Positions 1 through 64,000 of a stretch of 64,000 bases of DNA are shown in pieces. The position numbers and the translations under genes were made by a program. Source of the DNA: Acidimicrobiia bacterium (GTDB taxonomy: Bacteria; Actinomycetota; Acidimicrobiia; Acidimicrobiales; Aldehydirespiratoraceae); assembly GCA_022820805.1 (NCBI GenBank), contig JAJEEV010000014.1:62001-126000 (forward strand), read 5' to 3'. The notes below the pieces were generated by a model. That model had not been told where the DNA came from. It ran no database searches and worked only from the letters and a program-made list of their open reading frames with translations. Position 1 is the stretch's first letter; every line of letters starts with the position of its first letter.

Positions 1-833
1 GCACCTACGGCGAGAACGGCATCTCGATCCGCCGCTCCGGCCGGGGACGGGCGCCGGGCACCCTCACCGGCGGCGAGGACTTCGAGGCGCCCTACGGCCA
101 GATCGCCATGATCAGCGGCTACGCCCTCTTCGCGCAGCGCCACATGCACCTCTACGGCACCACCAGCGAGCAGTTGGGCGCGGTGGCGGTGACCTCCCGG
201 CACCACGCCTCGCTCAACGACAACGCCCACAAGCGCGAGCCGATCACCCTGGCCGACCACCAATCGTCGCCCATGATCTCGTCGCCGCTGCGCCGGCTCG
301 ACTGCTCGCTGATCTCCGACGCCGGCGGGGCCTTCGTGGTGACCTCCGTCGACCGGGCCCGCAGCCTCGGAGTGCCCTACGCCCGGGTCCTCGGCTTCGG
401 CTCTGCGGCCACCCATCACACCGCCTCGCAAGCCCCCGACCTGCACGAGCTGGGCGGGCCGGTGGCCGCGGCCCGGGCCTTCGACCGGGCCGGCCTGACC
501 GTCGCCGACGTCGACGCGGTCTACATCCACGACGCTTGCACCTTCAGCGTGGTGGCCGGGGTGGAGGCCCTCGGCCTCTGCGGCGAGGGCGAGGGCGGGC
601 CCTACGCCGAGTCGGGGGCGCTGGCGCTGGGCTCGGACTGCCCGGTGAACCTCCACGGCGGGATGCTGTCGCACGGCCACGCCGGCGGCGTGTTCCACCT
701 GCTCGACGCGGTGCGCCAGCTCCAGGGCTCGGCCGGCCGCCGCCAGGTGGACGGTGCCGAGGTGGTGGTGGCCCACGGCAACGGCGGGGTGTTCTCCACC
801 TTCTCGACCATGGTGCTGGGGCGGGACCGGTGA
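1..833 (+). CDS. Thiolase-family protein (SCP2/lipid-transfer type), 5' end outside window
   Basis: The reading frame is open from the left edge (codons from base 3), so only the C-terminal 276 residues are visible. The fold is thiolase-like. A segment around HDACTFSVV is followed by the C-terminal active-site block GGMLSHGHAGG and then HGNGGVFSTFSTMVLGR. This pattern fits the SCP-x/Ltp-type thiolase branch used for the last carbon-carbon cleavage or aldol-type step of acyl-CoA and sterol side-chain degradation, rather than a classical FadA. Its stop codon overlaps the GTG of a DUF35 protein. Thiolase plus DUF35 is a recurrent pair in which the OB-fold partner binds or activates the acyl-CoA. 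Family assignment is fairly secure; the exact substrate is unknown. Confidence 0.85.
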   Translation, partial: TYGENGISIRRSGRGRAPGTLTGGEDFEAPYGQIAMISGYALFAQRHMHLYGTTSEQLGAVAVTSRHHASLNDNAHKREPITLADHQSSPMISSPLRRLDCSLISDAGGAFVVTSVDRARSLGVPYARVLGFGSAATHHTASQAPDLHELGGPVAAARAFDRAGLTVADVDAVYIHDACTFSVVAGVEALGLCGEGEGGPYAESGALALGSDCPVNLHGGMLSHGHAGGVFHLLDAVRQLQGSAGRRQVDGAEVVVAHGNGGVFSTFSTMVLGRDR

Positions 834-1240
834 CCGACAAGCCCCGGCCCGACCTCAACGACACGGCCACCGCGCCGTACTTCGAGGCCGCCGCCCGCCA
901 CGAGCTGGTGCTGCCGTACTGCGATCGCTGCGGGCTGGTGTTCTTCCCGCCCCGGGAGCACTGCCCCGCCTGCTGGAGCCGCGACCTGTCGTGGCGACCG
1001 GTGAGCGGCACCGGAACGGTGTGGACGTTCACCGAGGTCCATGTGGCCTTCTACGACGACACCTGGGCCGACGACGTGCCCTACGTGGCGGCGGTCATCG
1101 AGTTGGACGAGGGCCCCAGGCTGCTGGCCAACATCGTGGAGTCCGACACCGGCAGCCTCGCCATCGGCGACCGGGTCGAGGTGACCTTCGAAGACAGGTC
1201 CGAGGACCTGACCCTGCCCATGTTCCGGGTCGTGGCGTGA
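830..1240 (+). CDS. DUF35 / OB-fold Zn-ribbon acyl-CoA-associated protein
   Basis: This 136-residue protein has the DUF35 layout. An N-terminal helix (PYFEAAARHELVLPYC) leads into a rubredoxin-like zinc ribbon with CxxC pairs (YCDRCG and CPAC), followed by an OB-fold ending in LTLPMFRVV. The GTG start is chosen because it overlaps the thiolase stop (GTGA) and places the conserved N-terminus correctly; the longer open frame upstream is antisense-like and arginine-rich. Proteins of this family form complexes with thiolases or MaoC-like hydratases in steroid catabolism. It is translationally coupled to both neighbours, so it most likely works with the thiolase. Confidence 0.85.
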   Translation: MTDKPRPDLNDTATAPYFEAAARHELVLPYCDRCGLVFFPPREHCPACWSRDLSWRPVSGTGTVWTFTEVHVAFYDDTWADDVPYVAAVIELDEGPRLLANIVESDTGSLAIGDRVEVTFEDRSEDLTLPMFRVVA

Positions 1241-2814
1241 CCGGCTCCGGGCATACGGACCTGTGGTCTGTGTGCCAGGGGCGGATCAGCGAGCATCCCG
1301 ACCGGGTGGTGCTCGACTTCGACGGCGACCGGTGGAGTTGGGCTGAGCTGATCGAGGCGGCCGAAGCCTTGGCCGGCGGGCTGGCCGCGGCCGACGTGGT
1401 CCGGGGTGAGGTGGTCTGCCACATGTCGCCCAACCATCCCGAGGCGGTGGTCACCATGCTGGCCCTGCTGCGCCTCGGCGCGGTGGAGTGCCCGGTCAAC
1501 GCCGGCCTGCGAGGAGCACAGCTCGCCCACGTGCTCGACCACTCCGGCGCCGGGACGCTGATCGTCGACAGCTCGCTGGCCGACCGGGTGTCCGAGCAAC
1601 TGCCGGCCGCGCCCGCGGTGCAGACGGTCGTGATGCGGGGTGAGGCGCCGCCGCTGGAGGGTGCAACCGTCCTCGACTACGCCGAGCTTCGACGGTCCGG
1701 TCACACACCGCCGCCGTTCAGGCCGCCGGGGCCGGGGGATCCGATGAACATCATCTACACCTCGGGCACCACCGGGCCGGCCAAGGGCGCGGTGCTGCCC
1801 CAGGCGTTCCCCATAGAGCAGGCCCGCATCAAGATCGAGCAGTGGGGGCTCGGAGCCGACGACGTGATGTTCTCGGCGCTGCCCCTGTACCACGTGAACG
1901 CCCGGTTCTCCTCGCTGGGGACCGCGCTGGTGATGGGCGGCCGGGTGGCGCTGGTGTCGCGGTTCTCGGCCAGCACCTTCTGGGACCAGGTGCGCCGCTC
2001 CGGGGCCACCGAGGTGGGCGTGGTGGGGGCGGTGTCATCGATCCTGCTGCGCCAGGAGCCGAGCCCGGCCGACCGGGACCACCGGGTGCGCATGATGCAC
2101 GGCGCGGCCGGGATACCCATGGACCGCCGGGCCGACTTCGAGGAGCGGTTCGGGTTGCGGCTGGTGACCGGGTTCGCCATGACCGAGACCGGGCACTTCG
2201 CCACCACCAGCCCCGACGACCCGATGCGTTACCGGGCCTCGGGCCGGCCCGTGCCCCAGTACGAGGTGGCGGTGGTCGACGCCGACGACAACCAGGTGCC
2301 GGCCGGCACCGTGGGCGAGCTCGTGGTGCGGCCCCGGGTGCCGGGCGTGATGATGACCGGCTACCACCGCCAGCCCGAGGCCACCCTGGCCGCGTTCCGG
2401 AACCTGTGGTTCCACACCGGGGACCTGGCCACCATCGAGGCCGACGGCTACATCCGCTGGGTCGACCGGGCCGCCGACGCCATCCGGCGCCGGGGCGAGA
2501 TGATCTCCTCCACCGAGGTGGAGCAGGCGGTCTGCGAGCTGGACGCCGTGGCCGAATGCGCCGCGGTCGGGGTGCCCTCAGAGCTGGGGGAGGAGGAGGT
2601 CAAGCTGGTGGTCGTGGCCGAGCCCGGCCAGACCATCGACCCGGCCGCGCTGAAACGCCACTGCCAGGCCACCCTCCCCGACTTCTGCCAGCCCCGCTAC
2701 GTCGAAATCCTCGACGAGCTCCCCAAGACCGCCACCCACAAGGTCAACAAGCCCCAACTCCGCCACACCGACCCCCCAGCCGTCCTAGACCTGTCCGCAG
2801 GCGGCCGCGCCTAG
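1237..2814 (+). CDS. AMP-dependent acyl-CoA synthetase/ligase
   Basis: A 525-residue ANL-superfamily ligase that would activate a carboxylic acid to its CoA thioester using ATP. The P-loop-like motif is YTSGTTGPAKGAV near residue 175. The adenylate and hinge motifs follow as FHTGDLATIEADGYI and DRAADAIRRRGEMISS, with a C-terminal PKTATHKVNK carrying the catalytic lysine region. The combination IRRRGEMISSTEVE resembles carnitine/crotonobetaine-CoA ligase (CaiC)-like enzymes, which agrees with the CaiB-type transferases elsewhere in the window. The GTG start overlaps the preceding stop (GTGA). The gene ends the thiolase operon. Confidence 0.9.
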   Translation: MTGSGHTDLWSVCQGRISEHPDRVVLDFDGDRWSWAELIEAAEALAGGLAAADVVRGEVVCHMSPNHPEAVVTMLALLRLGAVECPVNAGLRGAQLAHVLDHSGAGTLIVDSSLADRVSEQLPAAPAVQTVVMRGEAPPLEGATVLDYAELRRSGHTPPPFRPPGPGDPMNIIYTSGTTGPAKGAVLPQAFPIEQARIKIEQWGLGADDVMFSALPLYHVNARFSSLGTALVMGGRVALVSRFSASTFWDQVRRSGATEVGVVGAVSSILLRQEPSPADRDHRVRMMHGAAGIPMDRRADFEERFGLRLVTGFAMTETGHFATTSPDDPMRYRASGRPVPQYEVAVVDADDNQVPAGTVGELVVRPRVPGVMMTGYHRQPEATLAAFRNLWFHTGDLATIEADGYIRWVDRAADAIRRRGEMISSTEVEQAVCELDAVAECAAVGVPSELGEEEVKLVVVAEPGQTIDPAALKRHCQATLPDFCQPRYVEILDELPKTATHKVNKPQLRHTDPPAVLDLSAGGRA

Positions 2815-2881
2815 CCCGCGCCGCGTCGACTCCCTCCGGGCATGCTCTCCACCCGACCTGCTGATCTAGTGTTCTGAGGTC

Positions 2882-4387
2882 GTGACCCGGCAGGCCACAG
2901 GAAGGACGGTGCAGTCGGCGAGCCGCGCCCTGGCGTGCCTGCTGGTCGCGGCGATGGTGGCTGCCTCTTGCGGCGGTGATGGGGACAGCTCGGTGGCTGG
3001 ACCGGCCGCTGATCAGGCTGCGGTGGACACCCCGGTCCCTGACACTCAGGATGAAGCGGCACCCGCGGTTGCGGCTCCGGCCGATGACGAACAGCCCGCG
3101 GCTCAGCCCTCGACGGAGGAAGTGACTCGCTCCGACGAGGATGCAGCGGACACGGTCGAGCCGAGCGCGGCCGACGACGAGCCTGCTGTGGTCGAAGCCG
3201 AGCCGGAGCCGGCTCCGGCCGTTGTGGAGCGGACCATCACGATCGGGGTGGCCTATCCCGACGTGTCCGCCTTCGCCACCCTCAACAAGAAGTTCAGCAT
3301 CGGCGACCCGGAGCAGCAGGCCGCCGCGGTTCTGGACGGGTGGCGGCGCGACGGTCTGCTGCCGGTGAACGGCACCGACATCGAACTGGTGTTCCGCAAG
3401 TACTCCATCATCAACACGAGCGACAAGCTGGGTGTGTGCACCGGGTTCGCCCAGGATGACGACGTCTTCGCGGTCGTCTCGGGGCGGGACTTCACGGTCG
3501 GCGCCGAGTGCCTCGCAAGCCGGTTCGACATCCCGACCATCGATCTCATGGGCGCTTCCCCCAGCGTCTACGACCGGGCGCCGCGCCTGTTCACCATCCG
3601 GCCGAACGAGGCTGACGTGCTGCGGGCCTACGTCCAGTGGGCCGACAGCCAAGGCTTCTTCGACGGCGCCACCGTCGGCGTCTTCTGGGACACCCGCTCC
3701 GAGGAAGCGGTCGAGGCCTTCAAGGAGGCCATGGCCGCGGCCGGCCACTCGATCGCCGTGGAGGTGGCCTCCGACGGCGAAGGGATCGGCAGCCCCCAGG
3801 ATCAGATCTCGGTGGAGCGGTTCCTGGCGGCGGGTGTGGATGCGGCCGTGCTCCTGGTCGGCACCAGCAGCGTCACGAACTTCATGCACTTCGCCCAGTC
3901 CCAGAACTACCGGCCGGCATACCGCAGCATGGAGTGGGCCAGCCACATCGGCGACGTCGCCTCGGGGTCGCTTCCCCAGGAGCAGTACGACGGGACGGTC
4001 GCCATGACCGTCAGCAGGGTCGGTGAGATCGCCGCCGGCATGCAGCCCAATGCCGAGACCGAGGCGTGCATATCGAACTACGAGCGCTTCTCGGGCGTCG
4101 ACATCGCCCCCACGTCGCCCGAGACGGCCGAGTGGGCTCAGATCCTCTACACCTGCGACCTGATGTCGGTGCTGCTGGCCGGCCTGCAGGGCGCCGGCGA
4201 CGACCTGACCCAGGAGTCGCTGGTGGCGGCGCTCGAGAGCCTCCAGGGCTTCCCCCTCGCCGCCTGGGGAAACCTCACCTACGGCCCCGGCAACCACGCC
4301 GGCGTGCAGCAGTTCCGCACCGTCGAATGGAGTGCCGGCTGCCTGTGCTGGACCGCTCGCACCGACATGGTCGACTTCAACAACTAA
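2882..4387 (+). CDS. ABC-type substrate-binding lipoprotein (LivK-like), orphan
   Basis: This 501-residue protein starts with GTG and has a lipoprotein signal ending VAASC, with Cys30 as the lipidated residue. An acidic, proline/alanine-rich tether runs to about residue 115. The mature domain is a type-I periplasmic binding fold (TITIGVAYPDVSAF, then a two-lobe architecture). It is clearly paralogous to the lipoprotein at 26646-28121: both share GDPE-QA, KLGVC-FAQD, VGAECLA-RF and a C-terminal CW(T) segment. No permease or ATPase gene is adjacent, so it may serve one of the two importers further along or act as a receptor. A weak GTATAC-type site (2868-2875) lies a few bases before the start and there is no clear ribosome site, so leaderless translation is possible. 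Confidence 0.85.
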   Translation: MTRQATGRTVQSASRALACLLVAAMVAASCGGDGDSSVAGPAADQAAVDTPVPDTQDEAAPAVAAPADDEQPAAQPSTEEVTRSDEDAADTVEPSAADDEPAVVEAEPEPAPAVVERTITIGVAYPDVSAFATLNKKFSIGDPEQQAAAVLDGWRRDGLLPVNGTDIELVFRKYSIINTSDKLGVCTGFAQDDDVFAVVSGRDFTVGAECLASRFDIPTIDLMGASPSVYDRAPRLFTIRPNEADVLRAYVQWADSQGFFDGATVGVFWDTRSEEAVEAFKEAMAAAGHSIAVEVASDGEGIGSPQDQISVERFLAAGVDAAVLLVGTSSVTNFMHFAQSQNYRPAYRSMEWASHIGDVASGSLPQEQYDGTVAMTVSRVGEIAAGMQPNAETEACISNYERFSGVDIAPTSPETAEWAQILYTCDLMSVLLAGLQGAGDDLTQESLVAALESLQGFPLAAWGNLTYGPGNHAGVQQFRTVEWSAGCLCWTARTDMVDFNN

Positions 4388-4417
4388 TGGCCGACTTCAA
4401 CATCCAGGAGCCGCACC

Positions 4418-4438
4418 GGCCGGGCGCCACGCCCGGCC
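4418..4438. terminator. GC-rich hairpin between convergent genes
   Basis: A perfect 9-bp stem (GGCCGGGCG / CGCCCGGCC) with a 3-nt loop lies 30 bp after the stop of the binding-protein gene and 17 bp from the 3' end of the regulator gene. There is no T-run on either strand. A bidirectional terminator or transcript-end hairpin is inferred from its position. Confidence 0.5.
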
Positions 4439-4455
4439 GCCAGGAGTTCACGGGT

Positions 4456-5172
4456 TCAGGGGTTCAGGAACTCCACGACTGAGTCGAGGTGTCGGTGCAG
4501 GCGCCGCTGCGCCGTATCGAGGTCCCGGTCCAGGATGGCCTCGGCGATGCGAGCGTGCGCCCGGTGGACCTCCTTGGCCGTGTCCTCCAGGGAGACGGCG
4601 CGGGTCGAGTGGCGGCTGGTCACCCGGCTGAGAATCTGCACGAACAGCTCCATGGCCGGGTTGCCGGTCAGCTCCGCCAGCAGCAGGTGGAAGTCGTTGC
4701 TGGCGTAGTCATCGCTGGCCCGCCCGGCCTCGCGTCCGGTGATGATCCGCTCGACCTCGGTGTCGAGGAAGTCCCGGATCCTGCGCTCGCCGTCGCTGTC
4801 GAGGTTCTCGATGGCGCTCTGGACGCAGGCCAGCTCGATGGCCAGCCGGGCGTCGTTGATCTGTCCGGCGTTGATGTCCAGGTACTCGAGGTTGAGCGAC
4901 ACGGTGCGGACGGCGGCGTCCACACTGGGGGCCACCACGACCAGCCCGCCACCGGGTCCGCGGCGCATCTCGGCCACACCGTGGTGGCCGACGATGCGTA
5001 TGGCCTCCCGGAACACGGCCCTGCTCACGCCGTAGCGCTCGCACAGCTCGGACTCCGATCCGACGACCTCGCCGACCTCCCAGCCCGACGCGATGATCTC
5101 GTTCTCGATGGTCTCGGCGAGGACCTCGCCAAGTTTGCGCCCCGGCGCGGCCGCCAGCCGGTGGTTGGGCAC
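4456..5172 (-). CDS. GntR-family transcriptional regulator, FCD (FadR-like) subgroup
   Basis: 238 residues. The N-terminal winged helix covers about residues 12-80, with the typical GntR core SELCERYGVSRAVFREAIR followed by a glycine-rich wing. The C-terminal half is the all-helical FCD ligand domain, with histidines in FHLLLAELTGNP, HARIAEAI and LHRHL in the positions that bind metal in this family. It begins with GTG, sharing one base with the stop of the upstream amidohydrolase, so the two are co-transcribed. It is the only recognisable transcription factor in the window. FCD regulators bind short palindromes with a GT..AC core, and such a site lies in front of its own operon (core 6415-6422) and eight others. 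That makes it the best candidate regulator of these units, though this is an inference. Confidence 0.92.
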   Translation of the reverse strand: MPNHRLAAAPGRKLGEVLAETIENEIIASGWEVGEVVGSESELCERYGVSRAVFREAIRIVGHHGVAEMRRGPGGGLVVVAPSVDAAVRTVSLNLEYLDINAGQINDARLAIELACVQSAIENLDSDGERRIRDFLDTEVERIITGREAGRASDDYASNDFHLLLAELTGNPAMELFVQILSRVTSRHSTRAVSLEDTAKEVHRAHARIAEAILDRDLDTAQRRLHRHLDSVVEFLNP

Positions 5173-6353
5173 TAGTTGCTCAGTATCGAGGCGGCGTCGG
5201 GCCGCTGCGACCAGCGGAACAGCCTCTCGGCGTTGCCGTGCGTCATGGCGGCCACCTCGTCGGCCGGGACGCCCGCGAGCGATCGGTGCACGTCATGCTG
5301 GCTTCTCGGCCAGGGCGTGTCGGCGTGCGGGTAGTCGCACTCCCACATGATCTTGTCCACGCCGATGTGGTGGCGAGCCTCGATGCCGGCCGTCTCGTCG
5401 ATGAAGCACACCCAGAAGTTGCGGCGGAACAGCTCCGAGGGCGGGGTGTCGTCCAGCTTGGCCCAGTAGCGGTGGCGCTCCCAGGTGCGGTCCACCCGCT
5501 CGAGGGCGAACGGGACCCATCCGATGCCACCCTCGGACAGGGCGATCTTGATGGTGGGGAAGCGCTGGGGAATCCCGCACAGCAGCAGGTCCATGAACGT
5601 GATCTGGGCGTTCACCGGGCCCAGCGCCACCGCCACCGAGAAGGAGGCGTCCTCGGAGGGCATGTGGGTGCGGCCGCTGGTGCCGATGTGGATGCAGATC
5701 ACCATGTCGGCCTCGGTCACCGCGTCCCACACCGGATCCCAGTGGGTCGTGTGGAACGACGGCTCCCCGAAGGGGGCCATGCTCTCGGGGAAGGTGACCG
5801 CCCGCACGCCCAGCGCGGCGCACCGCCGTACCTCCGCGGCCATCAGCTGCGGGTCCCACAGCTGCCCGATCATCATCGGCACGTACATGCCCGGAACCGA
5901 GTCGCACCATTCCTCGAGCATCCAGTCGTTGTAGGCCCGGACGCACAGGTCGGCCAGCTCCTTGTCCCGGGCCGTCAGGAACCGCTGGCCGGCGAAGCGG
6001 GGGAACGTCGGGAAGCACACACTGCCCCGGACGCCGTCACGCAGCAGGTCCGCGGCCCGCACGCGCGGGTTGTAGCAGCCCTCGATCATGTCGGAGTAGC
6101 TGGCGGGGTCCATGGCGAAGTCCTTGTGGGGCTTGCCCGCCACCGCGTTCAGTCCCATGGTGGCCAACTGCTCGCCCTCGTACTGCCAGGCCTCGGTGCC
6201 GTCGTCGCGGGTCACCACCCGGGGGCAGGCGTCCTGGTACTTGGCAGGGAGCCGATCGACCCAGACTCCCGGCGGCTCGATGATGTGGTCATCCACGCTG
6301 AACAGGTCGTAGTCCAGTCGGGTCGGTGCGGGCGCCGTCGTTGTCGCCGTCAT
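5172..6353 (-). CDS. Amidohydrolase-family (Amidohydro_2) metal-dependent hydrolase or decarboxylase
   Basis: 393 residues of the TIM-barrel Amidohydro_2 family (ACMSD/LigW-like). Visible landmarks are SVDDHIIEPPGVW at the first strand, ICIHIGTSGR, LSEGGIGWVPF, and the C-terminal WECDYPHADTPWP with the metal-binding Asp. The ATG at 6353 is preferred over two upstream in-frame starts because an AGGGAC ribosome site precedes it and because the GTATAC-type site (core 6415-6422) would lie inside the coding region otherwise. It heads an operon with the GntR regulator and is divergent from a ferredoxin gene. Members hydrolyse or decarboxylate ring-cleavage products and related acids; the substrate here is unknown. 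Confidence 0.85.
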   Translation of the reverse strand: MTATTTAPAPTRLDYDLFSVDDHIIEPPGVWVDRLPAKYQDACPRVVTRDDGTEAWQYEGEQLATMGLNAVAGKPHKDFAMDPASYSDMIEGCYNPRVRAADLLRDGVRGSVCFPTFPRFAGQRFLTARDKELADLCVRAYNDWMLEEWCDSVPGMYVPMMIGQLWDPQLMAAEVRRCAALGVRAVTFPESMAPFGEPSFHTTHWDPVWDAVTEADMVICIHIGTSGRTHMPSEDASFSVAVALGPVNAQITFMDLLLCGIPQRFPTIKIALSEGGIGWVPFALERVDRTWERHRYWAKLDDTPPSELFRRNFWVCFIDETAGIEARHHIGVDKIMWECDYPHADTPWPRSQHDVHRSLAGVPADEVAAMTHGNAERLFRWSQRPDAASILSN

Positions 6354-6414
6354 GGGTGTCCCTGTCGTGTCGGGTCGTGGCGCTGGGGCGAACGACATCG
6401 GGTGACGCTCATAT

Positions 6415-6422
6415 AGCATACT
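6415..6422 (-). promoter_or_regulatory. GTATAC-type operator-like site 1
   Basis: On the minus strand the site reads ATTCAGTATGCTATAT. It sits between the divergent amidohydrolase (start 6353) and ferredoxin (start 6479) genes. It belongs to a set of nine sites with consensus around ATCAGTRTRCTMWAT. Inferred binding site for a GntR/FCD-type regulator; an AT-rich -10 promoter element is the alternative reading. Confidence 0.55.
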
Positions 6423-6478
6423 GAATTGCCGGTCGGTCTCGCTTGCGGCCGGCGCGCCGGGCACGAACAGGAGCCGTC

Positions 6479-6673
6479 ATGAGGGTCAGGGTTCTGGATG
6501 ATGTCTGCCAGGGCCACACCCTGTGCGCGATGGCCGCACCGGAGATCTTCAAGCTCCGTGAGGAGGACGGCCACTCCTACGTCGAGTCCGACGAGGTTCC
6601 CGATGACAAGCGGGATGCGGTGCGGCGGGCCGAGATCGGCTGCCCCGAGCGCGCCATCGTCGTCGAGGACTAG
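6479..6673 (+). CDS. Small [3Fe-4S] ferredoxin (P450-associated type)
   Basis: 64 residues with three cysteines in the CYP-ferredoxin pattern: Cys10-x5-Cys16 (CQGHTLC) and Cys55 followed by proline (GCPE). A His replaces the usual second Cys of a 4Fe cluster, which is typical of [3Fe-4S] ferredoxins that pass electrons to cytochrome P450. The ATG at 6479 is chosen over an upstream in-frame ATG because AGGAG precedes it at the right distance. The likely client is the P450 at 31519-32730, which carries the same type of upstream site, although the two genes are 25 kb apart. No ferredoxin reductase is visible in the window. Confidence 0.9.
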   Translation: MRVRVLDDVCQGHTLCAMAAPEIFKLREEDGHSYVESDEVPDDKRDAVRRAEIGCPERAIVVED

Positions 6674-6685
6674 AGGACCGGGGGA

Positions 6686-7174
6686 CTAGTCGCGCAGGCG
6701 CACCACCGCGTCGATCTCGACGCTGGCCCCGCCCGGCAGCGCGGCGACCCCGATGGCCGAGCGGGCCGGCAGGCGGTCCTGGCCGAAGATGTCGCGCAGC
6801 ACCTCGGAGGCCCCGTTGATCACGGTGGGTGCCTGCATGAAGTCGGCGCGGCAGCGCACGAAGCCCATCAGCTTCACGAACCGGTCGACCCGGTTGAGGC
6901 TCCCGCCCAGCGCGCCCTTGAGGTTGGCGAGGGTGCACACCATGGCCAGCGCGGCCGACTTCTGGGCGTCCTCGATGCTGATCTCGTCGCCGACCGACCC
7001 GGCGTAGACCATCTTCCACGGGGGCCCCTCAACGGCCACGATTCCCGAGGTGTAGGCGGTCGAGCCGTCGATGACGGCTCCCGGGAACAGCGGCTGGGCG
7101 GGCAGCGGCTCGGGTATGGCGATGCCGGCGGCGGCCGCCCGCTCGTCCCAGTCCGGCAGGGGGTCTGCAGCCAT
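6686..7174 (-). CDS. RidA/YjgF-family protein
   Basis: 162 residues. The C-terminal two thirds match the RidA (YjgF/UK114) fold, ending in PARSAIGVAALPGGASVEIDAVV, where the Arg and the VEI strand correspond to the imine-binding pocket. It is longer than canonical RidA (about 130 residues) because of an N-terminal extension. RidA proteins hydrolyse reactive enamines/imines, and divergent members act as lactone or carbamoyl-type hydrolases in catabolic operons. The ATG at 7174 follows GGGAGG by six bases; its operon partner upstream stops two bases before it, so the two are coupled. Confidence 0.85.
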   Translation of the reverse strand: MAADPLPDWDERAAAAGIAIPEPLPAQPLFPGAVIDGSTAYTSGIVAVEGPPWKMVYAGSVGDEISIEDAQKSAALAMVCTLANLKGALGGSLNRVDRFVKLMGFVRCRADFMQAPTVINGASEVLRDIFGQDRLPARSAIGVAALPGGASVEIDAVVRLRD

Positions 7175-7176
7175 CG

Positions 7177-7629
7177 TCACCCTCCCTGGGCTTCGTCCAC
7201 GAGTTCGGCGTAGCGGTCGGCGACGGCCTGGGCCACCTTCGAGTCGTCGGTGTAGTGCCCGCCGCTGACGCCCACGCCGCCGACGGGCTTGCCGTCGTAG
7301 CGCAGCGGGAATCCGCCCGGCACGATGAACGTGTCGGGGTTGGCCGACAGCGCCCGGTAGAGCACGTCGTCGGACTTGAGGCGCTTCTCGATGAAGTCCT
7401 CGGTGGGAACGCCGAGGCCCGAGGCGAACAGAGCCTTGCCCAGGCCGCCCCGCCAGGCCTTGGGATTGGCCCCGTCGAGCTTGGCTGCGGCGACGATCTC
7501 GCCGAACGAGTCGACCACGACGATGCCGGCACGCACGCCGAGCTCCCGGGCCTTGGCGATGCCGGCGGCGAGCGACTCGGCCGCGGCCTCGTAGGTCACA
7601 TGGTGCTGGACCCGAACAACGTTCTCCAT
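7177..7629 (-). CDS. GlcG/HbpS-family (DUF336) protein
   Basis: 150 residues of the heme-binding GlcG/HbpS family, with the typical ALA...A..LG...GIVVVD..G and GGFPLRYDGKPVGGVGVSGG segments. The ATG at 7629 has GGAGGG upstream. Members bind heme or act as small accessory proteins in catabolic operons; a defined reaction is not established for most. It is co-transcribed with the RidA-like gene and divergent from the amidohydrolase at 7748, with a GTATAC-type site between. Confidence 0.8.
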   Translation of the reverse strand: MENVVRVQHHVTYEAAAESLAAGIAKARELGVRAGIVVVDSFGEIVAAAKLDGANPKAWRGGLGKALFASGLGVPTEDFIEKRLKSDDVLYRALSANPDTFIVPGGFPLRYDGKPVGGVGVSGGHYTDDSKVAQAVADRYAELVDEAQGG

Positions 7630-7701
7630 CAGGGCCCTCCGGATCGGGCGAACGGAACGGGCCAGACGCTAACTCCGGCCTGTTCCAACGTCAACACAAT
7701 C

Positions 7702-7709
7702 AGTATACT
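7702..7709 (+). promoter_or_regulatory. GTATAC-type operator-like site 2
   Basis: Perfect 8-bp palindrome AGTATACT inside a 21-bp near inverted repeat, ATCAGTATA / TATCCTGAT with a 3-bp spacer. It lies in the divergent region between the HbpS-like gene (start 7629) and the amidohydrolase (start 7748). This is the best-formed copy of the nine-member set. Confidence 0.6.
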
Positions 7710-7747
7710 CTATCCTGATCAGCCAGCACCGATCGGGAGGAGGACCG

Positions 7748-8902
7748 GTGAAGAACGGCTACCGGATCATCGACACCGACACCCACGTCGGCCCCAACCT
7801 CGAGACGCTCGAGATCTACGCCTCGTCACGGCTGCGCGAGCGCTGGGGCGAGCTCGACCAGTACAAGCAGCCCGTCACGCTCGGCGGTCACTTCCTGAGC
7901 ATCAGCCCGATGAAGTACGACCGCGCTCTGGGCACCCCGCATCAGGGCGAGAAGGCCACCAAGGGCGGCGAGAGCCCGCTCAAGCGAAGCGTCAGCAAGA
8001 CCTTCAAGACGCCCCCGGCGCCCGACGTGAGCAACCTCAACAGCGCCGGACGCCTCGCCGACATGGACATCGAGGGAGTCGACATCCATGTCATCATCCC
8101 CGGCACCTTCGCGAACGCGGCCACCGCCCTCGACGCCGAGCTGGCCACCGAGCTCTACGGGGCCTACCACCGGTACGTGGCCGAGTACTGCTCCGTCGAC
8201 ATCGACCGCCTCAAGGCCACCATCCTGCTGCCGGCCCGTGATCCGCAGGCATCGGCCGAGATCGTGGCCAGGCTGGGCCCTGAGCCGTGGGTCGGGGCGG
8301 CCAGTGCCATCCTCCCAGAGGAGGTGCCCGTCGACGACCCCGAGCTGGACCCGATCTGGGCCGCGCTCGACGAGCACGACCTTCCCCTGCTGCACCACTC
8401 GTTCTTCTACGAGCCGCCCTACTTCCCCGGGTACCGCGACATCTGGGGCAACGTGGTGGTGGCTCGGGCGGCGGCCCACCCGTGGGGAGCGGCCCGGCTG
8501 CTCGGCTACATGACCCTCAGCGGCATGTTCGACCGGTTCCCGCGGCTGCGAATCGGCTTCTCGGAGTGCAGCGCGGGCTGGCTGCCGGCCTGGCTGATCC
8601 GGTTGCAGGGCCAGGCCGACTACATGTCCAACGCCTTGCCCGAGCGCAAGATGACGCCGGTGGAGTACGCCCAGGCGGGCCACATCTACTGCGGGATCGA
8701 GCTCTACGAGGGTGCCGCGCTGGCCGCGAGCATCAACGAGATCCTCGGCGACGGCGTCCTGATGTTCTCGTCGGACTATCCCCACAATCAGGCTGAGTTC
8801 CCCCGCTCGCCCGACATCGCGCTGGAGTGGGAGGACCGTCTCGGGCGCGACGTCATGACCAAGCTCATGTCCACCAACGCCGAGCGGTACCTGCGGCTGT
8901 GA
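7748..8902 (+). CDS. Amidohydrolase-family (Amidohydro_2) protein
   Basis: 384 residues, GTG start preceded by GGGAGGAGG. Family landmarks are IDTDTHVGPN at the N-terminus, HHSFFYEPPYFPGYRDIWGN in mid-barrel (given in part), AAHPWGAARLL, FSECSAGWLPAW and SSDYPHNQAEFP, the last holding the metal-ligand Asp. It is a close paralogue of the protein at 30327-31487, sharing each of these blocks. The N-terminal motif has DTH rather than a strict HxH, which is common in this Amidohydro_2 subgroup. It is followed 36 bp later by a gamma-glutamyltransferase-like gene. The reaction is not predictable beyond hydrolysis or decarboxylation of a carboxylic substrate. Confidence 0.85.
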   Translation: MKNGYRIIDTDTHVGPNLETLEIYASSRLRERWGELDQYKQPVTLGGHFLSISPMKYDRALGTPHQGEKATKGGESPLKRSVSKTFKTPPAPDVSNLNSAGRLADMDIEGVDIHVIIPGTFANAATALDAELATELYGAYHRYVAEYCSVDIDRLKATILLPARDPQASAEIVARLGPEPWVGAASAILPEEVPVDDPELDPIWAALDEHDLPLLHHSFFYEPPYFPGYRDIWGNVVVARAAAHPWGAARLLGYMTLSGMFDRFPRLRIGFSECSAGWLPAWLIRLQGQADYMSNALPERKMTPVEYAQAGHIYCGIELYEGAALAASINEILGDGVLMFSSDYPHNQAEFPRSPDIALEWEDRLGRDVMTKLMSTNAERYLRL

Positions 8903-8938
8903 CCGCGGGCACGTCCTGCCGCTGAGAGGACGCCGTCG

Positions 8939-10348
8939 GTGACTGCGGCGGTGGCCACCTCCGATCCGCGGGCGACCGGCGCGGCCGTCGACGTGCTCTC
9001 CGCCGGCGGCAACGCGGTGGACGCCGCGGTGACCGCGTGCTTCGTGCTGTACGTCGTGGAGCCCCAGTCCTGCGGGGTGGGCGGCGACGGGTTCATGTTC
9101 GTGCACGGCGGCACGGGGGCACCGGCCGCTCTCGACGGCTCGGGGGCGGTCCCGCTGGAGTTGACCAGCGAGGGGCTGCGGGAAGCGGGCCACGACTCCG
9201 TGCCGGCCCGGGGCGGTGCCTCGGTCACCCCGCCGGGCGCGGTGGCGCTGCTGGAGACGGCCCTGTCGGAGCACGGCACCATCAGCCTGGCCGACGCGGT
9301 CGCTCCGGCCCGGCAGCACGCAGCCTCCGGCTTCGAGGTGCGCCCGACCCTGGCCGCCACCGCGGCCCGCAGCGGGGAGTCGCTGGCGTCCGACCCTGTG
9401 CTGGGCCCCCTCTATGTGCCCGGGGGCACACCGGTGGCCGAAGGCTCGACGGTCCGGAACCCTCGCCTGGCCGAGTGCCTCGACGCCATCGGGTCGGCGG
9501 GCAGCCGGGCCGTGCTCGGCGGCCCGGTCGGCGCGGCCATCGTGGAGCGGGTTCGCCAGGACGGGGGCTTCCTGTCGGGCGTCGACATGGCCCGGCACCG
9601 CACGACGGCGGTGGAGCCCGGTGCCGTCGACTTCGCAGGACACACCGTTTGGCAGATGCCGCGACCGACCCAGGGACCCAGCGTCCTCGGCGCGCTGGAG
9701 CGCCTGCAGCCCGCTGATCCTGTCGACTGGGAGGCGGTGCTGGAAGCGACCTCCGAAGGGATGCGGGCGGCGGGCTTCGACCCTGCCGCCATCGTCGTGG
9801 GCCGGCCCAAGCCGGCGACCGGCGACACGACCTTCCTGGCCGTGGTCGACCACGATGGGACGGCGGTGTCGCTGATCACCTCGGTGTTCGGCGACTTCGG
9901 CGCCCACCTGGGCGTGGACGAGATCGGCGGTCCCATCCACAACCGGGCCACCACCCTGCGGATGCTGAGTAAGGAACCGCAGCCGGGCGCGAAGCCGCCC
10001 CACACCACCATCCCCGGACTGGTGACCCGCGCCGGCCGGCTTCGCTGCGTGCTGGGCGTGGCCGGCGGGATCATGCAGCCCCAGGCCCAGGTGCAGCTGA
10101 TCGTGCGCATGATCGAGGAGGGGTTGGGCCCCCAGGAAGCGGTCGACCGGCCCCGCTTCAAGGTGTGCTTCGGAGGGGACCTGGCACTGGAGCCCGGCCA
10201 TGAGCTCGCGGGCGAGCATCCGGCTGCGCTGTCCCGCTCGCCCGGCCCGGAGGGGTTCGGGGCCGCGCAAGTGGTGGGCTGGCACCGGGGCCGCCTCGAA
10301 GCCGCGGCCGACGCCCGCCGCGGCGGGTCGTCGGTGGTGCTGGACTGA
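8939..10348 (+). CDS. Gamma-glutamyltransferase-family (Ntn-hydrolase) protein
   Basis: 469 residues, GTG start with AGAGGA upstream. The N-terminal block with ATGAAVDVLSAGGNAVDAAV and CGVGGDGFM is diagnostic of the gamma-glutamyltranspeptidase family. The self-processing site appears as GDTTFLAVVDHDGTAVSLI, with a Thr where the nucleophile is expected. The protein is about 100 residues shorter than typical GGT and has no signal peptide, so it is predicted to be cytoplasmic. Such short relatives often act on amide- or ester-linked intermediates rather than glutathione. Position after the amidohydrolase suggests a shared pathway. Confidence 0.8.
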   Translation: MTAAVATSDPRATGAAVDVLSAGGNAVDAAVTACFVLYVVEPQSCGVGGDGFMFVHGGTGAPAALDGSGAVPLELTSEGLREAGHDSVPARGGASVTPPGAVALLETALSEHGTISLADAVAPARQHAASGFEVRPTLAATAARSGESLASDPVLGPLYVPGGTPVAEGSTVRNPRLAECLDAIGSAGSRAVLGGPVGAAIVERVRQDGGFLSGVDMARHRTTAVEPGAVDFAGHTVWQMPRPTQGPSVLGALERLQPADPVDWEAVLEATSEGMRAAGFDPAAIVVGRPKPATGDTTFLAVVDHDGTAVSLITSVFGDFGAHLGVDEIGGPIHNRATTLRMLSKEPQPGAKPPHTTIPGLVTRAGRLRCVLGVAGGIMQPQAQVQLIVRMIEEGLGPQEAVDRPRFKVCFGGDLALEPGHELAGEHPAALSRSPGPEGFGAAQVVGWHRGRLEAAADARRGGSSVVLD

Positions 10349-10358
10349 GAGTCGGGCT

Positions 10359-10373
10359 GCGGCCGCCGGCCGC
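10359..10373. terminator. Short GC hairpin between convergent genes
   Basis: GCGGCCG and CGGCCGC arms almost abut in the 44-bp gap between the GGT-like gene and the convergent CoA-transferase gene. There is no T-tract. Terminator role is inferred from position only. Confidence 0.35.
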
Positions 10374-10392
10374 CCGCCAGAGGCTCCGGGCG

Positions 10393-11640
10393 TCAGCCGC
10401 CGGCGACGATGCCGCTGGTGAACAGCCCCGCTATCCGGGACTGGTCGTATCCGATCTCGGTCAGGATCTCAATGGTGTGGGCGCCGAACGCCGGGGCGGG
10501 GCGCCGTACGGCGTAAGGCTGCCCATCGACTATCGCCGGTTCGCCGACATAGGTGAACGGTCCGGCGATGGGGTGGCGGCCCTCGACCAGGATCTGGCGT
10601 GCCGCCATCTGAGGATCGTCGCGGAGGCTGGACACCCCCTGGTGCGCCGGGCCGATCGGCACCCGCTCGCGGATCGCCAGATCCACCCATTCGCGCTGGG
10701 TCCGGGTCTCGAAGACGGCCTGGAGCTCGCGGCGCAACTCGTCGGCGTCCCTCGCGAAGTCGACCGCGCCCTGCTCCACCTGCCGGTCCATGAGGTCGTC
10801 GCGTCCCACGAGCCGGCAGAAGCGCTCCCAGAACTTGGGCTCGATGCAGCAGAACAGCACGAACCGCTCGTCGGAGGTCCGGTAGTACTGGTACTTGGCC
10901 CCGGTGAGCGGCTCCGAGTCCGGGTCCTTGAGGCCGGTGTGGTCGACGATCCGGTGGTAGTTGAGGCCGTAGACCGCGCCGATCCATCCCTGGGCCACCA
11001 CCGCGTCGGCTGCGGACACGTCCACGAAGCACCCCTCGCCGGTCACCTGGCGCCGGTACAGGGCCGCAGCCACTCGCAGCGCGGCGTGGACCGCGCCGGC
11101 CGCGGTGCCGTCGCCCCCGATGGACGTCCCCCACATCAGCTCACGGTTCTCGGCGGGCCGCACGAAACCGTCTTCACCGGTGGCGAGGGTCACCGCGGCC
11201 GCGCCCGCGTTCATCATCTGGCCGTGGGTGGGCATCCGGGCATACGGCCCGACCGAGCCGAAGCCGGTGTACTGGCAGTAGACGATGCCGGGCCTGCGGC
11301 TGCGCTGCTGCTCGTAGCCGATCCCCAGCCGGTCGGCCGCCCCGGCAGTGAAGCCGTCGACGAAGACGTCGGCGCCTTCGAGGAGGTCCCACAGCACGTC
11401 CCGGCCCTCGTTGCTGCCGAGGTCGAGCGCGATGCTGCGCTTGTTCTTGTTGACCTGCACATGGGCCGGGCTGTGCCGCGGCTCGATCTGCCCGAGGATG
11501 TCGCGCAGGTAGTCGCCGGCCGGGGGGGCCTCGACCTTGATCACGTCGGCGCCCAGGTCGCCGAGCAGCATGCCGAGAGTGTCGCCGTTGAGCAGCACCG
11601 CGGACTCGATCACCCGCACACCGTCGAGCAGGTCACTCAC
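10393..11640 (-). CDS. CaiB/BaiF-type (family III) CoA-transferase
   Basis: 415 residues with the family III pattern: GVRVIESAVLLNGDTLGMLLG, LGADVIKVEAPPAGDYLR, NKNKRSIALDL, FVDGFTAGAADRLGIGY and a central GGDGTAAGAVHAA region containing the Asp expected to form the acyl-aspartyl/CoA intermediates. It would move CoA between acyl-CoA and free acid. GTG start at 11640 with GGAG upstream. It is the third gene of a minus-strand operon SDR - aldehyde dehydrogenase - CoA-transferase, consistent with oxidation of an aldehyde to an acid followed by CoA activation. Confidence 0.9.
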   Translation of the reverse strand: MSDLLDGVRVIESAVLLNGDTLGMLLGDLGADVIKVEAPPAGDYLRDILGQIEPRHSPAHVQVNKNKRSIALDLGSNEGRDVLWDLLEGADVFVDGFTAGAADRLGIGYEQQRSRRPGIVYCQYTGFGSVGPYARMPTHGQMMNAGAAAVTLATGEDGFVRPAENRELMWGTSIGGDGTAAGAVHAALRVAAALYRRQVTGEGCFVDVSAADAVVAQGWIGAVYGLNYHRIVDHTGLKDPDSEPLTGAKYQYYRTSDERFVLFCCIEPKFWERFCRLVGRDDLMDRQVEQGAVDFARDADELRRELQAVFETRTQREWVDLAIRERVPIGPAHQGVSSLRDDPQMAARQILVEGRHPIAGPFTYVGEPAIVDGQPYAVRRPAPAFGAHTIEILTEIGYDQSRIAGLFTSGIVAGG

Positions 11641-11661
11641 AGCCGGCTGCTCCTGTGGCTC

Positions 11662-13140
11662 TCATGGGCCGCCCAGGTCCACGTAGACGTTCTTGGGTCT
11701 CAGGAACTCCTCCACGCCGGCCAGCCCGCCCTCCCGCCCGTAACCGCTCTGCTTGACCCCTCCGAACGGAGCGCTGGGCGGCATCGGGGCGAAGGCGTTG
11801 ATGCCCACCGATCCGGCCTGCAGCCGGCCGGCCACCCGGTGGGCCCGGGCGACGTCTCGGGTGAACACCAGGCCGCCGAGGCCGTAGGGGCTGTCGTTGG
11901 CGATGGTCAGGGCCCCGGCCTCGTCATCGAAGCGAACCAGGCTCAGCACGGGGCCGAAGATCTCGGTGCGGGCGATGGGCGAGGAGTTGTCGACGTCTCC
12001 GAACACGGTGGGCTCGACGAAGAACCCTTCAGCCAGATCGCCTCCCAGCCGCCGACCGCCGATCAGAAGGCGCCCGTCGCCCCGGGACGCGGCGTCCTCC
12101 ACCTCCCCCACGATGCGCTCGCAGGCCGCCTCGGTGATGACCGGACCGGTGTGCACCCCCTCGTCGAAGGGACGGCCCACCACCAGCGACGAGGCCGCGG
12201 CCACCACCCGCTGCTCCACCTCGGCGTAGACCGTGTCCTGGACGACCAGCCGGGTCGGCAGCACGCAGCCCTGACCGCTCATTCCGGCCAACGCCAGTCC
12301 CACGGTGGTGTTCACCGCGTTGTCGAGATCGGCGTCCTCGAAGACGATGCTGGCCGACTTTCCTCCCAGCTCCAGGATGACCGCCGTGAGGTTGGTCGCC
12401 GCGCCCCGCAGCACCTCGCGGGCGGTGGCGCCCCCGCCGGTGAAGCTGATCTTGTCGACGCCGGTGTGGGTCACCAGCGCCTGGCCTGCGTCCGCCGCTC
12501 CGGGCACGATATTCAAGGCTCCCGGGGGCAGGCCCGCGGCCAGGCCCAGCTCGCCGAAACGCAGCAGCGACAGGACGGCCAGCTCCGAGGGCTTGACCAC
12601 GACGGTGTTGCCGGCCACCAGCGCCGGGATGGCCTTCATGGCGGCCGAGACGACCCCGCCGTTCCATGGGGTGATGGCCGCGACCGTTCCGTAGGGCTCG
12701 GGCACGGTGTAGTCGAGCGCCCGGCCGGGGTGGACCGGGATGGTGGAGCCCTCGAGCTTGTCGACCCAGCCCGCGAAGTAGCGCATGTACTCCACCGCCA
12801 TGTTGGCTCCCCGCCGCTTCTTCATGGGGGCGCCCAACTCCAGGGACCGCAGGATCGACATCTCGCCGTGGCAGTCGTCCAGCAACTGCGCGAACCGCAG
12901 GATCACGTCGCGGCGCTGGGCCGGGGACAGTCCGAGCCAGGCGCCCTGTGCGTGGTGGGCGGACTGGACGGCGGCGTCGATCTCGGCCGCTCCGGCCAGC
13001 GCGACGGTGGCCAGCGGACGCCCGGTGGAGGGGTCCAGCTGCTCGCGGGCACCGGCGGTGGTGTCGTGGACCCGGTCGCCGCCGATCAGCAGGTCGCCGC
13101 TGGGAACCGTCTTCAGGCGGTCGGCCTCGGAGATCGGCAT
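11662..13140 (-). CDS. NAD(P)-dependent aldehyde dehydrogenase
   Basis: 492 residues of the ALDH superfamily. The catalytic Glu lies in LELGGKSASIV, the nucleophilic Cys in GQGCVLPTRL, and the C-terminal EIFGPVLSLV and PFGGVKQSGYGREGG motifs are intact. The start is either ATG 13140 or the GTG at 13146 that overlaps the SDR stop (GTGA); ATG is used here, and translation is coupled either way. The protein would oxidise an aldehyde produced by the pathway; the product could be handed to the CoA-transferase 21 bp downstream. Confidence 0.92.
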   Translation of the reverse strand: MPISEADRLKTVPSGDLLIGGDRVHDTTAGAREQLDPSTGRPLATVALAGAAEIDAAVQSAHHAQGAWLGLSPAQRRDVILRFAQLLDDCHGEMSILRSLELGAPMKKRRGANMAVEYMRYFAGWVDKLEGSTIPVHPGRALDYTVPEPYGTVAAITPWNGGVVSAAMKAIPALVAGNTVVVKPSELAVLSLLRFGELGLAAGLPPGALNIVPGAADAGQALVTHTGVDKISFTGGGATAREVLRGAATNLTAVILELGGKSASIVFEDADLDNAVNTTVGLALAGMSGQGCVLPTRLVVQDTVYAEVEQRVVAAASSLVVGRPFDEGVHTGPVITEAACERIVGEVEDAASRGDGRLLIGGRRLGGDLAEGFFVEPTVFGDVDNSSPIARTEIFGPVLSLVRFDDEAGALTIANDSPYGLGGLVFTRDVARAHRVAGRLQAGSVGINAFAPMPPSAPFGGVKQSGYGREGGLAGVEEFLRPKNVYVDLGGP

Positions 13141-13142
13141 GG

Positions 13143-13853
13143 TCACGCGAGGGCGATGCCGCCGTCGACGCGCAGCGTCGTGCCGGTGGTGTAGGTGTTG
13201 GTCAGCAGGAACATGACGGCGTGCGCGATCTCGGCCGGGTCTCCGATGCGGCCCAGCGGGATGGTAGAAGCCAGACGCTCCAGGGCTGCGTCGCTTCCGA
13301 GGGCTCGCCGCAGTACGCCGGTTCCGAAGGCTCCCGGGCAGATCGCGTTCACGCGGAGGGGCGCGAGCTCGACGGCCATGGCCCGGCAGAACGACTCGAG
13401 CGCGGCGGTGGCCACCGCTCCGGCGGAGCGGCCCGGCCTGGGCCTCAGCGCGGACAGCCCCGAGCAGAACACGAAGGAGCCGTCCGGGGGCATTCTCGGT
13501 GCGGCGATGGCGCAGGCGTTGCGGGCAGCCCAGACCCGGGCCTCGAACGCGGAGGCGAACATGTCGCGGTCGGCCTCGGCGATCGGGGCGGCGGGCTGGT
13601 CGCCGGTGAATGAGACCACATGGTCGACGGCCTCGAGCTCGTTCACGAATGCCGCCAGAGCACCGGTGTCGCGGGCGTCGAGCACCCCGCTGACCGTGCC
13701 GTCGCCGACAGTCTCGATGGCCCTCGCGGCCTTGGCAGGATCGCGTCCCACGATGGCGACATCGGCTCCGGCCCGCTGCGCCGCCACCGCGGTCGCGAGG
13801 CCCATCCCCGACGTTCCCCCGAGAATCAGCACCGACCTGCCGTCCAGGTTCAT
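13143..13853 (-). CDS. Short-chain dehydrogenase-like protein lacking the YxxxK pair
   Basis: 236 residues. The Rossmann glycine motif LILGGTSGMGLA, the VGRD NADP-type loop and the C-terminal LRVDGG are intact. The catalytic stretch is unusual: after SGLSALRPRPG the positions of the normal Tyr and Lys are Gly and Thr (GAVATAALESF). A described SDR subgroup with an RPxPG-like signature also lacks YxxxK, so this may be family-wide rather than decay. It could bind a nucleotide without classical SDR catalysis. The ATG at 13853 is preferred to an upstream GTG. It heads the ALDH/CoA-transferase operon and is divergent from a carboxymuconolactone-decarboxylase-like gene, with a GTATAC-type site between. 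Confidence 0.8.
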   Translation of the reverse strand: MNLDGRSVLILGGTSGMGLATAVAAQRAGADVAIVGRDPAKAARAIETVGDGTVSGVLDARDTGALAAFVNELEAVDHVVSFTGDQPAAPIAEADRDMFASAFEARVWAARNACAIAAPRMPPDGSFVFCSGLSALRPRPGRSAGAVATAALESFCRAMAVELAPLRVNAICPGAFGTGVLRRALGSDAALERLASTIPLGRIGDPAEIAHAVMFLLTNTYTTGTTLRVDGGIALA

Positions 13854-13877
13854 GAGTGACACAAGATCATCCTAATC

Positions 13878-13885
13878 AGTGTGCT
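13878..13885 (+). promoter_or_regulatory. GTATAC-type operator-like site 3
   Basis: Core AGTGTGCT within ATCAGTGTGCTAAATACTGG, in the 44-bp gap between divergent starts at 13853 (minus) and 13898 (plus). It ends only 12 bp before the plus-strand ATG, for which no ribosome site is visible. Nearly identical to site 9 over 14 bases. Confidence 0.6.
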
Positions 13886-13897
13886 AAATACTGGCCT

Positions 13898-14497
13898 ATG
13901 ACCCCTCCCGAGGGTGACGGGCCCGCGGCGGCACCGATCGAGCCCGTCGACGCCGACATCGACCATCCCCTGCTCAACGCGGTGTTCGACGGGTTCCGCG
14001 ACCGCGGCCGCGAGGTGCCGCGGCTGTACCGGATGCTCGGCAACGCTCCGGCCATGCTCGACGCCTGGGTGCAGATGGCGTGGCCCCTCCGCTCCGAGCC
14101 CGACACCGACCGGGGACTGCGGGAGCTGTTGATCATGCGGACGGCGTTGCTGACCCGGTCGTCGTTCGAGTGGCAGGCCCACTGGCCGGCGGCCGTAAGG
14201 GCCGGCGTGACCGAGGCCCAGCTCGAGGCGCTCGGCGACTGGGAGGGGTCCTCGCAGTTCTCCGCGGCCGAGGGAGCTGCGCTGGCCTGCGCTGATGGGA
14301 TCGTCATCGACGGCGGCGCCTCGCCGGGCTCGGTGGCCAGGCTGCGGGAGCTCTTCACCGCGGGCGAGTGCGTCGAGTTGATCCTCACCGTGTCGTTCTA
14401 TGTCTGCGTCTCCCGGACGCTTCAGAGTCTGGCGATCGAGGCCGACCCGGCCGCAGCCGGCCCGGCCCTCGACGTCTACTCCCGGTTGATCCAGTAG
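13898..14497 (+). CDS. Carboxymuconolactone decarboxylase/AhpD-like protein
   Basis: 199 residues. The core ELLIMRTALLTRSSFEWQAHWPAAVRAG matches the CMD fold (given in part), including the E-W-x-x-H block of CMD proteins, but the CxxC redox pair of AhpD is absent. That favours a decarboxylase-like or unknown function over peroxidase reduction. The ATG at 13898 is chosen because the GTATAC-type site lies directly upstream; an in-frame ATG at 13856 would place this site inside the gene. Single-gene unit on the plus strand. Confidence 0.8.
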   Translation: MTPPEGDGPAAAPIEPVDADIDHPLLNAVFDGFRDRGREVPRLYRMLGNAPAMLDAWVQMAWPLRSEPDTDRGLRELLIMRTALLTRSSFEWQAHWPAAVRAGVTEAQLEALGDWEGSSQFSAAEGAALACADGIVIDGGASPGSVARLRELFTAGECVELILTVSFYVCVSRTLQSLAIEADPAAAGPALDVYSRLIQ

Positions 14498-14516
14498 CCG
14501 TCTGGGCGCAGCCTCT

Positions 14517-16247
14517 CTAATCCCGCTCTTGTTCGCTTCGCTCACGGGCCGCTCGGGCCACGGCCTCGCCCGCATGGGCCGGATTCGCGCTTACGGGCTC
14601 GGCCTCTGGCTGCCGCTCGGGGCGGCGTTGGGGCAGGATCGTCATGGGGGCCATGGCGGTGAGGTCGATGTCGAGCAGCCACGGGCCGCCGGCGGCGATC
14701 GCCTCGGCGAAGGCCCGGGTGAACCCATCGGGGTCAGAGACCTCGGCTGAGCGCATCCCCATCGCCTCCGCCAGCGGCGCGAACCGGGGTGTGGCCAGGT
14801 CGACGCCGGTGCGGCGGCCCTCGACCACCATGTCCTGGATGAACCGCAGGATCCCGTAGCCCCGGTCGTTGAACACGCAGACAACCAGCGGCAGATCCTG
14901 CTGCACGGCGGTGGCAAGCTCGCCGAGGCTCAGCATGAGCCCGCCGTCGCCCTGTATGACCACCGTGGGCCGGCCCGAGCCGACCGCGGCGCCGACCGCG
15001 AGAGGAACTCCGGGCCCGATGGCCATCGACACCGGGCGCATGGCGGTGCGAGGTCGGCGAACCGGCAGCAAGCGGTTGCCCCACTGGTAGGCCGACACGG
15101 TGGCGTCCTTGGCCACAATCGCACCCCCGGGGAGGATCTCGTCCATCGCGTCCATGATCGCCAGCAGGTCGGGGCCGAGCGCCTCCCGGCCGGCGGCCAC
15201 GGTCTCGTCCCGGATCCTGCGGCAGTCCCCGGCCCATGCCCCGTCGCGGGCCGGCGCCGCCAATGAGGCCAGCAGCGCCTCAAGGCCGAGCCGGGCGTCG
15301 CCGACCAGCCCGACCTCGACCGGATGGATCCGCCCGATCATGGCGGCGTCGGCGTCGAGGTGCACCAGCCGGCCGGGGATCGTCAGCCACTTGTGGATGT
15401 TGTTGTTCTGCTGGAAGCGGGTCCCCACAGCCAGCACCACGTCGGCGCCGGCGATCACTGGGTCCATGGCCGCGAGGTCGGTGTTGGGCCCCAGGCTCAG
15501 CGGGTGGTCCTCGGAGATCGAGCCCCGGCCCTCCACGGTTGTGAGCACCGGCGCGCCCAGGCGCTCCGCCACCGCCGTCAACTGCCGGCCGGCGCCGGCC
15601 AGCACGACGCCGCCGCCGGCGATGATCAACGGCCGGGATGCGTCGCCCAGCAGGGCGGCGGCCGCGTCCACGCGGCCAGTGTCCGGCGTCTCCAGTCGCC
15701 GCGGGAGGGCCGCCAGCTCACCGACCTCGCCCCGGCTGAACTGCAGGTCGATCGGGATCTGCACCGCGGCGGGTCCGGGGCGTCCGGAGAGGGCCTCGGC
15801 GGCCGCGGCCAGCACAGCACCGGCGATGTCGGCGTGGTGGGCAACGTGCTCGGAGTGCTTGGTGACGGTGCGCAGCATGTCCAGCTGCCGGTCGGCTTGG
15901 TGCAGCGCGCTCCGGCCCCGGCCGTACTGGTCGGACTCCACCTGGCCCGTGAGCATCAGCACCGGCGACGACGCGTAGCTCGCCTCGTACAGCCCGCCCA
16001 TGGCGTTGGCTGCGCCGGGGCCGGTGCTGGTCACGCACACTCCGAGACGGCCCGTCGCCCGGGCGAAGCCGTCGGCCGCGTGGACGGCGCCCTGCTCGTG
16101 GCGGCAGCCCACCAGCTCGATCCCCGGCGTCTGTGAGATCGCATCGAGGATCGGGATGTTGTGAACGCTCACGATCCCGAAGACGGTGTCGACGTCTAGG
16201 GCCCGCAACGCGGCAACCGCGGCCTCTCCGCCGGTCATGGTCGTCAT
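14517..16247 (-). CDS. Thiamine-diphosphate-dependent enzyme (acetolactate-synthase-like), repeat-derived C-terminus
   Basis: 576 residues with the three-domain POX/ALS layout. The cofactor-activating Glu is in GCRHEQGAVHAADGFAR, and the TPP/Mg motif starts at GDGGLMLSLGEL and ends FNDRGYG. Likely chemistry is decarboxylation or carboligation of a 2-oxoacid, or an oxalyl-CoA decarboxylase-like step; the true ALS reaction is uncertain. ATG 16247 follows GGAGG by seven bases; longer in-frame extensions upstream are noncoding. The last 30 or so residues (from about PVSANPAHAGEAV to SEQERD) are encoded by one copy of the dispersed repeat of this window, so the C-terminus was probably extended by repeat insertion. 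It is the last gene of the long operon. Confidence 0.88.
   Translation of the reverse strand: MTTMTGGEAAVAALRALDVDTVFGIVSVHNIPILDAISQTPGIELVGCRHEQGAVHAADGFARATGRLGVCVTSTGPGAANAMGGLYEASYASSPVLMLTGQVESDQYGRGRSALHQADRQLDMLRTVTKHSEHVAHHADIAGAVLAAAAEALSGRPGPAAVQIPIDLQFSRGEVGELAALPRRLETPDTGRVDAAAALLGDASRPLIIAGGGVVLAGAGRQLTAVAERLGAPVLTTVEGRGSISEDHPLSLGPNTDLAAMDPVIAGADVVLAVGTRFQQNNNIHKWLTIPGRLVHLDADAAMIGRIHPVEVGLVGDARLGLEALLASLAAPARDGAWAGDCRRIRDETVAAGREALGPDLLAIMDAMDEILPGGAIVAKDATVSAYQWGNRLLPVRRPRTAMRPVSMAIGPGVPLAVGAAVGSGRPTVVIQGDGGLMLSLGELATAVQQDLPLVVCVFNDRGYGILRFIQDMVVEGRRTGVDLATPRFAPLAEAMGMRSAEVSDPDGFTRAFAEAIAAGGPWLLDIDLTAMAPMTILPQRRPERQPEAEPVSANPAHAGEAVARAARERSEQERD
14521..14607 (-). repeat. Dispersed repeat copy A (inside a coding 3' end)
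   Basis: Read on the minus strand it begins AGAGGCCGAGC and ends GAACAAGAGCGGGA, matching copies B-E with a few substitutions. It overlaps the last about 30 codons of the thiamine-diphosphate enzyme gene in the gene's own orientation. Confidence 0.85.
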
Positions 16248-16284
16248 CGGCTGCCTCCAGCCTCGTTTCTCGCAGGGCGATGAT

Positions 16285-16373
16285 TCCCGCTCTTGTTCGC
16301 TTCGCTCACGGGCCGCTCGGGCCATGGCCTCGCCCTCATGGGACGGATTCGCTCGCGTCATTGCTCGGCCTCT
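16285..16373 (-). repeat. Dispersed repeat copy B (overlaps a coding 3' end)
   Basis: Second minus-strand copy, with the same GAGGCCATGGCCCGAGCGG core and GAACAAGAGCGGGA end. Its first 38 bases form the C-terminal codons and stop of the acyl-CoA dehydrogenase at 16336-17547; the rest fills the gap before the next gene. Confidence 0.85.
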
Positions 16374-17547
16374 TGGGCTCTCGCGGAAGGCCGAGGACTC
16401 GCTCGGCCAGCAGGTTGCGCATGATCTCGTCGGTTCCTCCGGCGATCGACAGCCCCGGCGTCGAGCATTGCACCGTGGACCACGAGGCCGCCAAGGCGTC
16501 AGCAGCGTCCCAGGCCACCGCCTCGGACCCGAGAATCTCCAATGCCAGCGAGGCCGACGCCTGGGACACCTGCGTGCCGCTGAGCTTCGCCAGGGATCCC
16601 TCCGGGCCGGGCTGCACACCGGCGAGCAGCGCCTCGGTGACCCGCTTGCCGAGCAGTGCCGTGATGCGCTCGCGGATCATCAGCTGCGAGATCCGGTCGG
16701 CGATAGCCGGATCGTCGATGCGGCCCCGACGGCGGGCCTCCGCAGCCAGCACTGTGGCAGGGTGCCCGTAGCCGGCTGGGTTGCTGGTGCCGATCGAGAC
16801 ACGCTCATTCATCAGCGTCGTTATGGCCGTGCGCCATCCCTGGCCCACCTCCCCGAGCGCGGCATCGGGACCCAGGAGACAATCGTCGAAGAACACCTCG
16901 TTGAACCTCGACACACCGCTCATCTGTCTCAGGGGACGGATCTCGATGCCGGGCAGGGACATGTCCACTATGAGCATCGTCATCCCGGCATGGCGCGAGC
17001 TGGCGGGATCGGACCGGGCCAGCAGCATGCCGAACGCGGCGTTGTGCGCTCCCGAAGTCCACACCTTCTGCCCGTTCACGACCCAGCCACCGGTGTCCTG
17101 CTCGGCGCGGCAGCACACTGCGGCCAGGTCGGACCCCGCCCCGGGCTCGGAGAAGAGCTGGCACCAGATCTCGTCGCCGCGCAACAGCGGCGGCAGGTGG
17201 CGGCTCCGCTGCTCCTCGGTGCCGTGGGCCAGAACGGTGGGGGCGCACATCCCGACGCCGATGATGAACATGTCGAGTGGCAGCGCGTAGCCGGCGGCCT
17301 CCTCGTTGAAGATGACCTGGTGCCGGTTGCTCAACCCCTGGCCGCCGTATAGCTGGGGCCACGAGATGGCGCCGAGACCGGCGTCGAACAGCAGGCTCAG
17401 GCACCGTCGGGCCCGGGCGACGCGCACCTCGTCGGGGGCGTCGTCGGGCGGTGGCCGGCCGTGCTCGTCTCGCATCCACCCTTCTGTGGGGCCGTGACGG
17501 GCCAGGAACGACCGCACTCTCTGGCGGAAGTCGTCGTCGGAGGACAT
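16336..17547 (-). CDS. Acyl-CoA dehydrogenase (full-length type)
   Basis: 403 residues with the complete ACAD fold. Visible are the N-terminal helical domain, CQLFSEPGAGSDLA (flavin and substrate contact), VNGQKVWTSGAHNA, and the C-terminal IAGGTDEIMRNLLAERVLGLPRE. FAD-dependent alpha,beta-desaturation of an acyl-CoA is expected. The tail after GLPRE (about 11 residues, ending ASESVP) partly derives from repeat copy B. It sits in an operon with an SDR, a hydratase and four more dehydrogenases. Confidence 0.9.
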   Translation of the reverse strand: MSSDDDFRQRVRSFLARHGPTEGWMRDEHGRPPPDDAPDEVRVARARRCLSLLFDAGLGAISWPQLYGGQGLSNRHQVIFNEEAAGYALPLDMFIIGVGMCAPTVLAHGTEEQRSRHLPPLLRGDEIWCQLFSEPGAGSDLAAVCCRAEQDTGGWVVNGQKVWTSGAHNAAFGMLLARSDPASSRHAGMTMLIVDMSLPGIEIRPLRQMSGVSRFNEVFFDDCLLGPDAALGEVGQGWRTAITTLMNERVSIGTSNPAGYGHPATVLAAEARRRGRIDDPAIADRISQLMIRERITALLGKRVTEALLAGVQPGPEGSLAKLSGTQVSQASASLALEILGSEAVAWDAADALAASWSTVQCSTPGLSIAGGTDEIMRNLLAERVLGLPREPKRPSNDASESVP

Positions 17548-17568
17548 CGCTTACCGGCGGGGCATCGC

Positions 17569-18381
17569 CTACAGGCGGCTGCTGAATCCGCCGTTGACGC
17601 CGAGCGTCTGGCCCGTGATCCAGCCGGCCTCCTCGGTGGCCAGGAACCGGATCATGCCGAAGAGGTCGGTGGCCGTTCCCATCCGCTTGACGGCGGTGCC
17701 GTCGATCATCTTCTGGATCCCCTTGGGCGGGACCTGCGTGCGGGTGGCCTCGTTGTCGATCGGGCCGGGTGCCACCGCGTTGACGGTGATGCCGCTCGGG
17801 CCCAGCTCGGTCGCCAGCGCGAAGGTCAGCTGGTTGAGGCCCAGCTTGCTGACGCCGTAGACCCCGGCGGGCATGTAGGCCCCCATGGAGGAGATGTTGA
17901 TGATCCGTCCCCAGCCGGCCTCTCGCATCGGGCCCACCACCGCCTGAGTGCAGAGCAGCGGGCCCCGCAGGTTGACGGCCATGACCAGGTCCCAGTAGTC
18001 GGGCGAGGTGTCCACAGCCGGCGCGGGCTCCAGGTCGCCCCAGATCCCGGCGTTGTTGATCAGCACATCGATCCGGCCGAAGCTTTCTAGCGCGGCGGCG
18101 GCCATGGCCTCGGTCTGGGCGGGGTCGGTGACATCCGTCGCGACCGCGGCCACCCGGGCGTCCGCCACATCGGCCGAGATTGCCTCGGCGGCGCCGGTGA
18201 CGGACGACCCGTCCAGGTCGGCCAGCACCACCGCGGCGCCCTCCGCTGCGAACATGCGGGCGTAGTCGCGGCCCAGGCCCCGCGCCGCGCCGGTCACGAT
18301 CACGACGCGGTCCGCGACCGAGCCGCCCGGCGCGCCGGGCAGGCCTTCTTCGATTCCGGGGTCAGCTGACGGGTCGGTCAC
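17569..18381 (-). CDS. Short-chain dehydrogenase/reductase, classical
   Basis: 270 residues. TGAARGLGRDYA, NNAGIWG, the catalytic Ser in ISSMGAY and the YGVSK Tyr/Lys pair are all present, followed by NAVAPGPI and a GQTLGVNGG end. This is a FabG/hydroxyacyl-CoA-dehydrogenase-like oxidoreductase and could carry out the third step of the beta-oxidation-like cycle, since no FadB-type dehydrogenase is present in the operon. GTG start at 18381, preceded by GAGG. Confidence 0.9.
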   Translation of the reverse strand: MTDPSADPGIEEGLPGAPGGSVADRVVIVTGAARGLGRDYARMFAAEGAAVVLADLDGSSVTGAAEAISADVADARVAAVATDVTDPAQTEAMAAAALESFGRIDVLINNAGIWGDLEPAPAVDTSPDYWDLVMAVNLRGPLLCTQAVVGPMREAGWGRIINISSMGAYMPAGVYGVSKLGLNQLTFALATELGPSGITVNAVAPGPIDNEATRTQVPPKGIQKMIDGTAVKRMGTATDLFGMIRFLATEEAGWITGQTLGVNGGFSSRL

Positions 18382-18407
18382 CGCTCAGGCCTCCTCGTGT
18401 CCAGTTT

Positions 18408-19532
18408 CTATCCCCGGATGGGCATGCCGAGACCGCGGCCCGCGATGAGTCCCCGCATGATCTCGGAGGTGCCGCCGCCGATGGTCTCGCTGATGGACTG
18501 GCGCCAGAGGTACTCGATCTGCGAGCCCACCACCACCGAGTCCGGGACCCCGAGGTCGCCGGCCAGGCGGGAGACCTCCTGGGCGACCTCGCTGCCGGCC
18601 AGCTTGTTGGCGGCCGCCTCCACCGCGGCGTCGCGGCCGTCCTGCACCGCCTCGCACATGGCCAGAGCCAACGCCTCCACCTCGGCCACCCGCACAGCCA
18701 GGTCGCTCAGCCGGTGCCGGACCACCGGGTCGCCGGTCAGGTTCCGGGCCGACAGCCAGCCGACGAGGTCGTCGAAGTCGCGGCGGACGCGGGACGGCTG
18801 GAACTGCACGTGACGCTCGGTGGCCAGCGACTCTCCGATCAGTTGCCATCCGCCGTTCTCGTCGCCGATCCGGTTCTCCACGGGCACCTCCACCTCGTCG
18901 AAGAAGATCTCGTTGAAGCGCTCCCCGCTGAGGGCGGTGAGCGGCGAGACGGTGATCCCGGGAGACCGGCGGTCGACGATCAGGATGGTCAGGCCCCGGC
19001 CCCGGCTCTCCTGGGTGCCGGTCCGGCACAGCATCCACAGGTAGTCGGCCCGATGGCCGCCCGAGGTCCAGCGCTTCTCGCCGGTCACCAGGTAGGTCTG
19101 GTCGCGGCGCACGGCCCGGGTGCGCAGGCCGGCCAGGTCGGATCCGGCCTCGGGCTCGGAGTATCCCAGCGAGAAGAAGATCTCCCCGCTTCGCAGTCCG
19201 GGCAGGAAGCGCTGCTTCTGCTCGTCGGTGCCGGCCCGGATGATGGTCTTCGCCACGATCCCGGAGCCCAGCGGCGGCCGGGCGGCGCGGCTGCGGGCCA
19301 TCTCGTCCCAGAGCACGAACTCGAACAGCGGGTGCCTGCCCTCGCCGCCCACCTCTGTGGGCCAGGCCAGGGCCAGCCAGTTGCGTTCACCGAGGGCCAG
19401 GTACAGGCGCCGGGTGGCGACGTCGTAGTCGCCCTCGTGGTGGAAGAAGGCACCGATGTCCCCGAAGTCCTCGAGGAAGGCTCGCACCTGGTGGCGGAAC
19501 GCCCTCAGCTCCGGGCCGAGGTCGAAATTCAT
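18408..19532 (-). CDS. Acyl-CoA dehydrogenase (full-length type)
   Basis: 374 residues. LGYSEPEAGSDLAGLRTRA, VTGEKRWTSGGHRADYLW and ETIGGGTSEIMRGLIAGRGLG identify a catalytically complete ACAD. ATG 19532. It is closest in layout to the FadE-type dehydrogenases found in actinobacterial sterol and branched-chain degradation operons. It is separated by 26-28 bp from the SDR and hydratase genes on either side. Confidence 0.9.
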   Translation of the reverse strand: MNFDLGPELRAFRHQVRAFLEDFGDIGAFFHHEGDYDVATRRLYLALGERNWLALAWPTEVGGEGRHPLFEFVLWDEMARSRAARPPLGSGIVAKTIIRAGTDEQKQRFLPGLRSGEIFFSLGYSEPEAGSDLAGLRTRAVRRDQTYLVTGEKRWTSGGHRADYLWMLCRTGTQESRGRGLTILIVDRRSPGITVSPLTALSGERFNEIFFDEVEVPVENRIGDENGGWQLIGESLATERHVQFQPSRVRRDFDDLVGWLSARNLTGDPVVRHRLSDLAVRVAEVEALALAMCEAVQDGRDAAVEAAANKLAGSEVAQEVSRLAGDLGVPDSVVVGSQIEYLWRQSISETIGGGTSEIMRGLIAGRGLGMPIRG

Positions 19533-19560
19533 GAGCCTGCCGGACCGCTGGCCGTTGGGG

Positions 19561-20385
19561 CTATTCGGATTCGTCTTCCTCTCCCGTGTACCACACCGGG
19601 GCTCGCTTCTCCATGAAGGCCTTGGGCCCCTCCTTGATGTCGGGGTGGTCCCAGTGCATCCGCAGCAGCGCCCAGCCGTACTCGAGGCTGTCTCGGTATC
19701 CCATCTCGATGGAGCTCCAGATGGCCTGCTGGGACAGCGACACCGCAGCGGGCGAGTTGGCGCAGATCTGCTGGGCGATCTCCTCGGCGACGCTCATCAG
19801 CTCGTCGGGCTCGGCCAGCTCGTCCACCATCCCGAGCTGGTAGGCCCGCTCGGCCGACATCCGGTAGGACTTCCCGCACAGCGTCATTCGCAGGGCCGAA
19901 CCGAGGGGCAGGCGCTTGGCCAGGCCGATGTTCTCCACCGCGCCGACCATGCCGACGTTGACGTGCGTGTCCAGGAACGTCGCCTTGTTCGAGGACACTA
20001 CGATGTCGGCGTCGACGACGAAGTGGAGCCCGGCGGAGGCCACTGTGCCGTTGACCGCGCAGATGACCGGCTTCCACACCCGGTTCTGGCGCGGTGACCA
20101 GAACACCTCGTCGGTCAGCGGGCCCTTGCCCGCCTTGACTTTGCCCCGGGCGGCCACCGCCCCCATGTCGGCTCCGGTGCAGAAGTGACGGCTCCCGGCC
20201 GCGGTCACGATGGCGCACCGGATCCAGGGGTCCTCGCGCACCTCGGCCCAGATCGCCCTGACCGGTTCGATCATGGAGCCGTGGAGCGCGTTGCCCCTCT
20301 CGGGCCGGTTGATGGTGATGTGGGCCACGTGGTCGCGCCGCTCGTAGATGAGGCCCTCGAGCGGCTGGGTCAGGTCGACGGTCAT
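19561..20385 (-). CDS. Enoyl-CoA hydratase/isomerase family protein
   Basis: 274 residues of the crotonase superfamily. Landmarks are ITINRPERGNALHGSM, HFCTGADMGA (oxyanion loop) and VICAVNGTVASAGLHFV. The first canonical catalytic Glu position reads as His (LDTHVNVGMVG) while a Glu follows in GAVENIGLAKRLP, so classical hydration is uncertain and an isomerase or hydrolase variant is possible. A 20-residue insertion (RGKVKAGKGPLTDEVFW) follows the oxyanion loop. Operon position supports a role in the acyl-CoA cycle. Confidence 0.82.
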   Translation of the reverse strand: MTVDLTQPLEGLIYERRDHVAHITINRPERGNALHGSMIEPVRAIWAEVREDPWIRCAIVTAAGSRHFCTGADMGAVAARGKVKAGKGPLTDEVFWSPRQNRVWKPVICAVNGTVASAGLHFVVDADIVVSSNKATFLDTHVNVGMVGAVENIGLAKRLPLGSALRMTLCGKSYRMSAERAYQLGMVDELAEPDELMSVAEEIAQQICANSPAAVSLSQQAIWSSIEMGYRDSLEYGWALLRMHWDHPDIKEGPKAFMEKRAPVWYTGEEDESE

Positions 20386-20416
20386 TGCCGGTCTCCTCTC
20401 GTTGTCGGATGGTTGT

Positions 20417-21349
20417 TCAGATTCCGAGGCTCTCCAGAACGCGGGAGCGGGCCGACGCGACCGGGATGGGCTGGAGCGACAGCTGGCGGATCCGCAGGCT
20501 CACATGGGCCACCGGGCCCTCGATGGTGAAGCCGATGGCGCCGAAGGTCTGGTGAGCCTGGTAGGCGGAGGCGGTGGCCGAGGCCGTCGCCGACAGCCGG
20601 GCCCGGGCGGCCGCGGCAGGCGCATCCGGGTCGCGGTTGTCGAGGGCGCAGGCCGCGGCCCGGGCCATGATCCGCGACGCGGCCACCGACACCGAGCACG
20701 AAGCCAGGGGGTGGGAGATGGCCTGGAAGGTGGCGATCGGCCGGTTGAACTGGACTCTGTCGGTGGCGTACTGGCTGGCGATCTCGACGAGATGCTGAGC
20801 GGCTCCGGCCAGGTAGGCCGCAGTCGCGGTCTGCCCTAGTGCGACGGCTGCGGTCGCGTCGCCGAGCGGCCGCAGCCTCTCCAGCTCGACGCGCCCCCAG
20901 GGCTCGCCCGCGGTGGTGTCGACCGGCTCCGGGGCGCCGGCGGGCCGGCTGAGCCAGGCCTCTGAGGAGTCGATCTCGACGAACACGCCGGCTCTCGTGG
21001 CCCAGGGCATGAGCGGTGGCTGGCCGACGCTGGCTAGTTGGCGCCCCTCTGAGACCGGTTCCATCTCGGCCGGGTCGAGCAGCGCACCGGCAACGAAGGT
21101 GCCTACCAGAGGTCCCGGCGCGCCGTGGGTTCCGAGCTGCTCCATGGATGCGGCGATCTCCAGTGCGCCGCCCCCTCCGGCGGCCGTGCCCAGCCCGAGC
21201 ACGCCGAGCTCCGCGAGCCCGCGCCAGTACTGCTCAGGCAGTGGATCGGTGCCGGTGAAGCCCGCCCCGGCACCGCAACGACGGCACAGGCCGTCGACCG
21301 ACCGGGCGAGTTCGGACTGCTCGGCGCTGTAGGAGAGGTCGAGGCTCAT
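20417..21349 (-). CDS. Acyl-CoA dehydrogenase, short subunit
   Basis: 310 residues, about 70 shorter than a standard ACAD. The C-terminal helical domain (DRVQFNRPIATFQAISHPLA, HQTFGAIGFTIE) is retained but the terminal GTxEI-type segment is missing. Its ATG shares one base with the stop of the next upstream subunit (TGATG). Short ACADs encoded side by side form alpha2beta2 heterotetramers in actinobacterial cholesterol side-chain degradation (ChsE1/ChsE2 type). By analogy this is one chain of such a complex; which chain carries the base cannot be decided by eye. Confidence 0.85.
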   Translation of the reverse strand: MSLDLSYSAEQSELARSVDGLCRRCGAGAGFTGTDPLPEQYWRGLAELGVLGLGTAAGGGGALEIAASMEQLGTHGAPGPLVGTFVAGALLDPAEMEPVSEGRQLASVGQPPLMPWATRAGVFVEIDSSEAWLSRPAGAPEPVDTTAGEPWGRVELERLRPLGDATAAVALGQTATAAYLAGAAQHLVEIASQYATDRVQFNRPIATFQAISHPLASCSVSVAASRIMARAAACALDNRDPDAPAAAARARLSATASATASAYQAHQTFGAIGFTIEGPVAHVSLRIRQLSLQPIPVASARSRVLESLGI

Positions 21350-22266
21350 CAGATGCCCCAGTGCTCGCGGGCGCAGGCGGCCGCCGGCCGTCCGAGGCTC
21401 CCGGCCTCGCTGCGCAGCGCCAGCAGTCTCAGGGTGGCGAGGTGCAGGTCGTACTCCCTGGTGAATCCCATGGCCCCGTGATACTGGTGGGTCCGCCTGA
21501 AGATCAGCTTGGAGGCTTCGGACGCCTGGGCGAGCGCCGCGGCTGCGGTGCCGGCGGAGCCTGTGAAGGCTGCCTCCAGGGCGAGCCAGCGGGCCCCCTC
21601 GACCGCGACCGCGCACTCGGCTAGGCCGTGCTGGACCGCTTGGAACGAGCCGATCGCCCGGTCGAACTGGCGCCGGTCGCTCACGTGCTGGACCGTGATG
21701 TCGAGGGCGAACTGCATAGCCCCCACCATCTCGGTGGCGACCGCGACCCGCGCCCAGGAACGGACCTCGGACACGGGAGCGTCATGGATCACGCCGCCTG
21801 CGGGCAGTCCGTTCAAGTCCCCGACCGGCCAGCCCAGCCGGGAGCGGATCCTGGCGGCGCCGCGGTCGGGCCGCACCAGCCGCACATGGTCGTCGCCGAT
21901 CACGACCAGGGTGTCGGCGTCGGCCGCGAAGCGGGCCGGCCCCGAGTGACCCTCAGGCACCACCGCGACGGGACCGTCGACGTCGACTCCCAGGGTCGGC
22001 ACCACCAGCAGCCGCCATCCGGCGGCCGACGACGCCAGCGAGCCCGCGATCGCCTCCAGGACCAGGGCCGCGTCCAGCCGGCAAATGCTGCCGGGCTCGG
22101 CGATGTCCAGGAATCCCGCTTCGGCGAGCCGCTTGTCGAGGTCGTGGTCGTAGCCGGGCTCGTCGCCGCCGAGGCCGTGCAGCCGGGCGGGACCGGCGTG
22201 GCGTGACAGCAGCGTCCCCACCGCATCGAGCACTGCTTCCTGGTGGGCGTTGAGCGTGAAATCCAT
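21349..22266 (-). CDS. Acyl-CoA dehydrogenase, short subunit
   Basis: 305 residues. It has the short layout with DRRQFDRAIGSFQAVQHGLAE and HQYHGAMGFTREYDLHL near the end. ATG 22266 lies two bases after the stop of the upstream dehydrogenase, and its own stop overlaps the next start, so all three chains are translationally linked. The region between the N-terminal helices and the flavin-contact helices is reduced. Likely partner of the 310-residue and/or 380-residue chain in a heteromeric dehydrogenase. Confidence 0.85.
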   Translation of the reverse strand: MDFTLNAHQEAVLDAVGTLLSRHAGPARLHGLGGDEPGYDHDLDKRLAEAGFLDIAEPGSICRLDAALVLEAIAGSLASSAAGWRLLVVPTLGVDVDGPVAVVPEGHSGPARFAADADTLVVIGDDHVRLVRPDRGAARIRSRLGWPVGDLNGLPAGGVIHDAPVSEVRSWARVAVATEMVGAMQFALDITVQHVSDRRQFDRAIGSFQAVQHGLAECAVAVEGARWLALEAAFTGSAGTAAAALAQASEASKLIFRRTHQYHGAMGFTREYDLHLATLRLLALRSEAGSLGRPAAACAREHWGI

Positions 22267-22268
22267 GG

Positions 22269-23411
22269 TCAGCCCTTGGGCAGGCGCAGGTGGCGGCGCG
22301 ACACGAGGTTGAGCTGCACCTCGTAGGTGCCGGCGGCCACGCCCGCGGCCAGCGACTTGCGCATCTGGAGGTCGGAGTCCGATCCGTACCGCATGATCTC
22401 GTTGCCCTCGATGGCCGCGCACGCGTCGGCCACCAGCCTCTCGGCTTGAACCATCGCCACCCGGGCCACGTTGGCGTGCGGCGACGGGGGCAGGTCGCGG
22501 GCCCGCTCGTCGATGACCCGGTAGCACAGCACGCGGGCCGCCTCGCAGGCGGTCTTGGCCAGCCCCACAGCCTCGACGGCCATCGGGTCGATGGACCGTC
22601 CCTGCTCCAGGGCACCCCTCACGGTCTCGTCCAGCACGAGCGCGGCGCGGGCCCAGCGGGGCGCCCCGACCCGTTCGAACGACAGCGCTTCGCGCACCAC
22701 GTTCCATCCCTCGTTCTCGGGTCCGAGCCGGTTGGCGACCGGGATCCTCACATCGGTGAGGAACAGCTCGGTGAAGGAGTGCTCGCCGACCATGCCGGGG
22801 ATGGGACGCACGACCAGGCCGGGTGAGTCCATGGCCATGAGCAGCACGGAGATGCCGCGGTGGCGCTCGGCCCGGGGGTCGGTCCGCACCAGCAGGTAGC
22901 AGTGATCGGCGATGTCGCCGTACGAGGTCCAGATCTTCGACCCGTTGACGACATAGTCGTCGCCGTCGCGCACGGCCCGGGTCTGCAGCGACGCCAGGTC
23001 GGTCCCAGCCTCAGGCTCGGAGAATCCCTGGCACCAGATCACGTCACCGGCCGCGATCGGCGGCAGGTACCGCTGGCATTGCTCGACCGTGCCGTGGGCC
23101 ATTATCGACGGGCCGATCCAGTTGACGTTCATGTACTGGGGGCCGCGAGGCTCGCCCCGGGACCACAACTCCTCGCCCAGCACGGCCAGCATCCAGGGCG
23201 TGGCCCCCGTGCCGCCCCATTCGGTGGGCCAGTGAGGTGTCAGCCATCCCTTCTCGGCGAGCAGTCCGGCGAAGCGCCGGGAGTACTCGGCGTTGTCGGC
23301 CGAGCCCAGCACCGCGGTGGCGCCCTCCCATCGCCCCGGCAGTTCCTCCGCGAGGAAGGCCTGGAGCTCCGACCGGTAGGACAAGTCCTCCTCGGCCCAG
23401 TCGAACTCCAT
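22269..23411 (-). CDS. Acyl-CoA dehydrogenase, long subunit; first gene of operon
   Basis: 380 residues with CQGFSEPEAGTDLASLQTRA, VNGSKIWTSYGDIAD and a C-terminal MRKSLAAGVAAGTYEVQLNLV segment replacing the usual GGTxEI. ATG 23411 with GGGGGAC upstream. It is the first gene after a GTATAC-type site (core 23446-23453), so the operon from here to 14517 (eight genes) probably starts here. It resembles the large chain of heteromeric FadE complexes. Confidence 0.88.
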   Translation of the reverse strand: MEFDWAEEDLSYRSELQAFLAEELPGRWEGATAVLGSADNAEYSRRFAGLLAEKGWLTPHWPTEWGGTGATPWMLAVLGEELWSRGEPRGPQYMNVNWIGPSIMAHGTVEQCQRYLPPIAAGDVIWCQGFSEPEAGTDLASLQTRAVRDGDDYVVNGSKIWTSYGDIADHCYLLVRTDPRAERHRGISVLLMAMDSPGLVVRPIPGMVGEHSFTELFLTDVRIPVANRLGPENEGWNVVREALSFERVGAPRWARAALVLDETVRGALEQGRSIDPMAVEAVGLAKTACEAARVLCYRVIDERARDLPPSPHANVARVAMVQAERLVADACAAIEGNEIMRYGSDSDLQMRKSLAAGVAAGTYEVQLNLVSRRHLRLPKG

Positions 23412-23445
23412 TGACGTCCCCCAGAATCGGCGCTCCAGCCGTTTT

Positions 23446-23453
23446 AGTGTACT
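23446..23453 (-). promoter_or_regulatory. GTATAC-type operator-like site 4
   Basis: On the minus strand the site reads GCGATTCAGTACACTAAAAC. It lies 34 bp upstream of the first acyl-CoA dehydrogenase start and downstream of the CoA-transferase stop, so it marks a separate transcription start for the eight-gene operon. Confidence 0.55.
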
Positions 23454-23496
23454 GAATCGCCGGTGATGCCGCCTCCGGGCGGACCGGACTCCGGCT

Positions 23497-25791
23497 CTAC
23501 CAGCCGTGCTGGTCCGCCAGCACACCCTCCGAGATCACACCCTGGTCTCGTATGCGGCCGATCTCGGCTTCGCCGTAGCCGAGTTCGGTGAGGATCTCGT
23601 TGTTGTGCTGCCCCATCGTGGGCGACGCAGTGCGGTTCCAGTCGTGCGGGCCGGCACTGAACCGGGCCGGCCACGAGATGTAGGTGTGGCGGCCGCACAG
23701 CGGATGGTCGAGCTGCTCGAAGAACTCCCGGTGGCGCAACTGCGGGCTGTCGACGACCTCGTGGGCCCACTGGACGCGGGCCGCGGGCACACCGTGGGTC
23801 AGCAACGTCTCCGCGGCTTCCTCAGCCGGGTGGGCCGCACACCACCGCTCGAGATCGTCCAGGTCGCTGCCTCCGGAGACCGCGAGGGCAGCTCGCAGGG
23901 TCTGCTGGTCGGGCAGGCTGACTGCGATCCACTCGTCGTCACCCGGGCCGCGGAAGACCTGCTGCTGCATCAGCGGCGACGAGTTTCCCATCGAGCGCTG
24001 CAGGTTCCCGAACGCCGAGTACTCCACGACCTGTTCTGCGGCCACCGCCAGGCCGGCACCGACCATGGGCGCCTCCACCACCTGCCCGGCGCCGCTGCGG
24101 GCCCGTTCGGCCAGCGCGACCAGGGCTGCGATCGCTCCGTGCACACCGGCCAGCGGGTCGCACATGCCGTTGGGAATGAGCGGGGCCTCGCCCTCGTAAC
24201 CGGTCAGGAAGGCGAGACCGCAGGACTGCTCGATGGTCTGGGCGAACCCCACCCGGTCCCGCCACGGTCCTTGCAGCCCGAACGCCGGCATGCGCACGAT
24301 CACGATGCCGGGATTGGCGCCCAGTACCGCCTCCGGCCCCAATCCGAGCTGCTCCACCACCCGGGGGCTGAAGTTCTCGAACATCACGTCGCAGGTGCCC
24401 AGCAGTCGCAGTGCGGCGCGGTGCCCTTCCGGGGCCGACAGATCGATGCACAGACCACGCTTGTTGGTGTTGGCGCCGCAGAACAACGGCGACCACTCCC
24501 ACCACTGCGGCTCGCTCATGGCGCGGATCGTGTTCATCCGGATGCCGTCGGGGCGCTTGGGGCCCTCGAGGTGGATGACGTCAGCGCCGAGCCCGGCGAG
24601 GATGGCGCCCGCCATCGGCCCTGCCCAGAAGCCCGTGAAGTCCGCCACCCTCACGCCCTCGAGGGGAAGCTCCCCTCCAGCCGCGCCAGAGTGCGCCTGG
24701 CGGGGCCGCGGCTCCCAGCCGACATGCTCCACGCCGGTGAGGTTCTGGGCCGGCGCGGGCGCATCGATCGGCTCGCGGCCGAAGCGGTACGGGCGCCGGG
24801 GCTGCAGGAAGCCGCCCGGATGGCGTACGAACCACTGCTCGGCCGCGAAGTGGTCGATGCCCGTCACGGTCTCGCCCGAGCCGATGGGCGCGACCGGGAT
24901 CCTCATCAGCGACGCGGTCTCGACGATCTCGTCGGTGGTGCGCTGCCGGGTCCACTCGCGGATGGGTCCCTGTAGCTGTCCGGCGCGCAGCCTGCGCTCG
25001 ACCGCGATGAACAGGGACTCGTCCTGCTGCCACTCAGGCCGGCCGATCAGCGCGCAGAAGTCGAGCCACTGCTGACCGGTGATGACGAAGAACCCGACCC
25101 ACCCGTCCTTGGTGGGCTCTATGCCGGGAACCGGCACGCCGCGGCTGCTCTGGAACGGCCGGTCTGCCATCGAGGCGAACGTCACCGGGTACATGCCGTG
25201 CTCGAGATGGGTGGTCTCCAGCATCGAGACGTCGATCAGCTCGCCGACACCGGTTCTGCGTGTGCGGTCGAGCACTCCCAGCAGGCTGACGGCCGCGACC
25301 GAGCCTGCGAACCAGTAGCTGGGCTCCCCTCCGACCATCAGGGGGGCCTGACCGGGAGCGCCCCGCGGTGCCATGCCGCCGGAAGCTGCCTGGAGCGTGA
25401 GGTCCGAGGCCGGCCGCGACGACCACGGACCCTCCGTCCCGAACGGTGAGACGACCACCGCGCGGAGATGGCCGAAGCGCTGGTGGAGTGACTCCCACGT
25501 GTCGTCGAGACGGTCGGTGACGACGACGTCGGCAAGCTCGAAGAGGGCGGCCAGGCCGTCGTCCGGAACGCTCAGACCGCGCTTGGAGCAGTGCAGGTAC
25601 TCGAACAGCGGGCCTGAGCGTCCGCTCAGGTCGGCGCCGGTGGCACTGCGCCGGCGAAGCTCATGGCCGCCCGCCGGCTCGACGAACACCACGTCGGCGC
25701 CGGCGTCGGCCAGGATCCTGGTGCAGTACGCCACCTCGATCCCGCCGTCGAGTTGAAGGACGCGGAGATCGGTGAGCGGTGCTGCGACCAT
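23497..25791 (-). CDS. Double-domain CaiB/BaiF CoA-transferase
   Basis: 764 residues, about twice the family length. Two family III domains lie in tandem: residues 1 to about 360 (LRVLQLDGGIEVAYCTRILADAG..., KRGLSVPDDG) and about 375-764 (VRVADFTGFWAGPMAGAILAGLG, NKRGLCIDLSAPEG, FENFSPRVVEQLGLG). The second half keeps the catalytic Asp in NGMCDPLAGVHGAIA (about residue 543). The matching position in the first half, GEPSYWFAGSVAAV (about residue 158), has Tyr, so that half is probably non-catalytic. Family III enzymes are interlocked dimers, so the fusion could tie the two chains of one dimer together. ATG 25791, with no strong ribosome site. It lies upstream of the dehydrogenase operon, with site 4 between them. 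Confidence 0.88.
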   Translation of the reverse strand: MVAAPLTDLRVLQLDGGIEVAYCTRILADAGADVVFVEPAGGHELRRRSATGADLSGRSGPLFEYLHCSKRGLSVPDDGLAALFELADVVVTDRLDDTWESLHQRFGHLRAVVVSPFGTEGPWSSRPASDLTLQAASGGMAPRGAPGQAPLMVGGEPSYWFAGSVAAVSLLGVLDRTRRTGVGELIDVSMLETTHLEHGMYPVTFASMADRPFQSSRGVPVPGIEPTKDGWVGFFVITGQQWLDFCALIGRPEWQQDESLFIAVERRLRAGQLQGPIREWTRQRTTDEIVETASLMRIPVAPIGSGETVTGIDHFAAEQWFVRHPGGFLQPRRPYRFGREPIDAPAPAQNLTGVEHVGWEPRPRQAHSGAAGGELPLEGVRVADFTGFWAGPMAGAILAGLGADVIHLEGPKRPDGIRMNTIRAMSEPQWWEWSPLFCGANTNKRGLCIDLSAPEGHRAALRLLGTCDVMFENFSPRVVEQLGLGPEAVLGANPGIVIVRMPAFGLQGPWRDRVGFAQTIEQSCGLAFLTGYEGEAPLIPNGMCDPLAGVHGAIAALVALAERARSGAGQVVEAPMVGAGLAVAAEQVVEYSAFGNLQRSMGNSSPLMQQQVFRGPGDDEWIAVSLPDQQTLRAALAVSGGSDLDDLERWCAAHPAEEAAETLLTHGVPAARVQWAHEVVDSPQLRHREFFEQLDHPLCGRHTYISWPARFSAGPHDWNRTASPTMGQHNNEILTELGYGEAEIGRIRDQGVISEGVLADQHGW

Positions 25792-25906
25792 CGCCAGAGG
25801 ATTACAGGCTCATGCCGCCTGCGAAACCGCGCCGCAGTTCGGCCGGACCGGAACTGGCCCGGCCGAAGCTGCAGGGCTCGCGGACGGGGGCTGCCCCGGG
25901 GATCGT

Positions 25907-26518
25907 CTAGTTGTCGCCGGTGTCGGCGAGGGCTGCGAGGGCGCCCCAGGTCTGCTGGGTGAGCTTCCAGACTCCGTCTTCGAAGAGGGCGGTGCCGGTG
26001 GCGTCGGTGACCTGGGTGGGGTTGCCGTTGATGAGCAGGTCGAAGGTGAAGCTGGCGTTCTGCTCGTCGGCGACCACCACGTCGCGCATGTCGATGGTGA
26101 GGCCCGCGGCCAGGCCGCCCAGGGCCTTGAAGATCTCGCCGGTGGCTGGATCGGATCCCTCCAGCACCGCGACCATCTCGTCGATGTAGGCCTGCTGGAC
26201 GTCGCCTTCGGCGGTGCCTACCAGCGCCAGGTTGTCGAAGAACAGCGACACATTGGCGGTGACCTCATCAGCAGCCGCCTGAGCATCGAACTCGTCGGCC
26301 GGTTCGGGCTCGGGCGCTTCCTCTACGGGCTCGGGCTCCGGTTCGGGCTCGGGCGCTTCCTCCGCCGGCTCGGGCTCGGGCTCCACCGGTTCGGGCTCCG
26401 GGTCGGCTGTCACGGCGGGAGCCGGCGCCTCGGCGTCGTCGTCCGCGTCGTCGCCGCAGCCGGCCAGCAGCACGAGAGCGGCCGCCGCGAGCAATGCAAG
26501 CCTCCAAGGTTTCGACAT
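25907..26518 (-). CDS. Small lipoprotein with Glu-Pro repeat tether
   Basis: 203 residues. The lipobox is LLAGC, Cys21. An EPEP-rich low-complexity tether covers about residues 38-78, followed by a compact domain of about 120 residues (EVTANVSLFFDNLALVGTAEGD ... FEDGVWKLTQQTWGALAAL, given in part). That domain looks like an NTF2/SnoaL-like or mycobacterial Mtb12-like alpha+beta fold, but I do not recognise a specific family. ATG 26518 with GGAGGAGGG upstream. It stands alone between two longer transcripts with its own GTATAC-type site, and probably sits at the outer face of the membrane. Confidence 0.75.
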   Translation of the reverse strand: MSKPWRLALLAAAALVLLAGCGDDADDDAEAPAPAVTADPEPEPVEPEPEPAEEAPEPEPEPEPVEEAPEPEPADEFDAQAAADEVTANVSLFFDNLALVGTAEGDVQQAYIDEMVAVLEGSDPATGEIFKALGGLAAGLTIDMRDVVVADEQNASFTFDLLINGNPTQVTDATGTALFEDGVWKLTQQTWGALAALADTGDN

Positions 26519-26543
26519 GGTGCCCTCCTCCGGGGATGCCAGA

Positions 26544-26565
26544 GGACCGGTCGCTTGACCGGTCC
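26544..26565. repeat. Perfect 9-bp inverted repeat in a 5' leader
   Basis: GGACCGGTC and GACCGGTCC flank a 4-nt loop, 26 bp before the lipoprotein start and 80 bp after the upstream binding-protein stop. It could be a terminator, an RNA hairpin in the leader or a protein-binding palindrome. Confidence 0.5.
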
Positions 26566-26582
26566 TGGATCTAACCGAACTC

Positions 26583-26590
26583 AGTATACC
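26583..26590 (-). promoter_or_regulatory. GTATAC-type operator-like site 5
   Basis: On the minus strand the site reads CGAAATGGGTATACTGAG. It lies about 65 bp upstream of the small lipoprotein start, just outside the inverted repeat at 26544-26565. It resembles site 7 most closely (both have CGAAATGRGTAT). Confidence 0.55.
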
Positions 26591-26645
26591 CATTTCGGGA
26601 TTGTGCTGCCGGGGGAGCCGGCGCGAGCGCGCCGGAGACGCCGCT

Positions 26646-28121
26646 CTACCCGTCGCGGGCGACCATCGGTATGAAGCCGGACACCGCGGTCCAGCAAGGG
26701 CAGCCGGCGTCCCATTGGATCGCCCTGTAGTGGTCCACCAGGGAGTGGTCGTTCGGGCCGAACGAGCCGGGTGCGACGCCCGCAGGGGTGAAGTCGCCGG
26801 CATTCTCGAGAGCGGCCACGTAGTTCTGCCGGGTCAGGTCGCCCGCCGCGCCGTGCAGACCGGCGAGCACGAGCGACAGGAGATCGCACGTCCTCAGGAT
26901 GCTGGCGTACTCGCCGGTCTCCGGGGCGCGCCTCTCGATGTCGGCGCCGGAGTACCGCTCGTAGTTGGACAGGCACGCCTCCGCCTCGTCGTTGACCATC
27001 CCGGCCGCGATCTCGCCGGCCCGCTTCATGGTCATGGCCAGCGTCCCGTCGTACTGCTCGGCGGGGAGGGTCTTCCCCGACACGTCCGCGGTCTGCTCTC
27101 CGTAGTCGGTGGACAGGTAGAGGGGCCGGTAGCCCTGGCTCTCGGCGAAGCCCATGACGCCCGCGAGGCTGGAGCCGCCCACCAGCGGAAGCGCAACGTC
27201 GACACCGTCGACGATGAAGCGCTGAACCGCGATGGGGTCCTCGGGACTGCCCACTCCCTCGCCTGACGTGGCTGTCTCCGAGGAGATCTCGTAGCCGGCC
27301 GCCGCCACCTGCTCGCGCATCTCCTCCACGCCCTCGTCGAGGCGGGTCTCGTAGTACATGCCGACGGTTCCCTCGAACAGGCCGCTGTCGATGGCCCACT
27401 GCGCATAGTTGCGCAGGTGCTTGCCGTGATCGGCGCGCAGCGTGAAGAACCAGGGCGCGCCCCGCTGGTACAGCGAGGGGGGAGCGCCGTCGGTGTCGAT
27501 GATGGGGATCTCGAACCGGGTGGCGAGGCACTCGGCGCCGACGGTGAAGCTGACGCTCGACACCGCCGCGAACACGTCGGCGTCCTGTGCGAAGGCGGTG
27601 CAGACACCGAGCTTCGCCGAGTCGCTGATGATGTTGTACTTGCCGAAGACGAGCTCCACGCCGATGCCCTCGGGCAGGAGCCCCTCCCGGGTCCACCGGT
27701 CGACCACAGCGAGGGCCTGCGCCTCGGGATCGCCGATGCCGAACTCGGGGTTCAGGACCGCGAAGGCCTCCAGGTCGGGGAAGGCCACGCCGATGCGCAC
27801 GATGCGGGCGGGGACAGTGGGGGCGGGCGCCTCGACTGCTTCCTCGGAGGGCTCGGCCGGTGCCGCGGCGGTGGTGGCGGGGGCGTCCTCCGTGGCCGGC
27901 TCGGAGGCAGGGGCCTCCGGTTGGGGCGTCTCGTCCTGGGAGCTGTCGGGCTGCTCGACCTCCGGCGCGGGGGCGGCCGGCTCCTCCTGCTGTCCGGCGG
28001 GCTGCTGTGCGGGCTGGCTGGCGGGCTCGTCACCGCCGGAGCCGCAGGCCGCGGCGATAAGGGCGAACAGGACCAATGGCGCCATCGAATGGAGCCAGTG
28101 CTTGCGTGCGGTCGGGTTCAC
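26646..28121 (-). CDS. ABC-type substrate-binding lipoprotein (LivK-like), orphan
   Basis: 491 residues. GTG start with GAGGAGCGG upstream and a lipobox IAAAC at about residue 26. A long Ala/Pro/Glu/Gln-rich tether runs to about residue 100 and is followed by a type-I periplasmic-binding domain (RIVRIGVAFPDLEAFAVLN). It is a clear paralogue of the protein at 2882-4387 and ends with the same Cys-x-Cys-Trp-Thr style segment (GCPCWTAVSG). No transporter gene is next to it. It is divergent from a TauD dioxygenase with a GTATAC-type site between, so binding protein and oxygenase may be co-regulated. Confidence 0.87.
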   Translation of the reverse strand: MNPTARKHWLHSMAPLVLFALIAAACGSGGDEPASQPAQQPAGQQEEPAAPAPEVEQPDSSQDETPQPEAPASEPATEDAPATTAAAPAEPSEEAVEAPAPTVPARIVRIGVAFPDLEAFAVLNPEFGIGDPEAQALAVVDRWTREGLLPEGIGVELVFGKYNIISDSAKLGVCTAFAQDADVFAAVSSVSFTVGAECLATRFEIPIIDTDGAPPSLYQRGAPWFFTLRADHGKHLRNYAQWAIDSGLFEGTVGMYYETRLDEGVEEMREQVAAAGYEISSETATSGEGVGSPEDPIAVQRFIVDGVDVALPLVGGSSLAGVMGFAESQGYRPLYLSTDYGEQTADVSGKTLPAEQYDGTLAMTMKRAGEIAAGMVNDEAEACLSNYERYSGADIERRAPETGEYASILRTCDLLSLVLAGLHGAAGDLTRQNYVAALENAGDFTPAGVAPGSFGPNDHSLVDHYRAIQWDAGCPCWTAVSGFIPMVARDG

Positions 28122-28215
28122 TTTCCGCTCCTCGTCCTCGGCACGTTTCTGGCCTGAGGGCCGCCGGTCGTAGCGTCGAGGGGTTCGTGCGCCCGCCGCC
28201 AGGCCCCGAGAATTG

Positions 28216-28223
28216 GGTGTACT
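28216..28223 (+). promoter_or_regulatory. GTATAC-type operator-like site 6
   Basis: GGTGTACT followed one base later by TATACT, in the sequence TTGGGTGTACTCTATACTGCC. It lies between the divergent binding-protein (start 28121) and TauD (start 28291) genes. The doubled ACT half-sites mirror the architecture of site 2. Confidence 0.55.
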
Positions 28224-28290
28224 CTATACTGCCGGTCGCAGCGGGTTCCCGAGACGGCACCGTTGCGGGGGACAGGGGAGGCAGGCATCA

Positions 28291-29178
28291 ATGACCAGCA
28301 CCATCGACTCCACCGACACCGTTCCGGGCGGCGAGGCCTCCACCGGCGGCATCCAGGTGCGACGGGCCACCGGCACGGTGGGCGCGATCGTCAGCGGAGT
28401 GGACCTCAACGACGACTTCGACGAGACGACGGCGTCCATAGTCCGCGAGGCGCTGCACGAGAACTGCGTGCTGGTCGTGCGCGGGCAGTTCCTCACTCCC
28501 GACGCCCACATGCGGGTCGCCCGGCTCTGGGGAGAGCCGTTCCTGCCCCACTACTACCGAGCCAACTCGGTGGAGGGGTATCCCCACATCGCGGTGATCC
28601 CCAACTTCGGCAAGGAGAAGACCCCGTCGGAGGGCTGGCACGTTGACGGTTCGCACTTCCGGGTCCCTCCGACGGTCTCGGTTGCCGTCGGGCGGACGAT
28701 TCCCGCCGTAGGCGGCGACACCATGTTCTCCAACCAGTACAACGCCTATGACCGCCTCTCCGACGGCATGAAGGAGTTCCTGGAGGGCCGCCGGGTCAGG
28801 TTCGTCGGGACCAGGCCGGTCGGGCCGGTCCGGCACATGGACAGGATCTCAGACCTGTTGCCGGCCAACGAGAAGGAGGAGGTGGCCCACTACCACCTCA
28901 TCACGCCCGAACACCCGGCCACCGGCCGCAAGGCGCTGTACATGAACCGCCCGGGCAAGGCCATGACCCAGTTTGAGGGCATGACGGAGGCGGAGAGCCT
29001 CCCCATTCTGGAGTTCCTGCACGCGCAGTCGGTGACCCCCGACAACGTGTACCGCCACTCGTGGACCCCCGGGGACCTGGTGGCTTGGGACAACCGCTGC
29101 ACCATGCACTACGGCGTCCACGACTACGGCGACGTCGAGCGCACCCTCGTGCGGATCACGGTCGACGGCGCCCTCTGA
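28291..29178 (+). CDS. TauD/TfdA-family Fe(II)/2-oxoglutarate dioxygenase
   Basis: 295 residues. The facial triad is visible as H117-x-D119 in WHVDGSH and a distal His at about 273 in CTMHYGVHDYG; the 2-oxoglutarate-binding Arg is in ERTLVRIT. ATG 28291 with GGGGAGG upstream. TauD-family enzymes hydroxylate sulfonates, aryloxy acids, carnitine-type or other carboxylates; the substrate is undetermined. It shares GGDTMFSNQY, RLSDGMKEFL and MTEAESLPIL with the second TauD protein at 34445-35284, so the two are paralogues. Confidence 0.92.
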   Translation: MTSTIDSTDTVPGGEASTGGIQVRRATGTVGAIVSGVDLNDDFDETTASIVREALHENCVLVVRGQFLTPDAHMRVARLWGEPFLPHYYRANSVEGYPHIAVIPNFGKEKTPSEGWHVDGSHFRVPPTVSVAVGRTIPAVGGDTMFSNQYNAYDRLSDGMKEFLEGRRVRFVGTRPVGPVRHMDRISDLLPANEKEEVAHYHLITPEHPATGRKALYMNRPGKAMTQFEGMTEAESLPILEFLHAQSVTPDNVYRHSWTPGDLVAWDNRCTMHYGVHDYGDVERTLVRITVDGAL

Positions 29179-29211
29179 CGCGGCCGCGGAGTTGGCCCGC
29201 CAGCGTCGTTG

Positions 29212-29514
29212 TCAGGCGTCGCGGTAGCTCTTGTCGCGGACGCTGTCGAAGGCGATCGTCCTGATCGACGCGTAGAGGCCGCCCTCGGCCAGGTTGTGGA
29301 TCCGGGCGTGATCGGGATGGGTGGACCAGCGCACCGCGGCCTCCTCATCCTCGAATACGACCACGCCCCAGAAGGTGAGGTCCTCGTCGCGGTCACGCCA
29401 GAACACGAACCCGTCGGTCTGTTCAGCCAGGACTCGCATGTCGGCCACCGCGGTGGCATGCAGGTCGTCGTTCTCGTGGGAGTCGCGGACCGTCTCGAAG
29501 TAGATCAGCTGCAT
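29212..29514 (-). CDS. Small dimeric alpha+beta-barrel (ABM-like) protein
   Basis: 100 residues with an MQLIYFETVRD first strand, a central helix, FWGVVVFEDEEAAVRWSTHPDHARI and a final strand, the pattern of ABM/DUF-type dimeric alpha-beta barrels. Members include monooxygenases and stress-related dimers; no catalytic signature is evident. ATG 29514 with AAAGGAG upstream. It is the last gene of the minus-strand unit P450 - amidohydrolase - metallo-hydrolase - this gene. Confidence 0.65.
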   Translation of the reverse strand: MQLIYFETVRDSHENDDLHATAVADMRVLAEQTDGFVFWRDRDEDLTFWGVVVFEDEEAAVRWSTHPDHARIHNLAEGGLYASIRTIAFDSVRDKSYRDA

Positions 29515-29564
29515 TGGGGGTCTCCTTTGCGTTGGTGAGGGTGAGGGTGGCGTTCCGGGCGGTG

Positions 29565-30308
29565 TCAGGCTGGCGCCTGGTGGCGTTCTCCGGCTTGGAG
29601 TTCGACGATGCGGATGCCGGGGTCCCCGGCGGCCCGGAGGTCCCGCATCGAGGTCTGCACCTTGAACATCGGCGGGAAGGAGCGGTGGGCGTAGTGGATC
29701 GGCACCAGGACGGGCGCTCCCAGGATGCGGGTGGCCTCCACCATCTCAGGTGCGGTCACCACCAACTGGCGGCCCATGAGCCTCGCGCCGTTGATGGGCC
29801 CTATGGCCACATCGAAGGCGTCCGAAGAGTCGCGGTAGCGCCTCAACGCGTCGAGGCTCAGGGTCTCGCCGCCGTAGAAGACCCGAACGTCGGCGGAGGT
29901 GAGGGCGTAGTTGGTGGTTACCAGCCCGTCGCGGTCGTGGTCCTCGATGGCCTCGAGAGTCACGTGGTCGGTGAGCCGGCGTCGCTGGCCCCACGCCAGC
30001 ACCTCGATGTCGGCGAAACCGGCCCGCTCGGCCCGCTCCACCATGTTCTCGCCGGCCACGTAGACCGGGGTCCCGGCGCGGTGGGGGTAGGAGGCCAGCT
30101 CGGCCATGCCCCAGTGGTCGCGCACCCAGTGACTGCCGATGACGGCGGTCAGCTCAGGAAGATCCTTCACCGCCACGGTGGCGTGCTCGTTGAAGGCCCA
30201 GCTCCTGGCGAACCACGGGTCGGTGAGCACGACCGCGTCGGCAATCTCCAGCAGCACGCAGGCGTTGGCGATGCGGGTGACCGCCCACGGAGGCGAGCCG
30301 GGAGTCAT
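29565..30308 (-). CDS. Metallo-beta-lactamase-fold hydrolase (UlaG-like)
   Basis: 247 residues. VTRIANACVLLEIADAVVLTDPWF is the UlaG-like opening (given in part). The usual HxHxDH metal motif appears as GSHWVRDHWG, where the first His is missing or shifted, and PIHY follows near the C-terminus. A lactonase or related hydrolase role is plausible, but the altered motif makes metal content uncertain. ATG 30308. It lies 18 bp after the amidohydrolase stop. Confidence 0.75.
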   Translation of the reverse strand: MTPGSPPWAVTRIANACVLLEIADAVVLTDPWFARSWAFNEHATVAVKDLPELTAVIGSHWVRDHWGMAELASYPHRAGTPVYVAGENMVERAERAGFADIEVLAWGQRRRLTDHVTLEAIEDHDRDGLVTTNYALTSADVRVFYGGETLSLDALRRYRDSSDAFDVAIGPINGARLMGRQLVVTAPEMVEATRILGAPVLVPIHYAHRSFPPMFKVQTSMRDLRAAGDPGIRIVELQAGERHQAPA

Positions 30309-30326
30309 GGCCTCGACAGCTCGAAC

Positions 30327-31487
30327 TCAAATGCGCAGGAAGCGGCGGGCGTTCTCGCTGGCGATCTTGCGGAACGTCTCGTCGCCGAGCTCGTCGCGCC
30401 ACTTGAGGACTATGTCGACGGAGTTGGGGAACCGGCAGCCTCCATGGGGGTAGTCCGAGGAGTACATCAGGATCTCGTCGCCGACCACAGCCGACACCGC
30501 CTTCACCGCGTCGGGGCCCTCGTCGAGCTCGATGCCGCAGAAGATGTGGCCGTCCAGCGCGTACTCGATGGGTGTCTTGTCGATGCGGGGCAGCTTCGAG
30601 GCGAGGTAGTCGGCCTGGTAGGTCATGCGGTTCAGCCAGGCGCCGACCCAGCCGCCGGAGCACTCGGCGAAGCCGATCCGCAGGTTGGGGTAGCGGTCGA
30701 ACATCCCGCTCAGGGTCACGTAGGCGACGAGACGCTGGGCGCCCCAGGGGTGGGCGGCCATGCGGGCGATGGCCAGATTGCCCCAGATGTCGCGGTAGCC
30801 GGGGAAGTAGGGGGGCTCGTAGAAGAACGAGTGGTGCACCAGCGGCAGGTCGGCGTCGTTCATCAACCTCCAGATCCCGTCCAGCGACGGGTCGTCGACG
30901 GGCAGGCCCTCGGGCAGCATCACCGAGACCGCGGCCACCCACAGCTTGCCCGCCAGCGACTCCAGCTCGGCTGCCGACCACTCCGGGTCGCGGGCGTTGA
31001 GCACCAGAGCGGCCTTGAGGCGGTCGGTGTCCAGGCCGCAGTAGTCGTCGAGGTAGCGGTGGTAGGCCGCGTACAGGCCGGTCTGGATCTCGGGGTCGAG
31101 CGCGGTGGAGGCGGTGGAGAACGTCGACGGGAAGATCAGCGCGATGTCCACGCCTTCGGCGTCCATGTCGTCGAGACGGCCCCGGCTGTTCTCGTTGTTG
31201 ACCTCCGGCACCGGCTTCACGTCGAAGTTGAGCTTCACGGCGCTGCCGAGGGGCCCCTGCGCCCCCCGCTCACCCGCCGCGGTCTGCTGATCGTCGGTTC
31301 CGGTGTAGAGGTCCCGCTTGTAGGGGATGGGAGCCACGCTGAGGTGGTGCCCTTCAGTGACCTTCATGTAGTAGGGGAGCAGCTCGTCCCACCGGGCCAG
31401 CAGTGCCTCGTCGGCGTACTTGTGAAGCGTCTCCATGTTGGGACCGACGTGCTGGTCGGTGTCGATGAACTCGAAGCCTTCTCTCAT
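30327..31487 (-). CDS. Amidohydrolase-family (Amidohydro_2) protein
   Basis: 386 residues, paralogous to the protein at 7748-8902: FIDTDQHVGPNMETL, HHSFFYEPPYFPGY, AAHPWGAQRLV, FAECSGGWVGAWL and SSDYPHGGCRFP recur in order. ATG 31487. The first metal motif reads DQH, again without HxH. It is located directly behind a P450 (31-bp gap), suggesting it processes the oxidised product. Family secure, substrate unknown. Confidence 0.85.
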   Translation of the reverse strand: MREGFEFIDTDQHVGPNMETLHKYADEALLARWDELLPYYMKVTEGHHLSVAPIPYKRDLYTGTDDQQTAAGERGAQGPLGSAVKLNFDVKPVPEVNNENSRGRLDDMDAEGVDIALIFPSTFSTASTALDPEIQTGLYAAYHRYLDDYCGLDTDRLKAALVLNARDPEWSAAELESLAGKLWVAAVSVMLPEGLPVDDPSLDGIWRLMNDADLPLVHHSFFYEPPYFPGYRDIWGNLAIARMAAHPWGAQRLVAYVTLSGMFDRYPNLRIGFAECSGGWVGAWLNRMTYQADYLASKLPRIDKTPIEYALDGHIFCGIELDEGPDAVKAVSAVVGDEILMYSSDYPHGGCRFPNSVDIVLKWRDELGDETFRKIASENARRFLRI

Positions 31488-31518
31488 GGTGCGGGTTGCT
31501 CCTGTCTGTTGGGCCGGA

Positions 31519-32730
31519 TCACGCGAACCAGCGCTCGCCCGGGGGGAAGTTGGCCGGCAGCGAGAACATGCCGTACACGATGCCGACGGTCTCGGCCCTC
31601 ACGGCGTCGTCGTGGTCGATCGCGTAGTCGGGCATGCGGCGCAGCACAGCTCGAAGCGCGACCTGGATCTGGCGCCGGGCGAGGTTGGATCCCAGGCACC
31701 GGTGGGCGCCGAGGCCGAAGGTCACATGACGGTTGGGGAACCGGTCGAGAACGATGCTGTCGGGGTCCTCGAAGACGGAGTCGTCGCGGTTGGCCGAGGC
31801 CCACACCATCAGCACCCGGTCTCCCTTCGAGATGTGGCGATCGCCGATGACCACGTCTCGGGTTGCGGTGCGGGCCATCGCCATCTGGGGTGCCTCGAAG
31901 CGCAGGAACTCCTCGACGGCCGCGGTCATGAGCGCGGGATCCTCGATCAGGCGGCGCCGGAGGTCGCGGTCGCGGTCCATCTGGATGAGCGCGTTGGAGA
32001 TGGCCGAACCGGTGGTGTCGAAGCCGCCCTGGACGATGAGGGTGGCCATCTCCTTGACCTCGTGGTCGGTGACCGGTCGACCGTCGACGGTGGCGTTGAG
32101 CAGGTAGGAGATCATGTCGTCGCGCGGGGCCTTGCGCCGGGCGGCGATCGTGTCGGAGATCGTCTGGGCCACGAACTGGAGCCCTTCGGGCACATTGACC
32201 CGGCGGGGGCTGTCCTGGCGCAGGAAAACCACCTGGTGCAGCGGAACCGAGAAGTCCTTCCACAGCTCCACCGGCAGGCCGAGCTTGTAGAGGGTGGTCA
32301 TGGCGGGCACCGGGTCGGCGAAGTCGTGGACGAAGTCGCAGGATCCTTCCTCGATGAAGTCGTCGATGGCGGCGTGCACGAACCGCTCGATCACCGGCGT
32401 CATGCGGTCCACGGCCGCGGGCGACAGCATCGGGTGCAGGACCTTCCGGAACGCCAGGAACTCGGGCGCGTCCATCTCCGCGGGGATCGACTTCTGCCCG
32501 ACGTTCTTCTTGGGCGGGATCACCAGGGTCTCCGCGGAGGAGAACGTCTCGTCGTCGGTGGCCACCTGGCGGATCTCGTCGTAGCCGGTGAGCACCCAGA
32601 ACCCTCCGTGGCTGGGTGTGCGGGCCACCGGGCACTCCGAGCGCAGGCGGGCCAGCAGGGACCACGGATCAGCCGCGAACTCCTCGGAGTGGTGGTCGAA
32701 GTCGACCTCCGCAGTCACAGTGTCCAACAT
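31519..32730 (-). CDS. Cytochrome P450
   Basis: 403 residues, standard length for a soluble bacterial CYP. The heme-ligand loop is FGLGAHRCLGSN with Cys345; the oxygen-activating I-helix reads VQGGFDTTGSA and the ExxR is in EEFLRFEAP. It needs a ferredoxin; the [3Fe-4S] protein at 6479-6673 is the only candidate in the window. The ATG at 32730 is the first possible start and lies only three bases after the core of GTATAC-type site 7, with no ribosome site, so translation may be leaderless. Confidence 0.95.
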   Translation of the reverse strand: MLDTVTAEVDFDHHSEEFAADPWSLLARLRSECPVARTPSHGGFWVLTGYDEIRQVATDDETFSSAETLVIPPKKNVGQKSIPAEMDAPEFLAFRKVLHPMLSPAAVDRMTPVIERFVHAAIDDFIEEGSCDFVHDFADPVPAMTTLYKLGLPVELWKDFSVPLHQVVFLRQDSPRRVNVPEGLQFVAQTISDTIAARRKAPRDDMISYLLNATVDGRPVTDHEVKEMATLIVQGGFDTTGSAISNALIQMDRDRDLRRRLIEDPALMTAAVEEFLRFEAPQMAMARTATRDVVIGDRHISKGDRVLMVWASANRDDSVFEDPDSIVLDRFPNRHVTFGLGAHRCLGSNLARRQIQVALRAVLRRMPDYAIDHDDAVRAETVGIVYGMFSLPANFPPGERWFA

Positions 32731-32733
32731 ATC

Positions 32734-32741
32734 AGGATACT
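32734..32741 (-). promoter_or_regulatory. GTATAC-type operator-like site 7
   Basis: On the minus strand the site reads CGAAATGAGTATCCTGATATG, ending in the P450 start codon. A regulator bound here would block initiation; alternatively TATCCT is a -10 hexamer for a leaderless mRNA. Confidence 0.5.
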
Positions 32742-32770
32742 CATTTCGCCGCGACGCCCGAGATGCCCGT

Positions 32771-34420
32771 TCAGCCAAGAGTGCCGGCTTGCCAGGAGTC
32801 TCCGCCGTCGGCGCTGGTGTAGACCCCGCTGCTGGTGGCCGCGGCCAGGATCGAGCCGGGCCCCTCGCGGATGTCGTAGAAGCTGATGCCGTCGATCCCC
32901 TCGTCGAGGACGACCCATGTGTGAGCACCGTCGTCGCTGCGCAGGAGTTGGCCCCCGGCGCCGAGGAAGATCCGGTCCTGCCCGTCGGTGTAGAGGGAGT
33001 ACATCTTGGCCTCGCGACCGAGGGGAAGGGGCCGCTGCGACCAGCTGTCGCCGTCGTCGCTCGACGCCGAGATGTAACAGCGGCGGCCACCGGCGTAGAT
33101 GGTGCCGTCGGAGGTCTGCGCGAGGCTGTAGTAGTTGCGGCCCGCCAGGGTCTGGGTCCAGGTGCGGCCATCGTCGTCGGAGGTGAACACTCCGCCGGCC
33201 TTGGCGCCGTCGATCACTGCTCCCGTCCCGGCGAGCAGGCGTCCGCTGGTCGAGCGCAGGACGTGGTAGGCGTGGGGGTGGGGCGGCCCGCCGGCGACGG
33301 GGCTCCAGTTGGCGTCGCGGTACTCCATCAGGCCCTGGCCGAGCGTCCCCGCGAGCAGCCGGTCGGGGCCGACCTCGAACAGGGTGAACGTCCGCGGGCC
33401 GGTCTCGCCGACCGGTTCCCAGTCCGGGCCGGCGCGGACTCCCCAGTCGCCGCCGGCCAGCACTCCGTCCGGGCTGGTCCCCGCGAATCCGTACACCACC
33501 GATCCGGGTGCGACGTTCTGGAAGGTCCGGCCCCGATCCTGCGAGAGGAGCACGCCGGCCTTGGCGCCGGCGTAGATCGTGTCGCCATGGAAGTGGACCG
33601 TCCAGGTCTCGTCGGGGGTCAGGCCGGGATCGACAAGGCGCCACGTGTCGTGCTCGCCGATCCACAGGTGGGCGTAGCTGCCCGCCATCACCCGCCCGTT
33701 GTCCAGTTGACGCACACAGAAGACGCGGTGGGTGTCGAGTTCGTCGGCATGGGGCTGCCAGGTCCGGCCGTCGTCGGCCGAGCGGGAGAGGCCCTGGCCC
33801 GTGCCCGCGAGGATCGAGCCGTCGCTGAGCACGGTCAGGGCGTGGACGGACGTGTCGGCGAGGTTGCCCGAGGACCGCTGGAAGGTCGAGCCGCCGTCGT
33901 CGGATCGTAGGACACCGCCGTCGTGGGTGCCCGCGAGGATCGCGCCCGTGGGGGTCTCGGCGAGACTGTGCACGATCGCACCGTCGGCGCCGAGCGGAGC
34001 CCACCCGGCGCGGCTGGGCCGCGCCCAGACCCCGGATCCGTCGGTGCCGGCGAGGGTGCGCCCGTCGCGGAGCGCCAGGAGCCGGAAGGTTCTGAGCCCG
34101 TCGGGCCGATCAGGCCCCGAGGGCGCGGTTGCGTAGATCGGTTCTCCGTCGAGCTGGACCCAATTGAGCCCCCGGTCGTCGGACCGGTACAGGCCGCCCG
34201 ATGTGGCCGCGAGGACCTCGCCTCCGGCTGCGGTCGCGAACGCGTTGATACTGACGTGGTCGAAGCCGCGGACCGGCTCCCAGGTGGCGCCGCTGTCGGC
34301 GGAGCGCGAGATGCCGCGGACGCAGGTTCCGACCAGCACTACACCCGGCTCGGGTTCCTCGATCGCGAAGAACCGGGGCGGGCCGCCCGACAGGCCGTCG
34401 TTGTGCTGCGAGGCGGCCAC
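32771..34420 (-). CDS. Asp-box (BNR) beta-propeller protein, no signal peptide
   Basis: 549 residues built from repeated units of about 40-60 residues that carry Asp-box motifs: SADSGATW, SDDRGLNW, SDDGGSTF, SADDGRTW, SQDRGRTF, SDDDGRTW, SSDDGDSW, SDDGAHTW and SADGGDSW. This is a sialidase/Vps10-like propeller scaffold. No signal peptide, membrane segment or sialidase FRIP motif is seen, so it is predicted cytoplasmic and non-sialidase. GTG 34420 is the start inside the operon, 24 bp after the TauD stop; an upstream alternative cannot be excluded. Its role next to a dioxygenase and an amidohydrolase is unknown. Confidence 0.75.
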   Translation of the reverse strand: MAASQHNDGLSGGPPRFFAIEEPEPGVVLVGTCVRGISRSADSGATWEPVRGFDHVSINAFATAAGGEVLAATSGGLYRSDDRGLNWVQLDGEPIYATAPSGPDRPDGLRTFRLLALRDGRTLAGTDGSGVWARPSRAGWAPLGADGAIVHSLAETPTGAILAGTHDGGVLRSDDGGSTFQRSSGNLADTSVHALTVLSDGSILAGTGQGLSRSADDGRTWQPHADELDTHRVFCVRQLDNGRVMAGSYAHLWIGEHDTWRLVDPGLTPDETWTVHFHGDTIYAGAKAGVLLSQDRGRTFQNVAPGSVVYGFAGTSPDGVLAGGDWGVRAGPDWEPVGETGPRTFTLFEVGPDRLLAGTLGQGLMEYRDANWSPVAGGPPHPHAYHVLRSTSGRLLAGTGAVIDGAKAGGVFTSDDDGRTWTQTLAGRNYYSLAQTSDGTIYAGGRRCYISASSDDGDSWSQRPLPLGREAKMYSLYTDGQDRIFLGAGGQLLRSDDGAHTWVVLDEGIDGISFYDIREGPGSILAAATSSGVYTSADGGDSWQAGTLG

Positions 34421-34444
34421 CGCGCTATCCGCGGCTGCGACCCG

Positions 34445-35284
34445 TCATTCCGCCCCACCCACCGTGATCCGGTGGAGTGTGCGTTCGGCATCGCCGTAGT
34501 CGTGAACCCCGTAGTGCATGGCGCACCGGTTGTCCCAGCAGATGACGTCGCCCGGCTGCCACTGGTGGCGGTAGACGTTGTCGGGGGTGGACGACTGCTC
34601 GTAGAGGAACCTGAGGATCGGCAGGCTCTCGGCCTCGGTCATGCCTTCGATGGCGACCATGGCCTCGCCGGGCCGGTTCAGGTAGAGGGCGGTACGTCCT
34701 GTTCCGGGATGAACCCGAGCGAGCGGGTGATGGTTGATCACCGGCTCCCGCTCGGCTTTGGGAAGCGTGTCGGAGGTGCCGGCCATCTTCTGGACGGCCT
34801 TCGGTCGGCTGCCCACGAACTTCGCCCGCCGGCCCGCGAGGAACTCCTTCATGCCGTCGGACAGTCGCTCGTAGGCGACGTACTGGTTCGAGAACATCGT
34901 GTCGCCACCGGTCTCGGGCAGGACATGGGCCCGAGCGACCGAGACCGCGGGCGGGGTGGACATGTGCGACCAGTCGGTGTGCCAGGCCTCGGCCGGAGCC
35001 TTGGCCTTCCCGAAGTTGGGCACGATGGCGATCTTGGGGAAGCCTTCGAGCGAGTTCTTCGCGTAGTACCAGGGCAGGAACGGCTCGCCGAACACCTCGG
35101 CCAGGCGCATGTGGTCGTCCGGCTCGAGGAGCTGGCCCCGCAGGATCAGGACGCAGTGGTTGAAAAGGGCCGACCGGAGCGCATCCGCCTCTGCCGCGGT
35201 GATGTCGGTGGTCAGGTCGATGCCGGAGAGGCTCACCCCGACCGATCCCGTGAGGGGTTGCAGGCTTGTCGAATTGTCCGTCAT
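34445..35284 (-). CDS. TauD/TfdA-family Fe(II)/2-oxoglutarate dioxygenase
   Basis: 279 residues. HxD is in WHTDWSHMST, the distal His in CAMHYGVHDYG, and ERTLHRIT supplies the 2-oxoglutarate Arg. Compared with the paralogue at 28291 the residues after HTD differ (WSH versus GSH), so substrate choice may differ. ATG 35284 overlaps the stop of the upstream amidohydrolase (ATGA). It is part of the long minus-strand operon of transporter cluster 1. Confidence 0.92.
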   Translation of the reverse strand: MTDNSTSLQPLTGSVGVSLSGIDLTTDITAAEADALRSALFNHCVLILRGQLLEPDDHMRLAEVFGEPFLPWYYAKNSLEGFPKIAIVPNFGKAKAPAEAWHTDWSHMSTPPAVSVARAHVLPETGGDTMFSNQYVAYERLSDGMKEFLAGRRAKFVGSRPKAVQKMAGTSDTLPKAEREPVINHHPLARVHPGTGRTALYLNRPGEAMVAIEGMTEAESLPILRFLYEQSSTPDNVYRHQWQPGDVICWDNRCAMHYGVHDYGDAERTLHRITVGGAE

Positions 35285-36240
35285 TGGCAGGAGTCGAGCG
35301 TACCATCCGCCACTTTCGCATCGAGGCGGTAGACGCGGGTAGCCGTGGCTGAGAACAGGGCTCGTTGCTCGATGGCCGTGAGCGGGGCGGTGATCTCGAG
35401 GTAGGCCTCGATGAGGGCGGCGTAGGTGCCGTAGAGGCGGTCGATGGGCCAGTTGGTGGCGAACATGGCCCTGTCGGGGCCGAAGCTGTCGATGCAGTGC
35501 TCGGCCCAACCTCGGATGCTGTCGGTGGTCCACTGCGGGTCGGCCCCGCTGGCCAGGGCCGAGATCTTGACCACGACGTTGGGCCGTGACGCGACCCTGG
35601 CGATGCCCCGGGACCATTCCGCGAAGTAGCCGCGGTCGCGCCGTTCGGGCTGGCCGGCGTGTCCGAGGATGATGGTGGCGTCGGGCCGCCGGTCGGCCAG
35701 GGCGCAAACCGCGTCGAACTTCGGGTAGGGCACCAGCACCTCGAGGCTCAGTCCGGCGTCGGCGAGCATGTCGAAGCCGGTCGTGAAGGCGTCGGTGTCG
35801 ATGGTTCGGGGCGAGAGCATGTCCCTGACGCCGCGCAGCAGCCGGTGGCCGGCATTGGCCTCGATCACCGATGCGATGTCGGCGTCGGCCGGATGGGCCT
35901 GGGCCACGATGGCGTCGGGTGATCCCTCCCGGTCGGCCATCGCCTGCAGCCAGGCGGTCTCCAGTCCGGGCGCCTCCTCCACGCAGGACTGGACGTGCAC
36001 GATCCTGGCCGGGGCGTACTCGCCGGCCTGGGCCCGCAATTCGGCCGCAGTGAACCGGGGGGCGTCGAGGCGGTGCATCCCCTTCAGGCGGGGATGGTCG
36101 AAACCCGCGTCGAGATACCGCCAGTGCAGACCCTCGACGCTGTGGTCCCAGTAGTGCACGTGGGTGTCGACGAACTCCAGCGCCCGGCGACCGGCAGGCC
36201 CGGCGCCCGGTGCGTCGCCGGGGCCGCGCGATCCGCTCAT
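35281..36240 (-). CDS. Amidohydrolase / lactonase-like (COG3618 type)
   Basis: 319 residues. FVDTHVHYWD has a full HxH metal motif, GHAGQPERR and FATNWPIDRLYGTY complete the barrel; these are typical of fuconolactonase/rhamnonolactonase-like Amidohydro_2 members. Its paralogue is at 45925-46824. ATG 36240 overlaps the transporter stop (ATGA) and its own stop overlaps the TauD start, so transport and hydrolysis are tightly co-expressed. Likely opens a lactone or cleaves an amide/ester of the imported compound. Confidence 0.87.
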   Translation of the reverse strand: MSGSRGPGDAPGAGPAGRRALEFVDTHVHYWDHSVEGLHWRYLDAGFDHPRLKGMHRLDAPRFTAAELRAQAGEYAPARIVHVQSCVEEAPGLETAWLQAMADREGSPDAIVAQAHPADADIASVIEANAGHRLLRGVRDMLSPRTIDTDAFTTGFDMLADAGLSLEVLVPYPKFDAVCALADRRPDATIILGHAGQPERRDRGYFAEWSRGIARVASRPNVVVKISALASGADPQWTTDSIRGWAEHCIDSFGPDRAMFATNWPIDRLYGTYAALIEAYLEITAPLTAIEQRALFSATATRVYRLDAKVADGTLDSCQ

Positions 36241-39089
36241 CGCGGCTCGCCTCCTGTCGTGCTGCGGTCCTCGCCTGCCCCGGTCCCGGCGAATCGGGAA
36301 TCCCGGTGGGTGCCCATGTACGCCTCGACCACCCTGCGGTCCGTGTCGAGGATCGAGGGCGGGCCCGAGGCGATCAGGTCTCCGGCCTCCAGCACGTACA
36401 GGCGGTCGACCAGCGAGCGCATCATGGCAACGTCGTGGTCGATCACGATGACGGTTATCCCGAGGCGGGCCCGCAGGTCGGAGATGACCCGTACGAAGTC
36501 GTCGACCTCCCGGGGGCTCAGCCCCGCGGTCGGCTCGTCGAGCAGGACCAGATGGGCGTCCAGGGCCAGAGCGCAGGCCAGTTCGGCCAGGCGTCGGGTG
36601 CCGGTGGAGAGGTTGACGATCTGGTAATGGGCGTGCTCGCGGATTCCGAGATTCTCCAGCATCCGCAGCGCCGTCCGGTTGCGCTCGCGCTCGGAGCGGC
36701 GCGCCCCGGGGGTCCCCAGCAGCGCGGCAGCCAGGCGAGTCGGTTGCCGGCGCTCCAGAGCCAGGCTGACGGCGTCCACCAGCATCATGTCGTCGAACAG
36801 CCGGGCCTGCTGGAACGACCGGCCCAGTCCCAGCCGGGCCCGGCGGTGCGCAGGCAGCGAGCCGATGTCTCGACCGTCGAGCAGGACGGTCCCCGAATCG
36901 GGACGCTGATGTCCTGAGAGAACGTCGAACAGGGTCGTCTTGCCGGCACCGTTGGGGCCCATCACGCCGACGATCTCGTGGCCCCTCACATCTATGGACA
37001 CGTCGCGCAGGGCGTTCACGCCACCGTAGGACACCGATATCCGGTCGGCGACGAGCACTGGGTCTCCGTCTGGGCGCGGATCGGGGCGCGAGACGGGCTC
37101 GGACCCGGTCACCCTCCCGTCCTCGGGTGTTGCGCCGGCCGGTTCGCCTGCGGGCAGCAGTCCCCGGGTTACGGCAGCCTCGACCAGCTTGTCGCGGGTG
37201 GCGAACACCAGCGATGCCAGCCCGCCCGGCAGCAGGAGCAGCACGGCCAGCACCCCCATTCCCGACGACAGCAGACCCCAGTCCTCGCCGAGGATCCGGG
37301 GGATGCCCTGCACCCAGAAGGCCCCGAGCACCGCTCCGGTCATCGTGGTCACCCCGCCGAAGATCGCCATCACCACCAGCGACAGCGACTCTGCCGGACC
37401 GAACGTCCCGTCGAGGTCCCCGGCGAAGGTGACCAGCAGCCCGCCGTAGAGGAAGCCACCGCAGGACGCGATCATCCCCGAGACCACGAACGCCGCCAGC
37501 TTGGTCGTGCGGGGCGACACGGCCACGCTGGACGCCGACGGCTCGTTGTCCCTCACGGCGACCATCCTGCGGCCGAGGCCGCTCCGTCGCAGCCGGTGGA
37601 CCACGAACATTGCCACCACCAGCGCGCCCAGGCAGGCCCAGTAGTAGCGGATCTCGCTGTCGAGGCTGACCCCGCCGAAGGTGGGACGCGGTATCGACAT
37701 CGACGTGGCCCCGTCGTCGCCCCGATGGTTGAGCCAGTCCTGCTCCAGCAGCCAGCCGCTGGCCGCGACCGAGAAGGCGAGGGTGATCACGGCCAGGAAC
37801 AGTCCCCGGATGCGCAGCGCGGGCAGGCCGATCAGCAGTGCCACGGCCCCGCCCGCGACGGTGGCGATCACGATGGCGGGCCCGTGGGGGAGCCCGAGCT
37901 GGTAGAGGCGGCCCCCCAACGCCGCGCCGACGGCCACGAACGCGAACTGGCCGAGGGAGACCTGGCCCGCGAACCCGGTGAGCACCACCAGTGACAGGCC
38001 CATGACCGCGAAGAGGGCTACCGCGCCCAGGAAGAACTGCTCCGACGACGTCATGCGGGTCGGCAGGTACACGGCCACGGCCAGTGCGGTGCCCAGCAGG
38101 GCGACCTTGGCGGCCCGCACCCGGAAATGGGCCGCGAGGTAGGGCTTCAGGGGCACGATGGCGGCGGCCAGCGTCCAGGAGCTCTGCTCGGAGCCTCGCA
38201 GCACGGAGCCCAGACCCTTCTTCATCAGGAAGCTGCCCGCGATCGCGGCCAGCAGCACCAGATCGAGGGCGCCGCCGATCGGATAGTTCCACAGCACGAG
38301 CGCTTCGAGCACGCCGATGGCGATGCCGGCCACGAAGACCGACGACAAGCGGGTCAGCCCCCCCAGCATGGCGGCCGCCAGCGCCTTCAGCATGAGCTGA
38401 GGCCCCAGCGCCTGGGACAGCGCCAGCGGCCGGGTCGGGCCGATGAGGATGGCCGACACCCCGGCCAGTAGCCCGGCCGCGGTCCACACCGCGAACGACA
38501 CCCTGTCGATGGGCACCCCGGCGAGGCGGGCTGCGTCGGTGTTCTCGGCGGAGGCCCGGCTGGCCTTGCCCAGCCGGCTGCGTCCCAGGAACAGGGCCAG
38601 GACGACGGTCAGGATGGGGACGGCCACCAGGATGGTGAGCTGGCCCGGGCCGAGAAGGAGGTTGCCGACGCTGATGCGCCAGTCGAAGGGCGTCGGGTAG
38701 ATCTTGCCGATGAGGTCGCCGCCCTTGGGCAGCAGCGCCCCGCCGAAGAACAGCAGCTGCGAGGCGCCGATGGTGGCCACCAGCACGGTGAGGCGGGACG
38801 CAGAGCGCAGGGGCCGGATCACCAGGAACTCGAACAGCCCGCCGACGGCCGCGGCGACCAGCAGCGCGATGACCAGAGCGATGGCGTAGGGCCACCCGAG
38901 GTTGAGGGCGAAGATGGGGATCATCAGCGCGGCCAGCGCGCCCATCTCGCCGTGGGCGAAGTTGATGACCCGTGACGACCGGTAGACGAGGGTGATGCCC
39001 AGGCCCAGCAGCGAATAGGTCAGGCCGGTGATCACGCCGAGGATCACCACGTTGTGGGGGACCTCGAACCCGACAAGGGGAAGCGTCAT
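36237..39089 (-). CDS. LivH-LivM-LivG fusion (ABC importer permease, permease, ATPase)
   Basis: 950 residues carrying three functions in one chain. Residues 1 to about 295 are a LivH-type permease (GITLVYRSSRVINFAHGEMG). About 305-620 is a LivM-type permease (VVLTGFAGQVSLGQFAF, LPALRIRGLFLAVITLAF). After a Pro/Asp linker there is a LivG-type ATPase from about residue 675. Walker A is GPNGAGKTT (near 710) and Walker B is LVLLDEPTAGL; the signature loop is LSTGT instead of LSGGQ. ATG 39089 is chosen; it is preceded by a 17-bp direct repeat of the start region. The LivF subunit needed for a complete importer is only present as the MFS fusion two genes upstream. Confidence 0.92.
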   Translation of the reverse strand: MTLPLVGFEVPHNVVILGVITGLTYSLLGLGITLVYRSSRVINFAHGEMGALAALMIPIFALNLGWPYAIALVIALLVAAAVGGLFEFLVIRPLRSASRLTVLVATIGASQLLFFGGALLPKGGDLIGKIYPTPFDWRISVGNLLLGPGQLTILVAVPILTVVLALFLGRSRLGKASRASAENTDAARLAGVPIDRVSFAVWTAAGLLAGVSAILIGPTRPLALSQALGPQLMLKALAAAMLGGLTRLSSVFVAGIAIGVLEALVLWNYPIGGALDLVLLAAIAGSFLMKKGLGSVLRGSEQSSWTLAAAIVPLKPYLAAHFRVRAAKVALLGTALAVAVYLPTRMTSSEQFFLGAVALFAVMGLSLVVLTGFAGQVSLGQFAFVAVGAALGGRLYQLGLPHGPAIVIATVAGGAVALLIGLPALRIRGLFLAVITLAFSVAASGWLLEQDWLNHRGDDGATSMSIPRPTFGGVSLDSEIRYYWACLGALVVAMFVVHRLRRSGLGRRMVAVRDNEPSASSVAVSPRTTKLAAFVVSGMIASCGGFLYGGLLVTFAGDLDGTFGPAESLSLVVMAIFGGVTTMTGAVLGAFWVQGIPRILGEDWGLLSSGMGVLAVLLLLPGGLASLVFATRDKLVEAAVTRGLLPAGEPAGATPEDGRVTGSEPVSRPDPRPDGDPVLVADRISVSYGGVNALRDVSIDVRGHEIVGVMGPNGAGKTTLFDVLSGHQRPDSGTVLLDGRDIGSLPAHRRARLGLGRSFQQARLFDDMMLVDAVSLALERRQPTRLAAALLGTPGARRSERERNRTALRMLENLGIREHAHYQIVNLSTGTRRLAELACALALDAHLVLLDEPTAGLSPREVDDFVRVISDLRARLGITVIVIDHDVAMMRSLVDRLYVLEAGDLIASGPPSILDTDRRVVEAYMGTHRDSRFAGTGAGEDRSTTGGEPR

Positions 39090-39185
39090 GGCGGTCAACT
39101 CAACCCGTCGTCACTGGGTGACCGGCACTTGAGCCCATGGATGGGCGAGTTCGTGCTCGCGAAGACCGAAGGGGAAGCGTCATGG
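39075..39185. repeat. 17-bp direct repeat duplicating a gene start
   Basis: AAGGGGAAGCGTCATGG occurs at 39075-39091 and 39169-39185, 94 bp apart. The first copy contains the LivHMG start codon; the second overlaps the stop of the upstream membrane-protein gene. In the second copy ATGA would have been a normal stop-start overlap, so an insertion or duplication has separated the two genes. Confidence 0.75.
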
Positions 39186-39644
39186 GCAGGGGTTCTCGTG
39201 CTCGACGAAGGCGGCGTACTCGCTCAACTGCTCGGCGAAGTCGCGTTCGCTGATGCCGATCAACACCCCCACGAAGTTGGCGCTGGCCTTGGGAGCCAGC
39301 CGGGCGTCGCCCAGATCGACGAACGCGGGGGCCTTGGCCAGGTCGAGGCCGTCGCGATCGAGGGCGGCCACTCCCACGACGGGGCAGTAGGCGACATCCT
39401 CGGAGGTGTTGCGCACCGTGACCTGCACCGTGGCGGTCAACCCCTCGACGCGGACCCGCGGCTCGCCGACGTCGAGGACGGGGCGGTCATAGACCTGCTG
39501 GAGGCCCAGCACCAGGCCGACGACGAAGCCGGCGGTGATGAGGACGCCGAACAGCACCCGCCGTGTCCGTTCGTTCCACCATGGCCCCAGCAGCCGTCCA
39601 GCCACCCGAGCGCTCGTCTCCAGCAGGTCCGGTGATGAGCTCAT
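39180..39644 (-). CDS. Unknown single-pass membrane protein of the MFS-ABC cluster
   Basis: 154 residues. An N-terminal basic helix (PWWNERTRR) is followed by one strong membrane segment at about residues 30-50 (VLFGVLITAGFVVGLVLGL). The C-terminal domain of about 100 residues is predicted outside, rich in beta strands (VRVEGLTATVQVTVRNTS), with two cysteines (YCPVVG and NPCP) that could form a disulfide. ATG 39644 overlaps the MFS-LivF stop (ATGA). I do not recognise the family. Its position between the two halves of an importer suggests an assembly or accessory subunit; no equivalent is seen in cluster 2. Confidence 0.7.
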   Translation of the reverse strand: MSSSPDLLETSARVAGRLLGPWWNERTRRVLFGVLITAGFVVGLVLGLQQVYDRPVLDVGEPRVRVEGLTATVQVTVRNTSEDVAYCPVVGVAALDRDGLDLAKAPAFVDLGDARLAPKASANFVGVLIGISERDFAEQLSEYAAFVEHENPCP

Positions 39645-41845
39645 TCGTGGCTCTCCAGCAGCCGGAGGGCCAGAGCGTCGGCGTCGAGGGCCGAGGCGGG
39701 GCCCAGATCGCTCACCCGGCCCCGGTCCATGAAGAACACCGAGTCGGCGACGGACAGCGCCACCCCGATGGACTGCTCGACGAGCAGGATCGTGGTGCCG
39801 AGAGCGGAGATGCGCTCCACCACCTCGAGAAGCTCCACCGTCACCGTCGGGGCCAGGCCCAGGCTCAACTCGTCGATCAGCAGCAGGTCCGGTCCGGCCA
39901 CCAGGGCGCGCCCCAGGGCCACCATCTGCTGCTCGCCGCCCGAGAGCGTTCCCGCCCGTTGATCGAGCCGCCGGCCCAGAGCCGGGAACACGTCGAGCAC
40001 CTCGTCCATGCGCTCGGCGACGAGGCTCTGGCTCCCCGCGAACGGGTAGGCGCCGAACCAGAGGTTGTCGCTCACGCTCAGCGACGGGAAGATCGACTGC
40101 CCGGCGGCCATCAGGGTGATGCCGAGCTTGGCCCGCTGCTCCGGCGGTATGCCGACCAGGTCCTGGTCCCGGAAGAACATCTGGCCCGACTGGGCGTGCA
40201 GCAGCCCGCCGACGTTGGCCAGCAGGGTGGTCTTGCCCACCCCGTTGCGGCCCACCAGCGCGTGGCATCCGCCTTCGGGCAGCGTCATGTCGACGCCGAA
40301 CAGCACTTGGATCGGCCCGTAGGAGAAGTCCAGGGACTCGACCCGCAGCAACGGCTCGGCCCTCCCGGCAACCGGGGCATCGGTCCCGGACTCGCCGGTC
40401 GGTGCTGCGCCGGACGCGGTCGGCGGTCCCGTTGCCGTCCGGCCGGCGGTCTCACCTGCTTCGGCCAGCCTGGCGACGTGCAGCGCGTGCTCCTCGCGCA
40501 CCATGGCCTGCACGGCCTGCTCGTCGCGCCGGTAGCTGGCCAGCGCGAACGTGATCAGGATGAGTCCGGCCACCGCGGCCAGCGGTATCAGCGTCATGTA
40601 GGCGGTCCTGAGGTCGCTTGCGTCGGCGATGATGCCGTAGATGACCGGCGAGGCGGCCGAGGCCAGGCTCTGGGTGACCGCGTCCAGCGATGTGCCCCGG
40701 CCCCGCAGGTCGGGATGCAGCACATCGACCCGGGCCGCATTGAGCGGCGGGATGGCGGCCACCAGGAACAGGGCGCCGAAGGACAGCAGAACCAGCATCA
40801 GCGGCGTGTAGCTCACCAGGAACGCGGCGATGAACAGGGGTGCTGAGATCAGGCGGGCAATGCCGGCCACCCCGATGCGGGCCGAGGTGTAGCCGGAGTG
40901 GGTCAGGAAGTCGGCGAGGTTGCCGGCGGTCAGCACGCCCACGAGTCCGCCGACCGCCACCAGGCTCAGCGCGGTGGTGGCCTCGGCCACGTCCAGGTCG
41001 TGGTAGCGGATCAGGAACGTGGGAGTCCACACGCCGATGCCGCCGAAGAACAGGCTGCCGACCGTGGACGACACCAGGCTGGCCGTGTAGGAGCGGCAGC
41101 GCAGGATGACCTGGTAGGCGTCCACCACGGTGATGTTCTGGTACCTGGACGCGATCACGGTGCGCTCGTCGGCCTCCAGCCGCTGGTGGCGCCGCTCCTG
41201 GATGCCCCGCACGGGCTCGGGCAGCCGCCAGCTCAACAGGGCCACCGCGAACGCCGGCAGCGCGAAGAAGAAGAACGTCGCCCTCCACCCCCAGGCCTGC
41301 CCCATCAGCCCCCCGATGGGCAGCAGGAAGAACCCGGTGAGCTGGCCCATCTGGTAGATGCCCATCACCTTGGACCGCTGGTTGACCGGGTAGTAGTCGG
41401 CGAGCAGCGACTGCGAGGTCGGGTTGTCGCACGGATCCCAGAGGCCCAGCACCATCCTCCCGAGCAGCAGCATGATGAAGCCGCTGGCCATCCCGGTGAA
41501 GATCATGGTGATCCCCCAGAACGCGGTTCCCCACGCGATGATCCGGGTGCGGCTGTAGCGGTCGGCCAGCGCCCCGAAGGGCACCGTTCCGAGGGTGACG
41601 CTGATCAGGTACGACCCGCTGAGGATGCCCAGCGCGGTGTCGGACAGGCCGAACTCCCGCTTGAGCAGCGGGAACATCGACGACAGCAGGAACTGGTCGC
41701 TCACGTTGATCGTGTAGACGGCCGTGAGCAGCACCAGCGGCCATTTCGGGACGCCCACGAGCTTGCGGGTCACGTGGAACTTCGGCCGCGGCGTCAGTGA
41801 TGGCGTCAGCGCTGAGATGCGCTCAGCCGCGGCCGGTGTCAGCAA
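39641..41845 (-). CDS. MFS transporter fused to LivF-type ABC ATPase (cluster 1)
   Basis: 734 residues in one open frame. About residues 35-445 form an MFS permease with twelve hydrophobic segments and the loop motif GALADRYSRTR, resembling Spinster-like/sugar-acid MFS proteins (SDQFLLSSMFPLLKREFG). A polar linker of about 45 residues leads to a complete LivF-type ATPase: FSYGPIQVLFGV, Walker A GRNGVGKTT (near 530), signature LSGGEQQM, Walker B LLLIDELSLGLAP and the switch region VEQSI. DELS replaces the common DEPS. TTG start at 41845 after AGAAGG; a GTATAC-type site lies 44 bp upstream. First gene of the cluster 1 operon. An energy-coupled hybrid carrier, or a physical tether of an MFS to an ABC importer, are both possible. 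Confidence 0.92.
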   Translation of the reverse strand: MLTPAAAERISALTPSLTPRPKFHVTRKLVGVPKWPLVLLTAVYTINVSDQFLLSSMFPLLKREFGLSDTALGILSGSYLISVTLGTVPFGALADRYSRTRIIAWGTAFWGITMIFTGMASGFIMLLLGRMVLGLWDPCDNPTSQSLLADYYPVNQRSKVMGIYQMGQLTGFFLLPIGGLMGQAWGWRATFFFFALPAFAVALLSWRLPEPVRGIQERRHQRLEADERTVIASRYQNITVVDAYQVILRCRSYTASLVSSTVGSLFFGGIGVWTPTFLIRYHDLDVAEATTALSLVAVGGLVGVLTAGNLADFLTHSGYTSARIGVAGIARLISAPLFIAAFLVSYTPLMLVLLSFGALFLVAAIPPLNAARVDVLHPDLRGRGTSLDAVTQSLASAASPVIYGIIADASDLRTAYMTLIPLAAVAGLILITFALASYRRDEQAVQAMVREEHALHVARLAEAGETAGRTATGPPTASGAAPTGESGTDAPVAGRAEPLLRVESLDFSYGPIQVLFGVDMTLPEGGCHALVGRNGVGKTTLLANVGGLLHAQSGQMFFRDQDLVGIPPEQRAKLGITLMAAGQSIFPSLSVSDNLWFGAYPFAGSQSLVAERMDEVLDVFPALGRRLDQRAGTLSGGEQQMVALGRALVAGPDLLLIDELSLGLAPTVTVELLEVVERISALGTTILLVEQSIGVALSVADSVFFMDRGRVSDLGPASALDADALALRLLESHE

Positions 41846-41888
41846 AGCCTTCTACCCCTGCAAACTCGCGCATCCCGAACCCACAAAC

Positions 41889-41896
41889 AGTATACT
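41889..41896 (+). promoter_or_regulatory. GTATAC-type operator-like site 8
   Basis: Perfect AGTATACT within AACAGTATACTAAACTC, in the 69-bp gap between the divergent MFS-LivF (start 41845) and thiamine-diphosphate enzyme (start 41915) genes. It could control transporter cluster 1 and the facing operon together. Confidence 0.6.
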
Positions 41897-41914
41897 AAAC
41901 TCGCTGTGGGGGCC

Positions 41915-43570
41915 ATGACCGTCGGTGAGCGACTGCTGGAGTTGATCGCCGGACCCGGGGCGGCGCTGTTCGGTGTTCCCGGCGGCCAGACCCTTCCCCT
42001 CTACGCAGCCTCCAGGGCGGCGGCGCTGCGCCACGTGGTCACCCGCGACGAGCGCAACGCGGTGACCGCGGCCGACGCCTTCGCCCGGCTCACCGGTGCC
42101 GTCGGCGTGTGCGACGCCACGGTCGGGCCGGGCGCCACCAACCTCGTGTCGGGACTGGCCGAGGCCCAGGCCTCGTCGATTCCTGTGGTCGCGCTGGTGG
42201 CCGACACCCGCCGCGACGCAGAGCACCTGCGGCGCCATTCGGTGGCCTCGCAGTCCTTCGAGCAGTCGGAGACCCTGGCGCCGGTCACCAAGTGGGTCGG
42301 ACGGGTCCATGAGTCGGCCGCGCTGGACGAGGTCGTGGACCAGGCGCTGCGAGTGGCCACGGCGGGCCGTCCCGGGCCCGTGGTGGTGTCGATACCCGAG
42401 GACATCTTCCTCGGCTCCGCCGACCCGTCGCGGCCGCGGTCGATCGCTGACCGTGACCGGCGGTTTCCCCGCCACCGGCCCCACCCGGAGCCGGAACTGG
42501 TCGAGGCCGTCGCGGCGCGGATCAAGACCGCCGAGCGGCCGGTGATCCTCGCCGGGGGAGGGGTCGTCTTCAGCGGCGCCGCGCTCGCCCTGTCCGCACT
42601 GGCGGAGGGATGCTCGCTGCCGGTGGTCACATCGCTGAACGGCAAGGGCGCCATCGACGAGCGCAACCGGTTGTCGGCCGGTGTCGTCGGGGGTTTCGGA
42701 TCCCAGCGAGGGAACCTGGTAGTGCAGGCCGCCGACCTGATCGTCGCGGTCGGCACCAAGCACTCCCAACTCGGTACCCACGGCTGGCGCCTGCCGTCGG
42801 CCGGCCAGACCGTCGTGCACGCCGACGTCGACGCCACCGAGATCGGCCGGGCCATTCCGGCCCACATCGGTGTGGTCGCCGACGCCCGATCGTTCTGCCT
42901 GAGCCTGGCCGAGGCACTGGAGGGCTGGCAACTCCCGGCCGCCCCGTGGATCGACGCCATCCGACCGGCCGAGGAATCAGCAGGCGACGGCGACGTGGTC
43001 CACCCCGCCGACGTGGTGGGCGCGCTGGACCGGCTGCTGGGCCCCGACGACGTGCTGGTCTGCGAGGCGTCGCTGTCGTCGGGATGGGCGGCCCGCTACT
43101 TCCGGGTCAAGCGAGCCGGGCCGGGGATGCTCGCGCCCCGCGGCCTGGCCGGGCTCGGCTGGGCTCCGGGGGCCGCCCTGGGCGCCCGCCTGGCTCGCCC
43201 GCAGGGGCGGGTGGTCGCCCTCACCGGTGACGGGGGATGGGGCTACGGCCTGATCGAGACCGAGACGGCATGCCGTTACGGTCTCGACATCACGACCGTC
43301 GTGCTCAACAACTCCTCGCTGGCGTGGATCCGCCACGTCGAGTCCCGCATGAAGATGCCCTACAGCACCGACTTCACCGATGTCGACTTCGTGGCGACGG
43401 CCCGAGCCATGGGGGCCGCCGGCCGGCGGGTCGAGCGCGCCGGGGGCGTGGAGGCGACCATCGCCGAGGCCCTGGAGACGCCCGGCCCCTCGGTGGTCGA
43501 GGCGATCGTCTCGCCGGAGGCGACGCCCATCGTCAGCTACGGAGCGGTCCGGCGAGCCGCCTATGGCTGA
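41915..43570 (+). CDS. Thiamine-diphosphate-dependent enzyme (acetolactate-synthase-like)
   Basis: 551 residues with the POX/ALS fold. The activating Glu is in VTRDERNAVTAADAFAR; the TPP motif begins GDGGWGYGLIET and ends VVLNNSSLAW. The N-terminal FGVPGGQTLPLY is typical of ALS-like paralogues. The protein diverges from the enzyme at 14517-16247 and is not repeat-extended. ATG 41915 after GGGGG; a GTG three codons earlier is less likely. Reaction type is decarboxylation or carboligation of an oxoacid, exact substrate unknown. Confidence 0.88.
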   Translation: MTVGERLLELIAGPGAALFGVPGGQTLPLYAASRAAALRHVVTRDERNAVTAADAFARLTGAVGVCDATVGPGATNLVSGLAEAQASSIPVVALVADTRRDAEHLRRHSVASQSFEQSETLAPVTKWVGRVHESAALDEVVDQALRVATAGRPGPVVVSIPEDIFLGSADPSRPRSIADRDRRFPRHRPHPEPELVEAVAARIKTAERPVILAGGGVVFSGAALALSALAEGCSLPVVTSLNGKGAIDERNRLSAGVVGGFGSQRGNLVVQAADLIVAVGTKHSQLGTHGWRLPSAGQTVVHADVDATEIGRAIPAHIGVVADARSFCLSLAEALEGWQLPAAPWIDAIRPAEESAGDGDVVHPADVVGALDRLLGPDDVLVCEASLSSGWAARYFRVKRAGPGMLAPRGLAGLGWAPGAALGARLARPQGRVVALTGDGGWGYGLIETETACRYGLDITTVVLNNSSLAWIRHVESRMKMPYSTDFTDVDFVATARAMGAAGRRVERAGGVEATIAEALETPGPSVVEAIVSPEATPIVSYGAVRRAAYG

Positions 43571-44441
43571 ACGGCACGACGGTGACCGGACGAGGCCTTC
43601 GGGGAGCCTCGAGGAGGTCCTGAGCGGGCTGCGGTTCCCGGAGAGTCCCCGGTGGCACGAGGGCTGCCTCTGGTTTTCCGAGAAACGAGCCGGACGGGTA
43701 GTGCGCATCGATCCGGACGGCCCGACGACCGTGGTGGAGGTGCCCGCCGATCCGGGCGGGCTCGGATGGTCGCCCGAAGGTGACCTGCTGGTGGTCTCGA
43801 TGGGCGACCGGCGCCTGCTGCGGCGCCGGGGCGACGACCTGTCCGAGGTGGCCGACCTGGCCGGTCTCACCAGAGGCAAGTGCAACGACATGGTCGTCGA
43901 CGGCCAGGGCCGGGCCTATGTGGGCGACTTCGGTTACGACCTCGCCGCCGGCGAGGCGCCAGCCGGGGGCAACATCGTGCTCGTGGACAGCTCCGGCCCG
44001 GCGCGCGTCGTGGCCGGCGACCTCGGCTTCCCCAACGGATCGGTGGTCACCGCCGACGGGGCGCGTCTGATCGTGGCCGAATCCTCGGCGGGCCGGCTGA
44101 CCGCGTTCGACATAGCCGACGACGGCGGCCTGCACAGGCGCAGGGTCTTCGCCGACCTGGGGCAGGGGGTGGCCGACGGGATCTGCCTCGACGCTGAGGG
44201 AGCCGTCTGGTACGCCGATCCGCTCGGCTGCGAGGTGGTGCGTGTCGCCGAGGGCGGCCGGGTGCTGCAGCGGATCTCCACCGGTGCCGAGGGGGCGTTC
44301 GCGTGCGTCCTAGGCGACGACGACGGCCGGACCCTGTTCGTGTGCACCTACTCCGAGACTGCGTCGATGGATCCTGCCGGCCCGCCGGTCGGCCGCATCG
44401 TCGCAGCCCGGGTGGCAGTGCCCTCCGGTGGTTCGCCTTGA
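43563..44441 (+). CDS. SMP-30/gluconolactonase-family protein
   Basis: 292 residues of the six-bladed SMP-30/LRE propeller. Metal ligands are visible as Glu in FPESPRWHEG, Asn in KCNDMVVDGQG and Asp in VADGICLDAEG. The expected reaction is hydrolysis of a sugar or other lactone. ATG 43563 overlaps the TPP-enzyme stop and its own stop overlaps the next start, so the operon is translationally coupled. A lactonase here and lactonase-like amidohydrolases in both neighbouring operons hint at lactone intermediates. Confidence 0.88.
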   Translation: MAERHDGDRTRPSGSLEEVLSGLRFPESPRWHEGCLWFSEKRAGRVVRIDPDGPTTVVEVPADPGGLGWSPEGDLLVVSMGDRRLLRRRGDDLSEVADLAGLTRGKCNDMVVDGQGRAYVGDFGYDLAAGEAPAGGNIVLVDSSGPARVVAGDLGFPNGSVVTADGARLIVAESSAGRLTAFDIADDGGLHRRRVFADLGQGVADGICLDAEGAVWYADPLGCEVVRVAEGGRVLQRISTGAEGAFACVLGDDDGRTLFVCTYSETASMDPAGPPVGRIVAARVAVPSGGSP

Positions 44442-45934
44442 CCTCGCCTCCCGACAGGCCCTCCCGTCGACGTCTGCGGGCAGGGTCAGAGCCGGCGCAC
44501 CATAGGCGCCTGAGCCTGGGGTTGGTCCTGGCCGGGACGCTGGTCGGGTTCCTCGACTCCAACGTGGTGAATGTCGCCCTCCCCTCGATCGCGGCCGGAC
44601 TCGACGCCGACACCGGGATCGAGTGGGTCGTCACCGCTCACCTGCTGGCGCTCGGCGTCACCCAGGCGCCGAGCGGGTGGCTGGCCGACCGGTGGGGTCT
44701 GCGCCCGGTCTTCCTGCGGGCGACCGGCGGGTTTGCCGCCTTCGCGATCCTGTCGGCGGCTGCTCCCAACCTGGTGACCCTGGTGGTGGCCCGCATCGGG
44801 CAGGGTCTCTGCAGCGGGGCCACGCTCGTAGTCGGCACGCTGCTCATCTACGAGATGACGCCGCCCGAGACCCGGGGACGGATCATCGGCTACAGCGGCG
44901 GACTGTTCATGATCGCCCCGGCGCTGGGGCCGCTCCTCGGTGGCTGGGTGGTCACCTTCACCAGCTGGCGGTGGCTGTTCCTCGGCTTCGCCCCGGTCTG
45001 CGGGCTGCTGCTGATGGGAGCCCTGCGCTTCGTTCCCGTCAAGTCACCGGGCCAGCGACGTCCCATGGACCTGCTAGGCACCCTGCTGTTCACGGTGTCG
45101 CTGGTCGGGTTCCTGACGGCCAGCTCCTACGCCTCCGACTGGGGGCTGTCTTCGACGATCTTCGTCGCCACCATGGTGATGTCGCTGCTGATCGCCGCGG
45201 TCTTCTGGCTGCGGGCGACCCGCACCCCTCACCCGTTGATCGATCCCAAGCTCTACAGCTCGCGAGACTTCTCGCTGTGCATGGTCGTGGTTGGGACGCT
45301 GGCCATGGCCCAGTTCGCCCGCCAGGTGTTCGTGCCCCTGGAGATGCAGGCGGTGCGAGGCCTGAGTCCGGTCGGTGCCGGCGCGGTGCTGACTCCCAGC
45401 GCCCTCCTGGCCGCAGCCACCATGCCCCTGGCCGGTCGGATGACTGACCGCTTCGGGCCCAAGCTGCCCATTGTCGCGGGGATGTCGCTGGCCGCGCTGG
45501 CCACCGGCCTGCTGTCGACCACCGATCCCTCGACCCCCATCTGGCTTGTGGTGGTCTACATCGCCGGATCGGGCATCGGGGTAGCCATGGTGGCCATGCC
45601 GACCACACTGCTGTGCCTCAGCTCGGTGGTCCGGCGGCTGCGGACCCAGGCCTCCGCGGTGAGGAACCTCACCGGTCGGGTGGCGGGCGCGCTGGGTACG
45701 GCGGTGATCGCTACCGTCATCGTGACCGACGTCGGGAGCCTGACCGAGCTGGGCGCCGGACCTGACGTGCTGGCCACGGCGCAGGATGCCTACAACAACG
45801 GGTTCCTGGTGGCCACCGTGATCATGGTGGTGGGAGTGGTGATGGCGCTGGGCCTCACCAACCGCCGCCCGAGCGACGACGAGGAGGCCACGACCGATCC
45901 GCATCCCGACGACGACGAGGTGCCATGGCCGTGA
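44438..45934 (+). CDS. DHA2-type MFS transporter (EmrB-like)
   Basis: 498 residues with about fourteen hydrophobic segments. LDSNVVNVALPSIA is the typical motif in the first helix, followed by WLADRWGLRPVFL (motif A) and IAPALGPLLGGWV (motif C, characteristic of exporters). TTG start overlapping the lactonase stop (TTGA). An exporter of a drug-like or pathway compound is expected. The C-terminus is acidic (DDEEATTDPHPDDDE) and overlaps the next gene by 10 bp. Confidence 0.88.
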   Translation: MTSPPDRPSRRRLRAGSEPAHHRRLSLGLVLAGTLVGFLDSNVVNVALPSIAAGLDADTGIEWVVTAHLLALGVTQAPSGWLADRWGLRPVFLRATGGFAAFAILSAAAPNLVTLVVARIGQGLCSGATLVVGTLLIYEMTPPETRGRIIGYSGGLFMIAPALGPLLGGWVVTFTSWRWLFLGFAPVCGLLLMGALRFVPVKSPGQRRPMDLLGTLLFTVSLVGFLTASSYASDWGLSSTIFVATMVMSLLIAAVFWLRATRTPHPLIDPKLYSSRDFSLCMVVVGTLAMAQFARQVFVPLEMQAVRGLSPVGAGAVLTPSALLAAATMPLAGRMTDRFGPKLPIVAGMSLAALATGLLSTTDPSTPIWLVVVYIAGSGIGVAMVAMPTTLLCLSSVVRRLRTQASAVRNLTGRVAGALGTAVIATVIVTDVGSLTELGAGPDVLATAQDAYNNGFLVATVIMVVGVVMALGLTNRRPSDDEEATTDPHPDDDEVPWP

Positions 45935-46824
45935 CCGATGAGCCGTTCGTGGACGCCCACGTGCACTTCTGGGATCGATCGGTGGAGGACCTCGAGTGGG
46001 CGTGGCTCGACTCCGGGTTCTCGGCCTACCGGTTCGACAGCGGCGACGGTTACGCCAACACCAGGTACCTGCCTCCGGACTTGATCGCTGAGGCTGACGG
46101 CACCGGCCTGGCCGGCGTGGTCGGCGTGCACTGCGCCGAGCCGATCCCCGACCCGGAGGTGGAGACCGCCTGGCTCGAGCAGGTCGCAGACCGCCACGGC
46201 CTGCCCGACGTGACGGTGGGCCGCTGCGAGCTGGCCCGACCCGAGACGCCCGCGCTGCTTCAATGCCATTGCCGTCATCAGCGATTCCGGGGCGTCCGGG
46301 ATCTGACCGCCTACGACAGCCTGGACGCGGGCCGCGCCGCGGCAGCCATGGACGCGGCGGCCGAGTTGGGTGTCTCCGTCGAGGTGAGGCGCTCCCATGA
46401 CGAGCTCCGGGCGGTTGCCGACCTGGCCCGCCGATGGCCCGGCGTCACCGTGGTGTTGAGCCACGCCTGCTTGCCGCCGTCGCGGGACGCAGAGAGCCTG
46501 GCCGCCTGGTCGGCCGCACTCGACGAGCTGGCCAGCCGGACCGGGGCCGTGGTGTGCAAGATCTCGGCGGTGGCCGGCCGCGCCGACCCCGACTGGACCA
46601 CCGAGAGCATCCGGCCGTGGATCCTGGCCGCGGTCGAGGCGTTCAGCCCCGACCGTTGCATGCTCGGATCGAACTGGCCCGTCGACCGGTGCTACGGCTC
46701 CTACCGGAAGCTCATCGACGCCTACCGCGAGGTGCTGTCGGTGCTGGACCTTGCCGAACGCCGAGCAGTCCTCGCCGGAACCGCCCACCGCGTCTACCGG
46801 ATCGGCGATCAGCCGGCCGCCTGA
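45925..46824 (+). CDS. Amidohydrolase / lactonase-like (COG3618 type)
   Basis: 299 residues, paralogue of the protein at 35281-36240: FVDAHVHFWDRSVEDL with HxH, LSHACLPPSRD where the paralogue has GHAGQP, then LGSNWPVDRCYGSY and RVYR. ATG 45925 lies inside the end of the exporter gene. Hydrolysis of a lactone or related bond is likely. Last gene of the plus-strand operon, 12 bp from a convergent hydrolase gene. Confidence 0.86.
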   Translation: MAVTDEPFVDAHVHFWDRSVEDLEWAWLDSGFSAYRFDSGDGYANTRYLPPDLIAEADGTGLAGVVGVHCAEPIPDPEVETAWLEQVADRHGLPDVTVGRCELARPETPALLQCHCRHQRFRGVRDLTAYDSLDAGRAAAAMDAAAELGVSVEVRRSHDELRAVADLARRWPGVTVVLSHACLPPSRDAESLAAWSAALDELASRTGAVVCKISAVAGRADPDWTTESIRPWILAAVEAFSPDRCMLGSNWPVDRCYGSYRKLIDAYREVLSVLDLAERRAVLAGTAHRVYRIGDQPAA

Positions 46825-46836
46825 ACCGGCCGTCCA

Positions 46837-47523
46837 TCAACTGACCAGGCGGTCGGCGAGCCAGCGGGCGATGCGGTCCTCCAGCGGTCGTGCCTCGGGC
46901 TGCTCGAACTGGAGCACCGACGCCATCGTGATGCCGATGCCCAGGCCGTGGAAGACGGCCAGGTCGCTGCCCTCGGGTGCCGACGCCAGGTAGGCGCCGA
47001 CGGCGGCTCGCACCCCCTCACGATCCTCGGTCGACGCCAGCCCGAAGACGCTGACCGGCCTCGTGGCCAGGGCCGAGGCGATTCGGTCGGCATTCCGGGG
47101 CGAGACCACGCACAGGGCTCGCACACCGCCGACTGCGACGGCTGCCTCGACCGCGTCGGCCGCGGTGTCCTGCTCGGCCAGCACGCCCAGGCGGGTTGCA
47201 TCGATGCCGTCCTGATCGGCGACGACCGCCAACGCCTTCTCCACATCGAGGCGCGCCCGGCGGCGCTGGCCCGGCCCCATGCGAGCGTAGGTGCAGTCTC
47301 CCCGGCTGGCGCCACGGCCCCTTACGTCAAGCATCAGTGTGGCGATGCCGTGCTGCGCCAGGAACTCCGAGGTCCGTTTCCAAGCATCGCGCTCGTGCCG
47401 GGAGCCCGCGACGCTCACCACTGCCGGCACCGGCGCGTCCGAGGCCGGCCGGTGCAGTAGCGCTCCGAGGGGCCATCCGTCGGCTGCGCTGAATGCGAGC
47501 TCGCGGGTCGGGGACGGGCTCAT
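46837..47523 (-). CDS. Alpha/beta-hydrolase-fold protein lacking the nucleophile Ser
   Basis: 228 residues. It has DGWPLGALLHRP, VPAVVSVAGSRHE (oxyanion region) and LMLDVRGRGASRGD as in acyl-peptidase/lipase-like hydrolases, then TRLGVLAEQDTAADAV where the nucleophile elbow GxSxG should be; Ser is replaced (AEQDT, residues 116-120). No obvious replacement nucleophile. ATG 47523 overlaps the stop of the upstream sister gene (ATGA). Probably a non-catalytic or binding relative. Confidence 0.8.
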   Translation of the reverse strand: MSPSPTRELAFSAADGWPLGALLHRPASDAPVPAVVSVAGSRHERDAWKRTSEFLAQHGIATLMLDVRGRGASRGDCTYARMGPGQRRRARLDVEKALAVVADQDGIDATRLGVLAEQDTAADAVEAAVAVGGVRALCVVSPRNADRIASALATRPVSVFGLASTEDREGVRAAVGAYLASAPEGSDLAVFHGLGIGITMASVLQFEQPEARPLEDRIARWLADRLVS

Positions 47524-48656
47524 CGGTTCAGAGCCTCGACCAGCCAGCTGACGACCCGTGGTTCGAGGTCGTGATCGAGCTCGAACAGTTGGTACCCCAA
47601 TGCCGACCCCGGGTACTCGACGTACTGGGAGCGGCCCGGCGGAGCGGCCGAATGCAGCTCGCGCATGGCCCGGGTGGTGACCTGATGGCCCGTGCAGGTG
47701 ATGTAGAGGGTGTCGACTGCACCGCTGGTCAGGTGGTCGGCCTCGCTCTGGTCCTGGGGCCGGTAGCCGGTCAGCAGGACCACTGCCGCCACCCGGGAGT
47801 CCCGGCAGGCCGACCGCACCGCGTACTCGGCGCCGTGCACCGTGCCCACCGTGGCCAGCCGGGTCTCGTCCACCGACTCCAGGCCGGCGAGATGGTCGAG
47901 GGCCACCAGCGCGTCCTGCCAGGCCAGATCGCGGGTCTCGGGGTCCAGATCGAAGTACGAGCCCCGGTTGATGCTCTCGCCCCGGCCCCGCCAGTCGAGG
48001 TTCAGCACCGCCAGACCGGCCTCGGCCAGCAGGCGCTGCAGGCGGGCGTAGGCGGCCCGGTCGCTGCGACCGGTGTGGAGCAGCACCACCCCGGGAACCG
48101 GACTGTCGCGCTGGGGAAGCCAACGGGTGCCGTGCAACTCCCAGCCGTCGACACCGTCGAACACCACCTCCTCGGCGGTGGCTGCGATGGCCGAGCGGCC
48201 CGCAGCCCAATCTCGGACAAGGGCGATCAAGGTGCTGTCGGCGTCGGGGTCGTCCACGCCGGCCACGACAAGGTCGGAGTCGGGGTGATCGGAAGCGAGG
48301 AACGCGTCCGTCACCCACCCGAGCGAGCCGCGATCCGCGGCGTGGGCCACCCCGAGCACCGCCACCTCCGGCCATTCGCCCAGCAACTGCAGGTCGTCGT
48401 CCCCGAGCAGGGCGTCCCACAGGACCACGCCGCACACCGAACCGTGGTCTGCGGCTGCCTGCAGCGCGGCGGACCCTGCGGCACCGGTGCCGACGACCAC
48501 AAGCTGCGAGTCCTCGCCGACAACCGGCGGCTGTCGCAGCACGTCCACGACCTCATCCGGGGAGCATCGCGACCAGTGGATTCCCGAGCCGTCCCCCGCC
48601 AGGCGCTCGGCCAGCTCGGAGCCGTCACCCCCGGCTACAACGACGCAATGCACCAC
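47520..48656 (-). CDS. One-and-a-half alpha/beta-hydrolase domains, both without nucleophile Ser
   Basis: 378 residues. Residues 1 to about 160 look like the C-terminal half of an alpha/beta-hydrolase (LVVVGTGAAGSAAL in place of the elbow, then VCGVVLWDALLGDDD). Residues about 163-378 are a complete domain: DGVDGWELHGTRW, VVLLHTGRSD, LNLDWRGRGES, then TRLATVGTVHGAEYAV with GTVHG (271-275) where GxSxG is expected, ending HDLEPRVVSWL. GTG start at 48656 after GGAG. Together with the next gene it makes three degenerate units in a row. Function unknown; a ligand-binding or peptide-carrier role is possible. Confidence 0.8.
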   Translation of the reverse strand: MVHCVVVAGGDGSELAERLAGDGSGIHWSRCSPDEVVDVLRQPPVVGEDSQLVVVGTGAAGSAALQAAADHGSVCGVVLWDALLGDDDLQLLGEWPEVAVLGVAHAADRGSLGWVTDAFLASDHPDSDLVVAGVDDPDADSTLIALVRDWAAGRSAIAATAEEVVFDGVDGWELHGTRWLPQRDSPVPGVVLLHTGRSDRAAYARLQRLLAEAGLAVLNLDWRGRGESINRGSYFDLDPETRDLAWQDALVALDHLAGLESVDETRLATVGTVHGAEYAVRSACRDSRVAAVVLLTGYRPQDQSEADHLTSGAVDTLYITCTGHQVTTRAMRELHSAAPPGRSQYVEYPGSALGYQLFELDHDLEPRVVSWLVEALNR

Positions 48657-48724
48657 AGTCTCGCTCCGTCGCTGTCCCGCCCGGTTGAGCCCGGCATCCC
48701 GGGTCCGTTACCGTCCACGACTAT

Positions 48725-49678
48725 ATGACGGTGCAGGCCGGACCGCGATCGGAGTTCCGGATCGGCGTCCATACCGGGCTCGAGCACACAACGACGGCTG
48801 ATCTTCTGGAGTTCTGGCGGTGGGTGGAGGCCGCCGGTTTCGACTGGATCTCGGTCTGGGACCACCTCCTGCCCTCGCATGTCACCGTCCCGGACCCGGC
48901 CCGGTTCGCGCCGAGCGTCGATGGCTGCCTGGAGGCCGTGTCCGCCCATGCGGCCCTGGCGCTGGTGACGTCTCGGGTCCGCTGCGGCAATCTCGTCTAC
49001 TGCGCCGGATACCGCCATGTGTCGGTGCTGGCCCAGGCAATGGCGACGATCGATCAGCTGTCGGGCGGGCGTTGCGAGGCCGGGTTGGGTGCGGGTTGGG
49101 CCGAGGCCGAGTACGAAGCCTTCGGGATTCCCTTTCCGGGAGTGGGCGACCGGCTCGATCTGCTGGAGGAGACCGCCGAGGCCCTTCGCGCCCTGCTGGC
49201 CGGGGGCGAGGTGTCCTTCGAGGGGAGGCACGTCACGTTGAGGAAGCCCGGCCGCCTGCCGGCACCGGTGCAGGACCGGTTGCCGCTGTGGATCGGCGGT
49301 GGGGGCGAGCGCCGCACTCTGCGGATCGCGGCCGCCCACGCCGACGGCTGGAACGTCGCCTTCGTTCCGCCCGAAGTGTTCGGCTCCAAGCTCGCGGTGC
49401 TGCACAGTCACTGCGATGATCTGGGCCGTGACCCCGGTGAGATCCGGGTGTCGGTCAACGTCGGCGTGGCGGCCGGCGAGGCCGATCTGATTCACCGCTT
49501 CGGCGCGGCCGCCGAGCGGGTGCGTCCCGCCGTCCTCGCCGGCTCGGTCGCCGAGATGGCCCAGACGTTGGGCCGTTACCGGGCCCGCGGCGCCGACCAG
49601 GTCAACGTGGCCGTCCGGGCTCCGTGGGACCGCGACGTGCTCGAGCGGGTCCTCGACGCGGCCCGCTCGCTCGCCTGA
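48725..49678 (+). CDS. LLM-class (F420-dependent type) oxidoreductase
   Basis: 317 residues of the luciferase-like TIM-barrel family: FDWISVWDHLLPS, LVTSRVRCGNLVYCAGYRH, LSGGRCEAGLGAGWAEAEY and PLWIGGGGERRTLRIAA. These features fit the F420-dependent branch common in actinobacteria. ATG 48725 has no ribosome site and is preceded by GACTAT, so a leaderless mRNA is possible. Paralogue of the protein at 60974-61996. Repeat copy C begins at the base after its stop. Confidence 0.88.
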   Translation: MTVQAGPRSEFRIGVHTGLEHTTTADLLEFWRWVEAAGFDWISVWDHLLPSHVTVPDPARFAPSVDGCLEAVSAHAALALVTSRVRCGNLVYCAGYRHVSVLAQAMATIDQLSGGRCEAGLGAGWAEAEYEAFGIPFPGVGDRLDLLEETAEALRALLAGGEVSFEGRHVTLRKPGRLPAPVQDRLPLWIGGGGERRTLRIAAAHADGWNVAFVPPEVFGSKLAVLHSHCDDLGRDPGEIRVSVNVGVAAGEADLIHRFGAAAERVRPAVLAGSVAEMAQTLGRYRARGADQVNVAVRAPWDRDVLERVLDAARSLA

Positions 49679-49820
49679 AGAGGCCGAGCGAATAGGCGAG
49701 CGAATCGGCTCATACGGAGCGAGGCCGTGGCCCGAGCGGCCCGTGAGCGCAGCGAACAAGAGCGGGAATGACACCGCTGCGACGCGACCGACTCTCACCT
49801 GTCCGCGGGGCCCCTAAGCC
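49679..49820 (+). repeat. Dispersed repeat copy C (long form)
   Basis: Starts AGAGGCCGAGCGAATAGG-like directly after the LLM stop, continues through GAGCGGCCCGTGAGCG and GAACAAGAGCGGGAATGACACC. Copies C, D and E share a further 3' part ending near CTCACxTxTCGCGGGG...TAAGCC. It fills the 189-bp gap between convergent genes. Confidence 0.85.
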
Positions 49821-49867
49821 CCACAGACGTCTCGCCCAGTCTCTGCGGATCACGCCCGCGCCGGGGT

Positions 49868-51565
49868 TCAACCCCGGCGGCGGACCAGGCGGCCGGGGAG
49901 CGCTCCGGTGTGCTCGCCGTTCTCGAGCAGCACCTCGCCGCCCACCACGGTGGCCATGATGCCCTCGGCTCGCTGGGTCAGCCGGGTGGCGCCGGCCGGC
50001 AGGTCGTGAACGACCTCCGGGACGCACGGCTCCAGGCGCTCTAGGTCGATGATGTTCAAGTCGGCCTCGAAGCCCTCGCGGACCAGCCCCCGGTCGGCCA
50101 TTCCCCAGATGCTCGACGGCACCAGGGTGATCATGCGAACCGCCTCCTCGATGGAGAACTCGGCGGCGTCGCGGACCCAGTGGCTGAGCAGGTAGGTCTG
50201 CAGCGACGCGCTGATGATCTGGCTCACGTGGGCTCCGGCGTCGGAGAAGGTCATGACCGTGCGCGGGTGGCGCAGCATCATCAGCACATCGTCGGGTTCG
50301 TCGTTGCTGGTGATCTGCAGGAAGAACGTGTCGAAGTCGGACTCCAGGCCCAGATCGATCATGGCCTCCACCGGATGCACGCCCCGGTCCGAAGCGACGC
50401 TGGCCAGCGTCGGCGAGGTGCCCCGGTCGCGCTGCATCACCACGATCCGCTCGAACAGCGGTTTGCGGGCCACCTCCTTGCCCAGCGAGAAGTCCATGCC
50501 GCTGAGCGACTCGACCAGCCTGGACCGCACCTCGGCGTCTCCGAGCGCGGCGGCCTGCTCGTCGAGGGGCCGGGCCCGCAGCTCGGCCCAAGCCGGGACC
50601 TTGTCGAAAGGCAGCCAGGTCTTGAAGTTGAACAGCGCGCCCGAGGGCATGCAGCTGCTCTGGCCCCACATCTGGGCCCCGTCACGGGCGGCGTCGTCGA
50701 GGAGCCGCAACAGCTCCTGCCAGCGGTTGGGATCGCCGAAGGTGGATATCCCGAAACTGACCGGCACCCGGTTGCTCACCGCTAGGCGCCGGAGGCGGCC
50801 CATGGCCTCGGCCCGGCCCTCGGGGTCGGTGGAGGCCATGACCGACTCGTTGGCCAGCTCGAACATCCCGCCGCCGGCGCCGGCCATGGCGGCTACCAGA
50901 CGCTCGACCTCGTCCCACGGCGCCACCCGGGAAGCCACCGGACGGCCCGACGGGGTGATGTGGTGGTGGCTCCTGGAGGTCGTGAAGCCCAGCGCCCCCG
51001 CGCTCAGCCCGGCCCGCAGCTCGCGCTCCATGGCTTCCAGATCGTCCTCGGTCGCCTCCGACTCGAAGGCCCGCTCACCCATGGCATAGGTCCTCAGGGC
51101 CGAGTGCCCCAGGTAGGAGCCGACGTTGATCCCCTTGGGCAGGCGGTCGAACGCGTCGAGGTACTCCGCGAAGGTCTCCCACTCGAAGTGCACGCCGGCG
51201 CCCAGCGCCGCGGCCGGGATGTCCTCGGCCTTCTCGAGGTTGTCGATCACGAGTTGCTCCTGCCCGGACCGGCACGGGGCCAGCGTGAAGCCGCAGTTGC
51301 CCACCACCACGGTGGTCACCCCGTGCCAGCACGACGACGTTCCCAGCGGGTCCCAGAAGAACTGGGCGTCCATGTGGGTGTGCCCGTCGATGAAACCCGG
51401 CGTGACGATGTGGTCGGAGGCGTCGATCTCGCGGGCGCCCCGGCCCTCCACCGCGCCGACGGCGACGATCTTGCGGCCCGACACGGCCACATCGGCGGGA
51501 CGGGCCGGCATCCCGCTGCCGTCGACGACGATGCCGTTGCGGACGACCAGGTCGTGGCTAGCCAT
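49868..51565 (-). CDS. N-acyl-D-amino-acid deacylase-like amidohydrolase
   Basis: 565 residues of the composite-domain amidohydrolase family (D-aminoacylase/dihydroorotase-like). The N-terminal VVRNGIVVDGSGMPARPADVAV sandwich leads to GFIDGHTHMDAQ with HxH, then VVVGNCGFTLAPC, and a C-terminal FEADLNIIDLERL segment closes the sandwich. Hydrolysis of an N-acyl or cyclic amide bond is expected. ATG 51565 with GGGAGAC upstream. It follows transporter cluster 2 in the same direction and may act on the imported compound. Confidence 0.88.
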   Translation of the reverse strand: MASHDLVVRNGIVVDGSGMPARPADVAVSGRKIVAVGAVEGRGAREIDASDHIVTPGFIDGHTHMDAQFFWDPLGTSSCWHGVTTVVVGNCGFTLAPCRSGQEQLVIDNLEKAEDIPAAALGAGVHFEWETFAEYLDAFDRLPKGINVGSYLGHSALRTYAMGERAFESEATEDDLEAMERELRAGLSAGALGFTTSRSHHHITPSGRPVASRVAPWDEVERLVAAMAGAGGGMFELANESVMASTDPEGRAEAMGRLRRLAVSNRVPVSFGISTFGDPNRWQELLRLLDDAARDGAQMWGQSSCMPSGALFNFKTWLPFDKVPAWAELRARPLDEQAAALGDAEVRSRLVESLSGMDFSLGKEVARKPLFERIVVMQRDRGTSPTLASVASDRGVHPVEAMIDLGLESDFDTFFLQITSNDEPDDVLMMLRHPRTVMTFSDAGAHVSQIISASLQTYLLSHWVRDAAEFSIEEAVRMITLVPSSIWGMADRGLVREGFEADLNIIDLERLEPCVPEVVHDLPAGATRLTQRAEGIMATVVGGEVLLENGEHTGALPGRLVRRRG

Positions 51566-51634
51566 CAGGGTCTCCCTTCCTTCGAAGCGATCGGGGGTGC
51601 GGCGGCGCCGGTGACCGCGGGTCCGGGGGCGCCA

Positions 51635-54538
51635 TCACAGTTTCCCGTCGGGCGGCGGGGACGGCGGGGACTCGCGGTCCCGGGCCGATCCTCGGGCGTC
51701 GCTGCGCAGGATGGCCCGCTCGTCGGTGCCAAGGTAGCTGGCGATCACCCCGGGATCCGACCTGACTCCGGCGGGGGAGCCCTCTGCGATCACCCGGCCG
51801 GCCTCGAGGCAGTAGACGCGGTCGCTGATGGACATGATCAGCGGCATGTCGTGCTCGATGACCAGCATGGAGGTGGCCAACTCCCGCTGGACGGCCACCA
51901 GGAGCTCTCCGAAGGCCTCGCTCTCGCGCTGGGCCAGGCCTGCGGTCGGCTCGTCGAGGCATAGCATCTTGGCGTCGAGCGCCATCAGGTCGGCCAGCTC
52001 GACGATGCGTCGAGTGCCGGTCGACAGATCGACGATGAACTCGCGGGCGTAATGGCCCAGCCCGAAGAAGTCGATGAGCTCGTCCGCCTCGGCGGCGCGG
52101 TCCCGAGCCAGCCGGCGAGCCCCCGGCAGCCCCAGGGCAGTGCCGATGAACGGGGTCCGGCCCCGGGCTTCCAGCGCCACCTGGACCGTCTCCTGGACGG
52201 TCAGCTCCGGGAACAGCCGCGCCGTCTGGAAGGTCCGTCCCAGCCCGTGGCGGGCCCTGGCGGTCACGCTCAGAGACGACACGTCCCGCCCGAGCAGCTC
52301 GACCGTGCCCCGTGAGTCGACATGGCCGCCGACCGCGTTGACGAAGGTGGACTTGCCGGCCCCGTTGGTGCCGATCAGCCCCACGATCTCGCCGTCCATC
52401 ACGTGAAGATCCACGTCCGAGACGGCCCGGATGCCGCCGAAGTTGACGGTGACGTCACGGGCTTGCAGCACGGCGCGGCTGTCGTCCGCAGCGTCGTCGG
52501 GGCCCGGGCCGCGCTCGCTCGACAGCCGTGTCGCGAGCCGTCGCCCGGCGGGATCCGCCGCCGCCTCCGCGGCGGGCTGCGGCTCGGCGTCCGGCAGTCG
52601 CTTGAGGGCCCAGTCGTAGACCACCTTGCGGGCCGCGTAGCCGATCTGGGCGAACCCGCCGGGGAAGTACATCAGGATGATGAGCATACCGACGCTGGAG
52701 GTGAAGAGCGGGACCAGCTCGTTGCCGGGGAAGAACGCGGGCAGCCCGATGACCCACAGCGCGCCGACGAGGGGGCCCGACAGCGAGCCGAGCCCGCCTA
52801 TCACCAGCATGGCCACCAGCTGCAGCGAGTCGTCGATCAGGTAGTAGCGCTCGTTGAAGGGGATGTTCTGGAACAGGCCCCCCAGCAAAGCTCCGCCGAG
52901 GGCCGCGATCCCTCCGGCGAGGGCGAACGCCACCAGCTTCGACCGGCTCGGGCTGATGGTGTAGGCCGACGCCGCGTCGGGGTTGTCGCGCACCGCGATC
53001 GTGGACCGGCCGATCCCGCTGTTGCGGAGCCTGATCACCAGGACGAACACGACGATCAGGATGGCCACGCAGAAGTAGTAGTAGGCCCGCTGCGCGCTCA
53101 TGTCCAGACCGAAGATCGTGCCCCGGCGGAACGACACCGAACTGGTGTTGCCGTCGCTGAGGATCGGTTGGCGGTAGATGTACTGCTGGGCCGCAATGGC
53201 GAGCATGAAGGTGATCACGGCCAGGTGAAGGCCGCGCACCCGCAGCGCGCCCAGGCCCACCAGCACGGCCACGCCGGCCATGGCTGCGGCCGAGATCGCG
53301 ATGGCAGCCAGGTAGGGGAGGCCGGGTGCCTCGAAGTCGACGATCCAGACGTCCATCTCCAGGCCGCGGTTGAGCGCAGCCGCCAGCAGCGCGCCCAGGC
53401 CCGCGAAGGCCATCTGGGCCAGCGACAGCTGTCCGGCCCAGCCGGTGATGACGGTGAGCGACAGCGCGCAGATCGCATAGCAGACGATGCTGGCGTACAG
53501 GAGGTGGCGGCTGGGACGGGTCACGACGACGGGCAGGAGCACCGCGGCGACCAGGATCAGGGTCCCCGCGAGGCGCGGCATCCGGCGGATCCACCAGATC
53601 TGCTGGACCTGCTCCGGTGGACGCCGCACCTTCGGCGCGAACGCGAAGCTGACGTCGTCGCTGCCGGAGCGGCTCTGCCGGTAGATGATGGCCACCACCA
53701 CGACGAAGCCGATGAGGTCGAACAGCCCCAGCTCCGTCAGGAAGTTGAACCTCAGCACGGCCTCGGCCACGCCGCTCAGCGCGCCGAAGGCGACGGCCCG
53801 CCCGAACGACCGCTGGCCGGCCAGCACGAAGGCCAGCATCGCCCGGGCCATGGTGAGCATCCCGAGGTTGTCCAGTCCTGCGGGGCTTCCGACCTGGGCC
53901 GACAGCAGCATGATCGACACGGTCGACAGCAGCCCGGCGATGGTCCACACGAACGTCGAGACCATCTTGGGGTTGATGCTCGACAGCCGTGACAGTGACG
54001 GATTGTCGGCCGAGGCCTCGACGGCCCGGCCGAACGTGGTGCGCCGCAGCATCCAGCCCAGGGCCAGGGCGCACGCAGGCACGACGATCAGGATGCTGAG
54101 CTGCGGTCCGGTGATCCGCAGGCCCAGCACGTCCTCGAAGACACCCGAGACGGCGGTCGGGTACTTGTTGCCCCTCATGTTGATCTCGGGGTAGGAGCCG
54201 CTGATCCCCTGGGCCAGCTGGGCGACCCCGACGGTGGCCATGAGCATGATCACCCGAGGCGAATGGAACAGGCGCCGCACCACCACCAGGTCGACGACCG
54301 TTCCGAACAGGGTGCCGGTGGCGAGGCTCAGGGCCAGGGCCAGCCAGAACGGGAAGTGGTAGTTGAGCACCAGCAGCGCCAGCAGCGACGCGCCGACCAG
54401 GCCCATGTTTCCCACGGCCAGGTTCACGACCCGGGTGGAGCGATAGACCAGGACCAGGCCCATGGCCAGCAGGCCCGTGACCAGCCCGTTCACCAGCCCG
54501 TTGAAGACCAGCTGCGATGTCAGCCAGGCGGCAAGCAT
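51635..54538 (-). CDS. LivH-LivM-LivG fusion (ABC importer), cluster 2
   Basis: 967 residues with the same order as cluster 1. LivH is about 1-290 (GLVLVYRSTRVVNLAVGNMG), LivM about 320-640 (VITGWAGQLSLAQMAF, GALRVRGLHLAVITFML), and LivG about 690-945. Walker A is GTNGAGKST (near 724), the signature LSTGT and Walker B MLCLDEPTAGLAQRE. The two fusions are diverged across their length, so this is not a recent duplication. ATG 54538. Stop-to-start gap of 29 bp from the MFS-LivF gene. Confidence 0.92.
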   Translation of the reverse strand: MLAAWLTSQLVFNGLVNGLVTGLLAMGLVLVYRSTRVVNLAVGNMGLVGASLLALLVLNYHFPFWLALALSLATGTLFGTVVDLVVVRRLFHSPRVIMLMATVGVAQLAQGISGSYPEINMRGNKYPTAVSGVFEDVLGLRITGPQLSILIVVPACALALGWMLRRTTFGRAVEASADNPSLSRLSSINPKMVSTFVWTIAGLLSTVSIMLLSAQVGSPAGLDNLGMLTMARAMLAFVLAGQRSFGRAVAFGALSGVAEAVLRFNFLTELGLFDLIGFVVVVAIIYRQSRSGSDDVSFAFAPKVRRPPEQVQQIWWIRRMPRLAGTLILVAAVLLPVVVTRPSRHLLYASIVCYAICALSLTVITGWAGQLSLAQMAFAGLGALLAAALNRGLEMDVWIVDFEAPGLPYLAAIAISAAAMAGVAVLVGLGALRVRGLHLAVITFMLAIAAQQYIYRQPILSDGNTSSVSFRRGTIFGLDMSAQRAYYYFCVAILIVVFVLVIRLRNSGIGRSTIAVRDNPDAASAYTISPSRSKLVAFALAGGIAALGGALLGGLFQNIPFNERYYLIDDSLQLVAMLVIGGLGSLSGPLVGALWVIGLPAFFPGNELVPLFTSSVGMLIILMYFPGGFAQIGYAARKVVYDWALKRLPDAEPQPAAEAAADPAGRRLATRLSSERGPGPDDAADDSRAVLQARDVTVNFGGIRAVSDVDLHVMDGEIVGLIGTNGAGKSTFVNAVGGHVDSRGTVELLGRDVSSLSVTARARHGLGRTFQTARLFPELTVQETVQVALEARGRTPFIGTALGLPGARRLARDRAAEADELIDFFGLGHYAREFIVDLSTGTRRIVELADLMALDAKMLCLDEPTAGLAQRESEAFGELLVAVQRELATSMLVIEHDMPLIMSISDRVYCLEAGRVIAEGSPAGVRSDPGVIASYLGTDERAILRSDARGSARDRESPPSPPPDGKL

Positions 54539-54567
54539 CGGTGTGCGTCCCCGCGCTGCCTGACCGG

Positions 54568-56736
54568 CTACGCCTCGTCGGTCCCGAGGAACACGGCTCG
54601 GGCGAGATCGGGCCGTTCGGCCAACTCAGCCGCCGGTCCCTCGAAGCGCACCCGGCCCTTCTCCAGGAACACGGCGCGGTCGGCCACGGCCAGCGCCACG
54701 TTGAGCGACTGCTCGACGATGATCATGGTCTGCCCGGCGGCCCGCAGGCCGTCGATCGTCTCCAGCAGGGACTGCACCGCGGCGGGGGCGAGGCCCAGTG
54801 ACAGCTCATCGATGGCCAGCACCCGGGGCTCGTGCAGCATCACCCGGGCCAGGGCCAGCATCTGCTGCTGGCCGCCGGAGAGGCTGCTGGCCGGGCTGCC
54901 GGCCCGGTCCGCGAGCTGCGGGAACAGCTCCATCACCCGGTCGATGCGTCGGTTCACCTCCGCGGGGTCGCCGCGATAGCGATAGGCGCCCACGATCAGG
55001 TTGTCCCGAACGGTGAGGGATCCGAACACCCCGGCGCCCCCGGGCAGCATCTCGATGCCGAGCCGGGCCCGGTGCTCTGGGGTGGCGAAGGTGATGGTGC
55101 GGCCGCCGAGGCGGACAACCCCCCGCTCGGGGGTCACCAGCCCGGTGATGACCTTGAGGATGGTGGACTTGCCCGCGCCGTTGGTGCCCAGCAGCGCCAG
55201 AGTCTCGCCCTCGCGCACCTCGAAGGACGTGTCGAACAGGATCTGCAGATCCCCGTAGCTGAAGTCCACGCCGTGCACCTGAAGGGCCGGGACCGAGGCC
55301 GGGTCGGAGGTCATGCGACGGTGCTCGGCCATCTCCCCCCGCAGGTCGGATGCGGCCATCGCCAGGTCTCCCCTGATGTGGCGCCCTCCCCGGTAGAGGG
55401 CTATCCCGCCGATGATGTTGGCCGGGATGGCCAGCACGAAGACCGCGGTGCGGTTGCTGAAGTCGTTGGTGAGCCAGGCCGACAGCAGCGATCCGCCGAT
55501 CGCTCCGATCAGGAAGATGTACAGCGTTATGAGCGCCAGCCCCATTCCCCGCAGCCGGTAGGGGACGATGCCCTGGATCAGCGGGATGACCATGCTGAAC
55601 GCAGCCACGGCCAGCAGGCTGTGGACCACGCCCACCAGGGCGAAGGCGACGATGTCGGGCATCAGGAACTGGACCGGGGTCACTACCGCCATGGGCACGA
55701 TGCATCGTCCGATCAGGCGCAGCGAGCTGGACGGGTCTTGCCGGTAGGCGCGATCGAAGTAGCGCCCCAGGAAGGGGAGCACGAGGATGCCGGCGAAGCC
55801 GCCGATGGAGACGACCACCCCCCGCTGGAAGGCGTTGGCGCCGTACTGCTCCTCCATGAACAGGCTGGCCAGCGCCGGGACGGTGAACAGGCTGAAGCCC
55901 AGCGCGGCGAAGCCCACCACCATCATCTTGAGGGTGCGGATCTTCATCAGCCGCGCGAAGGCGGCCTCGATCGACACCGGGGCCGCCTCGGGGTCGACGA
56001 ACACCTCGTCGAGCACGTCGCGCTTCTCCCACTGGCCTCTCGCCGGCTCGGGGATCCTGAACGCCAGCAGCCCCATGATCGCCACCGGCACGCCCAGGAT
56101 GAAGAACGGCGTCCGCCATCCGTACTCGTGGCCGACCCACCCAGCCGCGATCGGGCTGATGGCGGCCAGGGTCTTGCCCACCATCGAGTTGGTGGCCGCG
56201 ATCCGCCCCCGCACCGAGATCGGGTAGGCGTCGGCGATGAGGGAGCCGTGCACCGGCAGCGTGTTGGCCTTGGAGATGCCGGCCACGAAGCGGGTCCAGA
56301 AGAGCATGAACGCGCTCACCGCCAGACCCGAGAGGAACACCATGGCACTGAAGCTGAGGCTGGCGATGCCCACCAGGCGCGACCGCGAGAAGCGGTCGGC
56401 CAGGTAGCCCATCGGGACCGCGCCCAGCACGAAGAAGGCGGCCGAGGCCGATGTGATGAACACGATCGTGCCGTCGCTCACCCCGAACGTGTCGCGGATG
56501 TCGGGGGCCAGCACGGTGATGATCTCGCTCTCGAGCTCGTCGAGGCTGTTGATCAACAGCAGCACGACGAACGTGAACGCCCCGGTCTTCTTGAGCCCCT
56601 CCCGGAGGCTCGTCTGATCGACTCCTCCCACCCCCGGGAGGAGTTCGTCCGCTACGGGCTCGGCCTCGGCCGGCTCCTTGCGGCTGCGGTCGCTCTCGAG
56701 GACCGCAGCCGCAAGCGATGCCGGAGAGTCAGCCAA
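54568..56736 (-). CDS. MFS transporter fused to LivF-type ABC ATPase (cluster 2)
   Basis: 722 residues. About residues 50-450 form an MFS permease (GYLADRFSRSRLVG motif A; LDELESEIITVLAPDIRDTFG opening), then a linker of about 40 residues, then a LivF-type ATPase: FSYGDLQILFDTSFEV, Walker A GTNGAGKST (near 518), signature LSGGQQQML, Walker B VLAIDELSLGLAP, switch VEQSL. The MFS part is clearly different from that of cluster 1, while both ATPases share DELSLGLAP. The first usable start is a TTG at 56736 that overlaps the end of the binding-protein gene by 8 bp; a GTG near the end of the N-terminal polar stretch is an alternative. Second independent example of the fusion. Confidence 0.92.
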   Translation of the reverse strand: MADSPASLAAAVLESDRSRKEPAEAEPVADELLPGVGGVDQTSLREGLKKTGAFTFVVLLLINSLDELESEIITVLAPDIRDTFGVSDGTIVFITSASAAFFVLGAVPMGYLADRFSRSRLVGIASLSFSAMVFLSGLAVSAFMLFWTRFVAGISKANTLPVHGSLIADAYPISVRGRIAATNSMVGKTLAAISPIAAGWVGHEYGWRTPFFILGVPVAIMGLLAFRIPEPARGQWEKRDVLDEVFVDPEAAPVSIEAAFARLMKIRTLKMMVVGFAALGFSLFTVPALASLFMEEQYGANAFQRGVVVSIGGFAGILVLPFLGRYFDRAYRQDPSSSLRLIGRCIVPMAVVTPVQFLMPDIVAFALVGVVHSLLAVAAFSMVIPLIQGIVPYRLRGMGLALITLYIFLIGAIGGSLLSAWLTNDFSNRTAVFVLAIPANIIGGIALYRGGRHIRGDLAMAASDLRGEMAEHRRMTSDPASVPALQVHGVDFSYGDLQILFDTSFEVREGETLALLGTNGAGKSTILKVITGLVTPERGVVRLGGRTITFATPEHRARLGIEMLPGGAGVFGSLTVRDNLIVGAYRYRGDPAEVNRRIDRVMELFPQLADRAGSPASSLSGGQQQMLALARVMLHEPRVLAIDELSLGLAPAAVQSLLETIDGLRAAGQTMIIVEQSLNVALAVADRAVFLEKGRVRFEGPAAELAERPDLARAVFLGTDEA

Positions 56737-58225
56737 TGTTGACGAAGTCGCCCGCTACGAAGTCCCCGAGCCCGGAGTCCCAGCGGAAGAGGGTCACCAC
56801 GTCGTTGGCGTCCCACTTGTCGGCGCCCAGCGATGCGAACGGCAGCTCGGCGATCTCGTAGGAGCCCACCTGGGCCATCGCGGCTGCGAAGCTCTCGGTG
56901 GTCAGGTCGGGTCCGGCCAGCTCAGCGATCCTGGCGAAGGTGCCGATCTGCTGGCACGACCGGGCGATGCGCTGGAGGTTGTCCAGATCGTCCGGGCCGG
57001 GGTAGAAGACCGCCTGCTCGTCGGGATGGTTCTGGTTCCAGCGGTCGACGCAGGCCACCGTCGGACCGTGGCCCTGCTCGTAGATCAGCTCGACGGAGGG
57101 CACCGCCACCACCACGGCCCGGGCGATCTCGGCCTCGGTGGCGCCCGAGTCGAAGCGCGACGCCGACAGGATCGTCGTGCGGTTGGTGGCCCAGTCGACG
57201 TCGAAGCCGGCCCGGCTGGCCGCGGCCAGCGGGCGGTCGAGGCCGGCGGTGTCGAACACGAAGTCGATGTCGTCGGCGATCCACCTCTGGATCACGATGT
57301 CCAGTTCGGCCGCGTCGGCGGCCTCGTCCTCTGTCGGCACGGCCGTGACCGTCGTCGAGGCGACGTCGTAGCCGAGACCCGCCAGAGCCGAGACGATCAG
57401 CTCGTTGCGGGCGTCCGAGTTGCCGAGAACGGCGATGGTCTTGCCGTCGAGCGCACCGGTGGCCGCCACCGTGGTGGCCAGGGCCACGTCCATGCGCTCG
57501 GGCAGCGCGTTGCTGGTGACGATGGGCAGCACCGACCGGTCGGTCACGTCGCTGGTTATGTCGGACAGGTATCCCACGAACGGGGTGTCGTTCACCTCGG
57601 CGTAGCACAGCGCAGAGTCCGAGGGCCGTACGAACCCGATGGCCGCGAAGACCTGCTCATCCTGGGTCAGCTTCACGCACGACTCGTCATAGGCGGTCGG
57701 GCTCAGTGGGTTGACCAGCTCGAACACCGGCTCGATGAGACGGCCGTTGACGCCGCCGGCCTCGTTGACGGCATCGATCGCCTCCTGGTACTGAGCGACG
57801 TTGTCGCCCCAGTTGAGCAGGACGCCGGCCACCTCGAACAGCAGGTCCTTGTCGATCAACAGCACGCCGACCTTGATCGAGTCCTCGGTGACGCCGCGGT
57901 AGCTCGCAGTCAGCGGGACAGGTTCGGGCTCGGGCTCCGGCTCCTCCGCCGGGGCTTCCGGCTCCTCGGCGGGTGCTTCCGGCTCCTCCGCCGGGGCTTC
58001 TGGCTCCTCGGCGGGTGCTTCGGGCTCTTCAGCGGGTGCTTCGGGCTCCTCGGCAGGCGCCTCGGGCTCGGGGTCGGGTGCTGCGCCGGCCTCCTCCGCC
58101 GGGGCTTCGGGTTGGCTTGCAGGCTCCTCATCGTCGTCGCCGCAGGCGGCTGCGACGATGGCGAACGCCAGCACCACAGCCATCCACCTCCAGCTCCTCT
58201 TGCGCTGCGTCAGTGACTCCCGCAT
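56729..58225 (-). CDS. ABC-type substrate-binding lipoprotein with EAPAEEP repeat tether (cluster 2)
   Basis: 498 residues. ATG 58225 with GGAGGAG upstream. Lipobox VAAAC at about residue 28, then an acidic tether containing seven near-perfect EAPAEEP units. The mature type-I periplasmic-binding domain starts at about residue 115 (VTEDSIKVGVLLIDKDLL). It is the first gene of cluster 2, directly upstream of the MFS-LivF gene, and is preceded by GTATAC-type site 9. It differs in sequence from the two orphan binding proteins. Confidence 0.9.
   Translation of the reverse strand: MRESLTQRKRSWRWMAVVLAFAIVAAACGDDDEEPASQPEAPAEEAGAAPDPEPEAPAEEPEAPAEEPEAPAEEPEAPAEEPEAPAEEPEAPAEEPEPEPEPVPLTASYRGVTEDSIKVGVLLIDKDLLFEVAGVLLNWGDNVAQYQEAIDAVNEAGGVNGRLIEPVFELVNPLSPTAYDESCVKLTQDEQVFAAIGFVRPSDSALCYAEVNDTPFVGYLSDITSDVTDRSVLPIVTSNALPERMDVALATTVAATGALDGKTIAVLGNSDARNELIVSALAGLGYDVASTTVTAVPTEDEAADAAELDIVIQRWIADDIDFVFDTAGLDRPLAAASRAGFDVDWATNRTTILSASRFDSGATEAEIARAVVVAVPSVELIYEQGHGPTVACVDRWNQNHPDEQAVFYPGPDDLDNLQRIARSCQQIGTFARIAELAGPDLTTESFAAAMAQVGSYEIAELPFASLGADKWDANDVVTLFRWDSGLGDFVAGDFVNIG
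57937..58078. repeat. In-frame 21-bp tandem repeats in the binding-protein tether
   Basis: About seven units of 21 bp encode EAPAEEP in the binding-protein gene. Synonymous differences between units (for example CCTCGGCGGG versus CCTCCGCCGG) show selection on the protein sequence rather than a fresh expansion. Confidence 0.85.
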
Positions 58226-58296
58226 GTCTCCTCCCATCCATGTGAGTCCGCGGGCAGGGCGGTCCCTGCTGACGGATTGTCCGTACTGCAGAATTT

Positions 58297-58304
58297 AGCA
58301 CACT
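58297..58304 (-). promoter_or_regulatory. GTATAC-type operator-like site 9
   Basis: On the minus strand the site reads GAAATCAGTGTGCTAAATTCTG, matching site 3 at ATCAGTGTGCTAAAT. It lies about 70 bp before the cluster 2 binding-protein start. It is in a 321-bp intergenic region (58226-58546) that otherwise holds only repeat copy D and the start region of the cyclopropane synthase gene. Confidence 0.6.
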
Positions 58305-58352
58305 GATTTCTTGTCCACCGATTCGAGCCCTGCCGCGACAAGTCGTCCCACC

Positions 58353-58497
58353 AAGAGGCCGAGCGGGTAGGCGAGCGAATGCAGCCCATACGGGTGAGGC
58401 CGTGGCCCGAGCGGTCCGTGGGCGCAGCGAGCAAGAGCGGGAGACACCCCGCTGCAACGCGACCCGGTTGCGCCTACCCGCGCACGTTCTAAGGCGG
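58353..58497 (+). repeat. Dispersed repeat copy D
   Basis: AAGAGGCCGAGCGGGTAGG through GAGCAAGAGCGGGAGACACC and on to TTCTAAGGCGGCCTG. More diverged than C and E. The only copy lying between divergent genes rather than at a gene end. Confidence 0.8.
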
Positions 58498-58546
58498 CCT
58501 GGCCCCCGAGCGGTGGCCGGGGCGGCGTCTACGTATCATCTACGCG

Positions 58547-59701
58547 GTGGCCGACCTCGACAGAGCCAGAGAACTGGGTCTCGAGATACTGCGCACGGCC
58601 GGGATCGACGTCGGTGGCGACCGGCCCCAGGACATCGCCGTGCATGACGATCGCTTCTGGGCCCGGGTCCTGGCCGACCGCGAGCTCGGACTCGGCGAGT
58701 CGTACCAGGAGGGCTGGTGGGACGCCAACCAACTCGACGAGTTCATCGCCGAGGTCCAGTCCCTCGACCTGCAGTCGATGATCCGGCTCCGACCCGCGCT
58801 CGCCCTGCAGATCTTCGGGTCCCGGGCCCGCAACCGCCAGACGGTGCGGCGGGCGCGCCGGAACGCACGGGCCCACTACGACATCGGCAACGACCTGTAC
58901 GAGCGGATGCTCGACAAGCGGATGGTCTATTCGTGCGGATACTGGCGCCGTGCCGCGGACCTTGACGAGGCCCAGGAGCACAAGCTGGAGCTGATCTGCC
59001 AGAAGCTGCACCTTGAGCCGGGCATGAGGCTGCTCGATATCGGGTGCGGCTGGGGCGGCTTCGCCCGGTTCGCGGCGTCCGAGCACGGCGTGGAGGTCAC
59101 CGGCGTGACACCGGCGCGGGAGCAGGCCCGGTTGGCGCGGGAGGTCTGCGCCGGGCTGCCCGTCGACATCCACGAGTGCGACTACCGCGACGTGCGGGGC
59201 CGCTTCGACCGCATCGTGTCGATCGGGATGATGGAGCACGTCGGCCCCCGCAACCTGAAGACGTTCTTCGGGCGGTGCAACCACCTCCTGGCCGGCGACG
59301 GGATGATGCTGCACCACACCATCGGCTCGCTGGTGTCGAAGAACCACACCGACCCGTGGTTCGACAAGTACATCTTCCCGGGAGGCGTGGTTCCGTCGCT
59401 GGCCCAGATCTCATCGGCCACCGAGAAGGACTGGGTGATCGAGGACGTGCACAACTTCGGCCCCTACTACGACCGCACGCTCATGGCCTGGCACCGCAAT
59501 GTGACCGCGGCCTGGGACGACCTGCCCGCCTACGACGAGCGCTTCCGCCGCACGTGGGACTACTACCTGCTCAGCTCGGCCGGCTCGTTCCGGGCCCGGG
59601 CCCTGCAGCTCTGGCAGATCGTGTTCACCCGCAGCCGCCGCCGCTCCAACACCTACCACCGCCCCACCACGACAGCCGGCAACCAGCCGGAACTGCTCTG
59701 A
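58547..59701 (+). CDS. cfa: Cyclopropane-fatty-acyl-phospholipid synthase
   Basis: 384 residues. The SAM-binding loop LLDIGCGWGGFARF, HYDIGNDLYERMLDKRMVYSCGYW and VSIGMMEHVG are signatures of CFA synthases, which add a methylene bridge to unsaturated acyl chains of membrane phospholipids. A C-terminal WDYYLLSSAGSFRARALQLWQ segment completes the fold. GTG start at 58547; TATCAT seven bases upstream and the lack of a ribosome site suggest a leaderless transcript. Repeat copy E follows the stop. Confidence 0.93.
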   Translation: MADLDRARELGLEILRTAGIDVGGDRPQDIAVHDDRFWARVLADRELGLGESYQEGWWDANQLDEFIAEVQSLDLQSMIRLRPALALQIFGSRARNRQTVRRARRNARAHYDIGNDLYERMLDKRMVYSCGYWRRAADLDEAQEHKLELICQKLHLEPGMRLLDIGCGWGGFARFAASEHGVEVTGVTPAREQARLAREVCAGLPVDIHECDYRDVRGRFDRIVSIGMMEHVGPRNLKTFFGRCNHLLAGDGMMLHHTIGSLVSKNHTDPWFDKYIFPGGVVPSLAQISSATEKDWVIEDVHNFGPYYDRTLMAWHRNVTAAWDDLPAYDERFRRTWDYYLLSSAGSFRARALQLWQIVFTRSRRRSNTYHRPTTTAGNQPELL

Positions 59702-59706
59702 CCCCT

Positions 59707-59852
59707 AGAGGCCGAGCGGATAGGCGAGCGAATCGGCTCATACGGAGCGAGGCCGTGGCCCGAGCGGCCCGTGAGCGAAGCGAACAAGAGCGGGAATGAC
59801 ACCACTGCGGCGTAACAGGCGCTCACATATCGCGGGCGCTCTTAGCCGTCCC
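59707..59852 (+). repeat. Dispersed repeat copy E (long form)
   Basis: Near-identical to copy C over the first 90 bases (AGAGGCCGAGCGxATAGGCGAGCG ... GAACAAGAGCGGGAATGACACC), then diverging. It lies between the convergent cyclopropane-synthase and alcohol-dehydrogenase genes, five bases after the stop. Confidence 0.87.
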
Positions 59853-59880
59853 AGCGCCCGGTCAGGTCCAGATCACGGGG

Positions 59881-60963
59881 TCACGGGCGGACTACTGCTT
59901 TGGTGGGGTACATGCCTTCGATCTCGTTGGCGATGGCCCGGATGCACAGCTCGGTGTCGTCCAGGCCGAAGGTGTGGCTGATCATCTCCTCGGGCTTGAA
60001 CCCGGTGGACTCGATCAGCTCCATGGTGGCCCGCAGCGCCGGGCTGCCCGCGGTGAACGCGCCCTGCACCTTGATCTCCTTCCATACGAGGGCGTCGATC
60101 CCCACCGGCACCTGCCGGCCCCCGCTGAGGCCGGCCAGCACCAGCGTGCCCCGCTTGCGCAGCGCGGCGATCGACGGTTCCACCGCGGCCGGGCTGCCGC
60201 TCACGTCGACCACCACATCGGCCATGGCCCCGCCCGTCTCGTCGGCCACCACCTCCACGACGTCGGTGCTGTCGGCTTCGACGGTGAGGTCGGCGCCCCA
60301 TTGCCGGGCCAGCGCCAGCCGGTCGGCGTCGGCCGCGGTGCCGGTCACGATGATGCGGGACGCCCCCGCGGCCCGGGCCGCCCATGTGCAGGCCAGGCCC
60401 TGCTGGCCCGGTCCCTGGATGAGCACGGTGTCGCCGAAGGTCACGCCCCCGTGCAGGATGGCCCACTGGTAGCCGTTGGCCATCACCGACCCGCAGAGCA
60501 CTGCGGCCTCGTCGCTCATGGCGTCGCCGACCTTGAACAGTTCGGCGTCGGGATTGACGTACAGGTAGTCGGCTAGGCCGCCGAACAGGTGGGGCGGGTG
60601 CTCGGCGGTGGTGTTGCTGCCGTAGGAGGTCCTCTGGGGGCAGAAGCGGGGGGCGCCGTCGCGGCAGTCCCGGCAGTGGCCGCAGCCCCGGGAGCCCTTG
60701 AGGATCACCCGGTCGCCCTCGGCCACCCCGTGGATGGCGGCCGCCGCTCGACCTAGCCGCTCGACCCGGCCGAAGATCTCATGGCCCAGGATCACCGGGT
60801 AGGGCATGTCGATGCGCCCCCGGAAGTACTTGACGTCGGTGCCGCACATCCCGCCCAGGCCGATGCGGAGCAGGGCCCCGTCGTCGGCCACCTCCGGCAC
60901 CGGGTACTCCCGGATCTCCAGGCGCTCGGGCCCCAGCAGCGTCGCGGCTCTAGCAGTACTCAC
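59881..60963 (-). CDS. Zinc-dependent alcohol dehydrogenase (MDR family)
   Basis: 360 residues. Catalytic-zinc ligands are in MCGTDVKYF and GHEIFGRVERLG; four structural-zinc cysteines are in GCGHCRDCRDGAPRFC. The nucleotide loop is IQGPGQQGLACTWAARAAGA. GTG 60963 with GAAGGGCGAG upstream; longer in-frame extensions are noncoding. Oxidation of a secondary or polyol-type alcohol is likely. Ten bases after the LLM gene, same operon. Confidence 0.9.
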   Translation of the reverse strand: MSTARAATLLGPERLEIREYPVPEVADDGALLRIGLGGMCGTDVKYFRGRIDMPYPVILGHEIFGRVERLGRAAAAIHGVAEGDRVILKGSRGCGHCRDCRDGAPRFCPQRTSYGSNTTAEHPPHLFGGLADYLYVNPDAELFKVGDAMSDEAAVLCGSVMANGYQWAILHGGVTFGDTVLIQGPGQQGLACTWAARAAGASRIIVTGTAADADRLALARQWGADLTVEADSTDVVEVVADETGGAMADVVVDVSGSPAAVEPSIAALRKRGTLVLAGLSGGRQVPVGIDALVWKEIKVQGAFTAGSPALRATMELIESTGFKPEEMISHTFGLDDTELCIRAIANEIEGMYPTKAVVRP

Positions 60964-60973
60964 AGCTCGCCCT

Positions 60974-61996
60974 TCAGCTTGCCAGCAGGGGCAGGAGCTC
61001 GCTGGCGACCCTCTCCATCTGGGGCTGCTGGTCGACGGAGGCGAGCACGCACTGGAACGACGTGGCGCCCGCCTCGACATAGGCCGCCAGGCGCTCGGCG
61101 CAGACTTCGGCCGGGCCGCAGGTCAGCCAGCGGTCGATGCTGGCGTCGTCCATGGGGCGGCGGTGGTAGTCCTCCATGAAGGCCGCGCCCTCGGCTCGGG
61201 CCGCGGCCGGGTCGTCGCCCACCAGCAGGAACAGGTTGACCCTCACGTCGAACGGCTCGGGCAGCGTCCGTCCCGCGGCCTGCGCCGCGGCCGTGATGGC
61301 CTGGTGGCCGGCCCTCAGCTCGTCGGGGGTGGCCATGCCGGTGATCCAGCCGTCGCCCAGGCGGGCCACCCGGTCCCAGCGGCCCACGAACGTGGATGCC
61401 CGGACCTCGTCGAAGACGTCGTTGGGGCCGAAGCCCCGCTGCGACGCCACGAACACTCCCGCCGCGATGAGCACCGGCGGAGCGGGCTGCTGGATGGGAC
61501 GCAGCCCGATCGAGGCGTCGCTCAACTGGTAGACGCGACCGTCGTAGTCCACGCCGTCGCCGGCCCACAGCGCCTTGATGACCTCGATGGACTCGGTGAA
61601 AGCCCTCGCCCGTCGCCGGCGGTCGAGCCCGACCAGCGCCAGCTCGGCGTCCACCAGCTCGGGCGGCCCGGTGCCGAGGCCTACGCCCATCGCGGTGCGG
61701 CCGCCGCTGAGGGCGTCGAGGGTGGCCCACTCCTGGGCGACCGTCACCGGATGGCGCAGGTGGGGTTGCAGGATCCCGGTGGCCAGTCCGATCGTCTCGG
61801 TGGCCTCGGCCACCGCGGCCAGGGTCACGATCGGGGACCAGCGGGGCTTGGCCAGCACGCTGTCGCCCACCGACACGAAGGCGAAACCGCACTCCTCGGC
61901 CCTGGTGGCCAGCACCAGCAGGTCGTTGAGCCCGAACCGGTCGCCCCCGAACACCGCGGCCCGGTTGTTGACATAGACCCCGACGGCCGGCTTCAT
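60974..61996 (-). CDS. LLM-class (F420-dependent type) oxidoreductase
   Basis: 340 residues: CGFAFVSVGDSVL, ATETIGLATGILQPHLRHPV, LDALSGGRTAMGVGLGTGPPELVDAE and PVLIAAGVFVASQRG are luciferase-like TIM-barrel motifs. The start at 61996 (MKPAVGVYV) is preferred over an ATG eight codons upstream because the family N-terminus begins there. It lies 25 bp downstream of a duplicated hairpin element. Probably reduces or oxidises a substrate passed to the alcohol dehydrogenase that follows. Confidence 0.87.
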   Translation of the reverse strand: MKPAVGVYVNNRAAVFGGDRFGLNDLLVLATRAEECGFAFVSVGDSVLAKPRWSPIVTLAAVAEATETIGLATGILQPHLRHPVTVAQEWATLDALSGGRTAMGVGLGTGPPELVDAELALVGLDRRRRARAFTESIEVIKALWAGDGVDYDGRVYQLSDASIGLRPIQQPAPPVLIAAGVFVASQRGFGPNDVFDEVRASTFVGRWDRVARLGDGWITGMATPDELRAGHQAITAAAQAAGRTLPEPFDVRVNLFLLVGDDPAAARAEGAAFMEDYHRRPMDDASIDRWLTCGPAEVCAERLAAYVEAGATSFQCVLASVDQQPQMERVASELLPLLAS

Positions 61997-62021
61997 GCCC
62001 ACCGCCCCAGCCCGGCCCACA

Positions 62022-62154
62022 GAATCTCGGGAGCGGTGGCTGTCGTGGAGCTGGGGTAGCCCTCCCGAGATTCTGGGGAGGGACGATCTGGACGGCGCAG
62101 CAGAATCTCGGGAGCGGTGGCTGTCGTGGAGCTGGGGTAGCCCTCCCGAGATTT
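62022..62154. repeat. Tandem 81-bp hairpin repeat (two units)
   Basis: GAATCTCGGGAG at 62022-62033 pairs with CTCCCGAGATTC at 62062-62073. The second unit repeats this at 62103-62114 and 62143-62154 with one mismatch at the arm end. The 28-nt loops are identical in both copies. The element fills the gap between the rhodanese-fusion stop and the LLM start. Confidence 0.85.
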
Positions 62155-62158
62155 CGGT

Positions 62159-63976
62159 TCAGGTGCCATGGGGCAGGTCGAAACTGTCGGCGTCGACGCG
62201 GTCGAGCAGGTCGAGTTCCCATTCGATGTAGTCGCGCATCGCCTGGAGAGCGTCCACGGAGCGCTCGTAGGGCTTGGCGGGTCGGGCCGGTTCAGCGGCG
62301 GCATCCGAGTCCGTCTCCAGCCAGCGGCCCCGGTTGGCATCGGGCAGCGCGTACGCCTCCCGGCCCATCAGCCGCAGCCAGTACGCCGTCAGCAGCGACT
62401 GCACGCCGTCGGAGTCGGCCACCACGATGCGAGCGGACGGCACCGCGGTGCGGGCGGTGAGTTCCTGGATGAGCTGGCCCCCTGGAGCCGACACGAAGCC
62501 GGGACGGTGACCGGCTGCGTAGTCGGCGGGGGAGTTCACGTCGAACACGTAGGTGGTGCGGGAGTCGTCGGCCTGCCAGCCGGCTAGGTCGGCCTCGACG
62601 GCGACCGGAACGCCGCAGCTGCCGGCCAAGCGCCGGGCCCCGGCGGCCGCATCGTTCAGGGCGGATGGCGCAGGAGCGGTGGTGGCGCTCTCGTCAGCCC
62701 CGTTGTCGAGGTCGTCGCCGGCCAGCCTCCAGCCCATGGTGCCGTTCTCCAACGCCAGCACCGGGGCATCGACACCCGCGTCGATCAGCGTCTGAGCGCC
62801 GATGATCGAGCGGGTCCGGCCGGCGCAGCTCACCGCGATCGGAGTGCCCGGCTCGAGGTCCATGCCCAGTACCCGGGCCAGCAGCTCCGTGCCGGGAGCG
62901 TTGGTCGCGCCCGGCACGTGAAGGGCCGCGAACTCGGGCTCGGGACGGCAGTCCACCAGCGCCACCGCCTCGCCGCTCTCGCGCCGCCGCCTCAACTCGT
63001 CGGCCGTGATCATCGGGGTGTGCCGGGCGTGGGCTACGTGCTCGCCGAAGGCCTTCGACATGGTGTGGATCCCGTCGTGCACGTCGTAGCCGGCGCGGGC
63101 CCAGGCCTCGACCCCACCGGCCAGCACGGCCACGTTCGTGAAGCCGCGGCGCCGGGCGGCATGCGCGGCCCGGTGCGCGGCCAGATCGTCGTCGCCGACC
63201 ACCACCACCCGCACGGCGCGCCTCGGCAGCAGTCCGTCCAGCCGCCACTCCAGCTCCGGGGCCGGCACCGGGCATGACCCGGGCACATGCCCGGCCGAGT
63301 GGACGCTCACATCGCGGGTGTCGAGCACGGCCAGTTCCTCGCCGTCGGCTCCCATGGCAGCCAACTCGGCGGGGGTGACCTTGGCGGTGTGCAGGTCGGG
63401 GCGACCCATGAACGGACGCTCGACGCCGCCCTCGACACTGTCGAAGAAGACTCGGCCGGCCAGGCGGTCGAGCGGGTAGCCGTAGAGATGCAGGTGCATG
63501 GCCGGGCCCTCGTCGAGGACCCTGATGGTGTGGAAGGCGTCTCCCATCATGCCGTTGGCGTCGCCCCGCCTGAGGGTGCGCTCGCCGGTGGGCGCCAGCC
63601 GTGCCTGCTGCGGGTCGCGGCCGTCGTCGGTGCGCTCGAAGTACTGGTTGTGCTCGGCGCCCCGCACGCCGGCGATCACCGACCAGGTGCGATGGTCGTG
63701 CGGGGGCTGCTGCTTGCCGGGCATCCCGGCGGAGGCGTAGAGACCGAGCCGCCCGTCGGGATCGACGCTCAGCTCGTAGATGGTCATCAGCGCTCCGTCG
63801 TCCACCGCGAACGTGCCGGCGTCGAACAGGTCCTCCTGGAGGGCCAGGCCGGTGAGCACCGGTACGACCGCGCCGATCAGCTCGTCGGAAGGGCCGAGCG
63901 TGTCACGCAGCCGCCGGATCTCGTCCAGGGTGGACTGCACCGCTTGGTGGCGGCGGGCCATCAGCGATCCGCTCAC
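62159..63976 (-). CDS. Thiol-dioxygenase-like cupin fused to three rhodanese domains
   Basis: 605 residues. Residues about 40-180 form a cupin with H93-x-H95 (PPHDHRTW) and His149 (DAFHTIRV), the iron ligands of cysteine/3-mercaptopropionate dioxygenases, ending MHLHLYGYPLD. Three rhodanese modules follow. The middle one has a catalytic Cys near 384 (IAVSCAGRTRS); the first and third have Asp/Ser in its place (VVGDDDLAA near 260, VVADSDGVQS near 518). CDO-rhodanese fusions are known in bacteria and link thiol oxidation to sulfane-sulfur transfer. GTG start at 63976 with AGGGG upstream, overlapping the previous stop. Confidence 0.88.
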   Translation of the reverse strand: MSGSLMARRHQAVQSTLDEIRRLRDTLGPSDELIGAVVPVLTGLALQEDLFDAGTFAVDDGALMTIYELSVDPDGRLGLYASAGMPGKQQPPHDHRTWSVIAGVRGAEHNQYFERTDDGRDPQQARLAPTGERTLRRGDANGMMGDAFHTIRVLDEGPAMHLHLYGYPLDRLAGRVFFDSVEGGVERPFMGRPDLHTAKVTPAELAAMGADGEELAVLDTRDVSVHSAGHVPGSCPVPAPELEWRLDGLLPRRAVRVVVVGDDDLAAHRAAHAARRRGFTNVAVLAGGVEAWARAGYDVHDGIHTMSKAFGEHVAHARHTPMITADELRRRRESGEAVALVDCRPEPEFAALHVPGATNAPGTELLARVLGMDLEPGTPIAVSCAGRTRSIIGAQTLIDAGVDAPVLALENGTMGWRLAGDDLDNGADESATTAPAPSALNDAAAGARRLAGSCGVPVAVEADLAGWQADDSRTTYVFDVNSPADYAAGHRPGFVSAPGGQLIQELTARTAVPSARIVVADSDGVQSLLTAYWLRLMGREAYALPDANRGRWLETDSDAAAEPARPAKPYERSVDALQAMRDYIEWELDLLDRVDADSFDLPHGT

Positions 63977-64000
63977 AGCAGGCCCCTGCCGATGCCGCCG
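63973..64000 (-). CDS. 3' end of an unidentified gene
   Basis: The minus strand reads through eight codons (GGIGRGLL) to a TGA at 63975-63973 that overlaps the GTG start of the rhodanese fusion. Such overlaps are frequent here, so a coding end is likely, but nothing about the product can be said. Confidence 0.35.

Follow-up and report, generated by a model that had tools for sequence, protein, structure and literature searches.

An MFS-LivF fusion encoded with Liv-type ABC importer genes in an Acidimicrobiia bacterium

The window, that is the whole 64,000-nucleotide stretch of an Acidimicrobiia genome analysed here, carries two gene clusters of the Liv type, and in each of them an MFS carrier and a LivF ATPase are encoded by one gene. 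The genes of cluster 1 and the parts of its fusion are as follows:

41906..43570, plus strand: divergent TPP-dependent enzyme
39641..41845, minus strand: MFS-LivF fusion, 734 aa (ORF reading, Pfam, NCBIfam, AlphaFold2)
40538..41746, minus strand: MFS (Spns-like) half, residues 34-436 (Pfam, AlphaFold2), nearest solved relatives HnSpns and SPNS1
40352..40537, minus strand: linker, residues 437-498
39644..40351, minus strand: LivF ATPase half, residues 499-734 (Pfam, NCBIfam, match to 1ji0 with E 5.6e-53, motifs)
39180..39644, minus strand: small gene for a 154-aa protein with a single predicted TM helix; identity 86-90% across four relatives
36237..39098, minus strand: LivH-LivM-LivG fusion, 953 aa (Pfam, NCBIfam)
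35281..36171, minus strand: Amidohydro_2 hydrolase, the next gene after LivHMG (Pfam, NCBIfam)
34445..35280, minus strand: TauD/TfdA-type dioxygenase
26646..28121, minus strand: probable cluster-1 SBP (N terminus lipoprotein-like by eye, Peripla_BP_6 match)

Cluster 2 consists of:

56729..58237, minus strand: SBP (Peripla_BP_6, 32.5 bits, cut-off 31.7)
54568..56736, minus strand: second MFS-LivF fusion, 722 aa, of a wider family
51635..54538, minus strand: LivHMG fusion
49868..51565, minus strand: Amidohydro_3 enzyme after the cluster

The initial annotation is confirmed: one continuous frame, which lies on the minus strand, codes for an entire MFS carrier and, after it, an entire LivF ATPase. 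From a TTG at 41845 to the stop at 39643-39641, 734 codons are open; the plus strand is interrupted by stops in the fusion frame, and codon-position GC supports that frame. Pfam gave an MFS_1 match (E 6.3e-49, best stretch residues 42-312) and an ABC_tran match (E 8.5e-24, residues 517-659). The top NCBIfam matches of the ATPase half were UrtE and LivF, both below their curated cut-offs, and the nucleotide motifs said to be complete are indeed all there: Walker A (GRNGVGKTT), signature (LSGGEQQ) and Walker B (IDELSLGL), present in all five cluster-1 rows. An internal start yielding a free LivF was considered and rejected; the window has a TTG with GGGAGGG ahead of it, but three of the five orthologues have CTG. 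The twelve membrane segments claimed for the MFS half were borne out by the structure model. The AlphaFold2 helices of residues 34-436 were read as 12 membrane helices, and the 12-helix MFS fold was found with AlphaFold2 and Foldseek, whereas a crude hydropathy scan (threshold 1.5) flagged only 7 segments, so the number twelve depends on the model and on the match to the MFS family. In the model the MFS is followed by a helix (438-471) and a region of disorder (472-495), and the ABC fold starts at residue 500; the linker of this fusion is long, partly disordered and fast evolving (dN/dS 0.35-0.80).

The LivHMG fusion expected downstream was found as the 953-aa frame, which has two BPD_transp_2 permease stretches within 36237-39098 (Pfam) and a LivG part with a Pfam match and a top NCBIfam match, the latter below its cut-off. 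Between the two fusions sits the one-TM gene at 39180..39644, absent from the initial annotation; its ATG shares bases with the MFS-LivF stop codon (ATGA). An RNA element was looked for 3' of the fusion, but positions 30000-60000 gave no Rfam match at gathering scores, and the gap there contains this small gene. The SBP assignment of 26646..28121 is probable: its Peripla_BP_6 match (40.2 bits, over the cut-off) came from the whole-genome search only, hmmscan giving no match, and the gene is syntenic with the fusion in both relatives whose stretch extended that far. The TPP-dependent enzyme adjoins the fusion in three of the four relatives examined, the exception being L056. No free LivF lies in cluster 1, and the only LivF matches in the window are the fusions of clusters 1 and 2, in agreement with the view that the fused ATPase is the sole LivF of its cluster. 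That the importer must use it goes too far, because further LivF genes lie elsewhere in the genome; its use is likely.

The cluster-1 fusion was found in 5 of the 16 genomes of the genus, its own included, with no match in the other 11, and the two parts are fused in the four other congeners too. Purifying selection acts on both halves, with dN/dS of 0.06-0.13 for the MFS half and 0.11-0.18 for the LivF half.

The window genome holds two further MFS-LivF fusions, both belonging to the wider family. The MFS profile of this family had matches in 84 of 198 sampled genomes of the order. The top-scoring loci mostly have a LivH-LivM gene adjoining an MFS-LivF-LivG gene; 79 of 80 loci have LivM at most 600 bases upstream of the MFS, and the remaining one is cut by a contig end. 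In the best-scoring loci, MFS precedes LivF in 107 of 107 uncut frames (3 more were cut by locus ends), and with the four fused congeners this means that the locus is not a sole exception among relatives that keep the two parts separate. The commonest flanking family occurs in 55 of 80 loci, 53 of the 80 having more than 3 kb downstream, and is SBP-like by one representative (Peripla_BP_6, 23.4 bits, below the cut-off); the next two flanking clusters (39 and 21 loci), on the minus strand, may be mirror frames. No plasmid copy matched one trifusion MFS at 1e-20. L197, in which LivF stands behind about 430 hydrophobic residues, was not counted as an MFS fusion, having no Pfam MFS match and an hhalign probability of 0.9%.

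The idea that every copy is fused was abandoned, since the 107 frames were those of best-scoring loci and ten free MFS of the wider family were then found. Among the matches listed, 13 MFS matches lay in frames shorter than 620 aa; ten were fetched, none with LivF in frame, and three, on G017, G478 and G519, were left out of the free set (the frame of one free MFS, L220, runs into Ns). Liv sets without an MFS were found as LivF with a separate LivHMG (L201), LivH-LivM with a separate LivF-LivG (L204) and a single LivH-LivM-LivF-LivG (L205). Given these loci and the MFS-alone relatives, both halves look self-sufficient.

By sequence, the nearest solved relatives of the MFS half are Spns carriers in both fused kinds (6e8j, E 1.8e-19; profile, 8.8e-29), while the Foldseek fold ranking puts DgoT and G6PT1 above SPNS2 and HnSpns. 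The charge relay D87-R91-D142 of the gating motif A, shared with the Spns carriers (HnSpns, SPNS1, SPNS2), is kept in all five cluster-1 rows and in 93 of 93 trifusions. At the TM1/TM4 sites of cluster 1, D41 and R122 are kept, with Gln in place of R42 and Asp in place of E129 in 5/5; Gln at position 42 also occurs in 9 of 19 free relatives. The extracellular latch D60-R289 is retained in all five. Because of the two replacements we call this MFS Spns-like rather than a member of Spns, from which it also differs in being fused to an ABC ATPase.

The trees bear on how the fusions arose. The cluster-1 MFS was placed among free Spns-like MFS (support 100/99), and a single fused group was disfavoured (AU p 0.033). 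In the LivF tree, cluster-1 LivF was sister to the free LivF L173 (support 98/95); this tree had 44 of 141 rows, most of the fused ones chosen at random, and in it, on long branches, a single cluster-1 row stands next to a single free row. From it only the positions of L172 and L173 were used, as LivF and LivG profiles cross-match and the tree labels FG and MFG are therefore unreliable. With an MFS that falls among free Spns-like carriers and a LivF beside a free LivF, the cluster-1 fusion is most likely an event separate from the wider family, and not simply another copy of the cluster-2 type; alternatively, the MFS may have been swapped within an older fusion. Judged from these sequences, MFS-LivF joining most likely happened at least twice. 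In the wider family one or more joinings would have given MFS-LivF or MFS-LivF-LivG alongside LivH-LivM, and in the genus of the window a free Spns-like MFS would have joined the free LivF of an operon of LivF and LivHMG.

LivFGHMK/HAAT ABC importers form TC 3.A.1.4. Cluster 1 resembles them in that LivH, LivM, LivG and LivF are encoded together, ATPase motifs intact, with a probable SBP (cluster 2 has an SBP as well), and is unlike them in that LivF bears an N-terminal MFS and LivH, LivM and LivG are one chain. We favour, with about even confidence, the reading in which the protein is the LivF of an SBP-dependent importer of this type that carries a functional, gradient-driven Spns-like MFS carrier at its N terminus. 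Its LivF would pair with LivG beneath LivH-LivM and power uptake of the SBP ligand; the tethered MFS, one per importer, would sit in the same complex, run on its own gradient and move a second solute, which may be a product or counter-solute to be exported or the same compound taken by a low-affinity route. Co-expression, a fixed ratio and proximity would be the gain. A precedent, in which joined carriers have complementary fluxes, is NarK1-NarK2 of Paracoccus denitrificans, described in the part of the source available to us as two carriers in one chain, independently functional and with complementary nitrate and nitrite fluxes (PMC7997004). It is alike in having two complete carriers per chain and differs, as there described, in that both halves are MFS, with no ABC ATPase, permeases or SBP.

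Three other functions were weighed against this reading. It is unlikely that the MFS half works as a transceptor, a sensor or gate that tunes the ABC importer on binding its solute and has little flux of its own. In the wider family the motif A relay is conserved and the proton and latch sites vary, which would suit such a role, as would the near-fixed MFS-LivF joint of that family; the persistence of free MFS, nine of the ten fetched with no set of Liv permeases in the fetched sequence, suggests instead that the MFS transports. We also think it improbable that the MFS serves chiefly as an anchor or to help assembly, and that the fusion arose neutrally in a lineage whose genes often fuse. In favour of this, the Liv genes of the order are fused in many combinations, and the fused or free state switches at least nine times on the 73-row tree. 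Against this stand the MFS dN/dS, equal to or below that of LivF in 10 of 10 pairs, the retention of motif A and the single domain order.

The third, an ATP-driven or ATP-gated MFS, in which the LivF/LivG cycle would shift the conformations of the tethered MFS so that one ATPase pair serves two permeases, appears unlikely, and we are aware of no ABC ATPase coupled in such a way to an MFS. What speaks for it comes from the wider family. There the joint measures, by our reckoning, 43-52 residues in 115 of 115 members; it is near-fixed in length, helical and conserved nearly as well as the C-half of the MFS, tighter than a loose tether would need. The TM4 proton switch E129 of Spns is Lys or Arg in 100 of the 115 fused members (85 of 93 trifusions, 15 of 22 others), against 0 of 19 free Spns-like carriers. 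This change was nevertheless rejected as a mark of fusion or ATP drive: 7 of the 10 free members of the same family share it, so that it follows clade, and in independent pairs Lys/Arg at 129 has no link with fusion (1.0 against 1.2). The Spns latch is gone from 37 of the 38 fused wider-family tree rows and kept in one, against 7 of 10 free members, which hints that fusion may change the function of the MFS; the pair test of latch against fusion gave a median p of 0.125, with too few pairs. For the wider family, a hybrid primary/secondary transporter, with a latch-less MFS set on LivF-LivG through the helical joint, seems quite doubtful; the ATP cycle that works LivH-LivM would also open the MFS outward, one ATPase pair acting on two unrelated permeases. 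In the window protein ATP-energised MFS transport has no support, because the proton-site acids (with Asp at 129) and the latch are kept and the two halves are joined by a long, fast-evolving tether that is disordered in part. Finally, the window genome is a 53-contig draft, yet an assembly or annotation artefact is hardly credible, with the same fusion in four other assemblies and the wider family in the named strain Ilumatobacter nonamiensis YM16-303 (L067).

Other systems bring carriers and ATPases together. The carrier of the ArsAB arsenite pump can work alone on an ion gradient or with the ATPase; neither is ArsA an ABC ATPase nor ArsB an MFS, and no second permease is known there. Msr(D), of the macrolide system Mef(A)/Msr(D), is now regarded by many as a ribosome-protection ABC-F protein. 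In the portion of the published account available to us, an MFS protein is proposed to act there with an ABC ATPase protein (PMC6079230), and the system differs in having two genes, efflux, two ATP-binding domains in Msr(D) and no Liv permeases or SBP. Instead of a separate partner with two ATP domains, we found here one LivF-type domain, fused. Sensor kinase-MFS fusions (TC 2.A.1.34; PMC3924187) also join an MFS to an ATP-using domain and, in the part of that source available, differ in that the partner is a kinase and not an ABC ATPase.

A literature search found no description of an MFS-LivF fusion, and the joining looks like a real way to build a membrane transporter, undescribed within the literature searched. 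ABC transporters are regarded as one superfamily and MFS carriers as another, each powered in its own way. Here a covalent link connects the two; it recurs in many genomes with the domains in the same order and most likely arose through at least two separate events, and the wider family occurs in a named strain as well. It can therefore be asked by experiment if a pair of ATPases is able to gate or drive a secondary carrier or if evolution simply assembles complexes of two carriers; the same MFS exists in nature both free and fused, which makes the two easy to compare.

The initial annotation had described a single frame encoding an MFS carrier followed by a LivF-type ATPase, and this was borne out: Pfam recognises both parts in the frame, the carrier as MFS_1 (E 6.3e-49) and the LivF-type ATPase as ABC_tran (E 8.5e-24). 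The cluster 1 features used here are:

41845-39641, minus strand: MFS-LivF fusion, 734 residues, one open frame
39180-39644, minus strand: small gene with one predicted transmembrane helix, its ATG overlapping the stop of the fusion
28121-26646: probable binding lipoprotein of cluster 1, no match by hmmscan

In the AlphaFold2 model (69 sequences, mean pLDDT 80, pTM 0.69) the protein runs from membrane helices through a 34-residue helix and a disordered stretch (472-495) to an ABC fold. We read the membrane helices in the model as 12, in keeping with a complete 12-segment carrier; a crude hydropathy scan gave only 7. Downstream of the fusion and the small gene lie a LivH-LivM-LivG fusion and, further on, an Amidohydro_2 hydrolase and a TauD dioxygenase; the stretches of relatives G008 and G010 extend far enough to show the same gene order, lipoprotein included. 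The small gene, which sits between the fusion and LivHMG, is conserved and has a weak DUF4307 match, below its cut-off; cluster 2, the second such locus of the window, has no room for a counterpart, as its two genes are 29 bases apart. A catabolic island (25907-46824) surrounds cluster 1 and is largely kept in G008 and G010. It holds three Amidohydro_2 genes, two TauD genes, a P450, a TPP enzyme, an MFS and a BNR-repeat protein, and our guess is that the hydrolases, dioxygenases, P450 and TPP enzyme point to organic-acid catabolism. Before the fusion, upstream of 41845 on the minus strand, TTAGTATACTGTTTGTGG with the palindrome AGTATACT occurs in all five cluster 1 orthologues and is a possible promoter or operator.

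The cluster 1 MFS was found in 5 of 16 genus genomes, its own included (11 gave no match). The initial annotation had counted it as refuting if close relatives had separate parts and this locus were the sole exception; instead, all five genomes have this MFS in a fused frame. Among these genomes the dN/dS values of the two halves (MFS 0.06-0.13, LivF 0.11-0.18) lie below those of the linker (0.35-0.80). An internal start giving a separate ATPase was considered and rejected, the possible site before LivF being unconserved among the orthologues.

Two further fusions of MFS and LivF are present in the genome, one at 54568-56736 and the other on contig 42. Beside the third fusion (L009, 2140-6342) stands a divergent binding protein (SBP), and by our reading the neighbouring frames resemble xerC, dprA and comM. 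A profile of this wider family, built from 18 MFS domains (16 from MFS-LivF-LivG trifusions), was applied to the GTDB collection by way of one peptide pattern and confirmed 147 relatives; the best 80 were kept for locus study. Of 296 genomes sampled across the phylum the profile matched 16, including six that belong to other classes, and of 198 sampled in the order it matched 84 (60/134 genera; not all matches annotated). The MFS frames in 110 loci comprised 88 MFS-LivF-LivG, 19 MFS-LivF and 3 cut at the locus end, a trifusion share favoured by the make-up of the profile and by picking the best matches. LivM lies at most 600 bases upstream of the MFS in 79 of the 80 best-scoring loci, the 80th being cut. 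A flanking gene of one family occurs in 55/80; its representative (L064, 3399-5258) appears to be anchored in the membrane and weakly resembles Peripla_BP_6, so the SBP near the trifusion may likewise be tethered. Most loci are labelled Acidimicrobiia or Actinomycetota; mislabelled bins may explain the three odd labels (Acidobacteria, Euryarchaeota, Bifidobacterium).

The best solved-structure match by sequence is a Spinster (Spns) carrier, both for the window MFS (6e8j, E 1.8e-19) and, at E 8.8e-29, for the wider family, and the folds close to the window protein are DgoT, G6PT1, SPNS2 and HnSpns. In the fold search with the trifusion model tandem ATPases rank highest, led by the A2 component of a methyl-coenzyme M reductase activation complex and followed by Dpp and Opp importer ATPases; among the 50 best chains of either search, none credibly held both halves in one solved chain. 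According to the portions consulted of PMC9440201 and PMC13192786, the sites that matter in HnSpns are D41 and R42 (TM1), R122 and E129 (TM4, proton switch), the D60-R289 extracellular latch and the D87-R91-D142 relay. All five cluster 1 rows keep D41, D60, R122, R289 and the relay, with R42 replaced by Gln and E129 by Asp. Counting 120 distinct fused frames of 144 found, D41, R122 and the relay are intact in 93/93 trifusions, residue 129 is Lys or Arg in 85/93, and D60 and R289 remain in 5/93 and 9/93. The 19 free Spns-like frames (3 cut and 5 of another MFS kind set aside) have an acid at 129 in 8 and Arg at 289 in 13.

Cluster 1 most likely arose separately from the wider family. On a 63-row MFS tree (5 cluster 1, 24 of 93 trifusions, 14 of 22 other fused, 19 free, HnSpns) it falls within the free Spns-like carriers (support 100/99), a placement seen again with 73 rows, and grouping all fused rows as one was rejected (p 0.033). 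Its LivF is the sister (98/95) of a free LivF. The operon of that free LivF (L201) has the order LivF / LivHMG, followed downstream by an SBP that matches weakly, and its 9-kb stretch gave no match to an MFS; this is the layout expected of the ancestor before MFS addition. From MFS profile end to LivF start there are 83-91 residues in the five rows and 43-52 in 115 other fused proteins. Possibly, instead, the MFS was swapped within an older fusion.

At least 13 short-frame wider-family matches occur in order genomes; none of the 10 fetched has LivF in frame, although the L220 frame runs into Ns and some stretches soon hit contig ends. L218 has a LivH-LivM-LivF frame within its stretch, and L216 and L219 give weak generic ATPase matches. 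The 73-row tree places these 10 inside the fused family, so the state switched at least 9 times, in directions this tree leaves unreadable. Lys/Arg at 129, present in 7/10 of them, was thereby ruled out as a mark of fusion and marks the clade. The latch, taken as D60 plus Arg or Lys at 289, persists in 1/38 fused wider-family rows vs 7/10 free ones, in 14/20 of the remaining free Spns-type rows, counting HnSpns, and in 5/5 cluster 1 rows. In 7 independent pairs the latch sat with the free member a mean of 4.0 times and with the fused member 0.3 times (median p 0.125), a sample too small to settle the matter.

Other Liv fusions were seen. LivH-LivM-LivF-LivG in one frame, and LivF-LivG, occur without an MFS match (L205 1647-6611, L204 4715-6757, L195 499-2349). 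In a congeneric genome LivF is joined to about 430 hydrophobic residues (L197 1429-3474 and L202 2352-4397, both minus strand); these residues gave no match to Pfam MFS or to the profile of the fused MFS.

No description of an MFS-LivF fusion was found among the matches listed from the open-access literature searched, nor in the portions consulted of the closest-seeming papers (PMC11004387, PMC3924187, PMC7997004); automatic annotations probably exist. A table in PMC3924187 includes a family of sensor kinase-MFS fusions, and PMC7997004 offers a precedent for two carriers joined in one protein, the P. denitrificans NarK1-NarK2, each able to work independently. Mef(A)/Msr(D) comes closest as a proposed case of an MFS protein working together with an ABC ATPase, as far as the consulted part of PMC6079230 goes.

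Liv sets without the MFS occur, as does the MFS without a Liv set. Since each half occurs alone and both are intact here, we read the protein as a tether that would join two working transporters in a 1:1 ratio, one an ATP-driven, binding-protein-dependent importer and the other a predicted gradient-driven carrier. In the wider family the MFS-LivF joint is short, near-fixed in length, conserved and, in the trifusion model (single chain, 58 sequences, pLDDT 88), helical; the mean share of the commonest residue over 58 rows is 0.64 in the joint, 0.67 in the MFS C-half and 0.39 in the LivF-LivG linker. Such a joint makes tighter coupling of MFS and ATPase more plausible there than in cluster 1, as far as model and sequence suggest. 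Because one defining residue set departs from that of Spns, we class the window fusion not as a Spns member but as a component of a Liv importer with a new architecture that includes a Spns-like domain.
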